A DNA stretch of 64,000 nucleotides from [Clostridium] celerecrescens 18A. GTDB lineage: Bacteria > Bacillota > Clostridia > Lachnospirales > Lachnospiraceae. A model generated the notes under the pieces. The model was not told the DNA's origin. It worked only from the letters and a program-made list of their open reading frames with translations, and did not search any database. Positions 1 to 64,000 of this stretch are shown here, one piece after another. The stretch covers positions 1,364,001-1,428,000 of the forward strand of contig NZ_PGET01000001.1 in NCBI RefSeq assembly GCF_002797975.1, written 5' to 3'. The translations under genes were made by a program, and so were the position numbers. Position 1 is the stretch's first letter. The number at the start of each line of letters is the position of its first letter.

Positions 1-476
1 GGGATAACTTCTTCACGCTTAATGTTCAATACATAAGCGAACTCCTCACAAAGTGTTTTTTCAGCATCTTTGAGAAAGCATTCGTCAGAATCCTGTAGTT
101 TCTTGTCTTTATTTGTGCTTTTTAGCTCTTGTTTACGACTACGCAAAGTTTTTATCATTTCTATAAGTTCGGAACGGTTACCATCTGCAAGAACCTGGCC
201 GTATAATTCTTTGCGCTTTCGATTATCCTTTATCCAATTGTGGTCTTTACTCGACAATTTCTTGACTAGAAAGAAAATTTCATCGGCAGAAAGAATGTGG
301 CGAATTTCAGTTTTTCTTCTGTCACTTATAGCTGAGACGTATAATGTCGAGGCAGTATGGTAAACAGGCTTGAGCACGTAATATGGGCGGATTTTTTCAT
401 CCATGCACATATCCTGTAATCCGGTAACCCTACAAACACCATGACTTCCGTATATGATGACATCACCTATGTTCAT
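1..476 (-). CDS. CarD/CdnL-like RNA polymerase-binding regulator, 3' end outside window
   Basis: Reading leftward from the ATG at 476-474, the protein begins MNIGDVIIYGSHGVCRVTGL, the usual opening of the CarD_CdnL_TRCF N-terminal domain. Members of this family bind the RNA polymerase beta subunit and modulate open-complex stability. The frame stays open for 158 codons to the window edge, so the C-terminus is missing. A ribosome site (AGAGGTGAA) lies just upstream of the ATG. It is a paralogue of the gene at 39305-39811, sharing the GD/ND...YGSHGVCRV and YYVLKP / YYTLKP motifs. It is transcribed away from the prophage module. Domain assignment is firm; target genes are unknown. Confidence 0.85.
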   Translation of the reverse strand, partial: MNIGDVIIYGSHGVCRVTGLQDMCMDEKIRPYYVLKPVYHTASTLYVSAISDRRKTEIRHILSADEIFFLVKKLSSKDHNWIKDNRKRKELYGQVLADGNRSELIEMIKTLRSRKQELKSTNKDKKLQDSDECFLKDAEKTLCEEFAYVLNIKREEVI

Positions 477-547
477 AATATTTCACCTCTTTCTAATAAA
501 ATAAAAAGTGCGGTTCACTAAAACTGGACTTACGTCCCTGTAAAGCA

Positions 548-580
548 AACCACACGTTCGATATTTATATTATAGCACAA
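548..580 (-). promoter_or_regulatory. Possible promoter with degenerate SOS-like box upstream of the CarD-like gene
   Basis: On the minus strand a TATAAT hexamer lies at 580-575, followed by GAACGTGTGGTT at 559-548. That resembles the Gram-positive LexA box (GAAC-N4-GTTY) with a mismatch in the second half. The -35 region is weak. The rest of 477-681 holds no ORF with a ribosome site. Confidence 0.3.
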
Positions 581-681
581 TTGTAGATGAAATGTATACG
601 GTAATTTACTCCAAAGTTCACGACTATATCATGGGCTTATCTATTTAGTATTTTCCGGAGTGCCGGGAGAAAGGTGGAATT

Positions 682-882
682 ATGAAAGTGTGGAATAGAA
701 AATATGATAATGATCACAAAGAACTAGAAGAGAAGATAATGGTAAAAGACCAATATAACAGAATGATGATGATAAGAGTTGCGAAGAAATACAATCTGGA
801 CGATCAGATCAATACAAGAATTGAATTAGAATATCACAGTAGTAAAAATTATGAAGTTTCTATATCGGATCTACTAAATTAA
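682..882 (+). CDS. Small hypothetical protein (66 aa)
   Basis: A short ORF starting MKVWNRKYDND, preceded by AAAGGTGG at good spacing, so translation is plausible. It is charged and soluble, with no signal peptide or recognised domain. Its stop codon lies inside the 15-bp repeat copy at 880-894 that recurs beside the tail-fibre cassettes, so its 3' end may be a recombination junction. Function unknown. Confidence 0.5.
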   Translation: MKVWNRKYDNDHKELEEKIMVKDQYNRMMMIRVAKKYNLDDQINTRIELEYHSSKNYEVSISDLLN

Positions 883-894
883 ATTGCTATTTTA
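879..894. repeat. Third copy of the tail-fibre inversion-site repeat
   Basis: TTAAATTGCTATTTTA. The 15-bp core TAAATTGCTATTTTA is identical to the copy at 14180-14194 and is the reverse complement of the copy at 13696-13710, which matches it over 16 bp. Read on the minus strand the site encodes Asn-Ser-Asn-Leu like the other two, then Ile and a stop. It lies outside the portal-to-tape-measure module, opposite in orientation to the copy at the module's right end. Confidence 0.6.
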
Positions 895-966
895 GAATAG
901 ACCTCAAGATTCCCACATTTCCCATTCATAATATGATAATATGGTATCAGTGAAAAGTATATCAAC

Positions 967-996
967 ATGCGCTTGGCTTCGGCTAGGCGCATTTTT
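967..996 (+). terminator. Hairpin with T-run ahead of the phage head genes
   Basis: ATGCGC and GCGCAT arms (967-972 and 987-992), with weaker pairing inside, enclose a GCTTCGGC-type loop and are followed by five T residues. It could end incoming transcription or act as a processing site in the late operon. Confidence 0.5.
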
Positions 997-1009
997 CGTG
1001 GGTGAAATT

Positions 1010-1141
1010 ATGGAAAAAAGATTTGAAAAGCCAAAGCAAAATAAAAAAGAATCTATCTGGAGAGATAAAAGTGCCAAACACCCAGAAGGCAAATCTTCCA
1101 GTGGGATGACTTTTAGGGTTAAGAAGGTGATAAGTGGATGA
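1010..1141 (+). CDS. Small basic phage protein (43 aa)
   Basis: ATG at 1010 with GGGTGA five bases upstream gives a 43-residue, lysine-rich peptide beginning MEKRFEKPKQNK. Its stop overlaps the portal start (ATGA at 1138-1141), which implies translational coupling. A longer reading from 941 has no ribosome site and would run through the hairpin at 967-996, so the internal start is preferred. No recognised domain. Confidence 0.45.
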   Translation: MEKRFEKPKQNKKESIWRDKSAKHPEGKSSSGMTFRVKKVISG

Positions 1142-2589
1142 ACAAACTCAGTTACATTGATATTTGCAAAGGTGCATTCGGGCGCAAGGTAGCATATACC
1201 AGTGTTTCGACCATTACTTCCGAAAATATTTTGAAAGTAGTTGGTAGGGCGGTTAGTATCCTGAATTATAATAGGCCGTTCATTCGTTATCTTCATGATT
1301 ACTATATGGGGGATCAGCCAATTTTGTACAGGGAAAAGGCAGTGCGCCCAGAAATTAATAATAAGACAGTGGAAAATCATGCTTTGGAAATAGTGCGTTT
1401 TAAGGCAGGTCAGACATACGGTGAGCCTATCCAATACGTGAGCCGAAAAAAAGATGAGAACATTAATAAAGCTGTTGATGCACTTAATGATTACATGAGG
1501 GACGCTCATAAGCAGGCAAGAGATATTGAACTTGGAACATGGCAAAGTTCGGTAGGTACTGCATATAAGGCCACCTTAAAAGCAGGCAAAAACAATCCGG
1601 TTCCCTTCTGGATACACATTCCCACGCCGTTAAATACAATTGTTGTATATTCGCAGGTAGATGGCCGGGATATGCTTTCAATTCAGCAGTTAAAAGACGA
1701 AAACGAGCAACAGTACTATCTTTGTTTTTCCGAAGATAAATACTTCATTATTAAGAATGGCCGGATTACCGATAACAATATTAATGGATTTGGAGGAATT
1801 CCTATAATAGAATATCCTAATAATCCGGATCGGTTATCTGACATTGAAATCGTAATTACAGCTTTGGATCAGATGAACAAAATGCAGTCTGATCGAATGA
1901 ATGGCATTGAGCAGTTTGTTCAGGCATTTATGCTTTTTAAAAACTGTGAGATTTCAAAAGATGAATTTATAGAAATGAGCCAGTTGGGTGCAATACAGGT
2001 TAAAGATTCGGGCCAAGCCAATAAGTCAGATGTGAAGCTTATGACTGCTGAACTTAATCAAGAGCAAACTCAGGTATCCAAAGACGATGTATATCGTCAA
2101 GTGCTTGTGGTTGAGGGAATGCCAGATCGTCAGCAAAATACCGGCGGTGATACCGGCCAAGCGGTTTATCTTAGAAATGGTTGGGATTTTGCAGAACAGA
2201 GGGCAAAACTCGATGAACCATTCATTATTGAGGCAGAAAAGAAACATTGTCAAATCGTGCTTAATATCATCAAGCAGACAACCAATGATGTTCCTTTGAC
2301 AGTAAGAGATTTTGATGTTAAAATCACTCGAAACTCAACTGACAATATGCTTGTTAAGGCACAGGCATTGGATTATTTATTGAAAAACAAAGTTAACCCA
2401 TTAATTGCTTTAACCACTTGCGGTCTGTTTGGAGACCCTGAAAAGGTATGGTTAATGAGTAAACCCTATATGGATACAATATTTAAAACGCAAGAACAAT
2501 TAGATGTTGAAGTAGAAAAAGGAAGAGCATATGAATTGCTAAAGAATCAATCGAATAATGCAGTAGCTAAAACAGGAGAAGCCGAATAG
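1138..2589 (+). CDS. Phage portal protein (SPP1 gp6-like)
   Basis: 483 residues, the usual size of SPP1 gp6-type portals, which form the dodecameric ring at the capsid vertex through which DNA is packaged and ejected. The N-terminal third carries the family signature around YYMGDQPILYREK and FKAGQTYGEPIQYV. The middle has PIIEYPNNPDRLSDIE before the stem helices, and the C-terminal part has GDTGQAVYLRNGWDF. The start overlaps the preceding small ORF by 4 bp and has AAGAAGGTG upstream. It heads the structural operon. The terminase genes that normally precede a portal gene are absent. Confidence 0.9.
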   Translation: MNKLSYIDICKGAFGRKVAYTSVSTITSENILKVVGRAVSILNYNRPFIRYLHDYYMGDQPILYREKAVRPEINNKTVENHALEIVRFKAGQTYGEPIQYVSRKKDENINKAVDALNDYMRDAHKQARDIELGTWQSSVGTAYKATLKAGKNNPVPFWIHIPTPLNTIVVYSQVDGRDMLSIQQLKDENEQQYYLCFSEDKYFIIKNGRITDNNINGFGGIPIIEYPNNPDRLSDIEIVITALDQMNKMQSDRMNGIEQFVQAFMLFKNCEISKDEFIEMSQLGAIQVKDSGQANKSDVKLMTAELNQEQTQVSKDDVYRQVLVVEGMPDRQQNTGGDTGQAVYLRNGWDFAEQRAKLDEPFIIEAEKKHCQIVLNIIKQTTNDVPLTVRDFDVKITRNSTDNMLVKAQALDYLLKNKVNPLIALTTCGLFGDPEKVWLMSKPYMDTIFKTQEQLDVEVEKGRAYELLKNQSNNAVAKTGEAE

Positions 2590-2610
2590 CTTTTCTTTTT
2601 TATTTTGGAG

Positions 2611-2669
2611 CTATCCGTCAAATAGCACAATCCGGCAGGTGCGACCTGCGTTACCAAAAGCGTGGATAG
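2611..2669 (+). promoter_or_regulatory. Structured RNA element between portal and scaffold genes
   Basis: CTATCC (2611-2616) pairs with GGATAG (2664-2669), closing a domain that contains the hairpin GCAGGT-GCG-ACCTGC (2635-2649). The outer stem ends just before the scaffold ribosome site (AGGAGG, 2671-2676), so it may tune scaffold translation or mark an mRNA processing point. Confidence 0.45.
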
Positions 2670-2684
2670 AAGGAGGAAATTATT

Positions 2685-3296
2685 ATGACCAGAGAACAGG
2701 CTAAGAAGAATTTGATAGCATTAGGCGTTGCTGAACCGACCGATGAGCAGATTACGGGTTATCTTAATCAGCACAATGGGGAAGTAAAAAAGGTTCAGGA
2801 AGACGCTGATAAATGGAAGAAAGAGGCTGAAAAGGCCGAAGAGTTACAGGCAAAACTTGACGGGATTGAACAGCAGAACCTTACAGATTTGGAAAAGGAA
2901 AAGAAAGCTAGGGAAGCGGCTGAAAAGAATGCCGCTGATTTACAGAAGCAGCTTACTCAATCTGCTGTAGAAGGTATCTTTGCAAAGGCGAATTTATCAG
3001 GAGAAGAATTTGCTGGAATGATGGGTGCTTTGTCTGCTTTAGATATGGAGGCGGCAAAGACCAGTGCTGAAGCCTTTGTGACTGGAATTTCCAAGCGTGA
3101 TGAAGCAAATAAGACACAATGGCAGAAAGAAATATTTGACAAAACACCGAATCCGGGTGCAGGAGATCCACCAGCAAATACAGATCCAGGCAAGAAGAGT
3201 GCTGCCGCCGAATACGCAAAGCAGTATTCCCAGAATAAAAACCCGCAGCCGGTTGCTACACCTATCGCCGGTGCGCAACCGGGAACATTAATTTAA
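2685..3296 (+). CDS. Phage scaffolding protein
   Basis: 203 residues between portal and capsid, the standard place for an internal scaffold. Residues about 30-95 are a charged coiled coil rich in Lys, Glu and Ala. The C-terminal third is low-complexity and rich in Pro, Gly and Ala (KTPNPGAGDPPANTDPGKK). This is the GP20-like minor structural / scaffold class, which guides procapsid assembly and leaves the mature head. Ribosome site AGGAGG eight bases upstream. No protease gene lies nearby. Confidence 0.8.
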   Translation: MTREQAKKNLIALGVAEPTDEQITGYLNQHNGEVKKVQEDADKWKKEAEKAEELQAKLDGIEQQNLTDLEKEKKAREAAEKNAADLQKQLTQSAVEGIFAKANLSGEEFAGMMGALSALDMEAAKTSAEAFVTGISKRDEANKTQWQKEIFDKTPNPGAGDPPANTDPGKKSAAAEYAKQYSQNKNPQPVATPIAGAQPGTLI

Positions 3297-3310
3297 GGAG
3301 GAATTGAGAT

Positions 3311-3655
3311 ATGGCTTATATGAAAGTTATTCAGGGAGAAACGCTCCCTAACTTTTTGGAAAGTGCCGTAGGATTGGTACAGAAAACAGAAATGGTTACT
3401 CAGGATAAAGCAGAAACTGTAGGCACCAAGAAACTGATTTATGGTGGCACAGCATTCCCGGCCAATGATGGGACAGCCACAGGTATTGTATTTGAAACTG
3501 TTGACATGACTGATGATGAGAAGCGGCCTGCCAGTATAATTAGGGCCGGCAGAATCTATGGGAATAGATTAAAGACCGCATTGTCAGCCGCAGCAAAAAC
3601 AGCTTTGGAAGCAAAAGGCTTTGTAATTCTTGATGCTCCCGAAGTTGAATTTTAA
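3311..3655 (+). CDS. Probable head decoration protein
   Basis: 114 residues, 14 bp after the scaffold gene and 14 bp before the capsid gene. It is a small beta-rich protein without charged tails. The segment ASIIRAGRIYGNRLKTALSA followed by a short Ala-rich helix and a strand (GFVILDAP) resembles small capsid-decorating proteins placed between scaffold and capsid genes. Its role is inferred mainly from position and size; the family match is weak. Ribosome site AAGGAGG upstream. Confidence 0.6.
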   Translation: MAYMKVIQGETLPNFLESAVGLVQKTEMVTQDKAETVGTKKLIYGGTAFPANDGTATGIVFETVDMTDDEKRPASIIRAGRIYGNRLKTALSAAAKTALEAKGFVILDAPEVEF

Positions 3656-3669
3656 TTGGAGGTGCTAAA

Positions 3670-4989
3670 ATGCCATTTAATGTATTGGACGCTATTAGCG
3701 TAGATGAAAGACTGAATTTTGCCCAGAACTTTGCAGTTGCAAGGCCGACTGTTCTGGATACCATTTTCCCGGATATTAAAACCCAGCATTTTAAAGCGGA
3801 GTATTATCGATTAATGCAGGGGCAGAACTTGCCGACACCGGCATTTGTACATGCCCTGGATACCGAAGCCCATATTGGTGTCCGCCCAACATTTGAGAAA
3901 GTATTGACTGAAAAACTTTTCATCAAAGAGAAAATTAATCAGTCAGAGCAGCTTCAGATGTATATTACTAACGGCGTACCTGATGATGACGGCTTAATCA
4001 AGTGGGTATTTGATGATATTGGCCGGCTGTCTGAAAGCGTTGTTACCAGAACCAAAATTGCTAAAGGTCAGTTAATGAGCCGTGGTATCATGAAAATCAA
4101 GGAGAACAACCTTGATATGGTTATTGATTTTGGAATCCCGGCAGAACAGAAGATTGTTTTTGGTGACTGGTCAGATCCGGAATATGATATCTTCTCTGAC
4201 TTTCAGCGAGCGGTAAAGATTCTGAAAGACCAGGGCAAGCTTGTCACTAAAGTGTTGACTTCTGATACACAGATCCAGCGTATGAGAAAAAATAAATCCA
4301 TTCAGACAGCTATTTATGGAGCAATCAATCTTGGTAAACTTGTTACCATGGCCGAGTTACGTTCAATTCTTCTGGAAGAATTCGGATTCTCCCTTGAATC
4401 TTGTGATGAAAGGTACGCATATGTAAAGGTTGACGGCTCCCGGGCAAACGGACGTTATTTTGATGAGGATAAAGTTACTTTTTATACGGCTAATGCGTCT
4501 GGTGGTGCTGGTGTTGGCCTATGGGGACCTACTCCTGAAGAGGCTGATTATGCAGCGTTCCAGGAAGCATTGCAGAAAATGTATGTAACTGTAACCATGT
4601 GGTCTACAAAAGACCCGGTGGCTAAATGGACTAAGGCTTCCGGTATGTTTATCCCGGTTCTTCCAGACCCATATGGAATTGTAATTGCCACCGTAGTGAC
4701 TGGTTCTGGAACACTTGGAACCCTGACGGTTAATTCTATTGCTGGTACGGCTACGGGTGATACCAAAGTAACTGCTTCCCCAGCAAAGGCAAGCGGAAAT
4801 TCCTATAAGTATAAAGTGGGCGATTCCGCGACCGCTGTAACCTATGGACAGAATGTCCAGACATGGAGTGCTTGGGACGGTAGTGCGGATATTACGGCAG
4901 CAACTGGCAAGGTGATTACCATTGTTGAATGTGACTCCAGCTACAAGGCAGTTAAGGCAGGTAATGCTACGGTAACGGCTAAATCATAA
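3670..4989 (+). CDS. Major capsid protein, lambda gpE-type fold with C-terminal extra domain
   Basis: 439 residues. Residues 1 to about 345 match the Phage_cap_E family (lambda gpE-like, HK97 fold), with features such as FPDIKTQHFKAEYYRLMQG near the N-terminus, DFGIPAEQKIVFGDW mid-way and a conserved MWSTKDPVAKW near the end of the core. Residues about 350-439 add a Gly/Thr/Ala-rich beta domain (VTGSGTLGTLTVNSIAGTA onward) that is not part of the fold and probably decorates the outside of the head. Ribosome site GGAGG before the ATG. Confidence 0.88.
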   Translation: MPFNVLDAISVDERLNFAQNFAVARPTVLDTIFPDIKTQHFKAEYYRLMQGQNLPTPAFVHALDTEAHIGVRPTFEKVLTEKLFIKEKINQSEQLQMYITNGVPDDDGLIKWVFDDIGRLSESVVTRTKIAKGQLMSRGIMKIKENNLDMVIDFGIPAEQKIVFGDWSDPEYDIFSDFQRAVKILKDQGKLVTKVLTSDTQIQRMRKNKSIQTAIYGAINLGKLVTMAELRSILLEEFGFSLESCDERYAYVKVDGSRANGRYFDEDKVTFYTANASGGAGVGLWGPTPEEADYAAFQEALQKMYVTVTMWSTKDPVAKWTKASGMFIPVLPDPYGIVIATVVTGSGTLGTLTVNSIAGTATGDTKVTASPAKASGNSYKYKVGDSATAVTYGQNVQTWSAWDGSADITAATGKVITIVECDSSYKAVKAGNATVTAKS

Positions 4990-5006
4990 GAAAGGCGGTG
5001 AGGTGA

Positions 5007-5327
5007 GTGGAAATGGAAATCTTGGCTGACATGAGTACATATCTTGGTGACGAAGTAAGCGAACAGGATAATCCGGTTCTGCTCATTCTCATCAATCGGG
5101 CAATTCGTAAGGTGAGTTCCAAGCGTTATCCATATGGGTATACTGACACACAAAAAGAAGCGGCGGTTTCAAAGTACCGGGATACGGTCTTTGACGCTGC
5201 TGTTTATTATTGGGCGAAGCAGGGAAGTGAGGGGCAGAGCTCGCATTCTGAAAACGGGATTTCCCGGGGATATCAGAATGAAGATGATCTTTATTTTGAT
5301 GTGGTGCCTATGGTAAAGACTTTATAA
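5007..5327 (+). CDS. Phage head-tail connector protein
   Basis: 106 residues beginning at a GTG (an ATG lies two codons later), with GGCGGTGAGG upstream. The helical protein (DMSTYLGDE...LILINRAIRKV...FDAAVYYWAKQGSEG) looks like the gp6/gp15-type connectors that sit on the portal and open the neck. The position directly after the capsid gene supports this. Only a short structured stretch separates it from the AT-rich gene that follows. Confidence 0.75.
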   Translation: MEMEILADMSTYLGDEVSEQDNPVLLILINRAIRKVSSKRYPYGYTDTQKEAAVSKYRDTVFDAAVYYWAKQGSEGQSSHSENGISRGYQNEDDLYFDVVPMVKTL

Positions 5328-5336
5328 CTTATATTT

Positions 5337-5437
5337 TAGACGGTGCGTGTCTGGCTAACCTCCCGGCCGGACGCAGGGTGTATGTCAGTAAATGGTGGTG
5401 GGCAGGCATACTTATTATGTCTGGGAGGAATACTTTA
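5337..5437 (+). other. Structured intergenic stretch before the inserted AT-rich gene
   Basis: Two hairpins can be drawn: GCGTGTCTGGC with GCCGGACGC, and GTATGTC with GGCATAC. They are followed by GGGAGG and a short TTG-initiated reading frame (5440-5500) that ends where the inserted gene's ribosome site begins. The leftover GGGAGG suggests the next phage gene once started here before the insertion. Confidence 0.35.
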
Positions 5438-5503
5438 ATTGAATAACTTCTTTTATTTGCTATCATTATGTTTTATAATGGTTGTGAAAGGAGTGTAGTT
5501 CTT

Positions 5504-6058
5504 ATGGAAAATACATTAAGTGAATTAATAATCAATCTATTAGATGGAAATTTTATTTCAACAATTCTTGGGGTTTTGGCTGGAGGAATAATTACTATAA
5601 AGATAAATGAATGGACTAATAAAGAAGTAATTAAAATGGAGATAAAAACTAACTTATGGAAGCAGCTTGCTGATTTATTAAATACGGCGGACGATAATAT
5701 TGTAGTATTTAAATCATTAGTACAACGTGAGGATATGCAGTTAATTGATTACATAATCTCTTTTCAAAAACTTATTGATGATTTAGTTAAAATTTTCAAA
5801 AAAGTTAATGATATGCTAATAAATTACGGATTCTTATGCATTGATGTACCTAATATGACTTTGGAACTAAAGGAAATTTTAATAAATATGCAAAATAAAG
5901 ATATTCAAAGTATTGAAGAAATAAAAGAAGCTCTAGAAATAGTGAGGAATTCTTTTATATTACTAGGTATTGGATTACAAAAAAGTTTACTGAAGGGTTT
6001 ATATAAGAAAAGTGACTATCGAAAATTATTAAAAATCGGAAAGAACGCATCAAATTAA
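5504..6058 (+). CDS. AT-rich inserted gene (moron) encoding a membrane-anchored helical protein
   Basis: An ATG at 5504 with AAAGGAG upstream gives 184 residues. A longer frame from 5468 would put the TATAAT-like promoter (5472-5477) inside the coding region, so the shorter start is chosen. One hydrophobic segment (STILGVLAGGIITIKI, residues about 18-33) is followed by a long helical region with Leu/Ile heptads. Codon use is much more A/T-rich than in the neighbouring structural genes, and the gene has its own terminator. That is the pattern of a moron: a cargo gene inserted in a phage late operon, often for superinfection exclusion or host benefit. Specific function not recognised. Confidence 0.7.
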   Translation: MENTLSELIINLLDGNFISTILGVLAGGIITIKINEWTNKEVIKMEIKTNLWKQLADLLNTADDNIVVFKSLVQREDMQLIDYIISFQKLIDDLVKIFKKVNDMLINYGFLCIDVPNMTLELKEILINMQNKDIQSIEEIKEALEIVRNSFILLGIGLQKSLLKGLYKKSDYRKLLKIGKNASN

Positions 6059-6070
6059 GCGTTCTTTTTT
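6041..6070 (+). terminator. Intrinsic terminator of the inserted gene
   Basis: AAGAACGC (6041-6048) and GCGTTCTT (6059-6066) form a perfect stem ending in a T-run. The stem overlaps the last codons of the inserted gene. Confidence 0.85.
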
Positions 6071-6092
6071 ATTTCGAATTAGGAGTTGACAT

Positions 6093-6527
6093 GTGAGAGG
6101 GTTGAAGCGTAACCAGAAATCATTATACTATCAGCTTTATTCAGAGCATATCCCGGTTTATGAAACCGATTTGGACGGCAATATCATCTATGATCCAGTG
6201 ACTGGAGAACCACTTCGTACTGGTGATTATACTGTAGGGTATGCGGACCCGGTGGAGTTCAGGGCGAGGGTGTCTGCAGCCAGAGGAGAAGCCTCGACTG
6301 ACCCATTCGGTGTGAATACCGAGTACGACAAGACAATAAGTGATTGCAGCATGAAGCTGCCGATTGATGAGTTGTCCGTACTGTATGTAGATAAGAAACC
6401 GGAATTTGACTCTGATGGTAATCTAATGAATAAACCGGACTACAAAGTTGTCAAAGTGGCAGGAGATATCAATTCTACGCTCTATGCTATTAAACAATTG
6501 CCAGATGGAGGTGCGAAGAATGGTTAA
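6093..6527 (+). CDS. Phage head closure / neck protein (family not certain)
   Basis: 144 residues from a GTG start with AGGAG upstream. It has a Tyr/Asp-rich N-terminal part (VYETDLDGNIIYDPVTGEP) and a beta-rich core, with MKLPIDELSVLYVDKKP in the second half. It lies where head-closure or stopper proteins are normally encoded, and similar proteins recur at this place in clostridial siphophages. The next start overlaps its last codons by 8 bp, so translation is coupled. Confidence 0.6.
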   Translation: MRGLKRNQKSLYYQLYSEHIPVYETDLDGNIIYDPVTGEPLRTGDYTVGYADPVEFRARVSAARGEASTDPFGVNTEYDKTISDCSMKLPIDELSVLYVDKKPEFDSDGNLMNKPDYKVVKVAGDINSTLYAIKQLPDGGAKNG

Positions 6528-6873
6528 GTACAAAAAGAAACCAGTGGTATTTGAAGCCTTTAGATTTCAGCTTGATGATGTAATGCCAGACTGGTTCAAT
6601 GAAAAGCGTATTAAAAATGAAATTATTACTCATGAAGATGGAACGTGCGATATAAAGACGCTTGAAGGGACTATGAGAGCCGACAAAGGCGATTATGTAA
6701 TTCTGGGCGTAAAAGGCGAGATATATCCCTGTAAGCCGGATATATTCGAAGCAACCTATGAAAAAGTTTGGCCTTTATCTTCATTACTAGAAAATCAAAA
6801 AACAGATGTTGGTTCTATGACTGATGAAGAATGGAAAAAATATCTTAATCGCTTAAAATGTCCAGGAGAGTAA
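6520..6873 (+). CDS. Conserved phage protein of unknown function (117 aa)
   Basis: The start is placed at the ATG at 6520 (MVKYKKKPVVFEAFRF), behind GGAGGTG. The longer frame from 6448 lacks a ribosome site and overlaps the previous gene heavily. The pattern KKPVVFEAFRF ... KGDYVILGVKGEIYPCKPDIFEATYEKV is a common small phage protein, often a lone accessory gene. Here it sits inside the neck region. It overlaps the next gene by 16 bp. Role unknown. Confidence 0.65.
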   Translation: MVKYKKKPVVFEAFRFQLDDVMPDWFNEKRIKNEIITHEDGTCDIKTLEGTMRADKGDYVILGVKGEIYPCKPDIFEATYEKVWPLSSLLENQKTDVGSMTDEEWKKYLNRLKCPGE

Positions 6874-7388
6874 TTCGAGGAAACTTTTCCTCAAAAGGAA
6901 TCCAGGACATCATAAACCAACTTAAGCAGTATAAAGCAGACTTGTACCGAAAAGCTGAATTGCTATGTCAACGTTTAGCGGAAGCCGGACAGACAGTTGC
7001 CCTGCAAAGCATTAGTGAATCCCCCTTAGGTAAAACAATTACCCTCTGGGTGGAAATGGAGCCGCGGAAAGACGGTTGCAAGGCCATTCTGGTTGCTACC
7101 GGGCAAATAAAGTCTAATGACTACGGCACCATTAACACCTTGCTTCTGGTTGAGTTTGGAGCCGGCGCCTTCTATAATCCGTCAGATAATCCGAAAGCCG
7201 GAGAGATGGGATATGGAATCGGAACATTCCCCGGACAGATCCATGCCTTTGAAGATGGGTGGTACTATTGGGGCGAAGATGAGAAGTGGCACTACACCCA
7301 TGGTACAAAAGCCACAATGCCAATGTATAATGCTTCTTCGGCTATACGGACGCGAGTGGCGGCCATTGCAAAGGAGGTTTTCCAGTAA
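6858..7388 (+). CDS. HK97 gp10-like head-tail joining protein
   Basis: 176 residues. The N-terminal helical region (IQDIINQLKQYKADLYRKAE) and the sequence LLLVEFGAGAFYN followed by GTFPGQIHAFEDGWYYW match the gp10-like tail-component / minor capsid family, which completes the head-tail joint. The stop codon shares a base with the following ATG, a tight operon arrangement. Assignment is by family pattern and position. Confidence 0.7.
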   Translation: MSRRVIRGNFSSKGIQDIINQLKQYKADLYRKAELLCQRLAEAGQTVALQSISESPLGKTITLWVEMEPRKDGCKAILVATGQIKSNDYGTINTLLLVEFGAGAFYNPSDNPKAGEMGYGIGTFPGQIHAFEDGWYYWGEDEKWHYTHGTKATMPMYNASSAIRTRVAAIAKEVFQ

Positions 7389-7771
7389 TGCTTGATATTT
7401 CCTCTTTGGTTTATACCCGGTTGGTGAATGATGAAACACTGAAAAAATATATCAAAGGAAGCGGCACCACTAGGAACGATACACCTTCGGCTTTTCCCTA
7501 CCTTTATTTCAAAAGCCTGGGCCAGCCGACAACAAGCAGTTCTCTGCAGAACAAGCAGTGTGCCATATCTGCTGATTTTGAAATTATTGTATATGATTCC
7601 GGATCTTTCAGCAAGGCAAAACAGTTAATTTTTCTTGCGGCAGATATAATGACAGAATTAGGGTTCACATTAAAATTTGGTCCTCTTGAAGTGGATCGTT
7701 CTAATACAACAGAAGCATATCGCTGGATTGCAAGGTTTCATAGGACCTATTGCGAGGGTGATTTGATATAA
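7388..7771 (+). CDS. Tail terminator / completion protein
   Basis: 127 residues immediately before the major tail protein, the place of tail-terminator proteins of the gpU/gp17 type. The sequence SAFPYLYFKSLGQPTTSSS and the final ARFHRTYCEGDLI fit a compact alpha/beta fold. Assigned by size and synteny rather than a strong motif. Confidence 0.6.
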   Translation: MLDISSLVYTRLVNDETLKKYIKGSGTTRNDTPSAFPYLYFKSLGQPTTSSSLQNKQCAISADFEIIVYDSGSFSKAKQLIFLAADIMTELGFTLKFGPLEVDRSNTTEAYRWIARFHRTYCEGDLI

Positions 7772-7791
7772 AAATAAGAGCAATTAACTTT

Positions 7792-7821
7792 GAGCTTCGT
7801 CTAATGGTGAAGTTCTTTTTT
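7792..7821 (+). terminator. Hairpin and T-run before the major tail protein gene
   Basis: GAGCTTC (7792-7798) pairs with GAAGTTC (7809-7815), including one G-U pair, followed by six T residues. It sits inside the structural operon, so it probably attenuates rather than ends transcription. Confidence 0.55.
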
Positions 7822-7844
7822 ATGCAAAAAGGAGGATATGACCT

Positions 7845-8336
7845 ATGGCAAAAGCTGTAGATTTATCAACTGCCGGTATCCATGTCGGATATGGGATCGA
7901 AACAACAACTGGAACAAAGCCCACAACCTTTACTGATCTGCCGAATCCCAAAAGTATTCCTGACTTTAATCCAGAAGTAGGTAGCTATGATGTAACATCT
8001 TTGAATGATACTATCTGGAAACGTTATATTGATGGGCTGAAAGATCCGGGAGGAGCCCTTGCAATCACGTTTGGTATGTCACAAATGTTCCTGGATATGT
8101 GGGAAGCTCTTTGTGATGAGTATGATACGGCTAAAATATCAAATAAACGTATGTGGCTGGAATTTTATCACCCGAGACTAACAAAGGCTTTTTACTTTAC
8201 TTGCGTGCCAGCAAGATTAGGTTGGGCGGCTTCCGACGTTGACAATGCTTGGGATACCAGTATATCTGTTACACCAACCGGAGAAATCGGGTGGGATGAT
8301 CCTATTGTTCCAACTGAACCATCGGAAGAACCTTAA
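7845..8336 (+). CDS. Major tail (tube) protein
   Basis: 163 residues, with AAAGGAGG upstream. The N-terminus (STAGIHVGYGIETTTGTKP) and a beta-rich core with SISVTPTGEIGWDDPI are typical of siphophage tail-tube subunits, which polymerise along the tape measure. It ends in a short acidic tail (VPTEPSEEP). The tail-assembly chaperone and tape-measure genes that follow confirm the assignment. Confidence 0.85.
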   Translation: MAKAVDLSTAGIHVGYGIETTTGTKPTTFTDLPNPKSIPDFNPEVGSYDVTSLNDTIWKRYIDGLKDPGGALAITFGMSQMFLDMWEALCDEYDTAKISNKRMWLEFYHPRLTKAFYFTCVPARLGWAASDVDNAWDTSISVTPTGEIGWDDPIVPTEPSEEP

Positions 8337-8361
8337 TAAAAAGTATGGGAGGTATTAAAAT

Positions 8362-8859
8362 ATGAGGATTTTAACGATTGGCGGTAAGGACTATAATGTG
8401 GAATTTTCCTTTGAAGCTGCAGAGTATAAAGATTGTGTGGACAGTATATTCAAAGTTATTTCTGGCAGTTACATTATGAAGAATGGGCCAACTGATGAGA
8501 ATGAAAAGATATCTGTTGCAACGGCCATATTGAATGGTACATCTGATATGGTTTCAGACATTCCCAAAATCGCTGTTACGGCTCTTTATGCCGGCTTGCT
8601 GGAAAACAATCCGGTGGAAAACGAACAGGCAGCCAAAGCTCTATTTAAGCAGTTTGTCAAGGAGAAACCAGACGATGAGCGTGCTTCATTCTGGGGAATG
8701 TATGATTTTCTGAGAGACTGCATGGAAGAAGATGGTTTTTTCAAACTCACCGGAATGGACAAGGTAATTGCTCAGATGAGCGAAGCGGCGGAAGAACAGA
8801 AGTCCAAATCCGGGAAGATACCACAGGATCACAAAAGGAAATCAACTTCCACAAAATAA
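8362..8859 (+). CDS. Tail assembly chaperone, upstream frame (gpG-like)
   Basis: 165 residues between tail tube and tape measure. It starts MRILTIGGKDYNVEFSFEAA, as in many Gram-positive gpG homologues, which bind the tape measure and recruit tail-tube subunits. The downstream frame (8874-9218) is open well back into this gene's 3' end, so a -1 frameshift would yield a G-T fusion. The C-terminal tail in this frame (KSGKIPQDHKRKSTSTK) looks like the non-conserved end seen just after such slip sites. Confidence 0.75.
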   Translation: MRILTIGGKDYNVEFSFEAAEYKDCVDSIFKVISGSYIMKNGPTDENEKISVATAILNGTSDMVSDIPKIAVTALYAGLLENNPVENEQAAKALFKQFVKEKPDDERASFWGMYDFLRDCMEEDGFFKLTGMDKVIAQMSEAAEEQKSKSGKIPQDHKRKSTSTK

Positions 8860-8873
8860 TCTGGGAACAGTAT

Positions 8874-9218
8874 TTGCCAGAAGCATTAAATATGGGGGTT
8901 CCGTATGATTTATTCTGGCGGTTAAATCCTCGGAAGCTTCTGCCATTTGTAGAGGCATATCGAAGAAAGCAGCAACAACGTAGTGACGAAATGTGGCTCA
9001 TGGGCCAGTATGTTGCTTCAGCTTTGGACGCTACTGTATGTAATGCAATGCCATTTATTAAAAGAAAGTGGAGAGGTAAGTATTTTGAAGAACCAATACG
9101 TGTAACACCAAAGACAGAAGAGGAAAAGCGGTCAGAAAGTGAAAAAGCTTTACAAGGGTTCATCTTTGCTGCTGGAACAATGGAAAATGATATGAAACGT
9201 AAAAAGAAAGGCGAGTGA
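8874..9218 (+). CDS. Tail assembly chaperone, frameshift-expressed T domain
   Basis: In the -1 frame relative to 8362-8859. No ribosome site precedes the first possible start (TTG at 8874), and the same frame remains open upstream, reading ...INFHKIIWEQYLPEALN across the end of the G frame. That is how gpT is made in lambda-like phages, by slippage on the G message. A candidate slip stretch is CACAAAAGG at 8830-8838; the exact heptamer is uncertain. The domain is basic and ends in a Lys-rich tail. Confidence 0.65.
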   Translation: MPEALNMGVPYDLFWRLNPRKLLPFVEAYRRKQQQRSDEMWLMGQYVASALDATVCNAMPFIKRKWRGKYFEEPIRVTPKTEEEKRSESEKALQGFIFAAGTMENDMKRKKKGE

Positions 9219-9246
9219 TAGACGAAAATTCACTCGCCTTTTTTTG
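9208..9246 (+). terminator. Strong hairpin with T-run before the tape measure gene
   Basis: AAGGCGAGTGA (9208-9218) and TCACTCGCCTT (9230-9240) are perfect complements followed by seven T residues. It ends the chaperone gene inside an otherwise continuous late operon. Confidence 0.8.
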
Positions 9247-9269
9247 TATGTGCAAAGGGCGGTGAAACC

Positions 9270-12200
9270 ATGTCAGATGTTATTGATGATTTAAAAGTCC
9301 AAATAGACGCCAGTACAAATAGTGCTGATGCCAAAATTGATAAATTCATACAAAAGATGATGTCTCTGCAATCTGCCATATCCGGGATTGAAATGTCCGG
9401 TGCAAGTCAGGTGGCCTCTGGCATAAATCAGATTGCTTCATCTATCCAAAGCTTTAATGAACGGACTAAAACTGCGGATTTTTCCAGAATAACCGTAGGG
9501 CTTAATAAACTGTCGGCGGTTGACGTTCAGGGAGTAAGCAATACCGCTCACGCCATGGAAAGCTTTGCAAATAGTATAAATGGAATTGGTAATCTCAAAT
9601 TTGATACGGAAACTCTGAATAATATTGCAAATTCCATTTCAAAGCTGGGACGTGCTTCGGTTACGGAGGCAACACAGAATCTGGAATTTTTAAAAACCAG
9701 TATGGCAGATTTTGTTTCCGGAATGAACAATGTGGGAAGTCTGAATTTTAATCCGGATTCTCTATATAAACTGGTGTCCTCAATAAGTAGGTTGGGTGGT
9801 ATTAATGCCACACAGGCGGTAAAGAACCTTCCGCAGATTTCAACCTCCCTGCACAGTTTTGTTTCCAGTATGAATTCTGTTGGCGGTGTCACGTTTAATA
9901 TTGAGGGACTTAATTCTCTTGTGAACAATATTAGCCACCTTGGTGGGGCAAAAGCTACACAGGCCACAGCAAACCTTAAGCCAATAAAGGACCAGCTTTT
10001 AAGGTTTGTGAGTGGTCTGAACGGGATAGGTGCGCTCAATTTTGATACAAGTGGGTTGGAAAATCTCGTTTCTTCTATAACAAAGCTGGGTGGAAAATCT
10101 GCAAGCAATGCAATTCCTAATATTCAGAACCTTGGAATATCCTTAAGAAATCTGATGGCCACTCTGTCCAGTGCCCCACGGGTCAGCAATAATCTTATTC
10201 AAATAACAAATGCTCTGGCAAAATTGGCTTCCAGTGGTTCCAAAGTGTCAAGTGCCAGCGTTGCAATGAGTAATGGTTTGAAATCGTACACAGGTCGGAC
10301 GGGAAAAGCCATGTTAGGAATAAAGGGGCTTGCAGCGTCTATTGGAATGTTCTACGCCAGATGGTGGGCGGTAATTCGTGGAATGAAAGGTCTATGGAAA
10401 GCAACGGAAGCTTCTATGGACTATATTGAGACATTGAATTATTTTGACGCCGCCTGGGGGCAAGTAGCAGATGCCGGGGTAAAAAACTGGGAGAAGTCTG
10501 GCTATGAATCAGCAGAAGCCTATGCCAAATCATTCAGCAAACGTGCACAGGAATTAACGGGGAAAATGTCCGGCTTCATGGCAGATGAGAATGGGAATTT
10601 AAAATCTACCGGTGCGGTTAGTCTTGGTATTGATCCAGAAAGGCTTATGAATTATCAGGCTACTTTTGGTCAGATGGCTTCCTCTATGGGAGTAGCCTCT
10701 GAAACGGCCCTGCAGCTATCTAACGCTTTAACTATGATAGGTGCAGATCTTGCTTCCGTAAAGAACTTGAATTTCAAAGATGTATGGGAGGATATGGCTT
10801 CCGGCATGGTCGGCATGAGTCGGACTCTAGATAAATACGGCGTAAATATCCGCAATGTAAATTTGCAAGAAAAATTAAGTGAACTTGGTATTATGGCAAA
10901 GGTTTCGGCTCTAAATCAGCAGGACAAGGCCTTATTACGTGCCATTATCTTATTGGATTCCACTCGGTACGCCTGGGGAGATTTGGCTAGCACTTTAGAC
11001 GCGCCTTCAAACCAGTTACGACTTCTACAATCAAATTTTGCGAACCTTGCAAGGACGATAGGGAATTTATTTCTGCCTATTGTTGCCAAGGTTCTTCCTT
11101 ATATTAATGCTCTGGTAATAGCATTACAGCGGTTATTCTCATGGGTCGGCGGACTTTTGGGTATTAAGGTAGGGGATTTCAGCTCTTCTATTGGTTCTGC
11201 CGCCACAGACTTTGGAGATATGGAAGATGCAGCAGATGGGATTGCAGATAGCACAGGAGATGCAGCGAAAAATACTAAAAAGATGGCAGACAATTTACAA
11301 GGTTTTGATAAATTAAATGTCGTAAGCTCAAAAGATTCTTCTGGTGGTAAAGGTGGTAGTGGCGGCGTCGATGGAGGTTTATTAGATGAAGCTTTTTTGA
11401 ACTCTTTGTCCGAATATCAGAAAGTTTGGGAAGCTGCATTTGCAAATGTGGAAAATAGTGCACAGGCAATGGCTGATAAAATTGTAAATGCATTTAAGGT
11501 CGGTGATTATTACGGTATAGGAAAATACATAGGAGATGGCTTAACAGGGGCTTTAGAAAGTATAAGCTGGTCTGCAGTTTATTCTATTGCGGGTGGATTC
11601 GGTACGGGATTGGCAGAATTTTTAAATAGCCTTATTTCGCCTGAATTGTTTGGGGCAGTAGGTAAGACGATTGCAGGGGCTTTAAATACTGCTCTGTATA
11701 CCGCGCTTGCTTTTGGCATAGCTTTTGACTGGACGAATCTGGGATATTCTAGTGCCAATGGAATTAACAATTTTTTCAATACATTTGACTTTGCTTCTGC
11801 CGGAGCGGCGGTTAACGTCTGGGCTAAAGGTCTGTTAGACGCATTAATAGAGGCACTGGATAATATAAACTGGTCTCTAATAGGAACTAAAATTGGAACA
11901 TTCCTTGAATCTATAGATTTCATTGAAATAGGTGGAAAAGTAGGGGAAGCAATATGGAAAGCCATAAATGCAGGTATAGAGCTTTGGGGGAGTTCTTTTA
12001 AGACAGCACCTGTTGAAACGACAATGCTTACAGCATTTGGTCTGCTGAAATTCACAGGACTTGGAAAGTTGTTGTCTGGGAAAATAATGCGATCACTGGC
12101 TAAAGGATTGTCTTTCTCTGGAATTGGAACATTACTAGTAAAAGCATTTCCTAGAAGCACTATTATAACCACGATAACTACAACTATGGCTCAAACTGGT

Positions 12201-13637
12201 GCTTCTTTACCATCAGTATTGTTTGGTGTGATATGGGTACCTATACAGACTTTTTTCACTACAACATTACCTGGATTAATAGGTGGAGCAATAAGTGGTT
12301 TAGGTGCAAGCATTGCCGGTGGAATAGCAGCATTGGCCGCAGCTCTTGGAATAAGCGTAACTGCCGCAGCTGCACTTGTGGTAGGTGTAGTTGTTGCAGC
12401 TATAGCCACAGTAGTATATGCTTTTACACATTGGGATGAAATTAAAGAATTTTGGACAAAGAAAGTTCCTGAATGGTGGAACACTTCCGTGTTGCCTTTT
12501 TTTGAATCTATTCCAGATAAACTCTCTGCAGTGTGGGATAAGGTAAAGTCTACAGCTACTTCTTCATGGGATAAATTGATTCAATATCTGACTGGCATAC
12601 CGGGGAAAATAGGAAATATTGTTACAGACATCGCTGATTGGTTTAATGAATTACCTGGGAAGATTGGATATGCTTTAGGGTATGCTCTGGGAACCATTAC
12701 AAAATGGGGCTTAGAAGTAGCAGAATATATGGCTAAGAAAATCCCCGAAATAATAGCTTCTGTGGTAAAATGGTTTTCTGAAATGCCTGGGAAGATATAT
12801 ACTGGAATTTCTACCTTTATAACAAATGTTGCAACCTGGGGAACAGAAATTTACAATGCATTTAACCAAAAAGTATCTGAAATAATTGTCGGCACTGTGA
12901 AATGGTTCTCTGAAATGCCCGGGAAGATATACGATACAATAATAAAAATCAAAGAGAAAATATCAACATGGGCCACGAATACCGTATCATTTTTTAAAAC
13001 AGAGGTTCCTACTATTGTAGATAAGGTGATAGAATTCTTTGGAGAATTACCGAAGAAAATGGTTACTATAGGCGAAAATGTCATTAAAGGTCTATGGGAA
13101 GGTATTACGAATTTGACGGACTGGCTGGGAACTGGTATCGCCTCTTTTACTAAAGGCGTAATTGATGGGTTTAAAAAAGGCTTTGATGAACATTCTCCCT
13201 CGAAAAAAGCGTTCCAGATTGGTGATTATTTTACCATCGGAATGATGAATGGTATTGAGGATAAATTTGGTGTAATTTATTCTAAAGTAGATTCTTTTGC
13301 TGACAAACTAACAGATTATAATATTTCTCTGCCATCAATAGATACCAACGTACAAGTCAGCAGGGAATTCTTTGATATGGTAGATACAAAAGCCTCTGTT
13401 TCCTACGATACACCTTCTTATGATTTTAAGGCCGGCATATCCGCAGAATTGCATGCAGCGTTATCTGGAATTATTGATTATGAGAAGATGGCAAAGACTA
13501 TGGCACCGATTGTAGCTGATGCGTTAGAGCATGCAGATATAAAAGCAAAGATTGGTCAGCAAGAAGTTTGGAAAAGTACAAAAGATAGTTGGAATCAGGA
13601 TTATAGAAAGTTAAAAAAAGCACCAGTACCAATTTGA
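9270..13637 (+). CDS. Tape measure protein
   Basis: 1455 residues, the longest gene in the window, as expected for the protein that sets tail length and enters the cell envelope during DNA ejection. Residues about 70-300 contain about five copies of a roughly 48-residue repeat (versions of L-x-N-x-x-x-x-I-x-x-L-G-G and FVSGMN-x-x-G). A central region has transmembrane-like Ala/Gly/Val segments (about 1000-1060). The C-terminal third repeats KWFSEMPGKIY-type motifs. Ribosome site GGGCGGTG upstream. It is complete and ends at a terminator, but no distal tail gene follows. Confidence 0.93.
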   Translation: MSDVIDDLKVQIDASTNSADAKIDKFIQKMMSLQSAISGIEMSGASQVASGINQIASSIQSFNERTKTADFSRITVGLNKLSAVDVQGVSNTAHAMESFANSINGIGNLKFDTETLNNIANSISKLGRASVTEATQNLEFLKTSMADFVSGMNNVGSLNFNPDSLYKLVSSISRLGGINATQAVKNLPQISTSLHSFVSSMNSVGGVTFNIEGLNSLVNNISHLGGAKATQATANLKPIKDQLLRFVSGLNGIGALNFDTSGLENLVSSITKLGGKSASNAIPNIQNLGISLRNLMATLSSAPRVSNNLIQITNALAKLASSGSKVSSASVAMSNGLKSYTGRTGKAMLGIKGLAASIGMFYARWWAVIRGMKGLWKATEASMDYIETLNYFDAAWGQVADAGVKNWEKSGYESAEAYAKSFSKRAQELTGKMSGFMADENGNLKSTGAVSLGIDPERLMNYQATFGQMASSMGVASETALQLSNALTMIGADLASVKNLNFKDVWEDMASGMVGMSRTLDKYGVNIRNVNLQEKLSELGIMAKVSALNQQDKALLRAIILLDSTRYAWGDLASTLDAPSNQLRLLQSNFANLARTIGNLFLPIVAKVLPYINALVIALQRLFSWVGGLLGIKVGDFSSSIGSAATDFGDMEDAADGIADSTGDAAKNTKKMADNLQGFDKLNVVSSKDSSGGKGGSGGVDGGLLDEAFLNSLSEYQKVWEAAFANVENSAQAMADKIVNAFKVGDYYGIGKYIGDGLTGALESISWSAVYSIAGGFGTGLAEFLNSLISPELFGAVGKTIAGALNTALYTALAFGIAFDWTNLGYSSANGINNFFNTFDFASAGAAVNVWAKGLLDALIEALDNINWSLIGTKIGTFLESIDFIEIGGKVGEAIWKAINAGIELWGSSFKTAPVETTMLTAFGLLKFTGLGKLLSGKIMRSLAKGLSFSGIGTLLVKAFPRSTIITTITTTMAQTGASLPSVLFGVIWVPIQTFFTTTLPGLIGGAISGLGASIAGGIAALAAALGISVTAAAALVVGVVVAAIATVVYAFTHWDEIKEFWTKKVPEWWNTSVLPFFESIPDKLSAVWDKVKSTATSSWDKLIQYLTGIPGKIGNIVTDIADWFNELPGKIGYALGYALGTITKWGLEVAEYMAKKIPEIIASVVKWFSEMPGKIYTGISTFITNVATWGTEIYNAFNQKVSEIIVGTVKWFSEMPGKIYDTIIKIKEKISTWATNTVSFFKTEVPTIVDKVIEFFGELPKKMVTIGENVIKGLWEGITNLTDWLGTGIASFTKGVIDGFKKGFDEHSPSKKAFQIGDYFTIGMMNGIEDKFGVIYSKVDSFADKLTDYNISLPSIDTNVQVSREFFDMVDTKASVSYDTPSYDFKAGISAELHAALSGIIDYEKMAKTMAPIVADALEHADIKAKIGQQEVWKSTKDSWNQDYRKLKKAPVPI

Positions 13638-13641
13638 TTTA

Positions 13642-13685
13642 AGGGCCATAGACTCTTCCAATGTGGATAGCCTATGGCCTTTTTT
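13642..13685 (+). terminator. Terminator after the tape measure gene
   Basis: GGCCATAG (13644-13651) pairs with CTATGGCC (13672-13679), followed by a T-run. This ends the remaining structural operon. Confidence 0.85.
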
Positions 13686-13695
13686 GTTTTATTAT

Positions 13696-13710
13696 TAAAA
13701 TAGCAATTTA
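13696..13710. repeat. Left inverted repeat of the tail-fibre cassette segment
   Basis: TAAAATAGCAATTTA, the exact reverse complement of 14180-14194 and of 880-894. In the rightward frame the last twelve bases encode Asn-Ser-Asn-Leu, the first residues of the forward cassette. This is the arrangement of a recombination crossover site placed within a coding sequence. Confidence 0.7.
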
Positions 13711-13980
13711 ACCGCTTTAGGCGATAACCTTGGTGGCAAGAAAACCATTTCCGGGGTCACTGAGGTAACCCTTGATGCCAATGGATACGGCCTAGTTAAT
13801 TTTGGCTATGTGTTTGCCAACACCTACACTAATGTTATTATTAGTAACAATACGGGGTTGTATTTCCAGTACGAAATCTACCCTGGAGGTTTTGGCGTGT
13901 GGGTATTTGATGCAAATGGAACAAAGCTAATTAATACGAAAATCTGGGTCACATGGATAGCTCATGGGACGGCAAAATGA
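13699..13980 (+). pseudogene. C-terminal tail-fibre cassette (forward)
   Basis: An open frame without a start codon, bounded upstream by an in-frame TAA in the repeat. It encodes 93 residues beginning NSNLTALGDNLGGKK and ending WVTWIAHGTAK. The Gly/Asn/Thr-rich beta pattern (TISGVTEVTLDANGYGLVNF) is that of the receptor-binding tip of phage tail fibres. No constant N-terminal fibre gene is attached, so the cassette is silent here. With the reverse cassette it forms a convergent pair inside a 15-bp inverted repeat, as in shufflon-type fibre switching. Confidence 0.65.
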
Positions 13981-14008
13981 TCATTTAATATTTTTTGACA
14001 AGTGATTC

Positions 14009-14191
14009 TTAAACCAATTTGAAGGCTCCCACATAAATGTCATCTATAAATAATTGAAGTACTCCTGCATCATCCCATCTAATAGATGCCCTGGAGGTTA
14101 TTCGATAATTGAGAGCATTTGTTGTATTATTCAATACAGTATTCGTGTTTTCCAATGCACTAGCATTTGCTTTTAATGCTAAATTGCTATT
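14009..14191 (-). pseudogene. C-terminal tail-fibre cassette (reverse, alternative end)
   Basis: On the minus strand the frame reads NSNLALKANASALENTNT... and ends DDIYVGAFKLV, 60 residues. It begins with the same four codons as the forward cassette, inside the right-hand copy of the inverted repeat. An N-terminal helical, coiled-coil-like stretch leads to a small beta domain (RASIRWDDAGVLQLFIDD), a usual fibre-tip layout. No start codon or ribosome site is present. It would be expressed only if inversion joined it to a fibre N-terminus. Confidence 0.6.
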
Positions 14192-14194
14192 TTA
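14180..14194. repeat. Right inverted repeat of the tail-fibre cassette segment
   Basis: TAAATTGCTATTTTA, the perfect inverted copy of 13696-13710. The two enclose a 499-bp segment carrying one cassette end on each strand. Confidence 0.7.
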
Positions 14195-14268
14195 TCTACA
14201 TTGTTAAAAAAAGAAAACGAAATTAAAATATATTGATTTAAAGTAAATAGTAACACACTATACAACAA

Positions 14269-14306
14269 AACAGAGAAACGCACTGTATTTAAGCCATTTC
14301 TCTGTT
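14269..14306. other. Inverted repeat to the right of the cassette segment
   Basis: AACAGAGAAA (14269-14278) and TTTCTCTGTT (14297-14306) are perfect complements around an 18-base loop. There is no adjacent T-run on the plus strand. It may be a weak terminator or a leftover of the prophage end. Confidence 0.4.
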
Positions 14307-14333
14307 ATGTGAAAAAACTGTGAATGAATGGTG

Positions 14334-14530
14334 TTAGCTTTTTATAAACGATTGTAGACGATTTTTACAACTATAACCGATTATAAATGAATATTCTGTT
14401 GTAGTGTCTGTCGAAGATTCTGCAGTTATCAACGTTTCGTCTTTCCCAGAGGTTGTTTTACCTCTACAAGCGGATACGCTGATGATATAGCACATAATGC
14501 TGCTACAAATAACTTATTTTTCATATTCAT
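14334..14530 (-). pseudogene. Frameshifted small lipoprotein
   Basis: From ATG at 14530 the frame gives MNMKNKLFVAALCAISSA, a signal peptide. One base out of frame the sequence continues VSACRGKTTSGKDETLIT and then a Thr/Ser/Glu-rich stretch to a stop at 14334-14336. VSAC is a lipobox, so a single-base indel has split a short lipoprotein gene of a type common in Lachnospiraceae. No function is recognised beyond surface anchoring. Confidence 0.55.
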
Positions 14531-14579
14531 TCCCCATTTCTTTTTGCAGCGCCTGGGGCCGGAGGGAGAAAGGGGAACT

Positions 14580-14753
14580 ATGGGAGAGGTACAAAATAGC
14601 TGCGAACATTGCAAGACACTGATTGAGTATATTGGTGATATTGATGAAAACAGGGATCAATTAAATTATTGCCCGGTATGCGGTAGAAAAATTAATGAAG
14701 AGCTTCCTGAATGGAAGCAGCACTTAGAAAATCGTTTTGCAAAGGTAATTTAG
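14580..14753 (+). CDS. Small zinc-ribbon protein (57 aa)
   Basis: ATG at 14580 behind AAAGGGGA. A frame from 14544 has no ribosome site and is rejected. The protein has C-E-H-C and C-P-V-C-G knuckles about 25 residues apart, a two-knuckle zinc ribbon, and an acidic linker. Similar small proteins are frequent in clostridial prophages and accessory regions. No enzymatic domain; role unknown, possibly nucleic-acid or protein binding. Confidence 0.6.
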   Translation: MGEVQNSCEHCKTLIEYIGDIDENRDQLNYCPVCGRKINEELPEWKQHLENRFAKVI

Positions 14754-14768
14754 GATTTTTCTTTCTAT

Positions 14769-14906
14769 TTAAAATGCTATTGCTAAAATAATAGCCAAGG
14801 TACAATAAAGTACTACTCCATCAATATTCTTATTTCTCCAGCACCACAATGCCATTATCAAATCAAAAAACGTTACAATCACACGTGAAACAACAATAAT
14901 AGTCAT
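14769..14906 (-). CDS. Tiny membrane protein (45 aa)
   Basis: Minus strand, ATG at 14906, with a perfect AGGAGG on that strand nine bases upstream. The peptide starts MTIIVVSRVIVTFFDLIMAL, then WCWRNKNIDG, then a second hydrophobic stretch: two membrane segments joined by a short basic turn. The ribosome site and clear topology argue that it is real. Its last codons run through a sequence that partly resembles the fibre inversion repeat. Function unknown. Confidence 0.6.
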   Translation of the reverse strand: MTIIVVSRVIVTFFDLIMALWCWRNKNIDGVVLYCTLAIILAIAF

Positions 14907-15184
14907 TATATATACCTCCTGTTATACTTCCTTCATTCTCCTGAAAGCAAGTATGAAAAATACAATTCTATTTTCTAAGGCAATAATACCAGATACATAA
15001 ATAAAAGAATGATTAGTTTGATAAACAGTAGTTTTTTTGTTATGAACTACAGTAAGTCAGGACTGATAAGCAAGAAAGGAAAAGTAATAAACATGGGAAA
15101 GCTGAAAATGTTATCTGGTGAACTTTAAGAAATAGTCTTTCAACATTGGAAACTTATGAATTAAACTGATATTTGTATATTCTT

Positions 15185-15310
15185 AACCATTCAATATCCA
15201 TGTGAGTATAAATTCTATCTATTAAATCTTTTTATGGAATGTCCCATATTTTTTTCTGGCCTAATCATCAATACCATATTCTTTTGCGAACATTATCATC
15301 CTTTTTAAAA
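15185..15310 (-). pseudogene. Degenerate gene tail, copy 1 of a duplicated remnant
   Basis: The stretch is clearly related to 17709-17830 (shared blocks CATGTGAGT, TATGGAATGTCCCATAT and ATCAATACCATATTCTT). On the minus strand it reads ...KEYGIDD followed by a stop. The intact-like form in copy 2 ends EEYGIDNTPENNIWDIP. Both appear to be decayed 3' ends of the same gene family. Nothing else is visible in 14907-15337. Confidence 0.45.
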
Positions 15311-15337
15311 AAGAGTATAAAAATAGCACTAAACCGG

Positions 15338-15366
15338 TTTAAAGTTTAGTGCCAGAATGGTATAAT
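15338..15366 (+). promoter_or_regulatory. Promoter for a short transcript
   Basis: TTTAAA (15338-15343), a 17-base spacer and TATAAT (15361-15366). No ORF follows before the terminator at 15416-15447. Confidence 0.6.
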
Positions 15367-15372
15367 ATCTTT

Positions 15373-15447
15373 GCAATAGAGGTGTATCGGTACAGCCGGT
15401 ATAATTTATGTGAAGCCGTTCGGTGTTGGCAGCATCGGGCGGTTTTT
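15373..15447 (+). ncRNA. Candidate small RNA (about 75 nt)
   Basis: A consensus-like promoter is followed, about 45 bases after the expected start site, by a ten-base-pair stem (CCGTTCGGTG with CATCGGGCGG, including G-U pairs) and five T residues. The intervening sequence has no start codon with a ribosome site. It is therefore either an independent small RNA or the leader remnant of a lost gene. It runs toward the convergent PH-domain gene, whose stop is 13 bp beyond. Confidence 0.45.
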
Positions 15448-15459
15448 ACTGTTTATGAA

Positions 15460-15837
15460 CTATAAAGTATAAGAAGCTATAAGTTGACCAATTCGCTCTA
15501 TATCACATGTACCTGTAAATTCGAATTTGACTTTACCTGCACCGCTGAAATATACTTCTAATTCACTATCTAAGTCGAATACTCCAGAAGTCTCAACGGA
15601 GAACACTTGTATTTTTGAGTATGGCATTGATGTAAAGTCTTTCTTTGTTCCAGTCATTCCTTGAACATTTACGGAAATAATACGCTTATTTGTAAAAACA
15701 ACGTAATCGCGAATGCCTTTGTAGCATCCTATGGTCTCTTCGCCAGAGATAAAAAGTTTGGTAACTCCATCTGCAATGGAATTATCTACCTTTTTCAGTT
15801 TTACAAAAGAACCATTTTTAAAATCAATCATACTCAT
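15460..15837 (-). CDS. Bacterial PH-domain protein
   Basis: 125 residues. The sequence LFISGEETIGCYKGIRDYVVFTNKRIISVN followed by SMPYSKIQVFSVETSG is the hallmark of the bPH_1 family (strand pair, then the F-T-N-K-R-I motif), and the protein ends in a short helix. These domains are cytosolic or membrane-associated and often of unknown ligand. A possible LexA-type box lies about 100 bp upstream (15935-15946). Monocistronic. Confidence 0.8.
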   Translation of the reverse strand: MSMIDFKNGSFVKLKKVDNSIADGVTKLFISGEETIGCYKGIRDYVVFTNKRIISVNVQGMTGTKKDFTSMPYSKIQVFSVETSGVFDLDSELEVYFSGAGKVKFEFTGTCDIERIGQLIASYTL

Positions 15838-15934
15838 TCCCTCTATTTCTTTAGATTTTTATTATAAAGCCAAAGGCTATTCTAATTCTTAAATTATTTA
15901 AATAAGCATTTTGAATCTTCTTCTGAAAACTTTA

Positions 15935-15946
15935 GAACACACGTTC
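15935..15946. promoter_or_regulatory. Candidate LexA (SOS) box
   Basis: GAACACACGTTC is a perfect match to the Gram-positive SOS box GAAC-N4-GTTC. It lies between the PH-domain gene (minus) and msrA (plus). Promoter hexamers around it are weak, so the regulated gene is not clear. Confidence 0.45.
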
Positions 15947-16119
15947 AATATAGTTAATATATCACTTTTAGATTGCTGTGTCAATGAAAAAGGGGGGTTA
16001 AGAAATTAAAACGGAGATAAAAAACGTGGTAAACGTAATTAATATTGATAGTTAGTAAGTATGGTGATATTCTACTCATGAAGGTTATTATATTTGACGA
16101 AAGAAAACAGGTGAATACT

Positions 16120-16593
16120 ATGGTTGAAACAATATATTTTGCAGGTGGCTGTCTATGGGGTGTACAAGCATTTATCAAAACACTAAAAGGTGTTATTAAT
16201 ACTCAGGCAGGACGAGCAAATGGTTATTCAAATACTCTAGAAGGCGAGTATGATGGTTATGCTGAATGCGTAAAAACAGAATTTGACCCTGATATTGTAA
16301 CTGTTTCTCAACTAATGGATTATTTTTTTGAGATTATAGATCCTTACAGTATGAATAAACAAGGTAATGATGTGGGAAAAAAATATCGCACAGGCGTATA
16401 TAGTAAAGTACCTCGACATTTGGAAGATGCCAAGAATTATATAACAGAAAGAGCGGATAGGGGCAAAATTGTTGTGGAAGTTCTTCCGCTTATGAATTAC
16501 GTTAAAAGTGCAGATGAACATCAAGATAGATTGGATAGGTGCCCTAATGACTATTGTCATATTCCTAAAGATTTATTACAAAAATATTTATAA
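16120..16593 (+). CDS. msrA: Peptide methionine sulfoxide reductase MsrA
   Basis: 157 residues from ATG 16120. The frame opens further upstream but the MsrA fold begins at VETIYFAGGCLWGVQAF. MsrA reduces methionine-S-sulfoxide in proteins using the Cys of the G-C-[FL]-W-G motif, here GGCLWG with Leu in place of the common Phe. Also present are ARANGYSNT, DPYSMNKQGNDVGKKYRTG and the C-terminal AEDHQ-like segment (SADEHQD). No MsrB domain is fused. Monocistronic. Confidence 0.92.
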   Translation: MVETIYFAGGCLWGVQAFIKTLKGVINTQAGRANGYSNTLEGEYDGYAECVKTEFDPDIVTVSQLMDYFFEIIDPYSMNKQGNDVGKKYRTGVYSKVPRHLEDAKNYITERADRGKIVVEVLPLMNYVKSADEHQDRLDRCPNDYCHIPKDLLQKYL

Positions 16594-16839
16594 CTCGCTG
16601 TTATGAGCATAATACGAAGCTGATAAAATCACGCAGATTATCAATCCGTATTTTAATAAATTTTGCTTAGGTACGAAGAAATTTCACGTTAAAAATAATT
16701 GCATTTCCTTATATGGGTTATTGAAGGAAAAACAGGATTTACCTACTGCAAGCTGCTTTACAGGTCTAACCTTATATATTTATTTTATTTGCCGATACCA
16801 TATATAGCAATGAAAAGTAAAAAGAAAAGGGGGTAACTT

Positions 16840-17556
16840 ATGTATATTGGTAAATTGAACAGGCAGATGACTTCCCTAAATATCAATGCCATCAACCGTT
16901 CCGCCGCTAATCAGACAGAGGCCTTGTTTGGAAAAAAGAAAGACGATGTGAACCGGGATACCGCCGTCATTTCTCCTGTTGGCAAAAACCAGAGTATGCT
17001 AGAGCTGCTGATGAAGCAGAAGGAGTTCTTACAGGAGCAGAAAAAGTCCCTTATGGACTCATCTCAAGATAATGGAACTGATGTAAAAGCACAGCTGGAA
17101 GAATACGAAAAGCGACTGGAGGAAATCGACAATCAGATTTCTCAACTTCAGGCAAAGCAGGCAGAAGAAACGGAGGATGAGGGCTCTGATGGTAGGATCT
17201 ACGATAAGCCAAAGACAAAGGAAGAAGCCCAGGCAGACCAGCTAAACGGCATCTCCGCTCTTTCTGCCAACCAGGAGCAGGCGGAAACAATCCACCAGGA
17301 GAAAAAGCATTTGGCTGGAACCATCCGGGTCCTGGAGGCTGAAATATCCAGAGGCAATGGCAATATAGAAGCCAAGTCTAAAAAGGTGACAGAGCTTAAG
17401 GACCGGTCTCTTGAACTCGACGATAATATCAGTCAGAATTTGCAGAAGGTTCAGAAATCCATTGAAGAGATAAGGAACGAAACTAGCGAGGCTGTTATCG
17501 ATGACGGCGAAGACATGAAACCGACGGAAAAAATGAGCAAGATGGGCAATAAATAG
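16840..17556 (+). CDS. Coiled-coil protein of unknown function (FlxA-like?)
   Basis: 238 residues, with AAAAGGGGG upstream. It starts MYIGKLNRQMTSLNINAINR and then has two long coiled-coil stretches (residues about 50-105 and 145-215) rich in Gln, Glu and Lys. There is no signal peptide or catalytic motif. The N-terminal layout with a central glutamine-rich coil resembles FlxA-like proteins of clostridia, but that is a weak match. Ends with a strong bidirectional-looking terminator. Confidence 0.7.
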   Translation: MYIGKLNRQMTSLNINAINRSAANQTEALFGKKKDDVNRDTAVISPVGKNQSMLELLMKQKEFLQEQKKSLMDSSQDNGTDVKAQLEEYEKRLEEIDNQISQLQAKQAEETEDEGSDGRIYDKPKTKEEAQADQLNGISALSANQEQAETIHQEKKHLAGTIRVLEAEISRGNGNIEAKSKKVTELKDRSLELDDNISQNLQKVQKSIEEIRNETSEAVIDDGEDMKPTEKMSKMGNK

Positions 17557-17564
17557 TACAATCG

Positions 17565-17610
17565 AAAACACCTCCTGCAATCTATTTTCGTTAATTGCAG
17601 GAGGTGTTTT
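17565..17610 (+). terminator. Intrinsic terminator
   Basis: AAAACACCTCCTGCAA (17565-17580) and its perfect complement (17595-17610), with a terminal T-run and a symmetrical A-run. Could work in both directions. Confidence 0.9.
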
Positions 17611-17770
17611 AAGTTATAACCTGTGTACCGACATATTATTAATTTATGCATTATAAATTAGCACTAGTAGTAACAAATGATGCAACAAACGATATAAAAC
17701 TAAAAAATCTTTTCTATATCCATTCTAATTCAAATCTCCATGTGAGTGTAATCTCTATCCTTTAAATCTT

Positions 17771-18002
17771 TTATGGAATGTCCCATATATTATTTTCTGG
17801 CGTATTATCAATACCATATTCTTCTTCGAATTAAAGTATACGGCCACCATGTAGAACATGACCCCAAATGCCAAGTTCGGATTCCTTCTTCAGTAAATTC
17901 AATCATTTGCTTTTTATGATATTTGTGATCTCCTGTTGATATAATAATTAGTTGTTTTTCTATAATTACAGACTTCTTAAGATTTGAAATTTTTAATGTC
18001 AA
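17771..18002 (-). pseudogene. Broken gene, copy 2 of a duplicated remnant
   Basis: The minus-strand frame from 18002 gives MTLKISNLKKSVIIEKQLII and, at its end, RTWHLGSCSTWWPYT, then runs into a wrong-frame stop. A second frame continues EEEYGIDNTPENNIWDIP to a stop at 17773-17771. At least one frameshift separates them. The 3' part is repeated at 15185-15310. The family is not recognised. Confidence 0.45.
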
Positions 18003-18125
18003 TTTTTTACAAATAGTTTACTTATTTTTACAAAAACATAAACTTCATTGACTTAAAATTGCTTCAGATTATATACTTTAACTAAATTTATAGTAACCTA
18101 TGTAATTATAAGGAGGTCAAGATCT

Positions 18126-18581
18126 ATGAAAAAAAAGCATTTAGCGGTTACAACTTTATCTATAGCATTAGCCATAGGAAGTGCTATGTCATCATTTGCT
18201 GCAGGATTTGTGAATACCCCGCAGGGGGTAAAGTACCAGTGGGGTTCTGGTGATTATTGTACGAACAACTGGGTCAATTACAAAAATCATTGGTTCTTCT
18301 TTGGTAATGACCAGCTTATGCGTACCGGGTGGATTCAAAGGGATAACACATGGTATTACACCGCTGACACCGGTGAACTACAGGGCGGTATTATGAAGAT
18401 TAATGACAATGTCTACTACTTTGACACCAATACCTTGAAAATGGTAACCGGTCCCTACACCTACAATGGTGTCACACATAACTTTACTGAAAATGGAACC
18501 ACTGACGGTGGCCCATACGTTTACACCGAATGGAACAGTGATGGCACCATCAGGCGTGGCGTAAAATTTGGTGTCCGTTAA
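18126..18581 (+). CDS. Secreted cell-wall-binding repeat protein (151 aa)
   Basis: A signal peptide (MKKKHLAVTTLSIALAIG ... SSFAAG) is followed by choline/cell-wall-binding type repeats: W-V-N-Y-K-N-H-W-F-F-F-G, TGWIQRDNTWYYTADTGEL and NDNVYYFDTNTLKMVTG. Such aromatic repeats bind teichoic-acid or polysaccharide on the surface. There is no catalytic domain. Ribosome site AAGGAGG upstream. It lies 108 bp before a larger protein of the same type. Confidence 0.8.
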   Translation: MKKKHLAVTTLSIALAIGSAMSSFAAGFVNTPQGVKYQWGSGDYCTNNWVNYKNHWFFFGNDQLMRTGWIQRDNTWYYTADTGELQGGIMKINDNVYYFDTNTLKMVTGPYTYNGVTHNFTENGTTDGGPYVYTEWNSDGTIRRGVKFGVR

Positions 18582-18689
18582 GTGGGGGACTGCTTTTTAT
18601 ATTTAACGTAACGGAGGCCAGAAAGTACGCGCCCATGGTTTAGCTGTAATAATATATTTAATATAATAAGAAAAAGCAGGTGAGTTTTT

Positions 18690-20267
18690 ATGAAGTACCT
18701 TAAGAGGTTGGTAGCCTGGGCTTCTGTAATAACAGTACTCTGGATTAGCCTTCCACTTGAATCCCTGGCAGCTTCATCGAAAACTATATCGTCGGTGATT
18801 ATTTATGTAGGACTGAAGGATTTGGAAGAAGGAAAGACGTTACCGTCAGAAGTTTCCTTTAAAACAACGGAGAAATCAGGAAATTATGTCTGTTGCAATA
18901 ATAACAGGTATGAAGTTACAGATTTAAATTGGATAACCTCTGATAATAAGGAAATGATGATTGGTTCAAAGCCGAAGATGAAAGTAACTTTACGGGCTAT
19001 AGATTCCGATGAATATGCGTTTAAAGGAGGATATAATTCCGGTAATGTGTCAATAAAGGGAGGGGAATATGTGACCTCCAGCCGTTCCAGGGCAGATACC
19101 TTATATGTGACATTTACGTTTAATCCTTTAAAAGGAACCTATAATTCACCTGAAAGTGCTTCCTGGGGGGATTCAGGAATCGGAGATGCCGAATGGAGCG
19201 AAGGGGAATACAGTTCCGGAGCATATGATGTCTATTTATATCGTGGAAAAACAATCATACAAAAGGTTGAGTGTTTAAAAAAAACTTCTTATAATTTCTA
19301 TCCTTATATGACAAAAGCAGGCAGTTACATTTTTAAAGTCAGAACTACTTCAGGTACGGAAACGGAAAAGAAATACGGAAAGAAAAGTGAATGGACAGAA
19401 TCTGATGAAGCATATCTTACGGAAGAAAACGTGTCTGATGGAAGTGGACAGAATGGATCATGGAATTCAAATTCGGAAGTTGGTTGGATTAGGAAAGGGA
19501 ATACCTGGTATTATAAGTATCCTGATGGTACCTATCAAAAATCCTGGGCAAATATAAATAACAAATGGTATATGTTTAACAGCAGTGGAATGATGGTTAT
19601 TGGATGGAAGCAGAGCAACGATCACTGGTATTATTTTAATAGTAATGGAGACATGGTGACTGGCTGGATTGTTTCCGGTAATAACTGGTATTACTTAAAC
19701 CCTTCGTTAGATAATGGAGTGGAGGGAGCTATGCATACTGGCTGGAGACAGATCAATGGAAACTGGTATTATTTTAATACCAATGGTTCCATGGCAATTG
19801 GCTGGGTTATGTCCAATAATAGATGGTACTACCTAAATCCATCAGCGGCCTCTGGTGTAGAAGGAACCATGATGACTGGCTGGATTGTTTCCGGTAATAA
19901 CTGGTATTATTTGAACCCTTCGTTAGATAATGGAGTGGAGGGAGCTATGCATACTGGCTGGAGACAGATCAATGGAAACTGGTATTATTTTAATACCAAT
20001 GGTTCCATGGCAACTGGCTGGGTTATGTCCAACAATAGGTGGTACTACCTAAATCCTTCGTCAGCCGTTAGCATAGAAGGGGCCATGGTAACTGGCTGGG
20101 TATTCTATAATAATAAGTGGTATTATACAGATTCTGCCGGAGCCATGCAATCAGGCTGGAAACAGATAAATAAAAACTGGTATTATTTCAATAGCGATGG
20201 GGCCATGGCAGTCAACACAATTATCAACGGATTCTTTATTGATAAAGATGGTACATGGTATAAGTAA
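18690..20267 (+). CDS. Secreted protein with C-terminal cell-wall-binding repeats (525 aa)
   Basis: Signal peptide (cleavage near ESLAASS), then an N-terminal unique region of about 240 residues with beta-sandwich features (SGAYDVYLYRGKTIIQKVE...AGSYIFKVRT). About eleven CW_binding repeats run from residue about 265 to the end (GWIRKGNTWYYKYPDG, GWKQSNDHWYYFNSNG and so on). The repeats include a recent 216-bp tandem duplication at DNA level. No hydrolase domain is recognised, so it is probably a surface adhesin or structural wall protein rather than an autolysin. Confidence 0.8.
   Translation: MKYLKRLVAWASVITVLWISLPLESLAASSKTISSVIIYVGLKDLEEGKTLPSEVSFKTTEKSGNYVCCNNNRYEVTDLNWITSDNKEMMIGSKPKMKVTLRAIDSDEYAFKGGYNSGNVSIKGGEYVTSSRSRADTLYVTFTFNPLKGTYNSPESASWGDSGIGDAEWSEGEYSSGAYDVYLYRGKTIIQKVECLKKTSYNFYPYMTKAGSYIFKVRTTSGTETEKKYGKKSEWTESDEAYLTEENVSDGSGQNGSWNSNSEVGWIRKGNTWYYKYPDGTYQKSWANINNKWYMFNSSGMMVIGWKQSNDHWYYFNSNGDMVTGWIVSGNNWYYLNPSLDNGVEGAMHTGWRQINGNWYYFNTNGSMAIGWVMSNNRWYYLNPSAASGVEGTMMTGWIVSGNNWYYLNPSLDNGVEGAMHTGWRQINGNWYYFNTNGSMATGWVMSNNRWYYLNPSSAVSIEGAMVTGWVFYNNKWYYTDSAGAMQSGWKQINKNWYYFNSDGAMAVNTIINGFFIDKDGTWYK
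19657..20088 (+). repeat. 216-bp tandem duplication inside the wall-binding gene
   Basis: The segment starting near 19657 recurs with few differences 216 bp later (72 codons, two long and two short wall-binding repeats). The in-frame period and near-identity imply a recent duplication or ongoing copy-number change. Confidence 0.8.
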
Positions 20268-20447
20268 TTAAAAACAGGAATGATAGTTTTATCGCAAATC
20301 TCCGCCTTAACTCATGCTGTTAATAGTGATATTACAGCTGTTGTTAACGATGTATTATGAATAATATTAGCGTATGATAAGTGATGACTGCAGACTTATG
20401 CAAAGATAATGGAATATAAGAATTAAATAATATAAATGTTCACTTTA

Positions 20448-20483
20448 CAAAAAAGAGGTAGAGATATTGATGTCTTTACCTCT
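20448..20483 (-). terminator. Terminator of the zinc-ribbon gene (minus strand)
   Basis: On the minus strand AGAGGTA and TACCTCT arms (20483-20477 and 20460-20454) are followed by a T-run (the A-run at 20448-20454 on the plus strand). Confidence 0.75.
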
Positions 20484-20489
20484 AATATT

Positions 20490-20705
20490 TTATCCATGGA
20501 CGAGCATTCCGCACTCTTCACAATATAGCCAAGTAGACTTATTACGAACTTTATTAGGTGTTTTAATCCTTTTAGCGTTGGCATTATTATACCCACATAC
20601 AGGACATATAAATTTGGTTTCGCCATACCAGCCTATTTTTTCTAAAGCATTTAATCCTGTTTCAATAAAAACAAAACATTCATCATTTTTTAATTGTTTT
20701 TCCAT
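20490..20705 (-). CDS. Small zinc-ribbon protein under SOS-type control (71 aa)
   Basis: ATG at 20705 with AAAGGAGT on the minus strand. A longer frame from 20798 would include its promoter. The protein begins MEKQLKNDECFVFIETGLN and carries two knuckles, C-P-V-C-G and C-E-E-C-G, in a treble-clef or ribbon layout. The promoter is near consensus (see 20737-20775) with a LexA-type box overlapping the -35. A DNA-damage-inducible small protein is therefore suggested. Molecular function unknown. Confidence 0.7.
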   Translation of the reverse strand: MEKQLKNDECFVFIETGLNALEKIGWYGETKFICPVCGYNNANAKRIKTPNKVRNKSTWLYCEECGMLVHG

Positions 20706-20736
20706 TGCAATTACTCCTTTGCGTCTTTTCATAATC

Positions 20737-20775
20737 AGTATATCATATTTAGAAATAAAAATCAAACATATGTTC
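20737..20775 (-). promoter_or_regulatory. Promoter with overlapping LexA (SOS) box
   Basis: Minus strand: TTGATT (20765-20760), 17-base spacer, TATACT (20742-20737). GAACATATGTTT, matching GAAC-N4-GTTY, occupies 20775-20764 and overlaps the -35. LexA binding there would block RNA polymerase. Confidence 0.65.
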
Positions 20776-21287
20776 GACAAAGTATTTAAAAGCAGCAATC
20801 ACATTATTAAAGGTATCTGTACTGTATGTATTTGCCATGGCGGCATTTATGACATTAGGATTTACCATATCGAGGCCGGTATTTGACTCTAAGAGTGATG
20901 TATGCGGTACTGATGACGGCTACAAAAATGAAGCCTAGCGTGAGTTTTTCATGCGATCGTTGATTGTTTACAAATTCGGCAGATGATGGTAAATAGGAAA
21001 ATAGAACTTAAGTATTAAATTATGAGTATGTACCCGGATTCGAAGGTTGGGGTATCTGAGTATTTGTAAGGGAAAAGCCCAAGCAACGAAAAGGTAGGTT
21101 ACTCAGGCTTGTACACGAGATGGGTCACAATTATAATTGCCATAAAATCAAATTATATTCGCAAATTGTGATTTTCTTGATCAATCTTCAATTTCAGTGC
21201 AAACGGTAAAACTCCATCGGATACTATGTGTTCCGATCAAGATAATGAAGCTTACATAATAACTAATGTATAATTAGGGTAAGAATT
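20776..21287. other. Intergenic region without a recognised gene
   Basis: No ORF with a ribosome site. A frame at about 20836-20937 (AMAAFMTLGFTISRPVFDSK) might be a membrane-protein relic but is not identifiable. No terminator-like hairpin stands out. Confidence 0.4.
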
Positions 21288-22070
21288 TTATTTTACTTTC
21301 CCCACGGCAGCAAGGTAAACGATATATTCATTTATACCATCTAATCCAAGTAATTCATCAAATGCCTCCTGTACATACCCCGCAATTGCACAAGTGCCAC
21401 ACCCAATTCCTTCACATGCCAGATATAAATTTTGACATATATGACCAATATCCAACAACATTAGTCTGTGAGCTTCGCAATGGTATCGCCATTCACCACG
21501 ATATGGGATACAGGACCATAAAAATACAACCGGAGCCCGTCCAAACCACTTGGCTTCGCTATAATAACCTTCACCACCATAAGCATAGATAAGTTTATCT
21601 GTCAAATCATCTACATAATGACATAAAGCCAGCTTATGTTCTAAAGGCATATAAATATAAATACCTTTATCTAAACCTGCCACATTATTAACTGCAAGAT
21701 ATGTCTCACTGGAATGCCTGCCACCTGCAGAAGGAACTGGGCGAAGGGTTATATGACCGGTATTTTTATATGCAGGTATCACTTTCTGCACACCTTGAGT
21801 TGACCACAATAAAAATGACAACTCTTCTAATGTAATTGGTTTATCTTTATAATTTCGTCTACTTCTACGATTATTAAAGCAAGTGTATAAATCATTGTAT
21901 TTAACAGTTTTTTTATCAACTGCCGGAAGATCAATGATTTTTAATTTGCCATCGGTTGTTTTCGCAGCACTTGGTGGCGGCATACCACGCTCTTGATCGG
22001 ATATAAAGTCACGTTCAGGAAGATCAAATCCACTTTTCATAAAAGTACGATTATCGTTAAAATTGTCCAT
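21288..22070 (-). CDS. SagB/ThcOx-type nitroreductase-family oxidoreductase
   Basis: 260 residues from ATG 22070 (MDNFNDNRTF), with AAAAGGAG upstream; the longer frame has no better site. Family marks are FNNRRSRRNYKDKPITLEELSFLLW at the N-terminal part, RPVPSAGGRHSSETYLAVNN in the middle and MLLDIGHICQNLYLACEGIG near the end, the FMN-binding nitroreductase fold of SagB-type dehydrogenases. In microcin clusters these oxidise azolines, but no cyclodehydratase or precursor peptide is nearby, so a stand-alone redox role is more likely. Confidence 0.85.
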   Translation of the reverse strand: MDNFNDNRTFMKSGFDLPERDFISDQERGMPPPSAAKTTDGKLKIIDLPAVDKKTVKYNDLYTCFNNRRSRRNYKDKPITLEELSFLLWSTQGVQKVIPAYKNTGHITLRPVPSAGGRHSSETYLAVNNVAGLDKGIYIYMPLEHKLALCHYVDDLTDKLIYAYGGEGYYSEAKWFGRAPVVFLWSCIPYRGEWRYHCEAHRLMLLDIGHICQNLYLACEGIGCGTCAIAGYVQEAFDELLGLDGINEYIVYLAAVGKVK

Positions 22071-22127
22071 ATTGTGTTCTCCTTTTATCAGAATATCATG
22101 AATCCATACAATCAATAAACATAAACG

Positions 22128-22613
22128 TCATTCCCTTTGTGATGTGCGGGACATTATTAAACCTGTCATCACTCCGAAAAGCAGCATAGATAAAAACATT
22201 TCGATAAAATGCGCCCATCTGACCGGATCAGGGAAAAGAAAGTTTGGAATAATGAGTAAAATAGCCGTATTCAGGTATATCAGGCAGATATTAATGATAT
22301 ACTCTCTCCGATGGTTCCACCCCATATAAAGCAGAGGCAAAGCGGCTATCCCCAACAGAGCGCCTCTCATAAACTGGAATGGGTAGATGGCCGGATTCTT
22401 TCTCCAGTTTTCTATCAGCTTAGCCCAAAAGCCTATGTCCTACGAATCGCCGGAGTAAAATATCCTCACGGCTTCCGATCTCCACGCGACAAAATAGCCG
22501 AAAACAAAGTTTACGATCATATAGGCAAACTCGACCAGAACAATACTTATCACGAGCTTAATCGCATTAATAGGGGAAATAGAAACAGATTCCCTTGATT
22601 TTCTTTGCTCCAC
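22128..22613 (-). pseudogene. Membrane protein gene interrupted by an in-frame stop
   Basis: A single minus-strand frame from GTG 22613 to 22128 encodes about 161 residues with four or five hydrophobic segments (INAIKLVISIVLVEFAYMIV, FQFMRGALLGIAALPLLYMG, LIYLNTAILLIIPNFL, FLSMLLFGVMTGLIM). A single TAG at 22442-22440 interrupts it after ...AVRIFYSGDS. The remainder is continuous, so this looks like a recent nonsense mutation. No family name recognised. The start codon is uncertain. Confidence 0.6.
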
Positions 22614-23026
22614 ATTTTAACAGCCATTGGGACGGATGCTAATAGCGGCCGTCCGTGCGCTAGCTTCCTTAAACGCCTGTGAGAATGGCATTATACCATT
22701 CACAAGAATAAATACGATTGTATATGTTGCAAATACATTTAAAAATTAGACTATGTTTTTCATATTGCCCCCTGATTTATTTTATTATAAAAATTACCCC
22801 ATGTGGTTTCGAATCTGATCACAGCTTGCTTGCGGCACGGCTGTATTATATTTAGTATAGTCAGTATAGATTGAAGTTGATAAAAAGGCAATAAAAAATT
22901 TAGTTCCACATATAACATTATGCAGATACTAGGTATAAATGATCGTATTGACAATTTCACCCAGTCCAAACGTTTCAAGTCAATCGGATATTCTCACTCC
23001 GCTTTTAGCTATGAGGTTAGTCTAAT
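22614..23026. other. Intergenic region upstream of the riboswitch
   Basis: No supportable ORF. An imperfect hairpin at about 22679-22706 (TGTGA...CCATTCACA arms) lies near the 5' side of the broken minus-strand gene. Otherwise AT-rich with nothing recognised. Confidence 0.4.
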
Positions 23027-23055
23027 TTGACTATTTCACTTATTCATGCTAAGGT
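23027..23055 (+). promoter_or_regulatory. Promoter of the riboswitch-antiporter operon
   Basis: TTGACT (23027-23032), a 17-base spacer and a weak -10 TAAGGT (23050-23055). The expected start, about 23062, coincides with the 5' end of the riboswitch. Confidence 0.5.
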
Positions 23056-23064
23056 TAATGAAAC

Positions 23065-23172
23065 AGCTCCGAATATCTTTCTGATAGTGGGGGAACCAAT
23101 CTCAGGGGTGAATCTTAGTTTTAAGAGGGGCAACTTGGGAGCCCTAATCCGTCAGCTAATCCCATAGGAGTA
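23065..23172 (+). promoter_or_regulatory. c-di-AMP (ydaO/yuaA) riboswitch
   Basis: Conserved ydaO blocks appear in order: GGGGGAACCAAT (23089-23100), GGGGTGAATC (23105-23114), GGGAGCCC, then ATCCGTCAGCTAATCCC (23147-23163). A closing stem CTCC (23067-23070) / GGAG (23167-23170) is possible. ydaO RNAs bind two c-di-AMP molecules and switch off downstream potassium or wall genes through termination. A terminator directly follows, and the next gene is a cation:proton antiporter, which fits. Confidence 0.88.
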
Positions 23173-23175
23173 TAC

Positions 23176-23222
23176 CAAGCGAATGACGAAGCTCAATATG
23201 AGTTAGTTTATCCGCTTTTTTG
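23176..23222 (+). terminator. Riboswitch-controlled terminator
   Basis: AGCGAATGA (5' arm) and TTTATCCGCT (3' arm) enclose the inner hairpin CTCAATATGAG and are followed by TTTTTT. It is the expression platform for the c-di-AMP riboswitch. Confidence 0.75.
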
Positions 23223-23333
23223 ATGTGCCAAAATATACCAACAAGGAGGTCTTGTAGTAATAGGGTATTGATATATGCAAAAAGCGTTAAACGTATGTCA
23301 TAAGGTTTAATATTATGATGTGGAGGAACAAAA

Positions 23334-24569
23334 TTGAATTTTCTATTGAAAATCAGTATTGTAATATTTGTTGGAATTATAGGCGGGAAAGCAGCCAGAG
23401 TCTTTAAGCTTCCCAATGTATCCGGTTATCTGGTAGCAGGATTGTTTTTAGGGCCATCTTTTTTACAATTTATTAGTTCAAGTGACATGGAATCGTTTTC
23501 TGTAATTAATGAATTGGCTTTAGCAGTGATTGCCTTCAGTATAGGTAATGAATTTGTCATTAAAGATATGCTGAAATTAGGGAAATCCATCGTAATTATT
23601 ACTTTGGCAGAGGTCGTTGGAGCCATTGTTATTGTTTTTACTGTTATGTATTATTTATTAAATCAGCCTTTTACCTTTTGCATTGTAATTGCATCAATGT
23701 CAGCTGCAACGGCACCAGCCGCAACTTTATTAGTAATAAGACAGTATAACGCTCATGGACCATTAACAAAAACAATATTACCTGTAGTTGCTTTAGATGA
23801 TGTGTTTGGAATAATAGCTTTTGGAATTGCAATGTCTTTAGCAACACTATCGACAGGTCAACAGGATTTTTCCATAGTACAAATGTTTCATGGACTGGTT
23901 ATTGAGATAGGAGGCTCTGTTTTACTTGGTTTGGTTCTGGGGATTATTCTAACTATTTTTGCAAAGAAATCAAGTGGCCGTGACGAGCTTCAGGCAGCAT
24001 CGCTTATGGCAATTGGAATTGCAACAGGAATATCTATTAGTTTAGGACTATCCCCTTTATTAACGTGTATCATGATGGGAACCACCGTGGTAAATACATT
24101 AAAAAAGTCGAAGAGAGTTTTTGACTCAGTCAATGATTTTGCATCACCAGTTTACATTTTATTTTTTACATTAGCTGGTGCCAGCCTGGATATAAGTATT
24201 TTAGTTAGCGTAGGAATTGTGGGGGTCGCTTATGTAATTGCAAGGGCCGGTGGAAAAATGCTGGGTGCATGGATCGGTGCGAAAACTGTGAAAGCCGATC
24301 CTAATATTACAAAATACCTCGGTTTGGGATTACTCCCTCAAGGCGGTATATCCATTGGTCTTCTTGTGCTGGTACGTCAGCAATTACCGGAATATGCCGT
24401 TGCTATTGGTACCATTATCATGTTTAGCGTATTGATTTATGAAGTAACAGGACCTATATTTGCTAAGCTGGCGATACAAAAGGCTGGTGAAATTGATCAA
24501 TTGGAGAATAAAGAAGAAAAACATAATCACAAGAATAATGTTGTTCATATTTCTCAGTCATATGATTAA
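23334..24569 (+). CDS. CPA2-family cation:proton antiporter
   Basis: 411 residues from a TTG start with GTGGAGG upstream. It has about 12 hydrophobic segments of the Na_H_Exchanger / KefB type, including KLPNVSGYLVAGLFLGPS at the N-terminus, ASMSAATAPAATLLVIRQY and VALDDVFGIIAFGIA in the transport core, and GLLPQGGISIGLLVLV near the end. The C-terminal tail is short, with no RCK (TrkA-N) domain, so regulation must come from another subunit. It lies behind a c-di-AMP riboswitch and 34 bp ahead of a PII-like gene. Probable role: K+ or Na+ export and pH/turgor control. Confidence 0.9.
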   Translation: MNFLLKISIVIFVGIIGGKAARVFKLPNVSGYLVAGLFLGPSFLQFISSSDMESFSVINELALAVIAFSIGNEFVIKDMLKLGKSIVIITLAEVVGAIVIVFTVMYYLLNQPFTFCIVIASMSAATAPAATLLVIRQYNAHGPLTKTILPVVALDDVFGIIAFGIAMSLATLSTGQQDFSIVQMFHGLVIEIGGSVLLGLVLGIILTIFAKKSSGRDELQAASLMAIGIATGISISLGLSPLLTCIMMGTTVVNTLKKSKRVFDSVNDFASPVYILFFTLAGASLDISILVSVGIVGVAYVIARAGGKMLGAWIGAKTVKADPNITKYLGLGLLPQGGISIGLLVLVRQQLPEYAVAIGTIIMFSVLIYEVTGPIFAKLAIQKAGEIDQLENKEEKHNHKNNVVHISQSYD

Positions 24570-24603
24570 TCTAAGTATAAATATTAAAATTGGGGGTGGA
24601 ATT

Positions 24604-24948
24604 ATGTATGTTCTATTTATTGTTTTAAATGCAGTTGACAGTCTGGATGATATTTTATCCGGATTTGTAAGGGAAGGAATTAGTGGAGCAACCATATTGG
24701 ACAGCCAGGGTATGGGAAGTGCTATTGTGAATAATGAGAATAGGAGTGCCCCATTATTCAGCGCCTTACATATGCTTCTAAGTGATTCGCATCCTTATAG
24801 TAAAACAATTTTTACCGTTCTTGAAAACGAAAGTTTATTAGATAAAGCGGTAGCAGTTGTTCGGGAAGCAGTTGACGGTATATCAGGTATTGGGGGAGGA
24901 TTTATGTTTACAGTTCCCATCGGTAAAGTTTATCAGATGAATCGATAA
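24604..24948 (+). CDS. PII-like (GlnB-fold) regulatory protein
   Basis: 114 residues from ATG 24604, with GGGGGTGG upstream; the longer frame overlapping the antiporter has no ribosome site. The pattern MYVLFIVLNAVDSLDDIL ... EGISGATILDSQGMGSAIV ... IFTVLENESLLDKAVAVVREAVDGI matches the ferredoxin-like PII superfamily, with a loop rich in Ser and Asn where the T-loop would be. Co-transcription with the antiporter suggests it gates or senses the transporter. The ligand is unknown; c-di-AMP or nucleotides are candidates by context only. Confidence 0.7.
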   Translation: MYVLFIVLNAVDSLDDILSGFVREGISGATILDSQGMGSAIVNNENRSAPLFSALHMLLSDSHPYSKTIFTVLENESLLDKAVAVVREAVDGISGIGGGFMFTVPIGKVYQMNR

Positions 24949-25049
24949 TCTAATCGCTGTAGGAGTTGTACTCGTAGGACCATACTTGTTGAATGTTACA
25001 GTACCTTCCGAAATGTACAAGCCATGACTAAAATATCATATTTTACAGG

Positions 25050-25091
25050 GGTGTTGCAGAGCAAATACATTGTTCTGCAGCACCTTTTTTA
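25050..25091 (+). terminator. Terminator of the antiporter operon
   Basis: GGTGTTGCAGA and TCTGCAGCACC arms followed by TTTTTT. Confidence 0.88.
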
Positions 25092-25227
25092 CGTTACAAA
25101 TAACCGTCAGGAGGTATTTAATATTCGCATTCGAAGATTTAAGCTATAAAATTGGAAATGCGTACATATTATAAATTGAATATTATGCTGAAGTATAGTG
25201 CATGATATTTTTGATGAGAGGTATAAT

Positions 25228-26622
25228 ATGTGGAATGAGAAAATGAAAGTACGATCCAAAAGAGGAATTAAAGGAAATACAATAATTGTTATTGCTTCCG
25301 TTATACTGATATATTTACTTGTATCTTTATACTTTATAAATCATTTCTATATTTCCACTGTAATAAATGGAGTAAATGTTTCGTTAAAAGCGAATGATGA
25401 TGTGGATCGGCTAATGGGGAACTACGTAAAAGACTATAAGCTGCAACTAATAGAAAGAAACGGGGAAGTCGAATATATAACCGGGCGTGAGGTTGGATTG
25501 GAATACAGAGGAGAAGATAATATTAAAAATCTTCTCCATAAGCAGAATTCTCTTAAATGGATCGTTTCATTATTTAAGGATCAAAAACTATATTCGAGTG
25601 ATTTATTTACTTATAATAAAAAAGCCCTGGAAAATAAAATAAGCGAATTAAACTGTTTAAATAACAATCTGATAGAACCACAAAATGTGGGTTTTAAATA
25701 TTCTAACGGTTCCTATGAACTCGTGGAAGAAGTGTATGGTAATAAAATAAGGAAAGATAATTTAGTGAAATCAATTCAGTCGGGTATTTTAATGGGAGAG
25801 ACTAAATTAGATTTAAATGAAAGACTTTGTTATGAAAATCCCCAATATACCTTAACCTCAGCTAAAACTCATAAAACCAGAAACATTTTAAATAAGTACG
25901 TATCAACCAGTATTACCTTTACATTTGGTACCAAAAAGGAAATACTAGATGGGAATATGATACATAAATGGTTACATGTAGATGATAATCTGGATGTGGA
26001 AATAAACAAGTCCTCTGTTGCGAAGTATGTGAATGGATTGAGCAAAAAATATGACACTGTCGGAATCACAAGAAACTTCCAGTCATCGGTTGGGAAAGTA
26101 GTAGAAGTAAAAGGTGGACTTTATGGTTGGAAAATTAATCAGGATGCAGAAACTAAGGAACTACTGAAAAATATAAGCCATGGGCTGATACTTACCAAGG
26201 AACCTGTTTATACACAAAAAGCTTTGTCCCGAGATGAGAATGAGATAGGCAATACCTATGTAGAAATTAACATTACCAGGCAGCATATATGGTATTATAA
26301 AGATGGGAAGTTAATTATCCATGGCCCAGTGGTAACAGGGAATCCTAACAGAGGATATTCAACTGTGGTTGGAGCCTACATGCTTAACTATAAGCAAAGA
26401 GATACAGTCTTAACTGGGCCTGGTTATGCGGCGGGTGTGAAGTACTGGATGCCTTTTTACGGGAATATTGGAGTTCATGATGCGAGTTGGAGGCATTCCT
26501 TTGGAGGTGAGATATACAAAAGAAATGGCACGCATGGATGTGTAAATGCTCCCTTATATTTAGCAAAAACGATTTTTGAACATATAGAAGAAGGGATTCC
26601 TATTATCTCCTATGAAGAATAG
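25228..26622 (+). CDS. L,D-transpeptidase (YkuD) with peptidoglycan-binding domain, membrane-anchored
   Basis: 464 residues from ATG 25228 (MWNEKMKVRSKRG) with GAGAGG upstream. One N-terminal membrane segment (TIIVIASVILIYLLVSLYF) anchors it. The extracellular part has a PG_binding_4-type region (about 80-340) and a C-terminal YkuD domain (about 350-464) with GVHDASW and the catalytic H-G-C-V-N-A-P. It forms 3-3 crosslinks in peptidoglycan or attaches proteins to it. Monocistronic. Confidence 0.9.
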   Translation: MWNEKMKVRSKRGIKGNTIIVIASVILIYLLVSLYFINHFYISTVINGVNVSLKANDDVDRLMGNYVKDYKLQLIERNGEVEYITGREVGLEYRGEDNIKNLLHKQNSLKWIVSLFKDQKLYSSDLFTYNKKALENKISELNCLNNNLIEPQNVGFKYSNGSYELVEEVYGNKIRKDNLVKSIQSGILMGETKLDLNERLCYENPQYTLTSAKTHKTRNILNKYVSTSITFTFGTKKEILDGNMIHKWLHVDDNLDVEINKSSVAKYVNGLSKKYDTVGITRNFQSSVGKVVEVKGGLYGWKINQDAETKELLKNISHGLILTKEPVYTQKALSRDENEIGNTYVEINITRQHIWYYKDGKLIIHGPVVTGNPNRGYSTVVGAYMLNYKQRDTVLTGPGYAAGVKYWMPFYGNIGVHDASWRHSFGGEIYKRNGTHGCVNAPLYLAKTIFEHIEEGIPIISYEE

Positions 26623-26666
26623 CAAAAGAAGTTTAATTTGTACCTAGATGTGAGATTTTATTAAGA

Positions 26667-26692
26667 AAGAACGCTCTTAACAGGGCGTTCTT
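26667..26692. terminator. Hairpin between convergent genes
   Basis: AAGAACGC (26667-26674) and GCGTTCTT (26685-26692) form a perfect stem, without a strong T-run. Lies between the transpeptidase and the minus-strand DUF6774 gene. Confidence 0.5.
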
Positions 26693-26721
26693 CAGGCTGC
26701 ATACAAAGTACATTATATGTT

Positions 26722-26946
26722 TTAAGATTTTCCATCTGTATTATCAGCATGATCAGAGGAGGTATTTGAGGAGGATTTATCGTTTGCAGATGAACTACAG
26801 ATTGAACGTCGAACAGCGATTGCATTTAATGAATCACTTAACAATAGCGTGTCTGCAGCCAAAAGTGATAATTCATCATCATTTAAACAATCTGCTATTT
26901 GACAAGCCAATGCAGAAATAAATAATACATCGCAACAGTAACTCAT
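26722..26946 (-). CDS. DUF6774 family small protein (74 aa)
   Basis: ATG at 26946 with GGAGGGA on the minus strand. The sequence ISALACQIADCLNDDELSLLAADTLLLSDSLNAIA matches the Lachnospiraceae-specific DUF6774 pattern (a Cys-containing helix, then DDELxLLAA). The Ser/Asp-rich C-terminal tail is disordered. No biochemical function is known. Confidence 0.75.
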   Translation of the reverse strand: MSYCCDVLFISALACQIADCLNDDELSLLAADTLLLSDSLNAIAVRRSICSSSANDKSSSNTSSDHADNTDGKS

Positions 26947-27001
26947 ATGATCCCTCCGATTATATATATGTATAAGTTATTGTTTTATACCTTTCATTAA
27001 A

Positions 27002-27123
27002 AGAATAGAAGAGGTACATTGGAAAACTAATTTTGGTCTTATTTATTTGGCAATTTTAGTTTTGTTATTGGCAGGCCATTGGATGCTTTTCAGGAAAGCA
27101 GGAGAGCCTGGCTGGAAAAATAC
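27002..27123 (+). pseudogene. Fragment resembling a DUF5684 membrane protein
   Basis: A plus-strand frame reads LIYLAILVLLLAGHWMLFRKAGEPGWK. The W-M-L-F-x-K-A-G-x-P-G-W motif is that of small DUF5684 / signal-peptidase-associated membrane proteins. No start codon with a ribosome site precedes it, and it runs out over the 3' end of azlD on the other strand, so it is a truncated relic. Confidence 0.4.
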
Positions 27124-27429
27124 TCACAGGAAGAATTCCATTACAAAAACGACCATGCAGGCGGCTAAGGAAACCTGGAACAGGCTTTTTTCCTTGTAAG
27201 CCAGTATGGCAGCTGCCATAAGAGCAGCGATACCGGACCATATGCTTTTGGTGGCCGTAAGAATGGCAGGAAAGGTCATTACCGACAAAGTCACATAGGG
27301 GACATAGTAAAGGAAAGACCGGATGAAGGTTGTCTTTATTTCCTGTCGGATCAGGGTCAGGGGAAGGACGCGGATAAAATAGGTAACGGCGGCCATGACC
27401 AATATGTAAAGATAGATTCGGTTATTCAT
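27124..27429 (-). CDS. azlD: AzlD-family branched-chain amino acid export subunit
   Basis: 101 residues with three or four hydrophobic segments and the family signature YFIRVLPLTLIRQEI near the N-terminus. AzlD is the small partner of AzlC in exporters of branched-chain amino acids and their analogues. It overlaps azlC by 8 bp, so translation is coupled. No terminator was seen downstream. Confidence 0.88.
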   Translation of the reverse strand: MNNRIYLYILVMAAVTYFIRVLPLTLIRQEIKTTFIRSFLYYVPYVTLSVMTFPAILTATKSIWSGIAALMAAAILAYKEKSLFQVSLAACMVVFVMEFFL

Positions 27430-28144
27430 GGGAAACCTCCATAGTGTCCGGTACCGGGAACAAAACAGCAGCAGCTCCCGCGATCAAGACCGTCAGAATG
27501 ATCAGTCTGAGTCCGGAAGAAACCCTGTGAAGTGCCGGAATCAGGAAAAACAAAAGACTAAAGACCATGGAAACGACGGTTACTCCCGCCAGAATCCGAT
27601 CTTTCTTTGCAGGGGGAATGATAATTGCCAGAAACATTCCATATAGGGCCACCCCCAAAGCGCTTAAAGCCCTTTCAGGAAGAAGCTGGCCTAAGAAAGC
27701 TCCTGCTGCGGTCCCCAGGGTCCAGCCAGGAACGGCCAGCAGAAACAGGCCATAGCAATACCAGGGGTTTAACGGACCTGGCCTGCAAACGGAAACGCCG
27801 AAGATTTCATCCGTTATCCCATAGCCGATCAGCAGACGGTGATAAAACGGGGTTGTTTTATCAAGCTTTTGGGATAGGGAACACGACATGAGACTATACC
27901 GCAGATTGATGACCAGCTGGGCTATGGCCATTTCAGCAAAGGGAGCACCTGCCGTGATGATGCCCAGACCGGCAAATTGTCCTGCTGATGTCAGGCTGGT
28001 AAGGGAGATTGCAATGGACTGCCAGGGCGACAGCCCATAATTTATGGCCATAATTCCAAAAGTGAAGGATACGGCAAAGTAACCAAGGCAGATGGGGATT
28101 CCATCCTTTATTCCGGATTTTAACTGTTCTCTTCTGGTATTCAT
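27422..28144 (-). CDS. azlC: AzlC-family branched-chain amino acid exporter
   Basis: 240 residues, GAGGAGG upstream. The N-terminus GIKDGIPICLGYFAVSFTFG and AGQFAGLGIITAGAPFAEM are AzlC signatures, with about eight membrane segments. It exports leucine, isoleucine or valine-like amino acids together with AzlD. It is transcribed divergently from the LysR gene at 28273, which probably controls it. Confidence 0.9.
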   Translation of the reverse strand: MNTRREQLKSGIKDGIPICLGYFAVSFTFGIMAINYGLSPWQSIAISLTSLTSAGQFAGLGIITAGAPFAEMAIAQLVINLRYSLMSCSLSQKLDKTTPFYHRLLIGYGITDEIFGVSVCRPGPLNPWYCYGLFLLAVPGWTLGTAAGAFLGQLLPERALSALGVALYGMFLAIIIPPAKKDRILAGVTVVSMVFSLLFFLIPALHRVSSGLRLIILTVLIAGAAAVLFPVPDTMEVSHE

Positions 28145-28204
28145 AATATTCCTCCTCGTAGTGTGTGACTGTCCTTATTATGCTATAAAAATATATCATG
28201 ATCC

Positions 28205-28233
28205 TTTACATCAGTAAAACAAATGTTTATAAT
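28205..28233 (+). promoter_or_regulatory. Promoter of the LysR gene
   Basis: TTTACA (28205-28210), a 17-base spacer, TATAAT (28228-28233). The intergenic space is shared with the azlC promoter. Confidence 0.7.
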
Positions 28234-28272
28234 GAAAACATTAGAAAAACTGATGATAAGGAGCTGGAGAAT

Positions 28273-29157
28273 GTGAAGCGGTACCGGGCAGTTATGAAGA
28301 TTGTGGAAACAGGAGGATTTACCAGAGCTTCCGAAGAACTTGGATATACTCAGTCAGCCGTCAGCCAGATGGTGCAGTCCTTAGAGGAGGAACTGGGTAC
28401 GGTACTGTTTATCCGTTCTAAAAAAGGCGTGGTTTTGACCCCCGATGGAGCAGAACTTTTACCTTACATAAAAAATATTTACCATGCTTACAGGGAACTG
28501 ACGGAGAAGCGAAAAGAAATGGAAGGGATCCAGAATGCCACCATCCGGATCGGCACCTTTGCCAGTGTATCCTGTCATTGGCTGCCGGGATTAATTAAGA
28601 CGTTTAAGGAGAAATACCCGTTGGTCAGCTTTGAACTCTACCAGGGGGATTATACGGCCATAGAGCAGTTGGTTAAGGAGGGAAGTGTGGATTTTGGACT
28701 CATCAATCCCCAGGCAGTGGGAGATCCGGAGCTTAAGACCATTCCGTTAAAGAAGGACCCCATGCTGGCTGTCCTTCCCCTATCCCATCCCCTGGCAGAA
28801 CATAAGAAGATCTTATTGGAGGAACTGGCATCAGAACCATTCATTCTCCTGGAAGAAGGAAGCCTCAGTGAACCTATGGAAAGTTTTCGTGAGCATGGGA
28901 TCAAGCCCAATATCCAGTATATCGTCCATGATGATTATACGATCATGGCCATGATCGAAAAAGGACTGGGGGTCGGGATTTTATCAGAAATTATATTAAA
29001 CCGAGCGGATTATAAAAATTTGGTTAGGGAGACGGAACCGCCATTAGCCAGGACCATTGGTGTAGTTTTCAAGGATAAGAAGATACTCCCTGTCGCCAGC
29101 AGGCAATTCCTGGAGTATCTTACAGAAGAATATGGGGAACTGGGACCCGGTGCCTAG
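28273..29157 (+). CDS. LysR-family transcriptional regulator
   Basis: 294 residues from GTG 28273 with AAGGAG nine bases upstream. An earlier start at 28198 would place the promoter inside the gene. The winged helix-turn-helix reads GGFTRASEELGYTQSAVSQMVQSLE, followed by the periplasmic-binding-like effector domain (about 90-290). Divergent placement from azlCD suggests it senses an amino acid or analogue and controls the exporter, as is usual for LysR-transporter pairs. Confidence 0.88.
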   Translation: MKRYRAVMKIVETGGFTRASEELGYTQSAVSQMVQSLEEELGTVLFIRSKKGVVLTPDGAELLPYIKNIYHAYRELTEKRKEMEGIQNATIRIGTFASVSCHWLPGLIKTFKEKYPLVSFELYQGDYTAIEQLVKEGSVDFGLINPQAVGDPELKTIPLKKDPMLAVLPLSHPLAEHKKILLEELASEPFILLEEGSLSEPMESFREHGIKPNIQYIVHDDYTIMAMIEKGLGVGILSEIILNRADYKNLVRETEPPLARTIGVVFKDKKILPVASRQFLEYLTEEYGELGPGA

Positions 29158-29200
29158 AGGGGCCTGGAAAAGAAGGACAGCTTTAGGGAAAAGCTAAACT

Positions 29201-29740
29201 ATGGAGGAGAAAAGAATGGGGCATAAAAATTTAACGACACTTTGTTATATCCAGCGGGAAGAAAGCTATTTAATGCTGCACCGGATTAAAAAGAAGGACG
29301 ATATGAATCAGGATAAGTGGCTGGGAGTGGGAGGTCATTTGGAGGAAGGGGAGAGTCCGGAGGAATGCCTTTTACGAGAAGTAAAAGAAGAGACCGGATT
29401 ATCCCTGACTTCCTACCGGCTTAGAGCCATTATCACCTTTGTATCAGACAAGTATCCGGATGAGTACATGTTTTTATACATCGCAGACGGATATGAAGGG
29501 ATAATGACTGAGTGTGCGGAAGGAGAGCTTAAATGGATCCCCAGGGAAGAAATAGGCGGGCTTTCTCTTTGGGAAGGAGACCGTATTTTCTTTGAGCTGT
29601 TACTAACGGATACTCCTTTCTTTTCCTTAAAGCTTGTGTATACCGGGGATCATCTGTCAGACGCTTTATTAAATGGCAATCCATTGGCTCTCCCACCGGC
29701 TATTACAAAAGTTCCTTCCTCGCAAAGAACTCATAGCTGA
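29201..29740 (+). CDS. NUDIX hydrolase, MutT/8-oxo-dGTPase-like
   Basis: 179 residues. The Nudix box is complete: G-H-L-E-E-G-E-S-P-E-E-C-L-L-R-E-V-K-E-E-T-G-L. It starts MEEKRMGHKNLTTLCYIQREE; a start at ATG 29216 is also possible. It resembles YtkD/MutT-type enzymes that hydrolyse oxidised nucleoside triphosphates or related pyrophosphates. Its 3' end overlaps the convergent ABC permease gene by 38 bp. Confidence 0.85.
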   Translation: MEEKRMGHKNLTTLCYIQREESYLMLHRIKKKDDMNQDKWLGVGGHLEEGESPEECLLREVKEETGLSLTSYRLRAIITFVSDKYPDEYMFLYIADGYEGIMTECAEGELKWIPREEIGGLSLWEGDRIFFELLLTDTPFFSLKLVYTGDHLSDALLNGNPLALPPAITKVPSSQRTHS

Positions 29741-30356
29741 TCTTATACATCAAAAAGTTCCAGACCAGTGCAAGTAACGGTGAACAGCACAGAAGGATAA
29801 ATATTATCTGATCTGTAAATGAAACACCCAGCAAGGTGAATAGCTTATAGGCGCCATAGAAGATGGCAGCAGGAATCAAACAGGAAACAAGCATTAATAT
29901 GCGGGCCTTTTCTGCACCGAATTTAAACAGAAGAGGAATTGACATGCTCCCTGCAATTTCTGAAATCACCAGGCTTATAACGCCGGTAAACAGCAGAGAA
30001 AGCATATTATTTATGCTGCTGAAAATACCCTTATGCGCTATGGTGCCGCCTATTGCGCCAATCACCAGTCCGGTAACCGCTCCAATGGCTGAGAAGATCA
30101 GAAGAACAATAAATTTGCTGATCACGATATCCTTTTTAGTAACTGGCATAACCATCGCGTATTTCAGCCATTTGGATTGATCATCAAAGCTGAATGCGGT
30201 GATGATCATCATGCTGCATAGAATGCCGCTCATGATAATATAACCCTCTACTCCAGAGGAAGGAATCAGGGCAAAAGCTAAAACAAGCAGTATAAAAATC
30301 ATGGATTTGGCATTGTGTCCGATGTTATATAAATCTTTTAAAATCAAGCTTTTCAT
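29703..30356 (-). CDS. ABC-2 type transporter permease
   Basis: 217 residues with six hydrophobic segments (LKDLYNIGHNAKSMIFILLV at the N-terminus). The MPVTKKDIVISKF loop is a marker of ABC2_membrane_5 / YtrC-like permeases. It overlaps the ATPase gene by 4 bp and completes a GntR-ATPase-permease operon of the ytr type, often induced by wall-active peptides. Confidence 0.85.
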   Translation of the reverse strand: MKSLILKDLYNIGHNAKSMIFILLVLAFALIPSSGVEGYIIMSGILCSMMIITAFSFDDQSKWLKYAMVMPVTKKDIVISKFIVLLIFSAIGAVTGLVIGAIGGTIAHKGIFSSINNMLSLLFTGVISLVISEIAGSMSIPLLFKFGAEKARILMLVSCLIPAAIFYGAYKLFTLLGVSFTDQIIFILLCCSPLLALVWNFLMYKISYEFFARKELL

Positions 30357-31216
30357 TTTATCAGGTCTCCCTTTACATAGAGAAGAAGGATATCGTCAAT
30401 AGTGGCATCATCCACCACTGCCGTTTTGTATTTACGGCGGGCCTTTTCCTTGTCTGCCACCAGCACATCCCATTGATAGTCACGTTTCCGGTAAGCAAGG
30501 ATCTCAGATTGATCGATAGCATCGAACTGATCTGTTTTACACCGGATAATACCATATTGGTAGCGCAATTCATCCTTTTCTTTACAGAACAGGGCCTTTC
30601 CTTTATGAATAAAAGTAATATAATCCGCCACCTTTTCCAGATCCGTAGAAATATGGGACGACATCAGAATCGAATGGTTCTCATCCTGCACGAAGTCCAA
30701 AAACAAATCCAGCATATCGTCACGCATGACGGGGTCAAGTCCGCCGGTTGCTTCATCCAGAATCAGAAGCTTCGGTTTATGGGAAAGCGCAACTGCAATG
30801 CTGAGCTTCATTTTCATTCCCCTGGAAAATGCTTTGATCTCTTTATGGGAAGGTAGCTGTAATTTTTTCAGATAGTTATAGTAGGCGGTTTCATCCCATT
30901 GCTTATAGGCAGCCGCAGATATTCTGCCAATTTTGGCAGGTGTAAGGGTTTCATAGAAATTGATGCCGTCAAACACGACTCCTATGTTTTCTTTGATGTT
31001 TCTTGGATCGGAAGAAAGCTCCTGGCCCCAGAACTTAACCACCCCTTCGTCCTTTTGGATAAGATCAAGGATCGCATTGATTGTGGTACTTTTACCAGCG
31101 CCGTTCTCGCCGATCAATCCCATAATAGCTCCTTTGGGAATGGAAAATGATACATGATCCAACTTAAAATCAGGATATTGTTTCGTCAGATTTTCAACTT
31201 GCAAAATTGGTTCCAT
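30353..31216 (-). CDS. ABC transporter ATP-binding protein (YtrB-type)
   Basis: 287 residues. Walker A GENGAGKSTT, signature FSRGMKMKLSIAVALSHKP (a degenerate LSGGQ) and Walker B LLILDEATGGLD are present, with a C-terminal extension typical of this subfamily. It powers the permease encoded next to it. Starts 2 bp after the regulator's stop. Confidence 0.92.
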   Translation of the reverse strand: MEPILQVENLTKQYPDFKLDHVSFSIPKGAIMGLIGENGAGKSTTINAILDLIQKDEGVVKFWGQELSSDPRNIKENIGVVFDGINFYETLTPAKIGRISAAAYKQWDETAYYNYLKKLQLPSHKEIKAFSRGMKMKLSIAVALSHKPKLLILDEATGGLDPVMRDDMLDLFLDFVQDENHSILMSSHISTDLEKVADYITFIHKGKALFCKEKDELRYQYGIIRCKTDQFDAIDQSEILAYRKRDYQWDVLVADKEKARRKYKTAVVDDATIDDILLLYVKGDLIK

Positions 31217-31218
31217 TT

Positions 31219-31596
31219 TTACTCCTCCTCCTGGTAAAACATAGTTAATAGCTCTATCAGTTTGCCCAGTGATATGCCGCTGGTAAGGGCAATATCGGCA
31301 GCCTCCTGCAAATGTTCCTCAGCTTTTCGCTGTTGCTCTTCCTGAAAGAAATCTTTGTTTTGTGCCGATACAAAACTTCCTCGCCCAACGGTAGTTTCAA
31401 TGAAGCCGTCCCGTTGTAAATCTTCATAGGCTTTTTGTACGGTAATGACGCTGACATGAATGGATTTAGCCAATGCCCGCATGGAGGGAATAGGATCTCC
31501 GGTCTGCAGCTCTCCGCTCATAATCAGCGCTTTTATTTGCGAAGTGATCTGTTCATATATGGGCTTATTTGTATTACTGCTGATTATAATCTCCAC
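31219..31596 (-). CDS. GntR/YtrA-family repressor
   Basis: 125 residues. An N-terminal GntR winged helix (ISSNTNKPIYEQITSQIKAL ... RALAKSIHVSVITVQKAYEDL) with a short C-terminal dimerisation tail is the YtrA subfamily, which controls its own ABC transporter operon. A perfect inverted repeat directly after the -10 of its promoter is the likely operator. Confidence 0.9.
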   Translation of the reverse strand: MEIIISSNTNKPIYEQITSQIKALIMSGELQTGDPIPSMRALAKSIHVSVITVQKAYEDLQRDGFIETTVGRGSFVSAQNKDFFQEEQQRKAEEHLQEAADIALTSGISLGKLIELLTMFYQEEE

Positions 31597-31621
31597 AGTA
31601 GGTCTCCTTAGTGTTGCGTAG

Positions 31622-31670
31622 TGTACTTATTGAACAAGTACATTATAAGCATTGCATCTCGCCATGTCAA
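31622..31670 (-). promoter_or_regulatory. Consensus promoter with YtrA-type operator
   Basis: Minus strand: TTGACA (31670-31665), 17-base spacer, TATAAT (31647-31642), then TGTACTT-N7-AAGTACA (31622-31642), a perfect 7-7-7 inverted repeat overlapping the transcription start. Binding there would repress the operon. Confidence 0.8.
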
Positions 31671-31689
31671 TAGGGAAAAGAAAAAAAGA

Positions 31690-31718
31690 TTGACCTGATT
31701 TCCTTTCCGTGGTATAGT
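31690..31718 (+). promoter_or_regulatory. Promoter of a long structured leader
   Basis: TTGACC (31690-31695), 17-base spacer, TATAGT (31713-31718). Confidence 0.65.
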
Positions 31719-31724
31719 GATGGA

Positions 31725-31930
31725 AGTATAAAAGATAGGATGTGTGTGTTTGTTAATTGTATATAATCATGGAGCATAAGGCAGTTTAATATGAAAAACA
31801 GGATTCGGATCAGGAAGGCCATAAGTCTTTCCTTTATTTCGTGTACCTGTTTTGCCCATGAGATACAAAGCAGACAGAATAAGGTTGAAAGCCTGTAAGA
31901 CGTCGGTTTGTGGTCTTACAGGCTTTTTTT
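31725..31930 (+). ncRNA. Candidate structured leader or small RNA ending in a terminator
   Basis: From the promoter above, about 205 nt run to a perfect 12-bp terminator stem (AGCCTGTAAGAC, 31890-31901, with its complement at 31913-31924) and T-run. Inside, an extended stem can pair 31750-31785 with the segment around 31840-31865. It contains AAACAGG/CCTGTTT and an AGGAA/TTCCT hairpin. There is no convincing ORF on the plus strand. It precedes the MutS2-like gene by about 120 bp. It matches none of the riboswitch classes I know by sequence, so either a novel leader or a stand-alone RNA. Confidence 0.5.
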
Positions 31931-31948
31931 GCGCGAACAATGAGCCGA

Positions 31949-31970
31949 ATGAATATGCCTGCATATTCAT
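31949..31970. promoter_or_regulatory. Near-perfect palindrome, possible operator
   Basis: ATGAATATGC and GCATATTCAT arms with a 2-base centre. Imperfect pairing extends it to about 32 bp (GCC...GGC at the ends). There is no T-run, so an operator is more likely than a terminator. It lies between the structured leader and the MutS2-like gene. Confidence 0.5.
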
Positions 31971-32051
31971 CTGGCGAATGGTTCTGCCTGCCCTTTGCTC
32001 CATGAACCTCAGGAAACCAATTGGAAAGACAGAATGAACGAGGAGAATTAC

Positions 32052-33968
32052 ATGAATCACACATTTCGGATTTTAGAATTTAATCTTATATTAGAAAAAC
32101 TTGAAGAATTTGCGCATACGGAAGCAACGAAAGAGAAAATAAAGAATATGACCCCATGCCTCAAGGAAGGCGAGGTGAAAAAGAGCCTTCGCGATACGAC
32201 GGAGGCCAGGACCATCATTGACCGGATGGGGCTTCCTCCCGCAGTCAGCATGAATGGTCTGCAGGAGATCATGAATACGGCACGGCAGGGCGGCTGCCTC
32301 TCCGCTGAAGAGCTGGAACAGACAGGGGGAATGCTTACCGCAGTAAAGCGGTTTAAGGATTTTTTGAACCGGTGTAAATACCTGGAGCTTGGTCTGCCTT
32401 ATTATGAGCAGGACTTAAACCCATTGGAAGATCTGGCAAGGGAGATTTATGAAAGCGTCAGAAACGGCAAGGTCGAGGACAGCGCCAGCAAACATCTAAA
32501 AAACATCCGCCAGGATGTGGTCAGATTGGAAGAAAAGCTGCGGACGAAAGCAGAGGCCATTTTAAGGGGAAATAAAAAATATTTTTCCGATTCTTATGTG
32601 ACTTTTAGAAATGGCAGACTTTGCCTCCCTGTAAAAAAAGATTACAGATCAGGGGTTCCAGGCAGTGTCATTGACCAGTCAGCAACCGGCTCTACCCTTT
32701 TTATTGAACCGGCAGCAATTGCAGTGCTTAACGGGGAACTGGAACTTTTAAGGATTGAAGAGGATAATGAGGCAAGAAGGATCCTGTATATGCTTACGGC
32801 CTCAGTTGAAGAAAATTTAGAGGTTCTGGAAGGGAATAAACGCCTTCTTGAGAAACTGGATTTCCTGTTTGCAAAGGGAAGTTTAAGCGCCTCCATGGCC
32901 GGCATCAGTCCAGTCATTAATACGGACCGGACTATAAAAATCGTAAATGGCCGCCATCCATTCATGAACCCGGAAACAGTGGTACCTTTAAACTTTGAAC
33001 TGGGAGAGAAAGAACGGGGAATCGTAATTACAGGGCCCAATACAGGAGGAAAAACCGTATCCATCAAGACGGTGGGGCTGTTCTCCCTTATGGCACAATG
33101 CGGCCTTCACCTGCCCTGTGAAGAGGCCGATCTTTGTATGAACAGCCAGGTGCTCTGCGATATCGGAGATGGTCAGAACATTACGGAAAACTTATCCACC
33201 TTTTCTGCTCATATCACCAATGTAATGAAGATCCTAAAGGAAGCCGGCCCGGAGAGTCTGGTCATTCTGGATGAGCTGGGTTCAGGAACAGACCCGGCAG
33301 AAGGCATGGGAATCGCCATTGCCATACTGGAAGAGTTAAGAAGCAACGGCTGTCTTTTTTTGGCAACCACCCATTATCCAGAGGTAAAGTCATACGCCAA
33401 GGAAGCGGAGGGCATTACCAACGCACGAATGGCTTTTGATAAGGAAACCCTTAGGCCGCTTTACCGTATGGAGATTGGGGAGGCTGGAGAAAGCTGTGCC
33501 CTTTATATAGCCAAACGGCTGGGAATGCCGGATTCTATGATAAGAAGAGCCAGAAGATACGCTTACGGAGAACAGGAAGGCCTATGGGAAGAAGGGCAGG
33601 ATGCCTTAAGAGAGAGAGCTGGACACTTAAACTTAAACGGGCCTAAAATAGAAAAACTGAAGAAGACGGCGGTGAATAAAAATGTAATGGAAAAAAAGTT
33701 CACCATCGGAGACAGCGTGTTTGTTTATCCGGATAAGAAAAAGGGAATTGTGTGCAGACCTGTGAATGATAAAGGGATACTGCAGGTCCAGATGCCGGAT
33801 AAGAAAATCTGGGTCAACCAGAAAAGGGTAAAGCTTCTGGTGGCCGCAGAAGAGCTATACCCTGAGGATTATGATTTTTCCATAATTTTTGATACCGTGG
33901 AAAACAGAAAAGCAAGGCATAAGATGGAAAAGGGATATCAGGAAGGGCTGGAGATCAGAACGGAGTGA
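32052..33968 (+). CDS. MutS2-like ATPase lacking an Smr nuclease domain
   Basis: 638 residues from ATG 32052 with GAGGAG upstream. The N-terminal core and clamp (residues 1-290) are followed by a MutS ATPase domain with Walker A TGPNTGGKTVS and Walker B LVILDELGSGTDPAEG, a shortened coiled-coil section, and a KOW-like beta segment (FTIGDSVFVYPDKKKG). Standard MutS2 is about 780 residues and ends in an Smr endonuclease; that is absent here. MutS2 proteins act on stalled ribosomes or recombination intermediates. This shorter clade is probably ribosome- or DNA-structure-related without cleavage. Confidence 0.85.
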   Translation: MNHTFRILEFNLILEKLEEFAHTEATKEKIKNMTPCLKEGEVKKSLRDTTEARTIIDRMGLPPAVSMNGLQEIMNTARQGGCLSAEELEQTGGMLTAVKRFKDFLNRCKYLELGLPYYEQDLNPLEDLAREIYESVRNGKVEDSASKHLKNIRQDVVRLEEKLRTKAEAILRGNKKYFSDSYVTFRNGRLCLPVKKDYRSGVPGSVIDQSATGSTLFIEPAAIAVLNGELELLRIEEDNEARRILYMLTASVEENLEVLEGNKRLLEKLDFLFAKGSLSASMAGISPVINTDRTIKIVNGRHPFMNPETVVPLNFELGEKERGIVITGPNTGGKTVSIKTVGLFSLMAQCGLHLPCEEADLCMNSQVLCDIGDGQNITENLSTFSAHITNVMKILKEAGPESLVILDELGSGTDPAEGMGIAIAILEELRSNGCLFLATTHYPEVKSYAKEAEGITNARMAFDKETLRPLYRMEIGEAGESCALYIAKRLGMPDSMIRRARRYAYGEQEGLWEEGQDALRERAGHLNLNGPKIEKLKKTAVNKNVMEKKFTIGDSVFVYPDKKKGIVCRPVNDKGILQVQMPDKKIWVNQKRVKLLVAAEELYPEDYDFSIIFDTVENRKARHKMEKGYQEGLEIRTE

Positions 33969-34008
33969 TCCTGAAGTCTGAAAAAGCCGCCGTTAAGCCA
34001 GGCAAGGA

Positions 34009-34040
34009 AGAGCCGGACGCCATAATGTCCGGCTCTTTTT
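34009..34040 (+). terminator. Terminator of the MutS2-like gene
   Basis: AGAGCCGGAC and GTCCGGCTCT arms followed by T-run. Confidence 0.9.
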
Positions 34041-34086
34041 GATATGTTGACTGGATTAAGCGGAATAAAAAGAATCTTGTGTTAAT

Positions 34087-34115
34087 TTGACGACATTGCA
34101 TACGCATGGTAAAAT
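34087..34115 (+). promoter_or_regulatory. Promoter upstream of a short hydrophobic reading frame
   Basis: TTGACG (34087-34092), 17-base spacer, TAAAAT (34110-34115). A GGGGGG ribosome-like site follows at 34142-34147. Confidence 0.55.
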
Positions 34116-34191
34116 AATGTAATATAGCTGAAGTTTATACTGGGGGGTAATCATAATTATCATAAAACGGATTATATGCTATTTTCTGCTT

Positions 34192-34272
34192 ATGTTGTTT
34201 TTGAACATCAATTTAGTGACTTACGTAATTCCAGGCACTGCGGCAGCTGCAGGTATAGCCCTAATAAATTAA
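34192..34272 (+). CDS. Possible short hydrophobic peptide
   Basis: The frame ending at TAA 34270-34272 reads ...KRIICYFLLMLFLNINLVTYVIPGTAAAAG... The first ATG is at 34192, but the frame stays open to the GGGGGG site at 34142-34147 and would give about 40 residues if an AUU or AUA codon near 34152-34158 were used. The upstream promoter and ribosome-like site argue that something is translated. Start codon and function unknown. Confidence 0.3.
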   Translation: MLFLNINLVTYVIPGTAAAAGIALIN

Positions 34273-34324
34273 AAGTAAAGAGTCTGTAGAAATGAAAAAT
34301 ACGATTCTTATGAAACAGGTCAAA

Positions 34325-34366
34325 ATAACCTCCGGCATGGGAAGACCCGTAAATGCCGGAGGTTAT
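34325..34366 (+). terminator. Strong 14-bp hairpin
   Basis: ATAACCTCCGGCAT (34325-34338) and its exact complement (34353-34366). No T-run follows immediately, so termination efficiency is uncertain. Confidence 0.5.
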
Positions 34367-34423
34367 CTGGCAGTAAAGCTTTGGGCCATGCTGCCTTAAT
34401 TCTGATTGAAAAAGGAGTGTATC

Positions 34424-34798
34424 GTGAGATTCAGATTAAACATAAAGTACCTATGCGCCTTAATTATAGTCTTTATTATTGAAGTACTAATAGCTGTTTT
34501 CGTAAATGATAAATTCATCAGGCCATACGTTGGCGACGTTTTGGTTGTGGTTCTGATTTATTGTTTTATCAGGTCATTTGTGGGGAGAGAAGTTAAGCTG
34601 CTCCCTTTGTACATATTTGGTTTTGCCGTATTGACGGAGGTGGGGCAGTATTTTCATTTAGTGAAGCTGCTTGGCCTTGGCGACTATAAAATTGCAAGGA
34701 TCATAATTGGTTCAACCTTTGATTTTAAGGATATTGCCTGCTATTTGGCAGGCTGTACCGGGTTATTCTTGTATGAGATGGTAAAGCGGCGTAAGTAA
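34424..34798 (+). CDS. DUF2809 family membrane protein
   Basis: 124 residues from GTG 34424 with AAAGGAG at good spacing; a TTG at 34406 would overlap that ribosome site. Four hydrophobic segments and the motif DVLVVVLIYCFIRSF and LTEVGQYFHL ... FDFKDIACYLAG match DUF2809. Function unknown. Convergent with the ferritin-like gene. Confidence 0.75.
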   Translation: MRFRLNIKYLCALIIVFIIEVLIAVFVNDKFIRPYVGDVLVVVLIYCFIRSFVGREVKLLPLYIFGFAVLTEVGQYFHLVKLLGLGDYKIARIIIGSTFDFKDIACYLAGCTGLFLYEMVKRRK

Positions 34799-34814
34799 TC
34801 AGGTGAAATGCGGC

Positions 34815-35360
34815 CTAAGCCTGGAATGTACGGGGGATGGTAAAGTCGTCGTCAAGCTCAGACAGAATGAGCCGGAAGATCTGTACGTGACAAAGCTCAT
34901 CTGCAATGATCCTGTTTAAAATTGCCTTGATCCGGCAATCGTCGATCCATTGGGCCTGGAACTGGTATTTCCGGATAGCTTCCAGCTCACTTTCCAGAGA
35001 GTTGGCAACCAGGGGACCGATCCGGGTGGGATAGCGGTTGCAGGCTGGAGTCCAATACCTTAATCGTCCGCTTTGATAGCTCCACAGCCTGGGGTCGGCG
35101 CCCAGCATGATGGACAGTTCGCCAAAGGTATTAAGATGATGCATTTCAACAATGCTGATTTTATGGAAGCATTCTGCTATATCAAAGAAGAGGCTTCTCG
35201 TAATCATGCTGTTGTAAATATAAAGGCTGATTGCAGACATTTCGGAATTGCAATCGCCTATGTTGGAAAGCATAGCTGCGGCATACGCTTTATTTTGAGA
35301 TATGATCTCTATGGGAGGCCAGGGATCTTTGTCGGCAAAAACAAGAGCTGATAAATCCAT
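34815..35360 (-). CDS. Ferritin-like diiron protein
   Basis: 181 residues. Helical protein with IVEMHHLNTFGEL (E-x-x-H) and ESELEAIRKYQFQAQ ... DELCHVQIFRLILSEL (E-x-x-H-like) motifs of ferritin-like di-metal four-helix bundles, related to manganese catalase or rubrerythrin-type domains. No rubredoxin domain. Probably metal storage, peroxide handling or a spore-coat type role; the exact class is open. Confidence 0.65.
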   Translation of the reverse strand: MDLSALVFADKDPWPPIEIISQNKAYAAAMLSNIGDCNSEMSAISLYIYNSMITRSLFFDIAECFHKISIVEMHHLNTFGELSIMLGADPRLWSYQSGRLRYWTPACNRYPTRIGPLVANSLESELEAIRKYQFQAQWIDDCRIKAILNRIIADELCHVQIFRLILSELDDDFTIPRTFQA

Positions 35361-35453
35361 ATAATACCCTCATTTCAATTTATTCTATTAAAATATATCC
35401 GCCAGATGGTAGAGTATGACTTAAAAACACAGGAAGATGGAGGAACGAAGGAC

Positions 35454-36032
35454 ATGGACTGCAAAGAGAAATTCAGAAAAACAGTAGAAGACTTTTTACC
35501 ATATAACGAGCAGGAAGAAAGGGATAAGGAGATGCTGCTCCAATATCTCTCGTCAGGAGAATCCATATTTTCCCGTGAGAGTTTAGGTGCCCATATGTCG
35601 GCGTCAGCTTGGGTGGTAAATCGGTCCCACGATAAGGTTCTTATGGCCTATCATAACATCTATGATTCCTGGGCATGGACCGGAGGCCATGCAGATGGGG
35701 AAATGAATCTGCTTCAAGTAGCGGTCCGGGAAGCTATGGAAGAAACCGGAATTAGAACGGTAAGACCGGTTACAGAGGATATCTTTTCCCTGGAGGTGCT
35801 GACGGTGGACGGTCATGAGAAGAGGGGAGCTTATGTTTCCTCTCATCTTCACTTAAATGTAACCTATCTTCTGGAAGCGGATGACAGAGAGGTCCTTCAT
35901 AAGAAAGCGGATGAAAACAGCGCAGTGGGCTGGTTCGGTGTGGAAGAATGCTTAAAGGCAGTAAATGAGCCATGGATGAGGGAGCGAATATACCAAAAGC
36001 TGCTTGATAAAATGAGAGATATCAATTTTTAA
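35454..36032 (+). CDS. NUDIX hydrolase
   Basis: 192 residues from ATG 35454 (MDCKEKFRKTVEDF) with GGAGGAACGAAGG upstream. The Nudix box appears as GGHADGEMNLLQVAVREAMEETG. The N-terminal extension and the core SAWVVNRSHDKVLMAYHNIYDSW resemble ADP-ribose/nucleoside-diphosphate hydrolases of unclear substrate. Monocistronic, ahead of pstA. Confidence 0.8.
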   Translation: MDCKEKFRKTVEDFLPYNEQEERDKEMLLQYLSSGESIFSRESLGAHMSASAWVVNRSHDKVLMAYHNIYDSWAWTGGHADGEMNLLQVAVREAMEETGIRTVRPVTEDIFSLEVLTVDGHEKRGAYVSSHLHLNVTYLLEADDREVLHKKADENSAVGWFGVEECLKAVNEPWMRERIYQKLLDKMRDINF

Positions 36033-36145
36033 CAAAGAAATGATAATTATTTTCCATTTTACTGTTTTATTTTTCCTGATTATGATTTATAATAGAGGAA
36101 TCAAATGAATAAAGTTTTGCCAAATAAGACAGCGAGGTGGTAGAT

Positions 36146-36481
36146 ATGAAGATTATTTACGCAATCGTCAGCTCAGATGATGGAAACAGGGTGACTGATG
36201 TGCTGAATGAACACCAGTTCAGCGTGACAAAACTTGCCACAACAGGTGGCTTTTTAAAGAAGGGAAACTCTACATTAATGATCGGTACGGATGACGGACA
36301 GGTAGAAGAAGTCATCACTCTGATTAAAGATACCTGCGGAAAACGCCAAAAAATTACCTGCAATGTTCCGGCGCCAAATATCGCGTCTGTTTCAGCCGGA
36401 TATATGATGATGCCGATGACAGTGGAACTTGGCGGAGCTACCATATTTGTAACTGACGTAGAACGATTTGAAAAGATTTGA
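36146..36481 (+). CDS. pstA: Cyclic-di-AMP receptor PstA/DarA
   Basis: 111 residues from ATG 36146 (GAGGTGG upstream; a GTG three codons earlier is possible). It is a PII-like ferredoxin fold starting MKIIYAIVSSDDGNRVTDVL, with the family marks TKLATTGGFLKKGNSTLMIG and GGATIFVTDVERFEKI. PstA trimers bind c-di-AMP between subunits, and the TTGGFLKKGN loop contacts the ligand in known homologues. With the c-di-AMP riboswitch at 23065 it shows the organism uses this second messenger. Confidence 0.92.
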   Translation: MKIIYAIVSSDDGNRVTDVLNEHQFSVTKLATTGGFLKKGNSTLMIGTDDGQVEEVITLIKDTCGKRQKITCNVPAPNIASVSAGYMMMPMTVELGGATIFVTDVERFEKI

Positions 36482-36490
36482 TGAACCGGC

Positions 36491-36517
36491 AAAGGGATTG
36501 CAGAGCAATCCCTTTTC
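36491..36517 (+). terminator. Terminator after pstA
   Basis: AAAGGGATTGC and GCAATCCCTTTT arms around a 3-base loop. Confidence 0.8.
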
Positions 36518-36563
36518 GTAACTGCTGAAATGAATAAGCCGGAGAATAATAGGAGGTGTGTCT

Positions 36564-36989
36564 TTGGAACTGGATGAGAGGACAAAAAACATGCTGGTGG
36601 CAGAGGCTTACGAAGCTCAGAAAATGGCTTATGTACCTTATTCTGATTTTTGTGTTGGAGCGGCTCTGTTGGCAAAGAACGGAAAGGTCTATCGTGGCTG
36701 CAACATTGAAAATGCATCCTTTACGCCCACAAACTGTGCAGAGCGTACGGCATTTTTTAAAGCGGTCTCAGAGGGAGTCTCTGAATTTGATGCCATAGCC
36801 ATCGTGGGGAATAAAAGGGGCGAAAAGGGAGAACTGTGCGCGCCCTGTGGGGTTTGCCGGCAGGTAATGGCCGAATTCTGTGATCCTGAAGAATTTAAGA
36901 TTATTCTGGGTGCGGGAGAGGAGTTTTCCGTCTATACCTTAAAAGAACTGCTTCCTTTAGGATTTACAAAAAAGAATTTGAATTCCTGA
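36564..36989 (+). CDS. cdd: Cytidine deaminase
   Basis: 141 residues from TTG 36564, placed seven bases after AGGAGG. A GTG at 36558 is almost on top of that site and is less likely. Zinc and catalytic motifs are C-N-I-E-N-A (with the catalytic Glu nearby in N-C-A-E-R) and P-C-G-V-C-R-Q. It deaminates cytidine and deoxycytidine to uridine forms. First gene of cdd-pdp-deoC, a pyrimidine nucleoside salvage operon. Confidence 0.93.
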   Translation: MELDERTKNMLVAEAYEAQKMAYVPYSDFCVGAALLAKNGKVYRGCNIENASFTPTNCAERTAFFKAVSEGVSEFDAIAIVGNKRGEKGELCAPCGVCRQVMAEFCDPEEFKIILGAGEEFSVYTLKELLPLGFTKKNLNS

Positions 36990-37051
36990 ACGCCCGGAGA
37001 ACACAGGCAATAAAGCGGGAATGATAAGTATAAGGGAGGTTTTTGAGTGTT

Positions 37052-38380
37052 ATGAGAATGTATGATGTAATTGCAAAAAAGCGGAATGGGGAACCACTGA
37101 CGGAGGAAGAGATCCGCTTTATGATCAAAGGATACGTAAAAGGGGATATCCCGGATTATCAGATGTCAGCCATGCTGATGGCCATTTATTTTAAGGGAAT
37201 GAGCGATGAAGAAACAGCTATTCTCACGGATGCGGTGGCTCATTCCGGTGATATGGTAGACTTATCACCCATCCAGGGAGTGAAAGTAGATAAGCACTCC
37301 ACCGGAGGCGTGGGGGATAAGACGACTCTGGTGGTGGCGCCAATTGTGGCTGCCTGCGGGGTCAAGGTTGCGAAGATGTCAGGCCGCGGTCTGGGCCATA
37401 CAGGAGGAACTGTTGATAAAATGGAATCCATACCGGGAATGCGGACCGTCCTGACAGAGGAAGAGTTTTTTCAAGTGGTCAATGCCGCCGGGCTTTCCGT
37501 GATCGGGCAGTCCGGAAACCTGGCTCCAGCGGATAAAAAACTCTATGCTCTTCGGGATGTGACTGCAACCGTGGACAGCATCCCCTTAATTGCTGCATCC
37601 ATTATGAGCAAAAAACTGGCAGCAGGAAATGACTGTATTCTTCTGGATGTGAAAACCGGCAGTGGAGCATTTATGAAGACCCTGGAAGACTCCATCACTC
37701 TGGCGGAGAAGATGGTAGCAATTGGGGAGCACGCAGGAAAGAGGACCATGGCTCTCATAACGAATATGGACATTCCGCTGGGAAGCCTGATCGGCAACAG
37801 CCTGGAAGTCATTGAGGCTGTGGAAATTCTTCATGGAAGAGGACCCAAGGATTTAAGGACGGTTTGCTTAAGCCTGGCTGCCGGTATGCTTTATCTGGCA
37901 GGAAAAGGGAATCTGGAAGAATGCCGGTCGCTGGCAGAAGGAGCCATTGCCGATGGAAGTGCTTTGGCACGGCTTATTGCCATGGTAGAAGCTCAGGGAG
38001 GGGACTCTTCGGTGATCAGGGATACCTCACTTTTTGCCAGAGCAGCCTTTGAAAGGGAAGTGAAAGCCTTAGAGAGCGGCTATATCACCCATATGAATAC
38101 AGAGCAATGCGGGATCTCATCTTCGCTTTTAGGTGCCGGCAGAGTTACGAAGGAGAGCGTGATTGATTATACGGCTGGAATCGCCCTTAAGAAAAAGGTA
38201 GGCCAGAAGGTGGAAGCGGGAGAGACGATAGCCGTGCTTTATGCTTCAAAGGAAGAGCTGTTTGAGGCTTCTGAAGAGGAATTTATAAAGGCAGTCACCA
38301 TAAGCAGTCAAAAGCCGGAGGAAGAACCCTTAATTTATGCCAGTGTTACCAAAGAAGGCGTAAAACGCCTGACAGAATAG
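37052..38380 (+). CDS. pdp: Pyrimidine-nucleoside phosphorylase
   Basis: 442 residues from ATG 37052 (MRMYDVIAKKRNG), the conserved start of the family, with AGGGAGG upstream. Core motifs are KVDKHSTGGVGDKTTLVVAP and MSGRGLGHTGGTVDKMESIP. It splits uridine and (deoxy)thymidine with phosphate, giving base and (deoxy)ribose-1-phosphate. It lies between cdd and deoC, so deoxyribose flows to the aldolase. Confidence 0.95.
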   Translation: MRMYDVIAKKRNGEPLTEEEIRFMIKGYVKGDIPDYQMSAMLMAIYFKGMSDEETAILTDAVAHSGDMVDLSPIQGVKVDKHSTGGVGDKTTLVVAPIVAACGVKVAKMSGRGLGHTGGTVDKMESIPGMRTVLTEEEFFQVVNAAGLSVIGQSGNLAPADKKLYALRDVTATVDSIPLIAASIMSKKLAAGNDCILLDVKTGSGAFMKTLEDSITLAEKMVAIGEHAGKRTMALITNMDIPLGSLIGNSLEVIEAVEILHGRGPKDLRTVCLSLAAGMLYLAGKGNLEECRSLAEGAIADGSALARLIAMVEAQGGDSSVIRDTSLFARAAFEREVKALESGYITHMNTEQCGISSSLLGAGRVTKESVIDYTAGIALKKKVGQKVEAGETIAVLYASKEELFEASEEEFIKAVTISSQKPEEEPLIYASVTKEGVKRLTE

Positions 38381-38397
38381 AAAGGTAGGAAAAAATA

Positions 38398-39048
38398 ATG
38401 ACAGATTTAGAGATGTTAAGCTACGTAGACCACACACAGTTAAAGGCATTTGCCACCTGGGAGGACATTGAGGAGCTTTGTAAGGAAGCTGTGGAATATA
38501 AAACGGCTTCCGTGTGCATCCCTCCCTGCTATATCAGCCGGGTACATGAACAATTTCCAGGCCTTAATATCTGTACCGTTGTCGGATTTCCTCTGGGCTA
38601 CAGTGTGACAGAATCAAAGATCCTTGAAACAAAAAAAGCCATTGAAGACGGGGCCTCTGAGGTGGATATGGTAGTAAATATCAGCGATGTGAAAAATGGA
38701 GATTACGATAAGGTAGAAAAGGAAATTGCAGAACTGAAAAGAGCAGCCGGCGAAAACATCTTAAAGGTCATTATTGAGGCCTGTTATCTTACAGAGGAAG
38801 AGAAGATCGCCATGTGCAAGGCAGTTACGGCAGCCGGAGCTGACTATATTAAGACTTCCACCGGGTTTGGTACCGGGGGTGCGGCTCTTGAAGATATTGA
38901 GTTATTTAAAAAGCACATCGGACCCGGTGTAAAGATAAAAGCGGCCGGCGGGGTCAGAACCCTTGAGGATTTAAGGGCTTATATTGAAGCCGGATGCAGT
39001 CGTGTGGGTGCCAGTGCAGCTGTTAAACTGGCAGCACAGAAGCAGTAA
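38398..39048 (+). CDS. deoC: Deoxyribose-phosphate aldolase
   Basis: 216 residues, starting MTDLEMLSYVDHTQLKA. The Schiff-base lysine lies in LKVIIEAC and the second in DYIKTSTGFGTGGA; KIKAAGGVRTLEDL forms the phosphate site. It cleaves 2-deoxyribose-5-phosphate into acetaldehyde and glyceraldehyde-3-phosphate. Seventeen bases after pdp. Confidence 0.95.
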   Translation: MTDLEMLSYVDHTQLKAFATWEDIEELCKEAVEYKTASVCIPPCYISRVHEQFPGLNICTVVGFPLGYSVTESKILETKKAIEDGASEVDMVVNISDVKNGDYDKVEKEIAELKRAAGENILKVIIEACYLTEEEKIAMCKAVTAAGADYIKTSTGFGTGGAALEDIELFKKHIGPGVKIKAAGGVRTLEDLRAYIEAGCSRVGASAAVKLAAQKQ

Positions 39049-39077
39049 GTCATTTCAGGAAAATAAAATATACTTTC

Positions 39078-39129
39078 AACGCTCCAAAAGCAGCACCTTT
39101 ACAAGTGTCTGAATTTTGGAGCGTTTTTT
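39078..39129 (+). terminator. Terminator of the nucleoside operon
   Basis: AACGCTCCAAAA and TTTTGGAGCGTT arms with T-run. Confidence 0.9.
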
Positions 39130-39304
39130 ATTTATTTCTATACAATTTACACAAATAATAGCAAGGTGTTCTCTGGCTAAATTTCACGAAAATATTTAAA
39201 TAAATAAAAAACACTGACAAAAAATTTTTAAAGTGTTAGACTTAAGATATAGAAATTGTAACTTTATGTATCAAAGTGTTGGCATTCAGGCAGGAGGAAT
39301 AATT

Positions 39305-39811
39305 ATGTTTCAGGTAAATGATCTAGTAGTATTCGGAACCCATGGAATATGCAGGGTAGAGGCGATAGGGAGCCTTAACATGTCCGCAGTGGATGATGAC
39401 CGCCTTTACTATACGCTGAAACCTCTTTATGAGGCACAGCAATGTGTTGTTTATACGCCCGTAGACAATTTAAAAGCACCCATGAGAGAAGTATCTACCA
39501 GAGAAGAAGCCATAGAGCTGATTAATCTGATTCCAGATACTCCAACCACGTGGGTGCTTGACGAAAGACAGCGAGAAGGAAGCTATAAGGAAATCATGAT
39601 GAAAAATGAGTGCACAGGCTGGCTCCAGATCATCAAGACACTGTATTTAAGGAAACAGAAGGGGCTGGTAGAAGGTAAGAAAAATTCGGCAAAGGATGAA
39701 TTCTATTTTAAGATGGCGGAAGATCTGCTTTACGGTGAACTTGCGGTAGCTTTAGAATTGGAACCGGCCGTAGTGAAAGACATGGTGGTGACACGGGTGA
39801 GTGCTGAGTAA
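39305..39811 (+). CDS. CarD/CdnL-like RNA polymerase-binding regulator
   Basis: 168 residues from ATG 39305, with AGGAGG upstream (the longer frame lacks one). Starts MFQVNDLVVFGTHGICRVEAI with YYTLKPLYEAQQCVVYTPVDN, the CarD N-terminal Tudor-like domain. The C-terminal part is helical. It regulates transcription initiation by binding RNA polymerase near the -10. Paralogue of the gene at the left edge. Weak promoter CTGACA-N17-TAGACT upstream. Confidence 0.85.
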   Translation: MFQVNDLVVFGTHGICRVEAIGSLNMSAVDDDRLYYTLKPLYEAQQCVVYTPVDNLKAPMREVSTREEAIELINLIPDTPTTWVLDERQREGSYKEIMMKNECTGWLQIIKTLYLRKQKGLVEGKKNSAKDEFYFKMAEDLLYGELAVALELEPAVVKDMVVTRVSAE

Positions 39812-39943
39812 AAAAGGAATGGAATTTGACTGCAATCTCATATATCGTATTCACCATCTAAACGCCTTGTTTAGCTGTTAAAAAATTGCAAAAGCTTATG
39901 ATCTAAAGACTAATAGGATTGAAAGGTATGAAACAAATATGAT

Positions 39944-40193
39944 ATGAAAGATAGATAATCTTTCTGTTTACTATGAAGAAATTGGTTCAGGAAAACCAGT
40001 CCTTTGTATTCATGGATTTCCAGAGGATTGGATCATTATCGAAGGATTTATATAGATTTGCCAATGGGGATTAGTAAAGCATTTACCACGTTTGACCTTC
40101 CTGTATCTTGATAAAGCAGGACATAATCTGCAAATAGAAAATAAACCATTGTTTGATTTGCATTTCCGTGATTGGCTAAATAACTGTAATTAA
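39944..40193 (+). pseudogene. Alpha/beta hydrolase relic
   Basis: One frame encodes IDNLSVYYEEIGSGKPVLCIHGFPEDW, the N-terminal start of an alpha/beta hydrolase with the H-G-F-P oxyanion region. A later frame reads YLDKAGHNLQIENKPLFDLH, the C-terminal catalytic-His region, ending at 40193. The middle half is deleted and the frame is broken at the start codon. Confidence 0.65.
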
Positions 40194-40317
40194 GTAATTT
40201 GGGTGTTCCAAACAAACCAGGTTAACTTTTAGACGGATAAATGAAATTGGCCGTGGATTAATTATTTTGAGGATATAGTTTCATATTGCAGAATCAATAA
40301 ATTGAATATATATAAAA

Positions 40318-40354
40318 GACTACTAACTGTTAGTATTTAGTTAGTAGTTTTTTT
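40318..40354 (+). terminator. Terminator hairpin, member of a repeated type
   Basis: ACTACTAACT and AGTTAGTAGT arms with T-run. Nearly the same sequence occurs at 58210-58246. Confidence 0.85.
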
Positions 40355-40505
40355 GCAATCATATAACCTCATCAAACAAGTAGCTTTGCGGATTGCGAAT
40401 ATCCGATTGACTAATAATAAAATAGTGCTAAGATAAAAATTGTTTTTATTATAGTTAAATAATCATGGAGCATGGGTATATTTTATTTACAGTAAAGGAG
40501 AAAAA

Positions 40506-41072
40506 ATGGCAAAATTGTTTTTCAGATATGGTGCAATGGGGAGTTCTAAGACGGCTAACGCACTAATGACAAGATATAATTTTAGAGAAAAGGGGAAAAA
40601 CGTATTATTAATAAAACCTGATTTAGAAACCAGGGATGAAAAAAACAAAATCAGATCTAGAATCGGACTGGAAGCAGATTGCATTTTATGGTCTGAATTC
40701 AAATATGACGATTATAATTTAATCAAGGAATTGGATGCAATCATTGTGGATGAAGTACAATTTCTTTCTGAAAATGATATTGAACAACTTTCTAAAATTG
40801 TCGATGAATACGATATTTCAGTTTTCTGTTATGGCCTCAGAACGGATTTTACATCCCACCTTTTTCCCGGATCCAAACGTTTGATGGAACTGGCAGATGA
40901 AATTGAGGAACTTAAGACAGTCTGCTGGTGCGGGAATAGTGCCAATATGAATGCTAGGATTGATAAAGATGGAAATGTAATCAGAGAAGGAAAGCAAATA
41001 TTAATGGGGGCAAATGATAAATACATTTCATTATGCCGTAAACACTATAAAGAAGGTAAAATCAGACAATAG
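40506..41072 (+). CDS. tdk: Thymidine kinase
   Basis: 188 residues from ATG 40506 with AAAGGAG upstream. P-loop GAMGSSKT near the N-terminus, the Walker-B/lasso motif IIVDEVQFLS and a C-W-C zinc knuckle (with a second Cys/His set, CRKHY, near the end). Type II thymidine kinase, salvaging thymidine to dTMP. It complements the cdd-pdp-deoC pathway. Monocistronic. Confidence 0.92.
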   Translation: MAKLFFRYGAMGSSKTANALMTRYNFREKGKNVLLIKPDLETRDEKNKIRSRIGLEADCILWSEFKYDDYNLIKELDAIIVDEVQFLSENDIEQLSKIVDEYDISVFCYGLRTDFTSHLFPGSKRLMELADEIEELKTVCWCGNSANMNARIDKDGNVIREGKQILMGANDKYISLCRKHYKEGKIRQ

Positions 41073-41101
41073 TTTATACGAAATCATATCCTTATTAACA
41101 G

Positions 41102-41119
41102 CCGGGGCAAAGGCCCCGG
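41102..41119. terminator. Short GC-rich hairpin after tdk
   Basis: CCGGGGC-AAAG-GCCCCGG stem without a clear T-run. A minus-strand frame opposite (41084-41275) has no ribosome site and is not supported. The region up to 41307 is otherwise empty. Confidence 0.45.
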
Positions 41120-41307
41120 TAAAATAACATATTTTTTCCACTGCTTTATGCTCATGGAGCAGTATCTTAAATGGCCATTTCCGGCCAGTTTCCCCACATA
41201 CCATTGTTCTTGTGACATATCACATAATTCCTTAACTGCTGCAATACCTGTTGAAGCACTCGGATTACTATTCACACTCGATTAAAATAATTATTATAAA
41301 AAAGTGA

Positions 41308-41336
41308 TTGACTAAAATAATTTTATAAAATATAAT
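41308..41336 (+). promoter_or_regulatory. PTS-nanE promoter with central palindrome
   Basis: TTGACT (41308-41313), a 17-base spacer, TATAAT (41331-41336). ATTTTATAAAAT (41320-41331) is a perfect palindrome in the spacer, a plausible operator for the RpiR regulator encoded downstream. Confidence 0.65.
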
Positions 41337-41409
41337 GAAATCAACCAAAAAGAAATGCATATTAAAACATTACTTGTACAATATGCGACCAAGGAGGAGG
41401 TATAATTTT

Positions 41410-42903
41410 ATGTTTAAGCAGCTTCAAAAATTAGGTAAGGCATTTATGTTACCGATTGCCATTCTTCCGGCAGCAGGTCTCCTGTTAGGAATCGGTGGGG
41501 CAATGTCCAATCCAAACACGATCGCGGCCTATCCGTTTTTGAACATCTTTGCTCTGCAGGCAATATTTACTGTTATGAGCAAGGCGGGAGAAGTGGTGTT
41601 TGGAAATCTGTCATTAATCATGTGTATTGGTCTGGCAGTGGGGCTTGCAAAAAAAGATAAAGGAACTGCGGGTCTGGCAGCTGCGGTTGCGTTTCTTGTC
41701 ATGAATGCATCGATCGGTGCATTGCTGTCAGTCTTTAAACCAGATGGAAACACAATTGATACCGGAGTAGTAGGTTCTATTGTAATAGGCTGTATGGTTA
41801 CCTATTTTCATAACCGGTACCGCGATATACAGCTGCCTCCGTTTCTGGGATTTTTCGGAGGATCACGTTTTATACCGATTGTATCCTCTTTTGCAGCAAT
41901 TTTTATCGGCGCAATATTTTTCCTGATTTGGCCTCCTTTTCAGTCGTTATTGATTTCCAGCGGCCAGACCATTGCTGGCATGGGAGTTTTAGGGACTTTC
42001 CTTTATGGATTTTTGATGAGGCTTTGCGGTGCAGTGGGCCTTCATCATATGATTTACCCTATGTTCTGGTATACAGAATTAGGCGGAGTTGCCACTGTGG
42101 CGGGCCAGGAAATTGCAGGTGCTCAAAAGATATTCTTCGCCCAGCTGGCTGATCCTGATTTTACAGGAATGTATACCGAGGGTACACGGTTTTTTGCAGG
42201 CCGTTTTGATACGATGATTTTCGGTTTACCGGCCGCATGCCTAGCCATGTATCACTGTGTTCCACAAAAACGCCGTAAATTAGTATTCGGTTTATTCTTC
42301 TCTGCAGCCCTTACATCATTTTTAACAGGCATTACAGAACCCATTGAATTCATGTTTCTGTTTGTAGCTCCCTGGCTGTATGTGATACATGCATTTTTAG
42401 ATGGTCTCTCGTTTGCGATTGCTGATCTTTTAAGCGTTCGTATCGGCAACACATTTTCCGGCGGAATTATTGACTTTACCTTATTTGGAGTCCTGCAGGG
42501 CAATGCAAGGACTCACTGGATCTATGTGGTAGTGGTGGGAGTATTCTGGGCGCTTCTGTATTATGTGCTGTTCCGTTTTTTGATTACAAAGTTTAATATC
42601 CCGACTCCGGGCCGCGAGGCAGGAGAAGAAGATGAGGTAAATGTAGAGTCAAAGGGTACAATCGCTGAAACGGCGGTTCGTGTACTTGCGGCTCTGGGAG
42701 GTAAGGAAAATATCGAAGATTGCGATGCTTGTATCACCCGTCTGCGTGTAGCGGTAAAGGATATTACCAAAGTTGACAAAGAGGCCATAAAACGGGAAGG
42801 CGCAACGGCCGTATTGGAAGTTAAAGGGGGTATTCAGGCAATATTTGGAGCGAAAGCAGATCTGATAAAATCAAAAATAAACGACATAATTGGCGAAGAT
42901 TAG
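41410..42903 (+). CDS. PTS EIICB transporter, glucose/N-acetylglucosamine family
   Basis: 497 residues from ATG 41410 behind AAGGAGGAGG; the longer frame lacks a site. The EIIC domain (about 1-390, about ten membrane segments) begins MFKQLQKLGKAFMLPIAILP, with family marks GITEPIEFMFLFVAPWLY. The C-terminal EIIB domain carries the phosphorylated cysteine in DCDACITRLRV. No EIIA domain is fused, so a shared EIIA is needed. With nanE next, the substrate is probably an amino sugar such as N-acetylmannosamine (inference). Confidence 0.9.
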   Translation: MFKQLQKLGKAFMLPIAILPAAGLLLGIGGAMSNPNTIAAYPFLNIFALQAIFTVMSKAGEVVFGNLSLIMCIGLAVGLAKKDKGTAGLAAAVAFLVMNASIGALLSVFKPDGNTIDTGVVGSIVIGCMVTYFHNRYRDIQLPPFLGFFGGSRFIPIVSSFAAIFIGAIFFLIWPPFQSLLISSGQTIAGMGVLGTFLYGFLMRLCGAVGLHHMIYPMFWYTELGGVATVAGQEIAGAQKIFFAQLADPDFTGMYTEGTRFFAGRFDTMIFGLPAACLAMYHCVPQKRRKLVFGLFFSAALTSFLTGITEPIEFMFLFVAPWLYVIHAFLDGLSFAIADLLSVRIGNTFSGGIIDFTLFGVLQGNARTHWIYVVVVGVFWALLYYVLFRFLITKFNIPTPGREAGEEDEVNVESKGTIAETAVRVLAALGGKENIEDCDACITRLRVAVKDITKVDKEAIKREGATAVLEVKGGIQAIFGAKADLIKSKINDIIGED

Positions 42904-42918
42904 GGAGATGTAATACTT

Positions 42919-43566
42919 ATGAATAGAGGTTTAATTGTATCCTGTCAGGCGCTTCCTGAGGAACCCCTGCACAGTTCATTTATCATGGGGCGTATGGCTC
43001 TGGCGGCAAAAGAAGGAGGCGCAGTCGGTATTCGTGCAAACAGCGTGGAAGATATTGAGGAAATCAAGAAACATGTGGATCTTCCTATTATCGGAATTAT
43101 CAAAAAGGTATATGAGGAAGGCAAACCTTATATTACACCCACATTTGCAGAGGTGGATGCACTGGTTCGGACAGGTGTTGATGTAGTCGCCGTAGATGCT
43201 ACCATAAATCAGGATGTGGATTTTCTATATAAGCTTCATGAAAAATATCCACATCAAAAATTTATGGCTGATATTTCAACGGAAGAAGAGGGGCTGCGTG
43301 CTGATGAGATTGGTTTTGATTTTGTTGGTCTGACACTGCTGGGATATACACCTCAGTCTCAAGGACTGGATAAATTTCAGGTGCTTCAGTCTTTGATTGG
43401 AAAATGTAAGCACCCAGTAATTGCAGAAGGAAATTTCAACACACCGGAGCAGGCTGCAAAGGCGATTGAATCAGGTGCTTACGCAGTTGTTGTGGGAACT
43501 GCAATTACACGCCCCCAATGCATCACACGTGGATTTGCCGAAGCAGTATCAAAGGTTTTTATTTAA
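42919..43566 (+). CDS. nanE: N-acylglucosamine/mannosamine-6-phosphate 2-epimerase
   Basis: 215 residues. TIM-barrel NanE features are [21 protein letters not shown] at the N-terminus, [10 protein letters not shown] and VVAVDATIN in the middle, and [33 protein letters not shown] at the C-terminal phosphate site (only parts quoted). It converts ManNAc-6-P to GlcNAc-6-P. It follows the PTS gene by 15 bp, giving an uptake-epimerisation pathway. Confidence 0.9.
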
Positions 43567-43694
43567 ATTGATTCCTCTCTTCCGGTTTCCTCTAAAATCT
43601 TTTCGTTTTTATTAAAAGGTGATATAATAAGAACACTTTATTAATATGGGTTCAGTTTTTCACAAATTAAAGACGAAAGTATAAGAGGTACAAT

Positions 43695-44507
43695 ATGGAT
43701 ATTCTTTCATCAATTCAAAAGAAATATAATACGTTTACTGATAAAGAACGAAGTATCGCTGATTACATTTTGAAGGAAGGTAATAATATTCGGAATATGA
43801 ATATCTCTGTTCTTGCTGCTACTGTGGGAGTTTCTGACGGTACAATTACCCGTTTCTGCAAAAAGGTAGGACAGAGATCTTTTGCAGAACTGAAAATCCA
43901 GCTTGGAAGCGCAGGAGCAGGAAATAAGATTGCTCACTCAGACGATCTTGTATCTCAGGTTTATGATTTTTATAAGACTGTGATTGAACATTCCAATCAG
44001 ATGATAGATAGAAAAGCATTGGAGTACCTGGCAGACCAGATTGAAGCGGCAGGAAATATCTATATATTCGGAGTGGGATCATCGGGGCTGACTGCCTGTG
44101 AAACCATGCTCCGCCTGTCCCGCATGGGATTTCATGTACAAAGTGTAACAGATTCTCATCTGATGGTAATTTACAGCTCAATTTTAGGCCCTGGTGATCT
44201 GGTAATTGCAATTTCCATATCCGGTGAAACCGCGGAAGTTATCAATGCTGTTAGGGCAGCAAAACAAAATGGAGCAAAGCTCATCGGTCTGACCAGTTTT
44301 ACCGACAGCACGATCGCACAGTGTGCGGATTTTTGTCTTCCCGTAGTAAATCCTTTGTTTGTTGATCAGGAAAGGTTTGTAAACAGTCAATTATCAACTC
44401 TTTATACGATCGATCTTCTTTGTCTGATTCTTCTAAAGGATGAGGCCCGAAAGAAAAAGATGAATATTACGGTAGAAACCATTGTCAAACAGTCTCATTT
44501 AAAATAG
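43695..44507 (+). CDS. RpiR/MurR-family transcriptional regulator
   Basis: 270 residues. N-terminal RpiR helix-turn-helix (SVLAATVGVSDGTITRFCKK) and C-terminal SIS sugar-phosphate isomerase-like domain (YIFGVGSSGLTACETMLRL, VIAISISGETAEVINAV). It likely senses a sugar-6-phosphate and controls the PTS-nanE genes. A separate TATAAT lies about 70 bp upstream of its start. Confidence 0.9.
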   Translation: MDILSSIQKKYNTFTDKERSIADYILKEGNNIRNMNISVLAATVGVSDGTITRFCKKVGQRSFAELKIQLGSAGAGNKIAHSDDLVSQVYDFYKTVIEHSNQMIDRKALEYLADQIEAAGNIYIFGVGSSGLTACETMLRLSRMGFHVQSVTDSHLMVIYSSILGPGDLVIAISISGETAEVINAVRAAKQNGAKLIGLTSFTDSTIAQCADFCLPVVNPLFVDQERFVNSQLSTLYTIDLLCLILLKDEARKKKMNITVETIVKQSHLK

Positions 44508-44543
44508 CTTGCTGCAAAATATGCAGCGGATTCCATTATATTG

Positions 44544-44591
44544 AAACCAGTGGCGGCTTTGAATTGCTATATCAAAGCCGCCACTGGTTTT
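44544..44591 (+). terminator. Long perfect terminator hairpin
   Basis: A 19-bp perfect stem (AAACCAGTGGCGGCTTTGA and its complement) ends in a T-run. It closes the amino-sugar locus. Confidence 0.92.
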
Positions 44592-44677
44592 ATGCATATT
44601 GTAGGACAAAAAGGAGATAATAGACCAAAATAAGGATTGGAGAAATATGGTTTCACGAGTGATACCATGATAAAAAT

Positions 44678-45598
44678 ATGGAAAAAACACTGGCATTTCA
44701 CGATCTTTTCGTTATTTTGTGCGGTATAGTAATGGGAACTATTGCGCGGATTGTTACACTTCGTATTGATACACGTCAAAATCCCAGTTATCCTACCGGC
44801 GGCTTCATTAACATAGTGATAGGCATTCTGGCTTCTTTTCTGGGGGCTGTTGCAATTCCGTCCCTGTTAAATAAAGAATTTACGGCAGTTACTTTTATTG
44901 CCTTGGCGATCCAGCATTTCCGGGATGTGAGAAAAACAGAAAAAGAAAGCCTTGAAGATCTGGAAAAAACAGAATATTCAAAAAGAGGGGCTGCTTACAT
45001 TGATGGCATTGCCAAAACCTATGAATCCAGAAATTATTTATCACTGCTTACATCCCTTTTTGTTGTATTAATTTTAAGTATTGTATCTGCTGACAGTCTG
45101 GTTATAAATATGATAGGTGCCGCGGCCAGCGGTTTTGGTATGATTTATTTCCTGACAAGAATAACAAAAGGCAAATGCATTGGTGACATCTGCAACATAA
45201 GAGAAGGGAAAATAACCATAGACCATTCGGATCTGCTTGTAAATGGCATGTTTGTTACCAATGTGCTGGGAACTGAGAGAAGCCGGGATTTGTTTTTGAA
45301 AGAAGGGATCGGCATTGTTATAGAGCCGAAAACTGATAAATTCAGAATTACGGTTGAGAATTATGGGCAGAGGCAGGCCATGCTTTTTGAGGCTACCCGG
45401 ACTTTTGGTGTAAAACGGTACAGTTTTACCCGGAAAAATTTTACAAATGGAGCATTGCTATTGGCGTTTGTGCCAATTATCCGTGATCCTGATGCCATAA
45501 TAGACGTAATCAAAAAGACACCTGTACTGGAAAGCAGCAGAAAAATCACTACAATTATGGATATAGATATGGGAGGGAATATCAATGGGGAAGAGTAA
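44678..45598 (+). CDS. YIEGIA family membrane protein
   Basis: 306 residues with about five N-terminal membrane segments (FVILCGIVMGTIARIVTL, INIVIGILASFLGAVAI and others) and the name-giving motif, here AAYIDGIAKTYESRNY. The C-terminal part is soluble. The family is restricted to sporulating Firmicutes and is usually paired with a small capping subunit, as here (14-bp overlap). Cellular function not established; placement before a molybdenum hydroxylase is notable. Confidence 0.85.
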   Translation: MEKTLAFHDLFVILCGIVMGTIARIVTLRIDTRQNPSYPTGGFINIVIGILASFLGAVAIPSLLNKEFTAVTFIALAIQHFRDVRKTEKESLEDLEKTEYSKRGAAYIDGIAKTYESRNYLSLLTSLFVVLILSIVSADSLVINMIGAAASGFGMIYFLTRITKGKCIGDICNIREGKITIDHSDLLVNGMFVTNVLGTERSRDLFLKEGIGIVIEPKTDKFRITVENYGQRQAMLFEATRTFGVKRYSFTRKNFTNGALLLAFVPIIRDPDAIIDVIKKTPVLESSRKITTIMDIDMGGNINGEE

Positions 45599-45776
45599 TC
45601 CGGAGATAATGGTTTATATAACAGATAACAAAGAACGAATCATATCAGGTGATCCTTTGACTCTTTATATCCCGGATTCTAAGGAGCGGGAAATATGTCT
45701 GACTGATTTAGGGAAGGCACTTCGGGCGGATGTGGTGCAGCTGAAAAATGGTGATCATGTATTAATAAGCAGATAG
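45585..45776 (+). CDS. Capping complex subunit for YIEGIA
   Basis: 63 residues, MGKSNPEIMVYITDNKERII..., an all-beta small protein of the family annotated as capping subunit for YIEGIA. It overlaps the YIEGIA gene by 14 bp and is translated with it. Confidence 0.8.
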   Translation: MGKSNPEIMVYITDNKERIISGDPLTLYIPDSKEREICLTDLGKALRADVVQLKNGDHVLISR

Positions 45777-45796
45777 AATTTTGCAGGAGGCAGTCA

Positions 45797-48121
45797 ATGG
45801 AAACCCAGTTGGGAAAAGACACGGTAAGGAAAGAGGCAAAAGATAAAGTAGCAGGTGCAGCCAAGTATACAAATGATATAACAGATTCGCCGATGCTCTA
45901 CGCCAGATTATTGACAAGCGTTCATGCTCATGCCCAGATCGTATCCATAGATACCAGGGAAGCTTCTGCTATGCCGGGGGTAAAGGCGGTTATTACTGCA
46001 AAGGACCATCAGGTTATCTGTGGATCCATGCTTCAGGACAGGCCTCCCTTAGCCAGAGATAAAGTGCGTTATTACGGGGAACCGGTTGCCATCGTTGTTG
46101 CAGATGATGAAATGCAGGCAAAAGCAGCAGTGGGAAGGATACTTGTAGAATATAAGCCTTTACCGGTTGTGAATTCTGTAAAAGAGGCATTCAAAAGGAA
46201 TCCTGTGATCATACATGAAGCTCTTATGTTATATACTAAAGCCACGGAGGAAGTATATCCTGTAAAAGGAACCAATATCTGCCATCATCAAAAAATCAGA
46301 AAAGGCGATATGCAGAAAGGCTGGCTGGATAGCGAAATTGTTGTAGAGGGTAGTTTTTCCCTGCCCCAGTCTGATCATGCCGCCATGGAAACTAGGGCAG
46401 TTCACTGTATAATCATGCCGGAGGGCAGTGTAAAGATCAAGACATCAACCCAATCACCTTATGAGGTAAAGGAATCAATCAGCAAATATCTTAATATTCC
46501 GGAGGGAAAGATTGTAGTCCAGGTTCCATTAGTTGGCGGTGCATTTGGAGGAAAGGCATGTATACAGCCAGAGGTGCTTGCAGTGATTGCGGCGATGAAT
46601 GTTAAAGGAAAATGGATCAATCTGGTGAATACAAGAGAAGAAGATATGGTCACTTCTCCATGCCATTTGGGGTTGGAGGGAACCATAAGGATCGGAGCGA
46701 AAAAAAGCGGGCAGATCATGGCGGCAGAAATGACATTCCAGATAGATACCGGTGCTTACTCTGACATTTCTCCTAAGATAACGAAAGCAATCGCAGCGGA
46801 TTGTGCCGGTCCCTACCGGATACCCAATATTCAGTGCGATTGCTACAGCGTTTATACAAACCACCCCTATATAACCTCTTTCCGAGGATTCGGTCATGAG
46901 GCACATACCTTTTGTCTGGAAAGAATGATGGATAAACTGGCTTTCGAAACAGGACTGGATCCTTTTCAGCTAAGGCTCATAAATCTGGTTAAAGCCGGCG
47001 ACACAACTCCCACCCAAGTCAAAGTCACAGCCAGCAATACAGGGAATGCGGCAGAATGCCTTGAGAGGCTGAAAACAGTCATTAACTGGGAGGAAGGTTC
47101 CCGCATCGCAGAAGAGAACGGACTGGTCAGAGCAAAGGGAATCAGCTGTCTGATCAAGACCTCTGATACTCCCACAGATGCAGGCGCAAGCGCTGTTTTA
47201 TCTTTTAATTCTGACGGAAGCATAAATCTGGATTGCGGCGCTGCGGAGATAGGGCCTGGAATGAAGACAACGGCAGCGCAGATATTGGCGGAAAAGATGA
47301 GAATCAGTGTCAATGACGTTTATGTAAAGCTGGATGTAAATACCCAGTCAACCCCTTATTTATGGAAAACCGTTGCCAGTATGACAACTTTTCTGGTTGG
47401 ACGGGCCGTATTAAATGCAGCGGATGATGCCATATCCCAGCTGATGGGTCTTGCATCGATTGCCCTGCGGTGCCCGACGGAAGACCTGGACTTTGAGAAT
47501 AAGATGATATATGTGAAACATGATCCGGAGCTTTATATCATGTTCGAGGATCTGGTAAAAGGCTACAAATTTTCAGACGGCAATTCCCTCAAAGGGCCTG
47601 TGATTGGAAGGGGCAGCTATATCATGAATCATCTGACACCCCTTAATGAGGCATCGGGACGGGGAACACCCGGCAAGAGCTGGACGGTAGGAGCCCAGGC
47701 CGTTGAAATTGAATATGATACCAGGCAGCATACTTACCGGCTGCTAAAAGCGGCTACTGTGATTGACGCGGGTAAAGTCATAAATCCCAAGACTGCAAGA
47801 GGCGTGGTTATGGGCGGTATGTGTATGGGGCTGGGGCTTGGTACCAGTGAGGATTTCGTCTATAATGAAGATGGAATTGTAGAAGATACTAGCTTTCGCA
47901 CCTATAAAATGATCCGATATGGAGAAAATCCGGAATATGTGGTTGATTTTGTAGAAACACCTCAAATTGATGCACCCTATGGGGCCAGAGGGATTGCAGA
48001 ACACGGCATTATTGGAATGCCTGCCGCATTGGCTAATGCTATATCATTGGCAGCTCATATTGATGTGAACCGGCTTCCCATTACTCCTGAATTCATATGG
48101 AGAGAAAGGATGAAACTATGA
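45797..48121 (+). CDS. Xanthine dehydrogenase-family molybdopterin-binding subunit
   Basis: 774 residues, the length of the large (molybdenum) subunit of three-subunit hydroxylases. N-terminal a/b-hammerhead domain (about 15-125) then the Mo-binding domain, with the conserved VPLVGGAFGGKACIQPE, SFRGFGHEAHTF and PYGARGIAEHGIIGMP; the Glu in the last is the catalytic base. The substrate cannot be told from sequence (purine, nicotinate or aldehyde type). Starts 20 bp after the capping gene, overlaps the FAD subunit by 4 bp. Confidence 0.9.
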   Translation: METQLGKDTVRKEAKDKVAGAAKYTNDITDSPMLYARLLTSVHAHAQIVSIDTREASAMPGVKAVITAKDHQVICGSMLQDRPPLARDKVRYYGEPVAIVVADDEMQAKAAVGRILVEYKPLPVVNSVKEAFKRNPVIIHEALMLYTKATEEVYPVKGTNICHHQKIRKGDMQKGWLDSEIVVEGSFSLPQSDHAAMETRAVHCIIMPEGSVKIKTSTQSPYEVKESISKYLNIPEGKIVVQVPLVGGAFGGKACIQPEVLAVIAAMNVKGKWINLVNTREEDMVTSPCHLGLEGTIRIGAKKSGQIMAAEMTFQIDTGAYSDISPKITKAIAADCAGPYRIPNIQCDCYSVYTNHPYITSFRGFGHEAHTFCLERMMDKLAFETGLDPFQLRLINLVKAGDTTPTQVKVTASNTGNAAECLERLKTVINWEEGSRIAEENGLVRAKGISCLIKTSDTPTDAGASAVLSFNSDGSINLDCGAAEIGPGMKTTAAQILAEKMRISVNDVYVKLDVNTQSTPYLWKTVASMTTFLVGRAVLNAADDAISQLMGLASIALRCPTEDLDFENKMIYVKHDPELYIMFEDLVKGYKFSDGNSLKGPVIGRGSYIMNHLTPLNEASGRGTPGKSWTVGAQAVEIEYDTRQHTYRLLKAATVIDAGKVINPKTARGVVMGGMCMGLGLGTSEDFVYNEDGIVEDTSFRTYKMIRYGENPEYVVDFVETPQIDAPYGARGIAEHGIIGMPAALANAISLAAHIDVNRLPITPEFIWRERMKL

Positions 48122-48948
48122 TTCCTTTTGATTTTGATTATTATAAACCAGAAAGCATGGATGAAGCATTTAAGTACTACCAGGACTTGCTTGATAATAA
48201 TAAAAAACCTCTTTATTATGGGGGAGGAACGGAAATTATCAGTATGGCCAGGGTAGGGGGGATAGGATTTGATTCGGTTATTGATTTAAAAGGAATACCC
48301 GAATGCAGCCAGCTTGAGGTGAGCGGTGGGAAATTCAGGATTGGAGCCGCACAAACCCTTACAAACATTGCGGAATACAATGCATATCCCTTATTGTCCA
48401 AAACCATAAAAAGAATTGCAGACCACACGATCCAGGGGAAGATCACCATAGGAGGTAATCTTGCCGGCACAATTAAGTACCGTGAGGCAGCCTTACCTTT
48501 AATGATAAGTGATAGCACCCTGCAGGTAATGACACGGAGCGGTTTGGCCGAATTACCTTTTTCAAAGGCATTCAATGGAAAACTGCAGCTTAAAAAGGGA
48601 GAATTTCTGGTATCCATATTGATCGGAGAAAATGATTTGAGTCACCCTTACAATCATGTAAAAAGGACAAAGCAGGAGAAAATAGATTATCCGTTGATCA
48701 CCATGGTGGCATCGAAACATAACAAGGCCATAAAAACAGCGATTACCGGGTATGGCGATCATCCAATTATTTTATCCGAACGGATTATGAATCATAAATT
48801 ATATAACATGGAACAGAAGATCAAAAAAATTATAAATTTAGTCCATAGTGATTGTAAAGGTGATTTATCGGGGAGCAGGGATTATAGAGAATTTGTATTA
48901 GAAAACATGCTTCAGGATATGTTTCATAATTTTGAAAAGATCGGCTGA
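48118..48948 (+). CDS. FAD-binding subunit of the molybdenum hydroxylase
   Basis: 276 residues from ATG 48118 (MIPFDFDYYKPESMDEA), overlapping the previous stop. The FAD_binding_5 motif YYGGGTEII and TIGGNLAGTI are present, with the CO-dehydrogenase-type C-terminal domain. It passes electrons between the iron-sulfur subunit and NAD or another acceptor. Confidence 0.9.
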   Translation: MIPFDFDYYKPESMDEAFKYYQDLLDNNKKPLYYGGGTEIISMARVGGIGFDSVIDLKGIPECSQLEVSGGKFRIGAAQTLTNIAEYNAYPLLSKTIKRIADHTIQGKITIGGNLAGTIKYREAALPLMISDSTLQVMTRSGLAELPFSKAFNGKLQLKKGEFLVSILIGENDLSHPYNHVKRTKQEKIDYPLITMVASKHNKAIKTAITGYGDHPIILSERIMNHKLYNMEQKIKKIINLVHSDCKGDLSGSRDYREFVLENMLQDMFHNFEKIG

Positions 48949-48972
48949 TCCTTTCAGGAATTGAGGGGCTTT

Positions 48973-49443
48973 ATGCATTTATCAGGTGATAGTATTATAG
49001 TTCTTAATGTAAATGGTGAAGATAAAACTGTTATGGTTAAACCGGCCTATACTCTGCTTCATGTTCTTCGGGAGGAATTGTCATTAACCGGAGCCAAAAG
49101 CGGCTGTGAGAACGGAGATTGCGGCGCCTGCACGGTACTCGTTGATGACATGCCGGTAAAATCCTGCCTGATGCTGGCGGTAGAGGCGGTTGGTCATAGA
49201 ATAACCACAGTGGAAGGGCTTAAAAACGCTCCAATACAAGATGCATTTATTAAAAATTGGGGATTTCAATGCGGTTATTGTACTTCCGGGTTCCTGATGG
49301 TTTGCCACGCACTGGCCAGGCACAAACCAGATGCGGATGATGAAACCATAGAGGAATGGTTACAATCCAATCTATGCAGATGTACCGGTTATGAGGAAAT
49401 AGAGAATGCCGTAAAATCAATATTATCAGGGAATTATAATTGA
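48973..49443 (+). CDS. 2Fe-2S subunit of the molybdenum hydroxylase
   Basis: 156 residues from ATG 48973 with GAGGGG upstream. Plant-type ferredoxin cluster C-E-N-G-D-C-G-A-C-T and second cluster domain with CGYCTSGF and CRCTGY. Completes the large-FAD-FeS set. No dedicated cofactor sulfurase or XdhC-like gene is adjacent. Confidence 0.93.
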   Translation: MHLSGDSIIVLNVNGEDKTVMVKPAYTLLHVLREELSLTGAKSGCENGDCGACTVLVDDMPVKSCLMLAVEAVGHRITTVEGLKNAPIQDAFIKNWGFQCGYCTSGFLMVCHALARHKPDADDETIEEWLQSNLCRCTGYEEIENAVKSILSGNYN

Positions 49444-49527
49444 AAGAATGCGAATTTATTCGTATGATTCACATCTTGTCTGATCCTCCCATACAATATA
49501 GTATCATAATGAAATGAGGTATATGAT

Positions 49528-49716
49528 ATGGGATGTTCTAATTCTTGGTCTGGTGGCTGCAACTGTAACAATACTTGCAACAACCGGAATAATTGCTGTA
49601 ATAATAGATGTCGTAACAATTGTAATGTTGATCCTTGTGCTGAAGCAAAAAGAGAGGCATATTGTGAAGGTTTCAGAGATGGCTGCAATGATCCATGTTG
49701 CAGAGGCAAAAGATAG
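49528..49716 (+). CDS. Cysteine-rich small protein (62 aa)
   Basis: ATG 49528 with TGAGGT upstream. Begins MGCSNSWSGGCNCNNTCNNR. About 15 cysteines and 15 asparagines in 62 residues, with a short acidic helix (EAKREAYCEGF). A frame one base off (49514-49726) encodes hydrophobic residues, but its start lies at the ribosome site. The Cys/Asn-rich composition resembles spore-coat or exosporium proteins; function unknown. Confidence 0.7.
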   Translation: MGCSNSWSGGCNCNNTCNNRNNCCNNRCRNNCNVDPCAEAKREAYCEGFRDGCNDPCCRGKR

Positions 49717-49736
49717 GCGAGGCTGATAGCAGGATG

Positions 49737-49769
49737 AGCGGGTATCCGGTATTCCGGACCCGCTTTTTT
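49737..49769 (+). terminator. Terminator of the Cys-rich gene
   Basis: AGCGGGT and ACCCGCT arms with inner ATCCGG/CCGG pairing, followed by six T residues. Confidence 0.88.
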
Positions 49770-49880
49770 ATATTTATCCAACCGTCCGTATTCGTTTCAT
49801 GATTTGCAGAATCTGCTTTTTCATGATATGATAATTCCAGAGTTAACCAATAGGTTTCATAAATTTGTAAGAGAGGAAGC

Positions 49881-50381
49881 ATGTCTATGGGAAATAAAAA
49901 AGGTATTATAGCTGAGTTTAAAGAATTTGTTTTACGCGGGAATGTGGTTGACCTGGCAGTTGGCGTTATTATCGGTGCTGCTTTTCAGGCGATCGTCAAT
50001 TCTCTGGTAAAGGATATTATATCTCCTTTGATCGGAGTAATTACCGGAGGAGTGGACTTCTCCAACAAATTTGTTCCTCTATATGCTGTTCCGGCAGGTG
50101 CGGATGTTTCCACGCTTTCAGCTGCACAAGCACTTGGTCCGGTATTTGCTTATGGTTCCTTTATTACGGCAGTAATCAATTTTTTAATTATGGCTTCTGT
50201 TATTTTTATGATGATAAAAGTGATTAATTCCCTGCGGGGGAAAAAGCAGCAGGCGGAACCGGCTGCTTCTACGGACAAGGAATGCCCATTTTGTTATACT
50301 CGTATCAATGTAAACGCTACCCGCTGCCCTAATTGTACAAGCAAACTTCCTGTACAGCCTGAAACAGTACAGGAAGATTAA
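49881..50381 (+). CDS. mscL: Large-conductance mechanosensitive channel with C-terminal zinc ribbon
   Basis: 166 residues. Residues 1-125 are MscL ([24 protein letters not shown], second membrane segment [19 protein letters not shown]). Instead of the usual helical bundle end, the C-terminus carries a zinc ribbon, C-P-F-C-Y...C-P-N-C (residues about 138-158). MscL opens under hypo-osmotic shock. The ribbon may be a cytosolic docking or sensing module, as in other clostridial MscLs. Confidence 0.9.
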
Positions 50382-50414
50382 TGGAACAGAAAACCGGGAC
50401 GCCAGATCAGTAAA

Positions 50415-52091
50415 TTACATGATCGTGGAAAAGAGTTCGAATACACGGTTCAGATCCAATTGCCCAAATCCCCATATATTGTTGGGATAGCTGTAGGCAG
50501 GATTCCGTTGTGCTCCTCTTATTATAATACGGTTTACTTGTTCGCCTGTAATATAAGTAAAGTTGCCTTTGTTCTGAGTCCATTCAAAGATGACAGCAAT
50601 TGCACCCGCTGTAAAGGCGGCAGAAGCGCCGGCGCCTGTTAAGGTTCCGTATTGATTTTCAGTGACTGCACAGGGAATCTGAAAACCGGGAGCTGCAATA
50701 TCAGGTTTGACATAACCGCTTCTTGTGAAACCTCTTCCTGATTCATCTAATATATTAGATGTCATCTGATTATAAGCGGCAGCGGTTAAGGTACGTCTGG
50801 AATTTCCGGGAGAGGTTATGGTGATATCCGGATTGGAATTTAAAAAAAAGGTCTCGTCAGATATCAAGTCTCCGCTGGGGAGCCAGGAATTAATAGTAAA
50901 AGGTTCATTTTCTATGTTTTGGACACGGAAGTACCAGATTCCGGGAAGGGGATCCTGAAAACGCAATAATATCAGCTGGTCGCCGCTTTCCCTTTCAAAT
51001 ATCATATTATTCACCCATAAGATACTCTGGCTGTTCTGGAAAACATACTTATGGCAATCATTGAAAGACGGATTAATCGACGAGACCATTTCCCGGTCAG
51101 GTGCGGAAATTTCAATAGAAAGCCGTCCTGGAATGTGTGCCCAGATTTCCATGGAGAACTGCTTGTCACTTTCTGCTATATTCAACTGGAAATCATTAAA
51201 GTGCGGCGCAGATATGGTTCTGTTAAAATAGTGCCTGCCGCTGTTTCCCTGGTTTCCTGCTGATATGGAAACATCCACATCAGGACGTTGAACCAGGCTT
51301 TCAAGGTAGGTGCTTAAAACTCCCCTGCCATCGTGGCTGCCCTGGCTACTGCTTAAAGCAATACATATGACTAGAGGACGTCTTAAGCGTTGACCTACGT
51401 CAATTAAATAGCGTATTCCAAGAACGATATCTGATTCCTGAAAACATAGTTTGTCTTCCGGAACAGAAAAAATCATTTTAAGATTTGACTTGGCTTCTTT
51501 TAATTTCACAACAACCAATTCTGAATTTGGAACAACGCCGCTAAAAGAGTTCTTAGTGTCTGGAGAGCCTGCAACGATACTTGCTATGGCTGTACCGTGC
51601 CCAATTGTATCAATGGAAGGAACAACAGAAAGTGAGTTTTCATATTGCAGTGCGTCATTTATGGAAGCTTTTGTATATTCTGTACCGTAAGTAAAGCCAT
51701 TGGGAGGTGGCCCATCCTGTATGGTCTGGTCCCAAATAGAAAGGATCCGTGTTGTTTTATCCCTATTCATGAAAGCTGGATGCCGGTAATCAATTCCGGT
51801 GTCTACAATGCCGATAATCACTCCTTGCCCCAATAAGGTATAATTATTAACTGGTGTGATGCTTACCATGCCGGGGGTTGGAGGTGCTACGTCAGCAGAA
51901 ATGGTATAAAGAGTTGGAAAAACGTGGTAAGGATTTTGGCCGAGATCACATGGCTGCATATTATTTTTAGCTAGATGCAGCAGGGAAAACCTGTCATTCA
52001 GCAACGTAACATCATCACTGACACCAAAGGTAGGAACTAATAAATTACTTATCATCAAGTCGTAATAATTATTGTCCAGTATTTTCTCCAT
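50415..52091 (-). CDS. Csp-like subtilisin family protease, copy A
   Basis: 558 residues from ATG 52091 with AGGGAGA on the minus strand. Begins MEKILDNNYYDLMISNLLVP. The S8 catalytic triad is intact: DTGID, GHGTAIA and the Ser in GAGASAAFTAG. A jelly-roll like insert lies between His and Ser, as in clostridial CspA/B/C germination proteases and related S8A proteases. There is no signal peptide. About 55% similar by eye to the divergent neighbour at 52273. Possibly sporulation- or germination-related. Confidence 0.82.
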   Translation of the reverse strand: MEKILDNNYYDLMISNLLVPTFGVSDDVTLLNDRFSLLHLAKNNMQPCDLGQNPYHVFPTLYTISADVAPPTPGMVSITPVNNYTLLGQGVIIGIVDTGIDYRHPAFMNRDKTTRILSIWDQTIQDGPPPNGFTYGTEYTKASINDALQYENSLSVVPSIDTIGHGTAIASIVAGSPDTKNSFSGVVPNSELVVVKLKEAKSNLKMIFSVPEDKLCFQESDIVLGIRYLIDVGQRLRRPLVICIALSSSQGSHDGRGVLSTYLESLVQRPDVDVSISAGNQGNSGRHYFNRTISAPHFNDFQLNIAESDKQFSMEIWAHIPGRLSIEISAPDREMVSSINPSFNDCHKYVFQNSQSILWVNNMIFERESGDQLILLRFQDPLPGIWYFRVQNIENEPFTINSWLPSGDLISDETFFLNSNPDITITSPGNSRRTLTAAAYNQMTSNILDESGRGFTRSGYVKPDIAAPGFQIPCAVTENQYGTLTGAGASAAFTAGAIAVIFEWTQNKGNFTYITGEQVNRIIIRGAQRNPAYSYPNNIWGFGQLDLNRVFELFSTIM

Positions 52092-52122
52092 AATTAAATC
52101 TCCCTGATAAGATCTGGTTATA

Positions 52123-52145
52123 GAACATATAGTATATTTTATGCA
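52123..52145 (-). promoter_or_regulatory. Mirrored upstream element, left copy
   Basis: Minus strand: TGCATAAAATATACTATATG (52145 leftward). Nearly identical to the plus-strand element at 52223-52245. Likely the duplicated promoter of the divergent protease genes. The sigma factor is not certain. Confidence 0.5.
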
Positions 52146-52222
52146 GCATTGCTTCTGATATGAGCGCTGCCTGCCTGCAGGTGACGCCCCTAATTTTCTT
52201 ATACTCATAATAAAGGTCCGGT

Positions 52223-52245
52223 TGCATAAAATATATCATATGTGC
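52223..52245 (+). promoter_or_regulatory. Mirrored upstream element, right copy
   Basis: TGCATAAAATATATCATATG (from 52223). Inverted counterpart of the left copy. Does not match the vegetative consensus well, so a sporulation sigma factor is possible. Confidence 0.5.
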
Positions 52246-52272
52246 CAGTAGTATAGACAGGGAGGCCTGATC

Positions 52273-53946
52273 ATGCAAAAAATATTGGATGATAATTTTT
52301 ATGACTTGATCATCAGTAATATAATGATTCCCACATATGATACCGGAGATAATATAACACCTATGGATTTAAGGCATTCTTTGGCTCATATCCCTGTTGA
52401 TTCAGCGAATCCCTGCGACTTGGGAGTTTACCCTTATAATGCATTTCCTTCTTTGCTGACCTTAAGCTCCACCGTCAGCCTTGAAAAATCTGGTATCGGA
52501 ACGGTTCAGAGAAATCCTTATCTGGCTTTATTTGGCCGGGGAGTGCTTGTTGCGGTCATAGATACCGGAATTGATTACCAGCATCAGGCGTTTTTATATA
52601 ATGACGGAACAACCCGCATTCTTTCCATATGGGACCAGACCATTCAGGATGGCGCACCGCCGGAGGGATTTACGTACGGCACCGAATACACCAGGGAGTA
52701 TATCAATGTTGCACTTAAGTCGGAAAATCCCTTATCCATAGTCCCTTCTGTGGATACCAATGGTCATGGAACTGCAATCGCAAGTGTAATAGCGGGAAAA
52801 CCGAGCCTGGAGCAGGCATTCAGTGGTGTTGTACCGGAATCCGACATTGTGGTCGTAAAATTAAAGCAGGCAAAGAGCAGTTTGAGAAAAATCTTTTTTG
52901 CACCTCCAGATGCCGAATGCTATCAGGAGTCGGATTTAATCATTGGGATCGGTTATGTGACTACCGTTGCTCAAAGACTGAACCGTCCCATCACCATATG
53001 CATTGCAATGGGAACAAACCAGTCAAGCCATGACGGACGGGGAGCGACCAGCTTCATTACCAATTATTTGGCGCAGCAGCCGCATATAGGAATAACGATA
53101 AGCACCGGTAATGAAGCAAACAAACGCAGACATTACTTTAACAGCACCACAACGGAACCCTACCAGAACAGCTTTGAACTAAGTGTTGGGGAAAATGATA
53201 AACTGTTTGCTATTGAGCTATGGCCGTTTGCTCCGGCAAGGCTGTCAATCGAAATAACCGCTCCGAACAGAGAAACAACGGGGCAGGTTTTTCCGGCCCT
53301 GGGAGAATGCAGAAGATTTGCCTTCGTATTTAACCCAAGCATCGTATGGGTTAATAATTATATTTTTGAAGAAGAGACCGGGGACCAGCTCATATTGATG
53401 CGTTTTCAGGATCCCCTTCCAGGAATCTGGAACATTCGGGTGCAGAACCTTGATAACGGACCATTTTCTTTTCATGCATGGCTGCCGTCAGGAGAATTGA
53501 TATCAGAAAACACCTTTTTTATAAATTCCAACCCAGATACTACCATAACTTCACCGGCAAACGCAACCAATCCTCTGACAGTAACCGCTTATAATCAGTT
53601 TAATGATACCGTGCTGCCTGAATCCGGAAGAGGCTATACACGAACAGGATTTGTTAAACCAGATATCGCGGCACCGGGATTTGAGCTTACCTGTGCAGTT
53701 CCGGGAAACCAATATGGCAGCATAACAGGAAGCGGGTCTGCGGCAGCTCAGGCAGCAGGAATTGTTGCCATGGTTTTTGAATGGGCGATTCCAAGGGGAA
53801 ATTATACCAATATTACAGGAAATGACGTAAACCGTCTGCTGATTCGCGGAGCACAGCGAGACAGCGGGACTACTTATCCCAATAATATCTGGGGATACGG
53901 TCAGATCGATGTCAATACGCTGTTTGAAAGGCTTACAAATATTTAA
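52273..53946 (+). CDS. Csp-like subtilisin family protease, copy B
   Basis: 557 residues, MQKILDDNFYDLIISNIMIP. DTGIDYQHQ, NGHGTAIASV and GSGSAAAQAAG give an intact Asp-His-Ser triad. Same domain layout and length as copy A: short N-terminal region, S8 core, inserted beta domain. Divergent to copy A with a mirrored promoter. No signal peptide. Homologues cleave pro-SleC or act as germinant-receptor pseudoproteases; here catalytic residues are kept. Confidence 0.82.
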   Translation: MQKILDDNFYDLIISNIMIPTYDTGDNITPMDLRHSLAHIPVDSANPCDLGVYPYNAFPSLLTLSSTVSLEKSGIGTVQRNPYLALFGRGVLVAVIDTGIDYQHQAFLYNDGTTRILSIWDQTIQDGAPPEGFTYGTEYTREYINVALKSENPLSIVPSVDTNGHGTAIASVIAGKPSLEQAFSGVVPESDIVVVKLKQAKSSLRKIFFAPPDAECYQESDLIIGIGYVTTVAQRLNRPITICIAMGTNQSSHDGRGATSFITNYLAQQPHIGITISTGNEANKRRHYFNSTTTEPYQNSFELSVGENDKLFAIELWPFAPARLSIEITAPNRETTGQVFPALGECRRFAFVFNPSIVWVNNYIFEEETGDQLILMRFQDPLPGIWNIRVQNLDNGPFSFHAWLPSGELISENTFFINSNPDTTITSPANATNPLTVTAYNQFNDTVLPESGRGYTRTGFVKPDIAAPGFELTCAVPGNQYGSITGSGSAAAQAAGIVAMVFEWAIPRGNYTNITGNDVNRLLIRGAQRDSGTTYPNNIWGYGQIDVNTLFERLTNI

Positions 53947-54092
53947 ACGGACAACAGATCAGATCAATGGATATTATTGCAGTTCGTTTATATTTTATGA
54001 TTGAGGTTATTGAAAACATTCGATATAATGTAAATGCTTGCTTTCAGGAAAAAGTGTTAAAAAATAATAGGATACAGGAAAGAGGAGAAGGA

Positions 54093-54617
54093 ATGGAAGA
54101 TACGAAAAGGTGTGGTTTGGAAGCGCTGGAGAAAACGACTGAAATCAGCGAATTCAAATGGTATATTTTTGATATCATAAATGAAGGGCTGGAACAGGAC
54201 GGAATTGAAAAAAGTAAATTCAGTCTGGATAAGAAGAAAGCTGATGCGGTCTGTTTCACAGTAGGGGCCGGAAGTTTTTCTATATGCGGCAAAGGCGGAG
54301 AAGCAGTTAAACAGCACCACAATATATATCATGCTGTCTGTGACTTTTTTAACAGAATCTATGAGAACGAGGAAAATACAGAGAATGCTGTGACTCGTTT
54401 CCTCATAAGAACTCTTGATTTACCGGCCCTGATGAAGAAGCCAAGCCGTTCCATGCTGAGGGACCAGATCAACAAATGTCAGGAAGAGATCGATGCCCTG
54501 GAAGAGAAGATGCAAAAGGAGCCGGGAAAAAAGGAAGAAACCATGCTTTCCCTTAATAAGGTTTATTTAAAAGGATTAAAAGAGAAAATGGAAAGAAATT
54601 TTGGGGAGACGATATAA
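54093..54617 (+). CDS. Hypothetical protein (174 aa)
   Basis: ATG 54093 with AGAGGAGAAGG upstream; the longer frame from 53967 lacks a site. Contains an alpha/beta N-terminal half (KWYIFDIINEGLEQDG) and a Glu/Lys-rich coiled coil at the C-terminus (MLRDQINKCQEEIDALEEKM). Family not recognised. Confidence 0.65.
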   Translation: MEDTKRCGLEALEKTTEISEFKWYIFDIINEGLEQDGIEKSKFSLDKKKADAVCFTVGAGSFSICGKGGEAVKQHHNIYHAVCDFFNRIYENEENTENAVTRFLIRTLDLPALMKKPSRSMLRDQINKCQEEIDALEEKMQKEPGKKEETMLSLNKVYLKGLKEKMERNFGETI

Positions 54618-54713
54618 AAAAATAATCTTTGCATTTATATGAATAAAACATGTGGATCAGGCCATAATAGGATTATACCAAAGATGAGTGAATACTTATC
54701 CTCCCCTTTTTAG

Positions 54714-54762
54714 TGAGAGAAGTCCTGTAGACTAGTGTTTATGTGGCTTCTCTCATTTTTTT
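54714..54762 (+). terminator. Terminator hairpin
   Basis: TGAGAGAAG and CTTCTCTCA arms (54714-54722, 54747-54755) with a T-run. Confidence 0.8.
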
Positions 54763-54942
54763 ATCAGAGTTCAAATGGCAAAACTGTTGCCAAGCTGTTG
54801 CCCAAACGATTAACTTCAATAATGTCGCTGAATCAAAAAACGACGATTCAGCTCTTGTGTAACAAGAACGAAACAAGCTGATGAAGAGGGCGTAAAACAT
54901 ATATAAAATCAAAAATTGGAAAATAATGAATATTAATAATTT

Positions 54943-54980
54943 AAAAGCAATCGGAATATCTATAACCGGTTGCTTTTATT
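54943..54980 (+). terminator. Terminator hairpin
   Basis: AAAAGCAATCGG and CCGGTTGCTTTT arms around an 11-base loop. No gene is visible in 54763-55107 to be ended by it, so a gene was probably lost here. Confidence 0.7.
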
Positions 54981-55107
54981 ATGTTATGTTTGATTGGTAA
55001 TGCTGGGAAAGCTAGAGGACTTCTTTTCTTTTTTAATAACTTAAGATTTTATCGGTAAGGTCGATTATAAATATGTAGTATTATAAAAAGAAATGTGAGG
55101 TAGTAAC

Positions 55108-55434
55108 ATGAATGAAGAAACATTAGTATTTGGTAAAGGTATTAAAATCTGGAGTATCATTTGTATCGTTTTTAGCGCTCTTGCTCTAATTGTCAATTGT
55201 ACAGTCGGATTTTTTGATTTGGCTGTTATAGGTGTCGCTAGCTGCGCAGCTTATATACTGTTGTTAATTAAGAAAAGAAAGATTGCTTTTTATGCCATTA
55301 TAATTTTTACAGTAATAATAATGGTACTAAATGTGGCAATACATGATGTGGGTATTATAACCTCATTAACCGGGGTCATAAATCCTATTATTACATTTGG
55401 TTTTCTATCAAAATACTGGAAACAGATGAAATAG
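55108..55434 (+). CDS. Small membrane protein (108 aa)
   Basis: ATG 55108 with GTGAGG upstream. Three or four hydrophobic segments (IWSIICIVFSALALIVNC, IGVASCAAYILLLI, FYAIIIFTVIIMVLNV). No recognised domain. Followed by a good terminator. Confidence 0.65.
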   Translation: MNEETLVFGKGIKIWSIICIVFSALALIVNCTVGFFDLAVIGVASCAAYILLLIKKRKIAFYAIIIFTVIIMVLNVAIHDVGIITSLTGVINPIITFGFLSKYWKQMK

Positions 55435-55493
55435 GTTAATGCCCATAGGCGTGCGTCGCCAATCTGTTTAGCATAAGCCAGTTCATAAATGGG

Positions 55494-55524
55494 AGCAACT
55501 ATCTAAAATGGTAGTTGCTTTTTT
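55494..55524 (+). terminator. Terminator of the small membrane protein
   Basis: AGCAACTATC and GGTAGTTGCT arms followed by six T residues. Confidence 0.88.
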
Positions 55525-55739
55525 ATTACAAATTCAAATCCTTTGGGTTGTAAGTCGGATTTACTGGAAAGATGATGCAAAGAGGGTTATGATTGGGAGA
55601 ACATTGGAGATAGTGATGACAGATATTTTGTAAACTGAAGAATGTTGGTGATTACATTTACTGTACCTGTTCATCGTTTTAATAACATTTTTTGTTGAAT
55701 GTATTGCAGTAGCAGAATAATACTTAAATATAATTACTG

Positions 55740-55772
55740 AAAACCAACTATCATTTTTGATAGTTGGTTTTA
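55740..55772. terminator. Perfect hairpin, bidirectional
   Basis: AAAACCAACTATCA and TGATAGTTGGTTTT arms around a short T loop. 55525-55739 holds no supportable gene. Confidence 0.75.
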
Positions 55773-55936
55773 TATTATCATATAAGCGGAAATTTCGTTC
55801 TACAATGGGTTGGTAAAAATTGGTAAATGCTATTTTCATATAAAATTGTATAATAATATGAATAGGCCGGTAGCCGTCAGATGCTGCTGGCTGATTTGTT
55901 GCATAAAACCAGGCATAAGAAAATGGAGGATATGAT

Positions 55937-56161
55937 ATGACTGAATTTATTGAAGAGGATTTACTTACGAATTTTCCTGATCAGCAGCTTGGTTTATATC
56001 GAAAGGTGGTAAAAGAATATGGAGATACGACTATCTATATATCTGATGAGGCATATGACATTAAGGGGAATACCTTACAAGAATATTATTCACTAAGAAC
56101 CAAAGTAAACTGCAACAGATCAGACTTTTGGCAACTGTTTAACATGTTAAGAAAGTATTGA
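55937..56161 (+). CDS. Hypothetical protein (74 aa)
   Basis: ATG 55937 behind GGAGG. Begins MTEFIEEDLLTNFPDQQLGL, an acidic globular protein with ISDEAYDIKGNTLQEYYSLR. No recognised family. The following 190 bp contain only a relic start (56279, RBS plus MDSQ then stop). Confidence 0.6.
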   Translation: MTEFIEEDLLTNFPDQQLGLYRKVVKEYGDTTIYISDEAYDIKGNTLQEYYSLRTKVNCNRSDFWQLFNMLRKY

Positions 56162-56356
56162 TAGATTACCACTGGATTTCCGGAGGTTTTTATTACCATA
56201 ATAACAAGATTTTTGGGTGTCATTGATAAATGAGCCCTTCTGTCGTATGATATGCTTACAAGAGAAGGGGGTAATTTTATGGACAGCCAGTAGGAAGTGT
56301 TGTATACTAGGGCAGTATAAGCAATGAGATCTAAGGCTTAAAAAGGAGTGACAAAT

Positions 56357-56905
56357 ATGAATCAATTGCCAGAAGGATATAAGGAAATAAGAAAAGTAGA
56401 TTTGGAAAAAGATAAAATAGCATTAAATATTTTTGCATTTATAATATTTATCGTTATGGTGGTTTTAGGTGAACTTATAGCTCCAATAACCTTTACAGTT
56501 GATTTGAAATTTATTTACTTTCTAATTCTAGCTATTGTCTTATGTATCATCTATACTATTATACATGAAGCGATACACGGGTATTATATGAGGAAATTTA
56601 GTGGAAAAAAGGCTCATTATGGATTGGCTGGTTTATGTGCTTATGCAGGTAGTTATGCCTATTTCAATAAAAAACATTACATCATAATAACACTTTCACC
56701 TGTTGTGATTCTTGGTATTATTTTATTTATAATTAATGTTATTGTATCACAGAGCTATTTCTGGCTAATATATTTTGTACAGATGGCCAACTTAACGGGT
56801 GCTGTCGGGGATTTTTATATAACTTATTTAATGAGTAAGATGCCTGACGATACACTAACGCAGGATACAGGGATGTCTATGATAATGTTTTCAAAACAAT
56901 CATAA
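56357..56905 (+). CDS. DUF3267 family membrane metallopeptidase-like protein
   Basis: 182 residues from ATG 56357 with AAAGGAG upstream. Four hydrophobic segments; H-E-A-I-H-G in the second is a zinc-peptidase-like H-E-x-x-H motif, and NLTGAVGDFYITYLM is the usual downstream motif of DUF3267. The function of this family is not established. A terminator follows. Confidence 0.8.
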   Translation: MNQLPEGYKEIRKVDLEKDKIALNIFAFIIFIVMVVLGELIAPITFTVDLKFIYFLILAIVLCIIYTIIHEAIHGYYMRKFSGKKAHYGLAGLCAYAGSYAYFNKKHYIIITLSPVVILGIILFIINVIVSQSYFWLIYFVQMANLTGAVGDFYITYLMSKMPDDTLTQDTGMSMIMFSKQS

Positions 56906-56918
56906 TCTAAATTATTTT

Positions 56919-56950
56919 AAACTATCAATAATCATATTGGTAGTTTTTTT
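56919..56950 (+). terminator. Terminator hairpin, repeated type
   Basis: AACTATCAATA...ATATTGGTAGTT and T-run; near-copy at 61163-61194. Confidence 0.8.
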
Positions 56951-57334
56951 ATACTAAAAATCAAGTGTTTGCTAGGAGAAGTAAAATAAAATGCAAGAAT
57001 AAAATATGAGCGAAGAGGAATTCGATGTTATGACAATAAAGGTATTAAATAACATGAGACATTAGTACTGGTCATTGACTTATCTGATATACAAACAGTA
57101 GCTGTCTTTATTATGATGATGAGAGAACAATGTTTTAAGTACCGATAAAACAATCATTTCCCTACTCTTATATAGTATGAATTAGTATTTAACGTATTAG
57201 TGTACATTGAAAACTTAATATTGATAGTTAGAAGTGTTTACTATATTATTAAATAGTGTAAATCGGAATTTTTAGTTATATGCGACAATGATTGGGAATA
57301 AAATAAACCAGAATTATGTAGTAAATAGGAGACT
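56951..57334. other. Intergenic region with a short relic frame
   Basis: AT-rich. A 19-codon frame at about 57006 (MSEEEFDVMTIKVLNNMRH) looks like a gene remnant. No promoter of consensus quality was recognised before uppP. Confidence 0.35.
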
Positions 57335-58174
57335 ATGAAAGTGATAGAGATTATTAAAGCATTTATATTTGGGATTGTTGAAGGCATTACAGAGTGGCTA
57401 CCCATAAGCAGTACAGGGCATATGATTTTAATTAATGAATTTGTAAAATTAGATGTATCTAAAAAGTTTTATAGTATGTTTGAGGTTGTCATCCAGTTAG
57501 GAGCAATTATGGCGGTAGTTGTTCTCTTTTGGAATGATATTTTCCCAATTGGACAAACAAATAATAATATTTCTGCCAAAAGTCAAGTATATATAAAAAA
57601 AGATGTATTAATTCTATGGTTTAAAATATTAGTTGCCTGTATTCCAGCAGGGGTTATAGGAATAATTTTCAATGAAAAGTTTGAAGATCTATTTTACAAT
57701 TATCAAACAGTAGCATTTGCTTTAATCGTTTTTGGTGTTGCTTTTTTAGTAATCGAAAGTAATTATAAGGATAAAAGTGCAAGGATAAATTCAATGTCAG
57801 AGTTAACATTTGACATCGTCTTTACTATAGGAATTTTTCAGTTGATAGCGGCGATATTTCCAGGCACATCCCGCTCCGGTGCTACTATTGTAGGAGCTTT
57901 ACTTTTAGGGGTATCAAGAAAAGTAGCAGCTGAATTTACATTCTTCTTAGCCATTCCTGTAATGTTTGGAGCTAGTTTATTAAAGATTTTGCAATTTGGG
58001 CTTTTGTTTTCTACATTTGAATTCACGATTCTTTTAGTAGGTATGGTAACAGCATTTGTTTCATCTATGCTTATTATAAAATTTTTAATGGCATACATTA
58101 AAAAGCATGACTTTAAAATATTTGGATGGTATAGAATTACTTTAGGTATAATAGTTTTAATGTATTTTATGTAA
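57335..58174 (+). CDS. uppP: Undecaprenyl-diphosphatase
   Basis: 279 residues, about eight membrane segments. BacA/UppP motifs GIVEGITEWLPISSTGHMIL and FPGTSRSGATIVGALLLGVSR are complete. It dephosphorylates undecaprenyl pyrophosphate, recycling the lipid carrier for wall synthesis, and overproduction gives bacitracin tolerance. Monocistronic with TAGGAG upstream. Confidence 0.95.
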   Translation: MKVIEIIKAFIFGIVEGITEWLPISSTGHMILINEFVKLDVSKKFYSMFEVVIQLGAIMAVVVLFWNDIFPIGQTNNNISAKSQVYIKKDVLILWFKILVACIPAGVIGIIFNEKFEDLFYNYQTVAFALIVFGVAFLVIESNYKDKSARINSMSELTFDIVFTIGIFQLIAAIFPGTSRSGATIVGALLLGVSRKVAAEFTFFLAIPVMFGASLLKILQFGLLFSTFEFTILLVGMVTAFVSSMLIIKFLMAYIKKHDFKIFGWYRITLGIIVLMYFM

Positions 58175-58209
58175 AAGCATGAAGTTTCAGTTTAATGATG
58201 TTAATCACG

Positions 58210-58246
58210 AACTACTAACTATCAGTATTTAGTTAGTAGTTTTTTA
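58210..58246 (+). terminator. Terminator of uppP, repeated type
   Basis: AACTACTAACT and AGTTAGTAGTT arms with T-run; nearly identical to 40318-40354. Confidence 0.88.
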
Positions 58247-58313
58247 GTGCCAGAAATTCATGAAACTGATATTTGCCAGAAACACCGATTGAAAGCTTTC
58301 AATTTTTTTACGC

Positions 58314-58341
58314 AAAAAGCACTCCAAAAGTTATGGAGTGC
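58314..58341 (-). terminator. Terminator of the minus-strand gene
   Basis: GCACTCC (58319-58325) and GGAGTGC (58335-58341). On the minus strand it is followed by a T-run. Confidence 0.8.
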
Positions 58342-58354
58342 AAAATGAGATGAG

Positions 58355-58645
58355 TCAATGGGTTATAAATTGAACCTTACCAACATTAAAATGCCAATTA
58401 GGTATAACGTCTTTTTTAGCCGGAATCGCTTTGTAACCTGCTTTGACCATGGCTTCCATGAAGCATTGTGAAGTGATTTGGTGCCCAATATCAGCCCCTG
58501 TTACGCGGTTGAAACGCGCTTTCAGACCATAAGCAGTCTGTTGATAGTTAATGCTTGGAATCATCTTATAGTTAAAAAAGATGTGATCGATCAAAATATC
58601 CTGATCAGGAAGAGATAAGTCGGAAAAATGATCAGCCTTTTTCAT
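58355..58645 (-). CDS. Hypothetical protein (96 aa)
   Basis: ATG 58645 with AGGAGACG on the minus strand. Reads MKKADHFSDLSLPDQDILID..., with SINYQQTAYGLKARFNRVTG and ITSQCFMEAMVKAGYKAIP, a pattern of small conserved Firmicute proteins of unknown function. Soluble. The upstream 329 bp (58646-58974) show nothing recognisable. Confidence 0.65.
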   Translation of the reverse strand: MKKADHFSDLSLPDQDILIDHIFFNYKMIPSINYQQTAYGLKARFNRVTGADIGHQITSQCFMEAMVKAGYKAIPAKKDVIPNWHFNVGKVQFITH

Positions 58646-58974
58646 GGAACGTCTCCTTTCGTCTATACTCAGTTCTGGCGTAAGCCTACAAATAAATTAT
58701 ATGAAAAATATAAAAAGATATGTCAAATAATTGAAAAAACTAAGCACCAAAGGAGGAATGCAACTTATACGAACATTAAACTGATATTTATAAGAAATTT
58801 GTGGTAGAATTATGGAAGAGTTTAAGCTTGCTAACTATGAGTATAATCTTTTTGTATTTGTTAAGTGAGCTGAATTATTTTTATTTAAATGAATTATGAT
58901 TTAATTAACATTAGTTAATAGTTTTAATGAATACATGGAGTTTTTATTATTTTTGAAAGAAAGGTGAACCATAC

Positions 58975-59808
58975 ATGAATGAAATGAAAACAGTATTAGA
59001 TAAAGTTGTAACATCTTTGACTGCAGTTTTAGGTATCGAAGCTATTGTGCTTGGAGGCTCACGTGCAAGGGGAACACATACACCTGAATCAGATGTAGAC
59101 ATCGGCATCTATTACGATAATGCTACGCTTGATCTTGTATCTTTGAACAAAGCAGCACAACTTTTAGATGACAATCATAGGGAAAAGCTGGTTGTTTCTC
59201 CCGGTGAGTGGGGAAAATGGGTCAATGGAGGTGGTTGGCTTACTATTGATGGATATCATGTCGATTTTATACTACGCGATGTACAACGAGTTGAAAGTGT
59301 GATTTCGGAATGCCAGGAAGGAGGCATTTCGGCGCATTATCAAACTGGACACCCGCATGCGTATATCAATGTAATGTATATGGGTGAACTGGCAATATGC
59401 AAAGTATTGTGGGATAAACAAGGTATTATCTCTGAACTAAAGAGCGTTGCAGAACAATATCCGCCAAAATTGAAGCAAGCTATCATAGGATTTTTTGGGT
59501 TTGAATCAGAGTTTTCGTTAATGATTGCAGAAAGCAATGCCGGGAAAAATGATATTTATTATGTAACTGCTCATATAGTGCGAGCGATATCAGCACTTAA
59601 TCAAGTGTTATTTGCGGTAAATGAACAATACTGTATAAATGAAAAAAAGGCAGTCGGAATGATAGACAGTTTTAACAGTCATCCACTTGGTTACAAAGAT
59701 AAAGTTAATTCAATTTTCTTAGCGGCTGCAACTGATAGCACAGATGCTTGTGCACAGCTAAGGTGCTTAATTAACGAAATAAAAGGTGTTCTTTCGAATT
59801 ATGAGTGA
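58975..59808 (+). CDS. Nucleotidyltransferase domain protein
   Basis: 277 residues with AAAGGTG upstream. N-terminal polymerase-beta-like nucleotidyltransferase fold: IVLGGSRARGTHTPESDVDIG with the two Asp metal ligands, and VDFILRD for the third. The C-terminal part is helical, as in DUF4037-type proteins. Such enzymes modify aminoglycosides or other small molecules, but the substrate is unknown and resistance should not be assumed. Confidence 0.8.
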   Translation: MNEMKTVLDKVVTSLTAVLGIEAIVLGGSRARGTHTPESDVDIGIYYDNATLDLVSLNKAAQLLDDNHREKLVVSPGEWGKWVNGGGWLTIDGYHVDFILRDVQRVESVISECQEGGISAHYQTGHPHAYINVMYMGELAICKVLWDKQGIISELKSVAEQYPPKLKQAIIGFFGFESEFSLMIAESNAGKNDIYYVTAHIVRAISALNQVLFAVNEQYCINEKKAVGMIDSFNSHPLGYKDKVNSIFLAAATDSTDACAQLRCLINEIKGVLSNYE

Positions 59809-59919
59809 ACTTAGGAAGGAAAGAATGTAAAGAAAACTGATATTATGAGATGCTGCTTTTATGATGTAGTTATTAGCAGCTAAAAACATAAATAGAGTAT
59901 TATTTTAGGAGGTATAGAA

Positions 59920-60222
59920 ATGGAGACTCGTCCTCAGACAGTCATTAAAATGACTGTAGTAAAAAAGAATAATTATTGCCCTATTTTTAAAGAAGGTGAT
60001 GAAATAATAATAAAGAAGCACTGCTTTGACATAAGTTTCAATAAATTGGAAAAGTATTGTTATGCTACCCTAGCAGATATATATCCTAAATGTAACAATT
60101 TGAGAAAGCAGACGGTGGGATCAAAGGATATCTTTATCTGCCGTGACAATGGAATTATTGAGATTGAATTAGAAAGACTGGCTGATGAGCCGTACGACTT
60201 TGAAAGAATAGAAAATACATAA
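59920..60222 (+). CDS. TIGR04076 family protein
   Basis: 100 residues behind AGGAGG. K-M-T-V-V-K-K-N near the N-terminus, then CPIFKEGDEIII, YATLADIYPKCNNLRK and FICRDNGIIEIELERL follow the TIGR04076 layout. These small Cys-containing proteins have no known function. Confidence 0.65.
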   Translation: METRPQTVIKMTVVKKNNYCPIFKEGDEIIIKKHCFDISFNKLEKYCYATLADIYPKCNNLRKQTVGSKDIFICRDNGIIEIELERLADEPYDFERIENT

Positions 60223-60345
60223 AACAAAGATTGGACAGATACATCTAACGTAATATGTAAGAAGTGGAGAATATGAAAATTGGATATAAACAATAAAAAT
60301 AGATATACTTATTTTATACAATAAAATAAGGAGTTGTGTGAAAAT

Positions 60346-60780
60346 ATGAGAGAATCAGATACAATTAATCTGTTACGTGAGTGCGATGCGGGGATAAAAA
60401 TGGGAGTTGCGTCAATTGATGAAGTTTTAGAATATGCCTATGATGATAAGCTGAAAAAATATCTGATTGACTGCAAAGATAAACATGTTAAATTAAAAGA
60501 GGAAATTCGCACCCTCTTAGATGAACTTCATTGCGACGGCAAAGAACCGAACCCAATGGCTAAAGGTATGTCATGGATAAAAACAAATGTGAAATTGATT
60601 ATGAAGGAGTCAGATCATACAATTGCCGATTTGATAACTGATGGATGCAATATGGGCGTAAAATCGCTCAATAAGTATCTAAACCAGTATAAGGCGGCTG
60701 ACGAAAAGCCTAAAGATATTACGAAACGGCTTATTAGCCTTGAAGAAAAGCTTTCCGAAGATATGCATCAGTTTTTATAA
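60346..60780 (+). CDS. Ferritin-like / DUF2383-type four-helix protein
   Basis: 144 residues from ATG 60346 with AAGGAG upstream. All-helical, about four helices (TINLLRECDAGIKMGVASID, LKKYLIDCKDKHVKLKEEI, AKGMSWIKTNVKLIMKESDH, NMGVKSLNKYLNQYKAAD). The D-x-x-H-x-x-L-K-E and SDHTIADLITDGCNMG patterns resemble PA2169-like/DUF2383 bundles. Metal binding is uncertain. Confidence 0.65.
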   Translation: MRESDTINLLRECDAGIKMGVASIDEVLEYAYDDKLKKYLIDCKDKHVKLKEEIRTLLDELHCDGKEPNPMAKGMSWIKTNVKLIMKESDHTIADLITDGCNMGVKSLNKYLNQYKAADEKPKDITKRLISLEEKLSEDMHQFL

Positions 60781-60856
60781 GAAAAAAAGAAATTGAGACA
60801 TGTGTTTTAATGATACATGTCTTGATTCCTACATATTGTTAAATGCTTAGTATGGG

Positions 60857-61117
60857 ATTGTTCCTATAAATATGAGAGATGGCAGCCTGGTATGTATTGG
60901 AAAGGGAAATGATGACTGGAATCAATCTGCCCCACATGGAGCCGGTGGATTAATGAGTAGGTCACAAGCAAAAGAGACGTTTACTGTATCAGAGTTTAAA
61001 AAGCAAATGAATGGAATTTATACGACATCAGTAAATAAAGAAACTTTAGACGAATGCCCAATGGCATATAAAAAGCATCATCAAACCGATCTACAATTTC
61101 AAAGCCGGCTTGTATAA
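60857..61117 (+). pseudogene. RtcB RNA ligase, C-terminal fragment
   Basis: IVPINMRDGSLVCIGKGN, SAPHGAGGLMSRSQAKETF and GIYTTSVNKETLDECPMAYK are diagnostic RtcB C-terminal motifs (RtcB is a GTP-dependent RNA 3'-phosphate ligase). The N-terminal 80% is absent, and after AYK the frame departs from the family. No ribosome site. A deletion remnant. Confidence 0.8.
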
Positions 61118-61162
61118 AATAACTATTTCCTGTAGAGGTTTTAAAAACTATATTTTACAATC

Positions 61163-61194
61163 AACTATCAATAATTATATTGGTAGTATTTTTT
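61163..61194 (+). terminator. Terminator hairpin, repeated type
   Basis: AACTATCAATA / TATTGGTAGT arms and T-run; near-copy of 56919-56950. Confidence 0.75.
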
Positions 61195-61364
61195 GCATCA
61201 ACTTAAATTAATTTAAGGTAACCCCATTAGTTTTCTTTACGTAGGCTTTTTGTCTGATGTAACATTTATCTAAATGTTGACATTATAATAACTCTGGATT
61301 TATAGTATTAAAGAGTATAGAAGGAATAAACAATTTAATTGAACAGAAGAAGAAGGGAGAACCA

Positions 61365-61835
61365 ATGAAAGAATTAAAAACAGTAGAGGAATCCATGGTA
61401 GAGCAGGTTCACCTTTTGATGCCTAACCATATCAATGGAAGTGGTAGACTTTTTGGCGGGCAGCTTCTGGAGTGGATTGATGTCGTGGGTGCGATAACTG
61501 CTAAACGCCATGCTGAATGTAACACTACGACAGCTGCAATAGATAATCTTCAATTTAAGGCAGGGGCCTTTATAAATGACACCATTGTGTTGATAGGAAG
61601 ATTAACCTATGTGGGTAATACCTCAATGGAAGTAAGGGTAGATACCTACTCGGAGGATCTTTCGGGGATACGAAAACCGATTAACCGTGCCTATCTGGTA
61701 TATGTAGCAATTGATAAAGAGGGAAATCCTGTTAAAGTGCCGGGACTTAAACTTACGACACAAGGACAAAAGGCTGAATGGGACAGTGCGGTAAAGCGGA
61801 ATTTACGTAAGTTAAGACGTAAGGAAGGTTTCTAA
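61365..61835 (+). CDS. Acyl-CoA thioesterase (hotdog fold)
   Basis: 156 residues with AAGGGAG upstream. MPNHINGSGRLFGGQLLEWID is the N-terminal hallmark of YciA/BFIT-type acyl-CoA hydrolases, and NTSMEVRVDTYSED lies in the second half. It hydrolyses acyl-CoA to free acid. Monocistronic. Confidence 0.88.
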   Translation: MKELKTVEESMVEQVHLLMPNHINGSGRLFGGQLLEWIDVVGAITAKRHAECNTTTAAIDNLQFKAGAFINDTIVLIGRLTYVGNTSMEVRVDTYSEDLSGIRKPINRAYLVYVAIDKEGNPVKVPGLKLTTQGQKAEWDSAVKRNLRKLRRKEGF

Positions 61836-62027
61836 GAAAATTTCCATAAAATACAAGATGCCGAAGATCATCGCGATGAAGGTTTTCGGTAACAGGAAAA
61901 AGGATATTGACTAAGGTTAATTTTAAATAGAAAACTACAAATTGACATACGAAACTTAACATTGATATTTTTTGAGATTTGCTGTATTCTTCATATATAT
62001 AAATGAGACTAGAGAGGAATTTTAAAT

Positions 62028-62513
62028 ATGAAAACAGAAATAACAGTCGCTTATAATAATATTAGTGAAATTAAAGAATTGTTTTTAGAGTATACTCATA
62101 TGTTGGTTGAAAATGACCCTGATTTTGCTGAATATTTAAAAATCCAAAATTACGATTCAGAACTTGATCATTTGTCGGATAAATACGCACGTCCAGATGG
62201 TAGATTATATATAGCAAAAGTAGAAGATGAAGCAGTTGGCTGCATTGGTTTAAGAAAAATTGATGATGAGAACTGTGAAATGAAAAGACTATATGTTAAA
62301 CCTGCATTCCGAGGACATAAAATTGCTAATAAGCTTGTGGAACTAATTATTAATGATGCGAAAGAAATCGGTTATAAAAGCATTCTGCTGGACACACTTC
62401 CCTTTTTAGAGGGAGCGATACGTTTGTATAAAAAACTTGGATTTTTTGAAATTGATTCGTATAATAACAGTCCGATGGATAATTTAGTATATCTGAGATT
62501 AGATTTGAATTAA
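62028..62513 (+). CDS. GNAT family N-acetyltransferase
   Basis: 161 residues. Acetyl-CoA site VGCIGLRKIDDENCEMKRLYVKPAFRGHKIANKL is the GNAT A motif (R-G-H-K-I-A in place of the common R-G-x-G-x-A), followed by GYKSILLDTLPFLEGAIRLYKKLGF (parts quoted). Substrate unknown. Confidence 0.88.
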   Translation: MKTEITVAYNNISEIKELFLEYTHMLVENDPDFAEYLKIQNYDSELDHLSDKYARPDGRLYIAKVEDEAVGCIGLRKIDDENCEMKRLYVKPAFRGHKIANKLVELIINDAKEIGYKSILLDTLPFLEGAIRLYKKLGFFEIDSYNNSPMDNLVYLRLDLN

Positions 62514-62552
62514 TAAATCATCATCAAAGAAAAACCAGAGAGGAAGGATGTT

Positions 62553-62810
62553 ATGGAATTTTATTTTAAGTCAAAAGGTGCAAAAACCCATCTTTACCGG
62601 GAAAGTGGGTTTATCGATGAGGATTTGGGGGAGCTGACGGAAACATTTTCCGGTAAACTGAAGACTAAAAATTTACTGGGTGAAAACTTTGAGTTGGAAG
62701 ATATTTCTGGCTTCTTTTCAAAAGGAAACAGGTATTCCATTAAGAGTTCGAAAGGATTAAATGGAATAATTGAGAAAAAGAGCTTCGGTGACAGGTATAT
62801 TTTAAAATAA
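62553..62810 (+). CDS. Hypothetical beta-rich protein (85 aa)
   Basis: ATG 62553 with AGAGAGGAAGG upstream. MEFYFKSKGAKTHLYRESGF..., alternating strand pattern without signal peptide. No recognised family. Ends in a good terminator. Confidence 0.6.
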   Translation: MEFYFKSKGAKTHLYRESGFIDEDLGELTETFSGKLKTKNLLGENFELEDISGFFSKGNRYSIKSSKGLNGIIEKKSFGDRYILK

Positions 62811-62838
62811 CGATGTTTTTATAGATATGCTGTAGATC

Positions 62839-62869
62839 GGGCATTGGAGAATAATCCAGTGCCCTTTTT
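62839..62869 (+). terminator. Terminator hairpin
   Basis: GGGCATTGGA and TCCAGTGCCC arms with T-run. Confidence 0.88.
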
Positions 62870-62956
62870 AATACTTTAAATGTAATAATAGAATCAGGCA
62901 ATTGAAGGTGTCCGGTACCCGTCTATAAGCAGCAGTCAGGTAAAATTAAAAAAATA

Positions 62957-62995
62957 GAACATATGTTTGCATTTGTGGCATATCTGTGTTATAAT
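62957..62995 (+). promoter_or_regulatory. Strong promoter with overlapping LexA (SOS) box
   Basis: GAACATATGTTT (62957-62968) overlaps TTGCAT (62967-62972), with a 17-base spacer and TATAAT (62990-62995). Same 12-bp box as at 20764-20775. No clear gene follows. Confidence 0.7.
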
Positions 62996-63091
62996 ATGCA
63001 TAAGGATTAAATAAAAAAGTATTCCGTTAATACAGCAATAATCTGGACTTGCGTCGCCGATTTAAGTGAAAGCATCAAAAGAAGGCTCTCG

Positions 63092-63157
63092 ATGCATTCA
63101 TTGCAGTATAAATATTGGTTTTCTGCAAACGCTAAAAATCATAATAACCCAAAGTAA
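63092..63157 (+). CDS. Possible 21-residue peptide behind the SOS promoter
   Basis: ATG 63092 with AAGAAGG six bases upstream encodes MHSLQYKYWFSANAKNHNNP and one more Lys. It may be the product of the SOS promoter or a relic. The rest of 63158-63443 has no ORF; a hairpin (GCATG...CATGC with inner CGCTAA-A-TTAGCG) lies at 63259-63289. Confidence 0.25.
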   Translation: MHSLQYKYWFSANAKNHNNPK

Positions 63158-63443
63158 TTAGTAAGAATATCTGCTGTTTTTGAAATACTTAATTGCACGA
63201 TCTGCTCCAAAGAAACGGTTTTTCTTCATCTTCATGATCAAAGAACTTTTCTACTGAAGCATGCCGCTCGCTAAATTAGCGCCACATGCTGATAATCAGA
63301 TATTTCTTTTAAAATAGTACCCTAAGATAAACTGGCATTTACTGATGCCAAAAAACAGAAAACATATAAATTGGAATATAGTTTTTCATTTTACCAATAG
63401 AAATAAACCGTCATACGAAAGGTCATTTATTTAAGGGAAACAG

Positions 63444-63809
63444 ATGCCGCATTATCCAATAACAGATAGAGGTTCTTTAGAAAATCACGATGAGGTGGTT
63501 TTAATTTTTAACCATGAAACGAACACTTGTTCTAATGCGAAAGGAGAATCGCGTATGATGATCACAAAAAATAACTTAAATGAAATATTATTTGAAAACC
63601 AGGATGCAAGGCTGTTAATTGAACGGGTGGTTTCCTCTACGCAAGCGACTCTATATTATTACCATGACGATGAGATCACCGTTGAGAAGGCATTGGAGAT
63701 ATATAACCGTGCAATGAGGGCGGAAGAGAAAGATGCCTTCTCCTGCGTAACATTCCTGGATTTTTCCAGGGAAAAAAACAAATTGCAGTATTCTGGAAAT
63801 CCTTGCTAA
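63444..63809 (+). CDS. Hypothetical protein (121 aa)
   Basis: ATG 63444, with AAGGGAAA upstream. Contains IFNHETNTCSNAKGES and a helical second half (DEITVEKALEIYNRAMRAEE). No recognised domain. Soluble. Confidence 0.6.
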   Translation: MPHYPITDRGSLENHDEVVLIFNHETNTCSNAKGESRMMITKNNLNEILFENQDARLLIERVVSSTQATLYYYHDDEITVEKALEIYNRAMRAEEKDAFSCVTFLDFSREKNKLQYSGNPC

Positions 63810-63884
63810 AATGGCATTTTGGATATAGATTAATTTTAATAAATAATTAAAACAATTCAGAATCGGATGAAATAATAAAAAATA

Positions 63885-63913
63885 TTGACATAAATAATAA
63901 AATTATGTATAAT
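63885..63913 (+). promoter_or_regulatory. Consensus promoter of the last gene
   Basis: TTGACA (63885-63890), 17-base spacer, TATAAT (63908-63913). The leader forms a small hairpin (ATTTCAT/ATGAATT around GGC...GCC) before AAAGGAGAGGG. Confidence 0.85.
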
Positions 63914-63988
63914 TCAAATAATTTCATAGGCGAAATGCCGATGAATTAAGACGAAACAAGAAAAACAATATCAAAAGGAGAGGGAAAA

Positions 63989-64000
63989 ATGAAAAAAAGA
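63989..64000 (+). CDS. Gene start cut by the window edge
   Basis: ATG 63989 after AAAGGAGAGGG, reading MKKR and then the window ends. The Lys/Arg start suits a signal peptide, but nothing more can be said. Confidence 0.6.

What the first reader, a model, noticed from the sequence alone, without database searches (positions are those of the whole stretch)
13696..14194. Invertible tail-fibre cassette pair bounded by 15-bp inverted repeats
Two reading frames on opposite strands run toward each other inside a 499-bp segment. Each begins with the same codons (Asn-Ser-Asn-Leu) lying within the identical 15-bp repeat TAAAATAGCAATTTA, and each ends in a fibre-tip-like domain. This is the architecture of a shufflon or Mu/P1-type inversion segment that swaps receptor-binding tips. 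It sits right after the tape measure, where fibres belong. No constant fibre N-terminus or recombinase is visible here, so it is stranded or its partners lie elsewhere.
Basis: partly seen in the sequence, partly recalled or inferred. Interest (0 to 1): 0.75.

Follow-up and report, generated by a model that had tools for sequence, protein, structure and literature searches.

The report
Stored, swappable phage tail-fibre tips
A bacterial virus lying dormant in this genome appears to keep spare versions of the tip of its attachment fibre in small flippable DNA cassettes scattered along its genome, and a short motif at the middle of the cassettes suggests that single tips, not only whole cassettes, are traded.

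Summary
In detail: 13696-14194 is bounded by an exact 15-bp inverted repeat, and two convergent frames start in it with the same Asn-Ser-Asn-Leu codons. It is one of four two-tip cassettes in a ~75.6-kb prophage (28-bp att repeats). Nine sites in the 115 kb scanned share the core AATAGCAATTT. One cassette is the 3' end of a collagen-like fibre gene 22 kb upstream, outside the window. The + tip here has relatives fused exactly at NSNL to fibre N-termini; the - tip has one fused at NSNL to an unidentified N-terminus. A tip stored in another cassette is 99% identical to the tip of an orthologous predicted fibre. A phage tyrosine recombinase is the likely enzyme. New here: cassettes are dispersed; flanks are conserved while contents differ; and a palindrome AAATGATCATTT, with the boundary site's arms but a symmetric GATC core, lies at the junction of the two tips in 32 of 33 cassettes (up to 2 mismatches). 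Homologous tips have non-homologous partners in 21 of 21 informative pairs (14 tip families), with identity breaking at site and palindrome. I read it as a tyrosine-recombinase shufflon of a new, dispersed, single-tip-exchanging layout. Inversion in live cells, and the enzyme, are inferred.

The parts
13696..13710 (+). Left boundary recombination site of the cassette (core AATAGCAATTT, 13699-13709)
   Evidence: Exact 15-bp inverted repeat with 14180-14194; core shared by 9 sites in the 115 kb scanned
13699..13980 (+). Fibre tip D+, read as silent (93 aa, no start codon; stop codon directly upstream and TGA at 13978-13980)
   Evidence: relatives after NSNL in P0002 (83% over 82 aa) and P0011 (68% over 94 aa); AlphaFold model, mean pLDDT 78.7, weakly nearest to the C-terminal domain of tail fibre gp53 and other phage fibre and lectin domains
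13975..13986 (.). Central palindrome AAATGATCATTT between the two tips; proposed second crossover site with symmetric GATC core
   Evidence: Genome 1377975; motif within 2 mismatches in 32 of 33 cassettes; identity breakpoints near it
14009..14191 (-). Fibre tip D-, read as silent (60 aa, no start codon; stop 14009-14011)
   Evidence: relatives P0123 (98%), P0124 (90%), P0125 (88%), the last fused at NSNL to an N-terminus of unidentified type
14180..14194 (-). Right boundary recombination site of the cassette
14308..14335 (.). attR: 28-bp direct repeat TGTGAAAAAACTGTGAATGAATGGTGTT, other copy at genome 1302681
   Evidence: an integrase-family match lies next to the other copy (genome 1302916)
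880..894 (-). Lone boundary site, the right edge of the pre-portal cassette locus (locus C)
   Evidence: flank similar to the right edge of the cassette before the portal gene in G007 and G024
3..882 (.). Part of a ~1.67-kb insert (CarD-like gene and a 66-aa ORF here; cold-shock-like gene, named by eye, just upstream of the window) between two like-oriented sites, genome 1363196 and window 880
   Evidence: no similar DNA in the held relatives
1138..2589 (+). Portal protein of the same prophage
   Evidence: PF05133, E 1e-71; similar position in relatives
9270..13637 (+). Tape measure protein, upstream neighbour of the cassette
   Evidence: PHROG tape-measure families

Best explanation
The segment is a silent storage cassette of a phage fibre-tip switching system. 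Each cassette holds two start-less tips facing each other. It is bounded by inward-facing asymmetric sites (TAAAT-AGCA-ATTTA) and has a palindromic site (AAAT-GATC-ATTT) in the middle. A phage tyrosine recombinase acting at the asymmetric sites inverts a cassette in place at the fibre gene, which switches the expressed tip. Exchanges between sites at the fibre locus and at the stores (or another phage in the cell) bring new tips in. Recombination at the palindromic centre lets single tips re-pair. Shown: anatomy, shared junctions, breakpoints at the sites, stored tips found on orthologous predicted fibres. Inferred: silence of the stores, inversion in living cells, identity of the enzyme, active crossover at the centre, receptor binding.
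For: Nine core sites in the prophage, forming four two-tip cassettes and one lone site. The 14-mer TAAATAGCAATTTA occurs 61 times in 25 congeneric genomes against 2 for the reversed control. Reading from 15 bases past the start of the core, 91 of 109 distinct sites have 50 or more open codons in the tip frame, against 0 and 2 in the other frames. Own silent tip A- is 99% identical over 100 aa to the tip of P0004, whose N-terminal part matches our fibre. D+ relatives follow NSNL in fibres P0002 and P0011. Flanks are conserved up to the site while the cassette differs: locus C vs G024 96.6% ending at the site's last base; locus A vs L127 at both sites within 4 bp. Centre within 2 mismatches in 32 of 33 cassettes. 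Partners non-homologous in 21 of 21 informative tip pairs, 14 tip families. Identity with L184 resumes 1 bp after the palindrome starts. A tyrosine recombinase, with R-K-H-R-H-Y (catalytic set from recall) invariant in 9 of 9 aligned homologues, is in the same prophage. In isolate G011, two unlike upstream frames run into the same tip from the site on (85-bp common contig ends).
Against: No read data: no cassette was seen in both orientations in one phage, and the one scan for the inverted state of our fibre cassette in IMG/VR found nothing. G009, G012 and G021:C8 carry the fibre cassette, but no close homologue of the candidate recombinase was found near them (best 33% over 101 aa in G021:C8; only a 27% Xer-like match in all of G012). 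The recombinase gene is 9 kb from the nearest cassette. No store-to-fibre exchange was seen within one lineage. The expressed cassette B has a centre with 2 mismatches; mononucleotide shuffles reach 2 mismatches somewhere in 7-13 of 100 for the five cassettes of that level. The N-termini joined to the shared tips in G011 and to D- in P0125 were not identified as fibres.
Confidence: 0.73

Rival explanations
1. The central palindrome is not a crossover site but a shared bidirectional stop (TGA on both strands) or another conserved signal; halves re-assort by ordinary homologous recombination over long times.
For: TGATCA gives TGA on both strands, and D+ and C+ end in it. No biochemical data exist.
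Against: D- stops 22 nt ahead of it, and A+, A- and C- stop in a TAA that overlaps only its outer one or two bases, yet the motif is kept. Its arms AAAT/ATTT are those of the boundary site. In 4 of 5 compared cassette pairs the identity breaks within 5 bp of it; in the fifth it stops 39 bp short.
Confidence: 0.3
2. The cassettes are relics: tips left behind after transposition or deletion, no longer switched; the similarity of flanks and junctions reflects old events.
For: Some stored tips look damaged: a 23- and a 35-codon tip in G024; one half replaced by unrelated sequence with an open frame in G021:C16; a broken recombinase in G024.
Against: All 8 own tips are open for 53-118 codons from the site. 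Near-identical tips sit on other predicted fibres. Draft contigs end at shared tips. Boundary cores are equal within a cassette, including the rare AGCG and ATCA variants of G010.
Confidence: 0.12
3. The switching enzyme is not the 345-aa phage recombinase but a host Xer/RecV-like tyrosine recombinase or the phage integrase.
For: Phages in G009 and G012 have cassettes without a close homologue of the phage enzyme nearby; 25 of 25 genomes gave a match to it at E 1e-15 or better, most of them 26-29% identical and Xer-like in length. Trans-acting enzymes have been suggested for a phage inversion (PMC6109161, section 8 read).
Against: 10 of 31 fibre contigs in IMG/VR also gave a homologue of this enzyme in a separate scan that is not exhaustive. 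In G020 a relative (29%) lies between two cassettes. The phage has a separate integrase-family match next to att. No serine recombinase is near the own cassettes.
Confidence: 0.3

Closest known systems
Rin shufflon of Bifidobacterium prophages (PMC6109161; section 8 read) and its Eggerthella relative (PMC8778435; passages seen)
   Same: Phage-borne; tyrosine recombinase distinct from the integrase; short repeats (11-bp rix) at the start of C-terminal segments of a receptor-binding protein; one constant N-terminus; in Eggerthella some segments are called H-type lectins
   Different: Rin segments are contiguous, tandemly oriented and flanked by rin. Here two-tip cassettes are scattered over about 38 kb in four places, the enzyme is elsewhere, the site sequence differs, and each cassette has a palindromic centre. 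No such centre or dispersed store is described in the section read.
R64 shufflon (Rci, sfx sites; PMC11852207, passages seen)
   Same: Tyrosine recombinase, several segments, variants chosen by inversion
   Different: Plasmid pilus genes; contiguous; sfx arms are asymmetric, whereas here the inner arms are symmetric and the core is asymmetric
Mu Gin / P1 Cin / p15B Min fibre inversion (from PMC6109161 section 8 and recall)
   Same: Inversion joins alternative fibre C-termini to a constant part
   Different: Serine recombinases; single or contiguous invertible region; no serine recombinase lies near the own cassettes

Membership tests
Phage tail-fibre shufflon with tyrosine recombinase (Rin type) | Constant receptor-binding N-terminus interrupted by a crossover site in frame | tested here: met
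   Fibre at genome 1354892-1355944 runs through the site in frame, 236 codons open upstream, 118 after
Phage tail-fibre shufflon with tyrosine recombinase (Rin type) | Alternative C-termini each beginning at a crossover site | tested here: met
   8 tips at 8 of the 9 own sites; the ninth site reads only 5 codons
Phage tail-fibre shufflon with tyrosine recombinase (Rin type) | Variable segments contiguous with the constant gene and recombinase | tested here: not met
   Cassettes at 1340.4, 1355.6, 1362.7 and 1377.7 kb; recombinase at 1330.1 kb
Phage tail-fibre shufflon with tyrosine recombinase (Rin type) | Phage-encoded tyrosine recombinase distinct from the integrase | tested here: met
   345 aa, PF00589 E 3e-29; separate PF00589 match at 1302916 beside att. 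That it acts on these sites is not tested.
Phage tail-fibre shufflon with tyrosine recombinase (Rin type) | Inversions at the sites observed in DNA of phage or lysogen | tested here: inconclusive
   No reads; shared contig ends and stored tips on other predicted fibres only; scan for the inverted state empty
Serine-recombinase fibre inversion (Gin/Cin/Min) | Serine recombinase gene at or near the invertible segment | tested here: not met
   Nearest PF00239 match in the genome is at 1515091, 137 kb away

The most novel reading that the evidence does not exclude
One recombinase uses two kinds of core on the same arms: a directional core (AGCA) that ties a tip to the fibre, and a non-directional palindromic core (GATC) that re-pairs tips. 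Single tips thereby become interchangeable units in a library shared between distant stores of one phage and between different phages in one cell.
Probability: 0.43. Interest if true: 0.78.

Novelty: new variant of a known kind. Interest (0 to 1): 0.64.

Why it matters
If true, a single phage of this group can carry eight receptor-binding tips, stored far from the fibre gene and traded one at a time. Host-range evolution would then be partly programmed combinatorial exchange rather than slow mutation. The four loci, the two cores and the candidate enzyme make this directly testable with reads and simple reporter plasmids.

Tried and rejected
Serine invertase: PF00239 searched in the own genome and 10 relatives. 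None lies near the own cassettes; in the relatives I compared places by eye and saw none within about 30 kb of a cassette. Strain-specific displacement of the portal-to-tape-measure block by the sites: rejected, because four relatives have the portal after the amidase too.

Tip families: of 10 tips tried, Pfam gave nothing above cut-off (D+ matched Beta_helix at 0.007, below cut-off). PHROGs matched 3 of 10: C- to a tail-fibre family at 0.006, D+ to two unknown families at 0.03-0.04, a G020 tip to an unknown family at 9e-7. The D tips and the fibre had no match in the INPHARED phages, and D+ in IMG/VR gave only the record of the same or a very near strain. Inverted state of the own fibre cassette in IMG/VR: none. 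The AlphaFold model of tip B+ was poor (65.6) and was not used.

A first frame control (94 of 109, 0 and 0) was unfair, because the site itself carries stops in the other frames; one search replaces it. Outside the genus the 14-mer is no more than chance: 14 of 395 non-congeneric genomes (397 drawn, minus G000 and G022), against 27 with the reversed control; one of the 14, G297, has an inverted pair 628 bp apart that I did not read. Loosened core search: 39 pairs with equal cores, 9 with unlike cores. Five of the 9 have a known site at one end only, and four have no known core.

Papers: eight searches listed no paper whose title or abstract start describes this system. I looked inside three (PMC6109161, PMC8778435, PMC11852207). 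Most subscription papers are not in that library.

Full report
1. Observation. The 15-bp arms at 13696-13710 and 14180-14194 are exact. The two frames run from them toward each other, 93 and 60 codons, both beginning stop-NSNL with no start codon. An exact 15-bp inverted pair at 300-700 bp spacing arose in 1 of 500 Markov simulations of the surrounding 3 kb. A third exact copy lies at 880-894 (-).

2. Setting. The window is 1364001-1428000 of a one-contig genome of 5.27 Mb. A 28-bp direct repeat at 1302681 and 1378308 (window 14308-14335), with an integrase-family match at 1302916, marks a prophage of about 75.6 kb. The cassette is the last feature I found before attR. The prophage has an unusual order: terminase, tail, collagen fibres, amidase, LexA-like gene, then portal, capsid and tape measure. 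Most of this order is also seen in G007, G010, G021:C16 and G024. Some queries had no hit there (LexA in G007, terminase in G010), and contig ends or fetch limits cut some regions. So it is normal for this phage group, not a local rearrangement.

3. Sites and cassettes. In the 115 kb scanned the core AATAGCAATTT occurs nine times exactly, all in the prophage. There are four inward-facing pairs: A 1340384-1340999, B 1355585-1356207, C 1362723-1363210 and D (the finding); and the lone site at window 880. B is the 3' end of a 350-aa collagen-like fibre gene (1354892-1355944) whose frame passes through the site as L-N-S-N-L. A, C and D have no constant part: the frame upstream of each of their six tips is open for only 0-19 codons. 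I read them as silent. A+ could mechanically start at a TTG three codons ahead.

4. The system is common in the genus. TAAATAGCAATTTA: 61 hits in 25 genomes, 22 of 25 with at least one, against 2 for the reversed pattern. From 109 distinct core sites in the held sequences, reading from 15 bases past the start of the core, the tip frame is open for 50 or more codons at 91, the other frames at 0 and 2 (medians 90, 3 and 5).

6. Contents move, flanks stay. Locus C and G024 are 96.6% identical up to the last base of the left site, share only a 20-bp match at a site inside, and are 81% identical again from 15 bp beyond window site 880. At locus A, L127 is 91% identical up to the last base of the left site and 94% from 4 bp inside the right site on, with an unmatched stretch of about 160 bp in the left flank. 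The fibre constant part is 81-91% identical to L181-L185. Identity ends within 3 bp of the site in four of the five and 35 bp past it in L185. Of their tips in the expressed position only L183's matches ours in the tip comparison, distantly (23%). Locus D is empty in G024 and G021:C16.

7. The centre. A 12-bp palindrome AAATGATCATTT lies at the junction of the two tips exactly in 18 of 33 cassettes, with up to 1 mismatch in 27 and up to 2 in 32. Mononucleotide shuffles reached the observed level in at most 3 of 100 for the first 27 and 7-13 of 100 for the five with 2 mismatches, our fibre cassette B among them. In our 140 kb it occurs exactly three times, all at cassette centres. In 2.49 Mb of partly overlapping sequence it occurs 26 times, against 0-4 for six other palindromes of the same arms. 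It has the arms of the boundary site with a symmetric core. Of 112 distinct tips there are 29 homologous pairs; 22 have both partners known; in 21 the partners show no homology at the same threshold, and the remaining pair is one cassette counted twice because of two overlapping sites. The 21 pairs fall into 14 tip families and range from 23% to 94% identity. In own B against L184 the silent half is 90% identical from the centre to the site while the other half is unrelated. Breakpoints lie within 5 bp of the centre in 4 of 5 compared pairs and 39 bp short in the fifth. In one of the four (G003:C16/G009) the far end stops 35 bp short of the site. I infer a second crossover site.

8. Matching cores. 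In 39 of 39 pairs with a recognised core at both ends and both tips of 45 or more codons the cores are equal, including AGCG (two, G010) and ATCA (one, G010). This fits the rule (recalled) that tyrosine recombinases need equal overlap regions.

9. Enzyme. The best candidate is the 345-aa tyrosine recombinase at 1330113-1331147, nearest by sequence to XerC-, XerA- and XerD-type chains. Homologues of 85-89% occur in G007, G010 (on another contig) and G021, and a broken one in G024; 10 of 31 fibre contigs in IMG/VR also gave one. In G020 a 29% relative sits between two cassettes. Against it: G009, G012 and G021:C8 have cassettes but no close homologue nearby. It may act in trans, or a host enzyme may serve.

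10. Signs of recent exchange. In the draft G011, contigs C2 and C6 share their last 85 bp, as do C8 and C13. In each pair the shared part starts 1-2 bp before the core, and the sequences upstream are unlike; those of C8 and C13 are open frames that I could not name. Two loci or two phages in one cell thus hold the same tip. In L044 the last 62 bp of the contig repeat, inverted, the start of a tip inside it. These are assembly signs, not read counts.

11. Verdict. Closest relative by mechanism: the Rin shufflon (PMC6109161, section 8 read). It differs by being dispersed and by the palindromic centre. Novelty: new variant of a known kind.

Noticed in passing
genome 1363211-1364895 (L009 19211 to window 895): About 1.67 kb with a cold-shock-like gene, a CarD-like gene and a 66-aa ORF lies between two like-oriented copies of the site and has no similar DNA in the held relatives; it may be cargo taken up at a site.
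   Followed up: partly
G021:C16 16238-17486: At the pre-portal locus the half beyond the central palindrome holds an unrelated open frame instead of a tip.
   Followed up: no
window 3670-4989: Major capsid protein (PF03864) with a C-terminal S-layer SbsC-type domain (PF18316), perhaps a surface decoration.
   Followed up: no
L009 1200-18291 and window 1138-13637: Non-canonical phage gene order shared by the group: terminase and tail/fibre genes first, portal to tape measure after the amidase and a LexA-like gene.
   Followed up: partly
L009 3359-4927: A STAND/AAA-like NTPase gene (weak Pfam matches) between the sigma-like regulator and the tail genes, with no match in the relatives held other than the same-strain record; possible defence gene.
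   Followed up: no
G009 111640-112504: A 196-aa tip that looks like two tips in a row, the second homologous to a tip of G003:C16.
   Followed up: no
G013:C35 1093-1114 and G012:C7 944981-945002: Two copies of the site 21 bp apart at the start of one tip, a seven-residue duplication of the junction.
   Followed up: no
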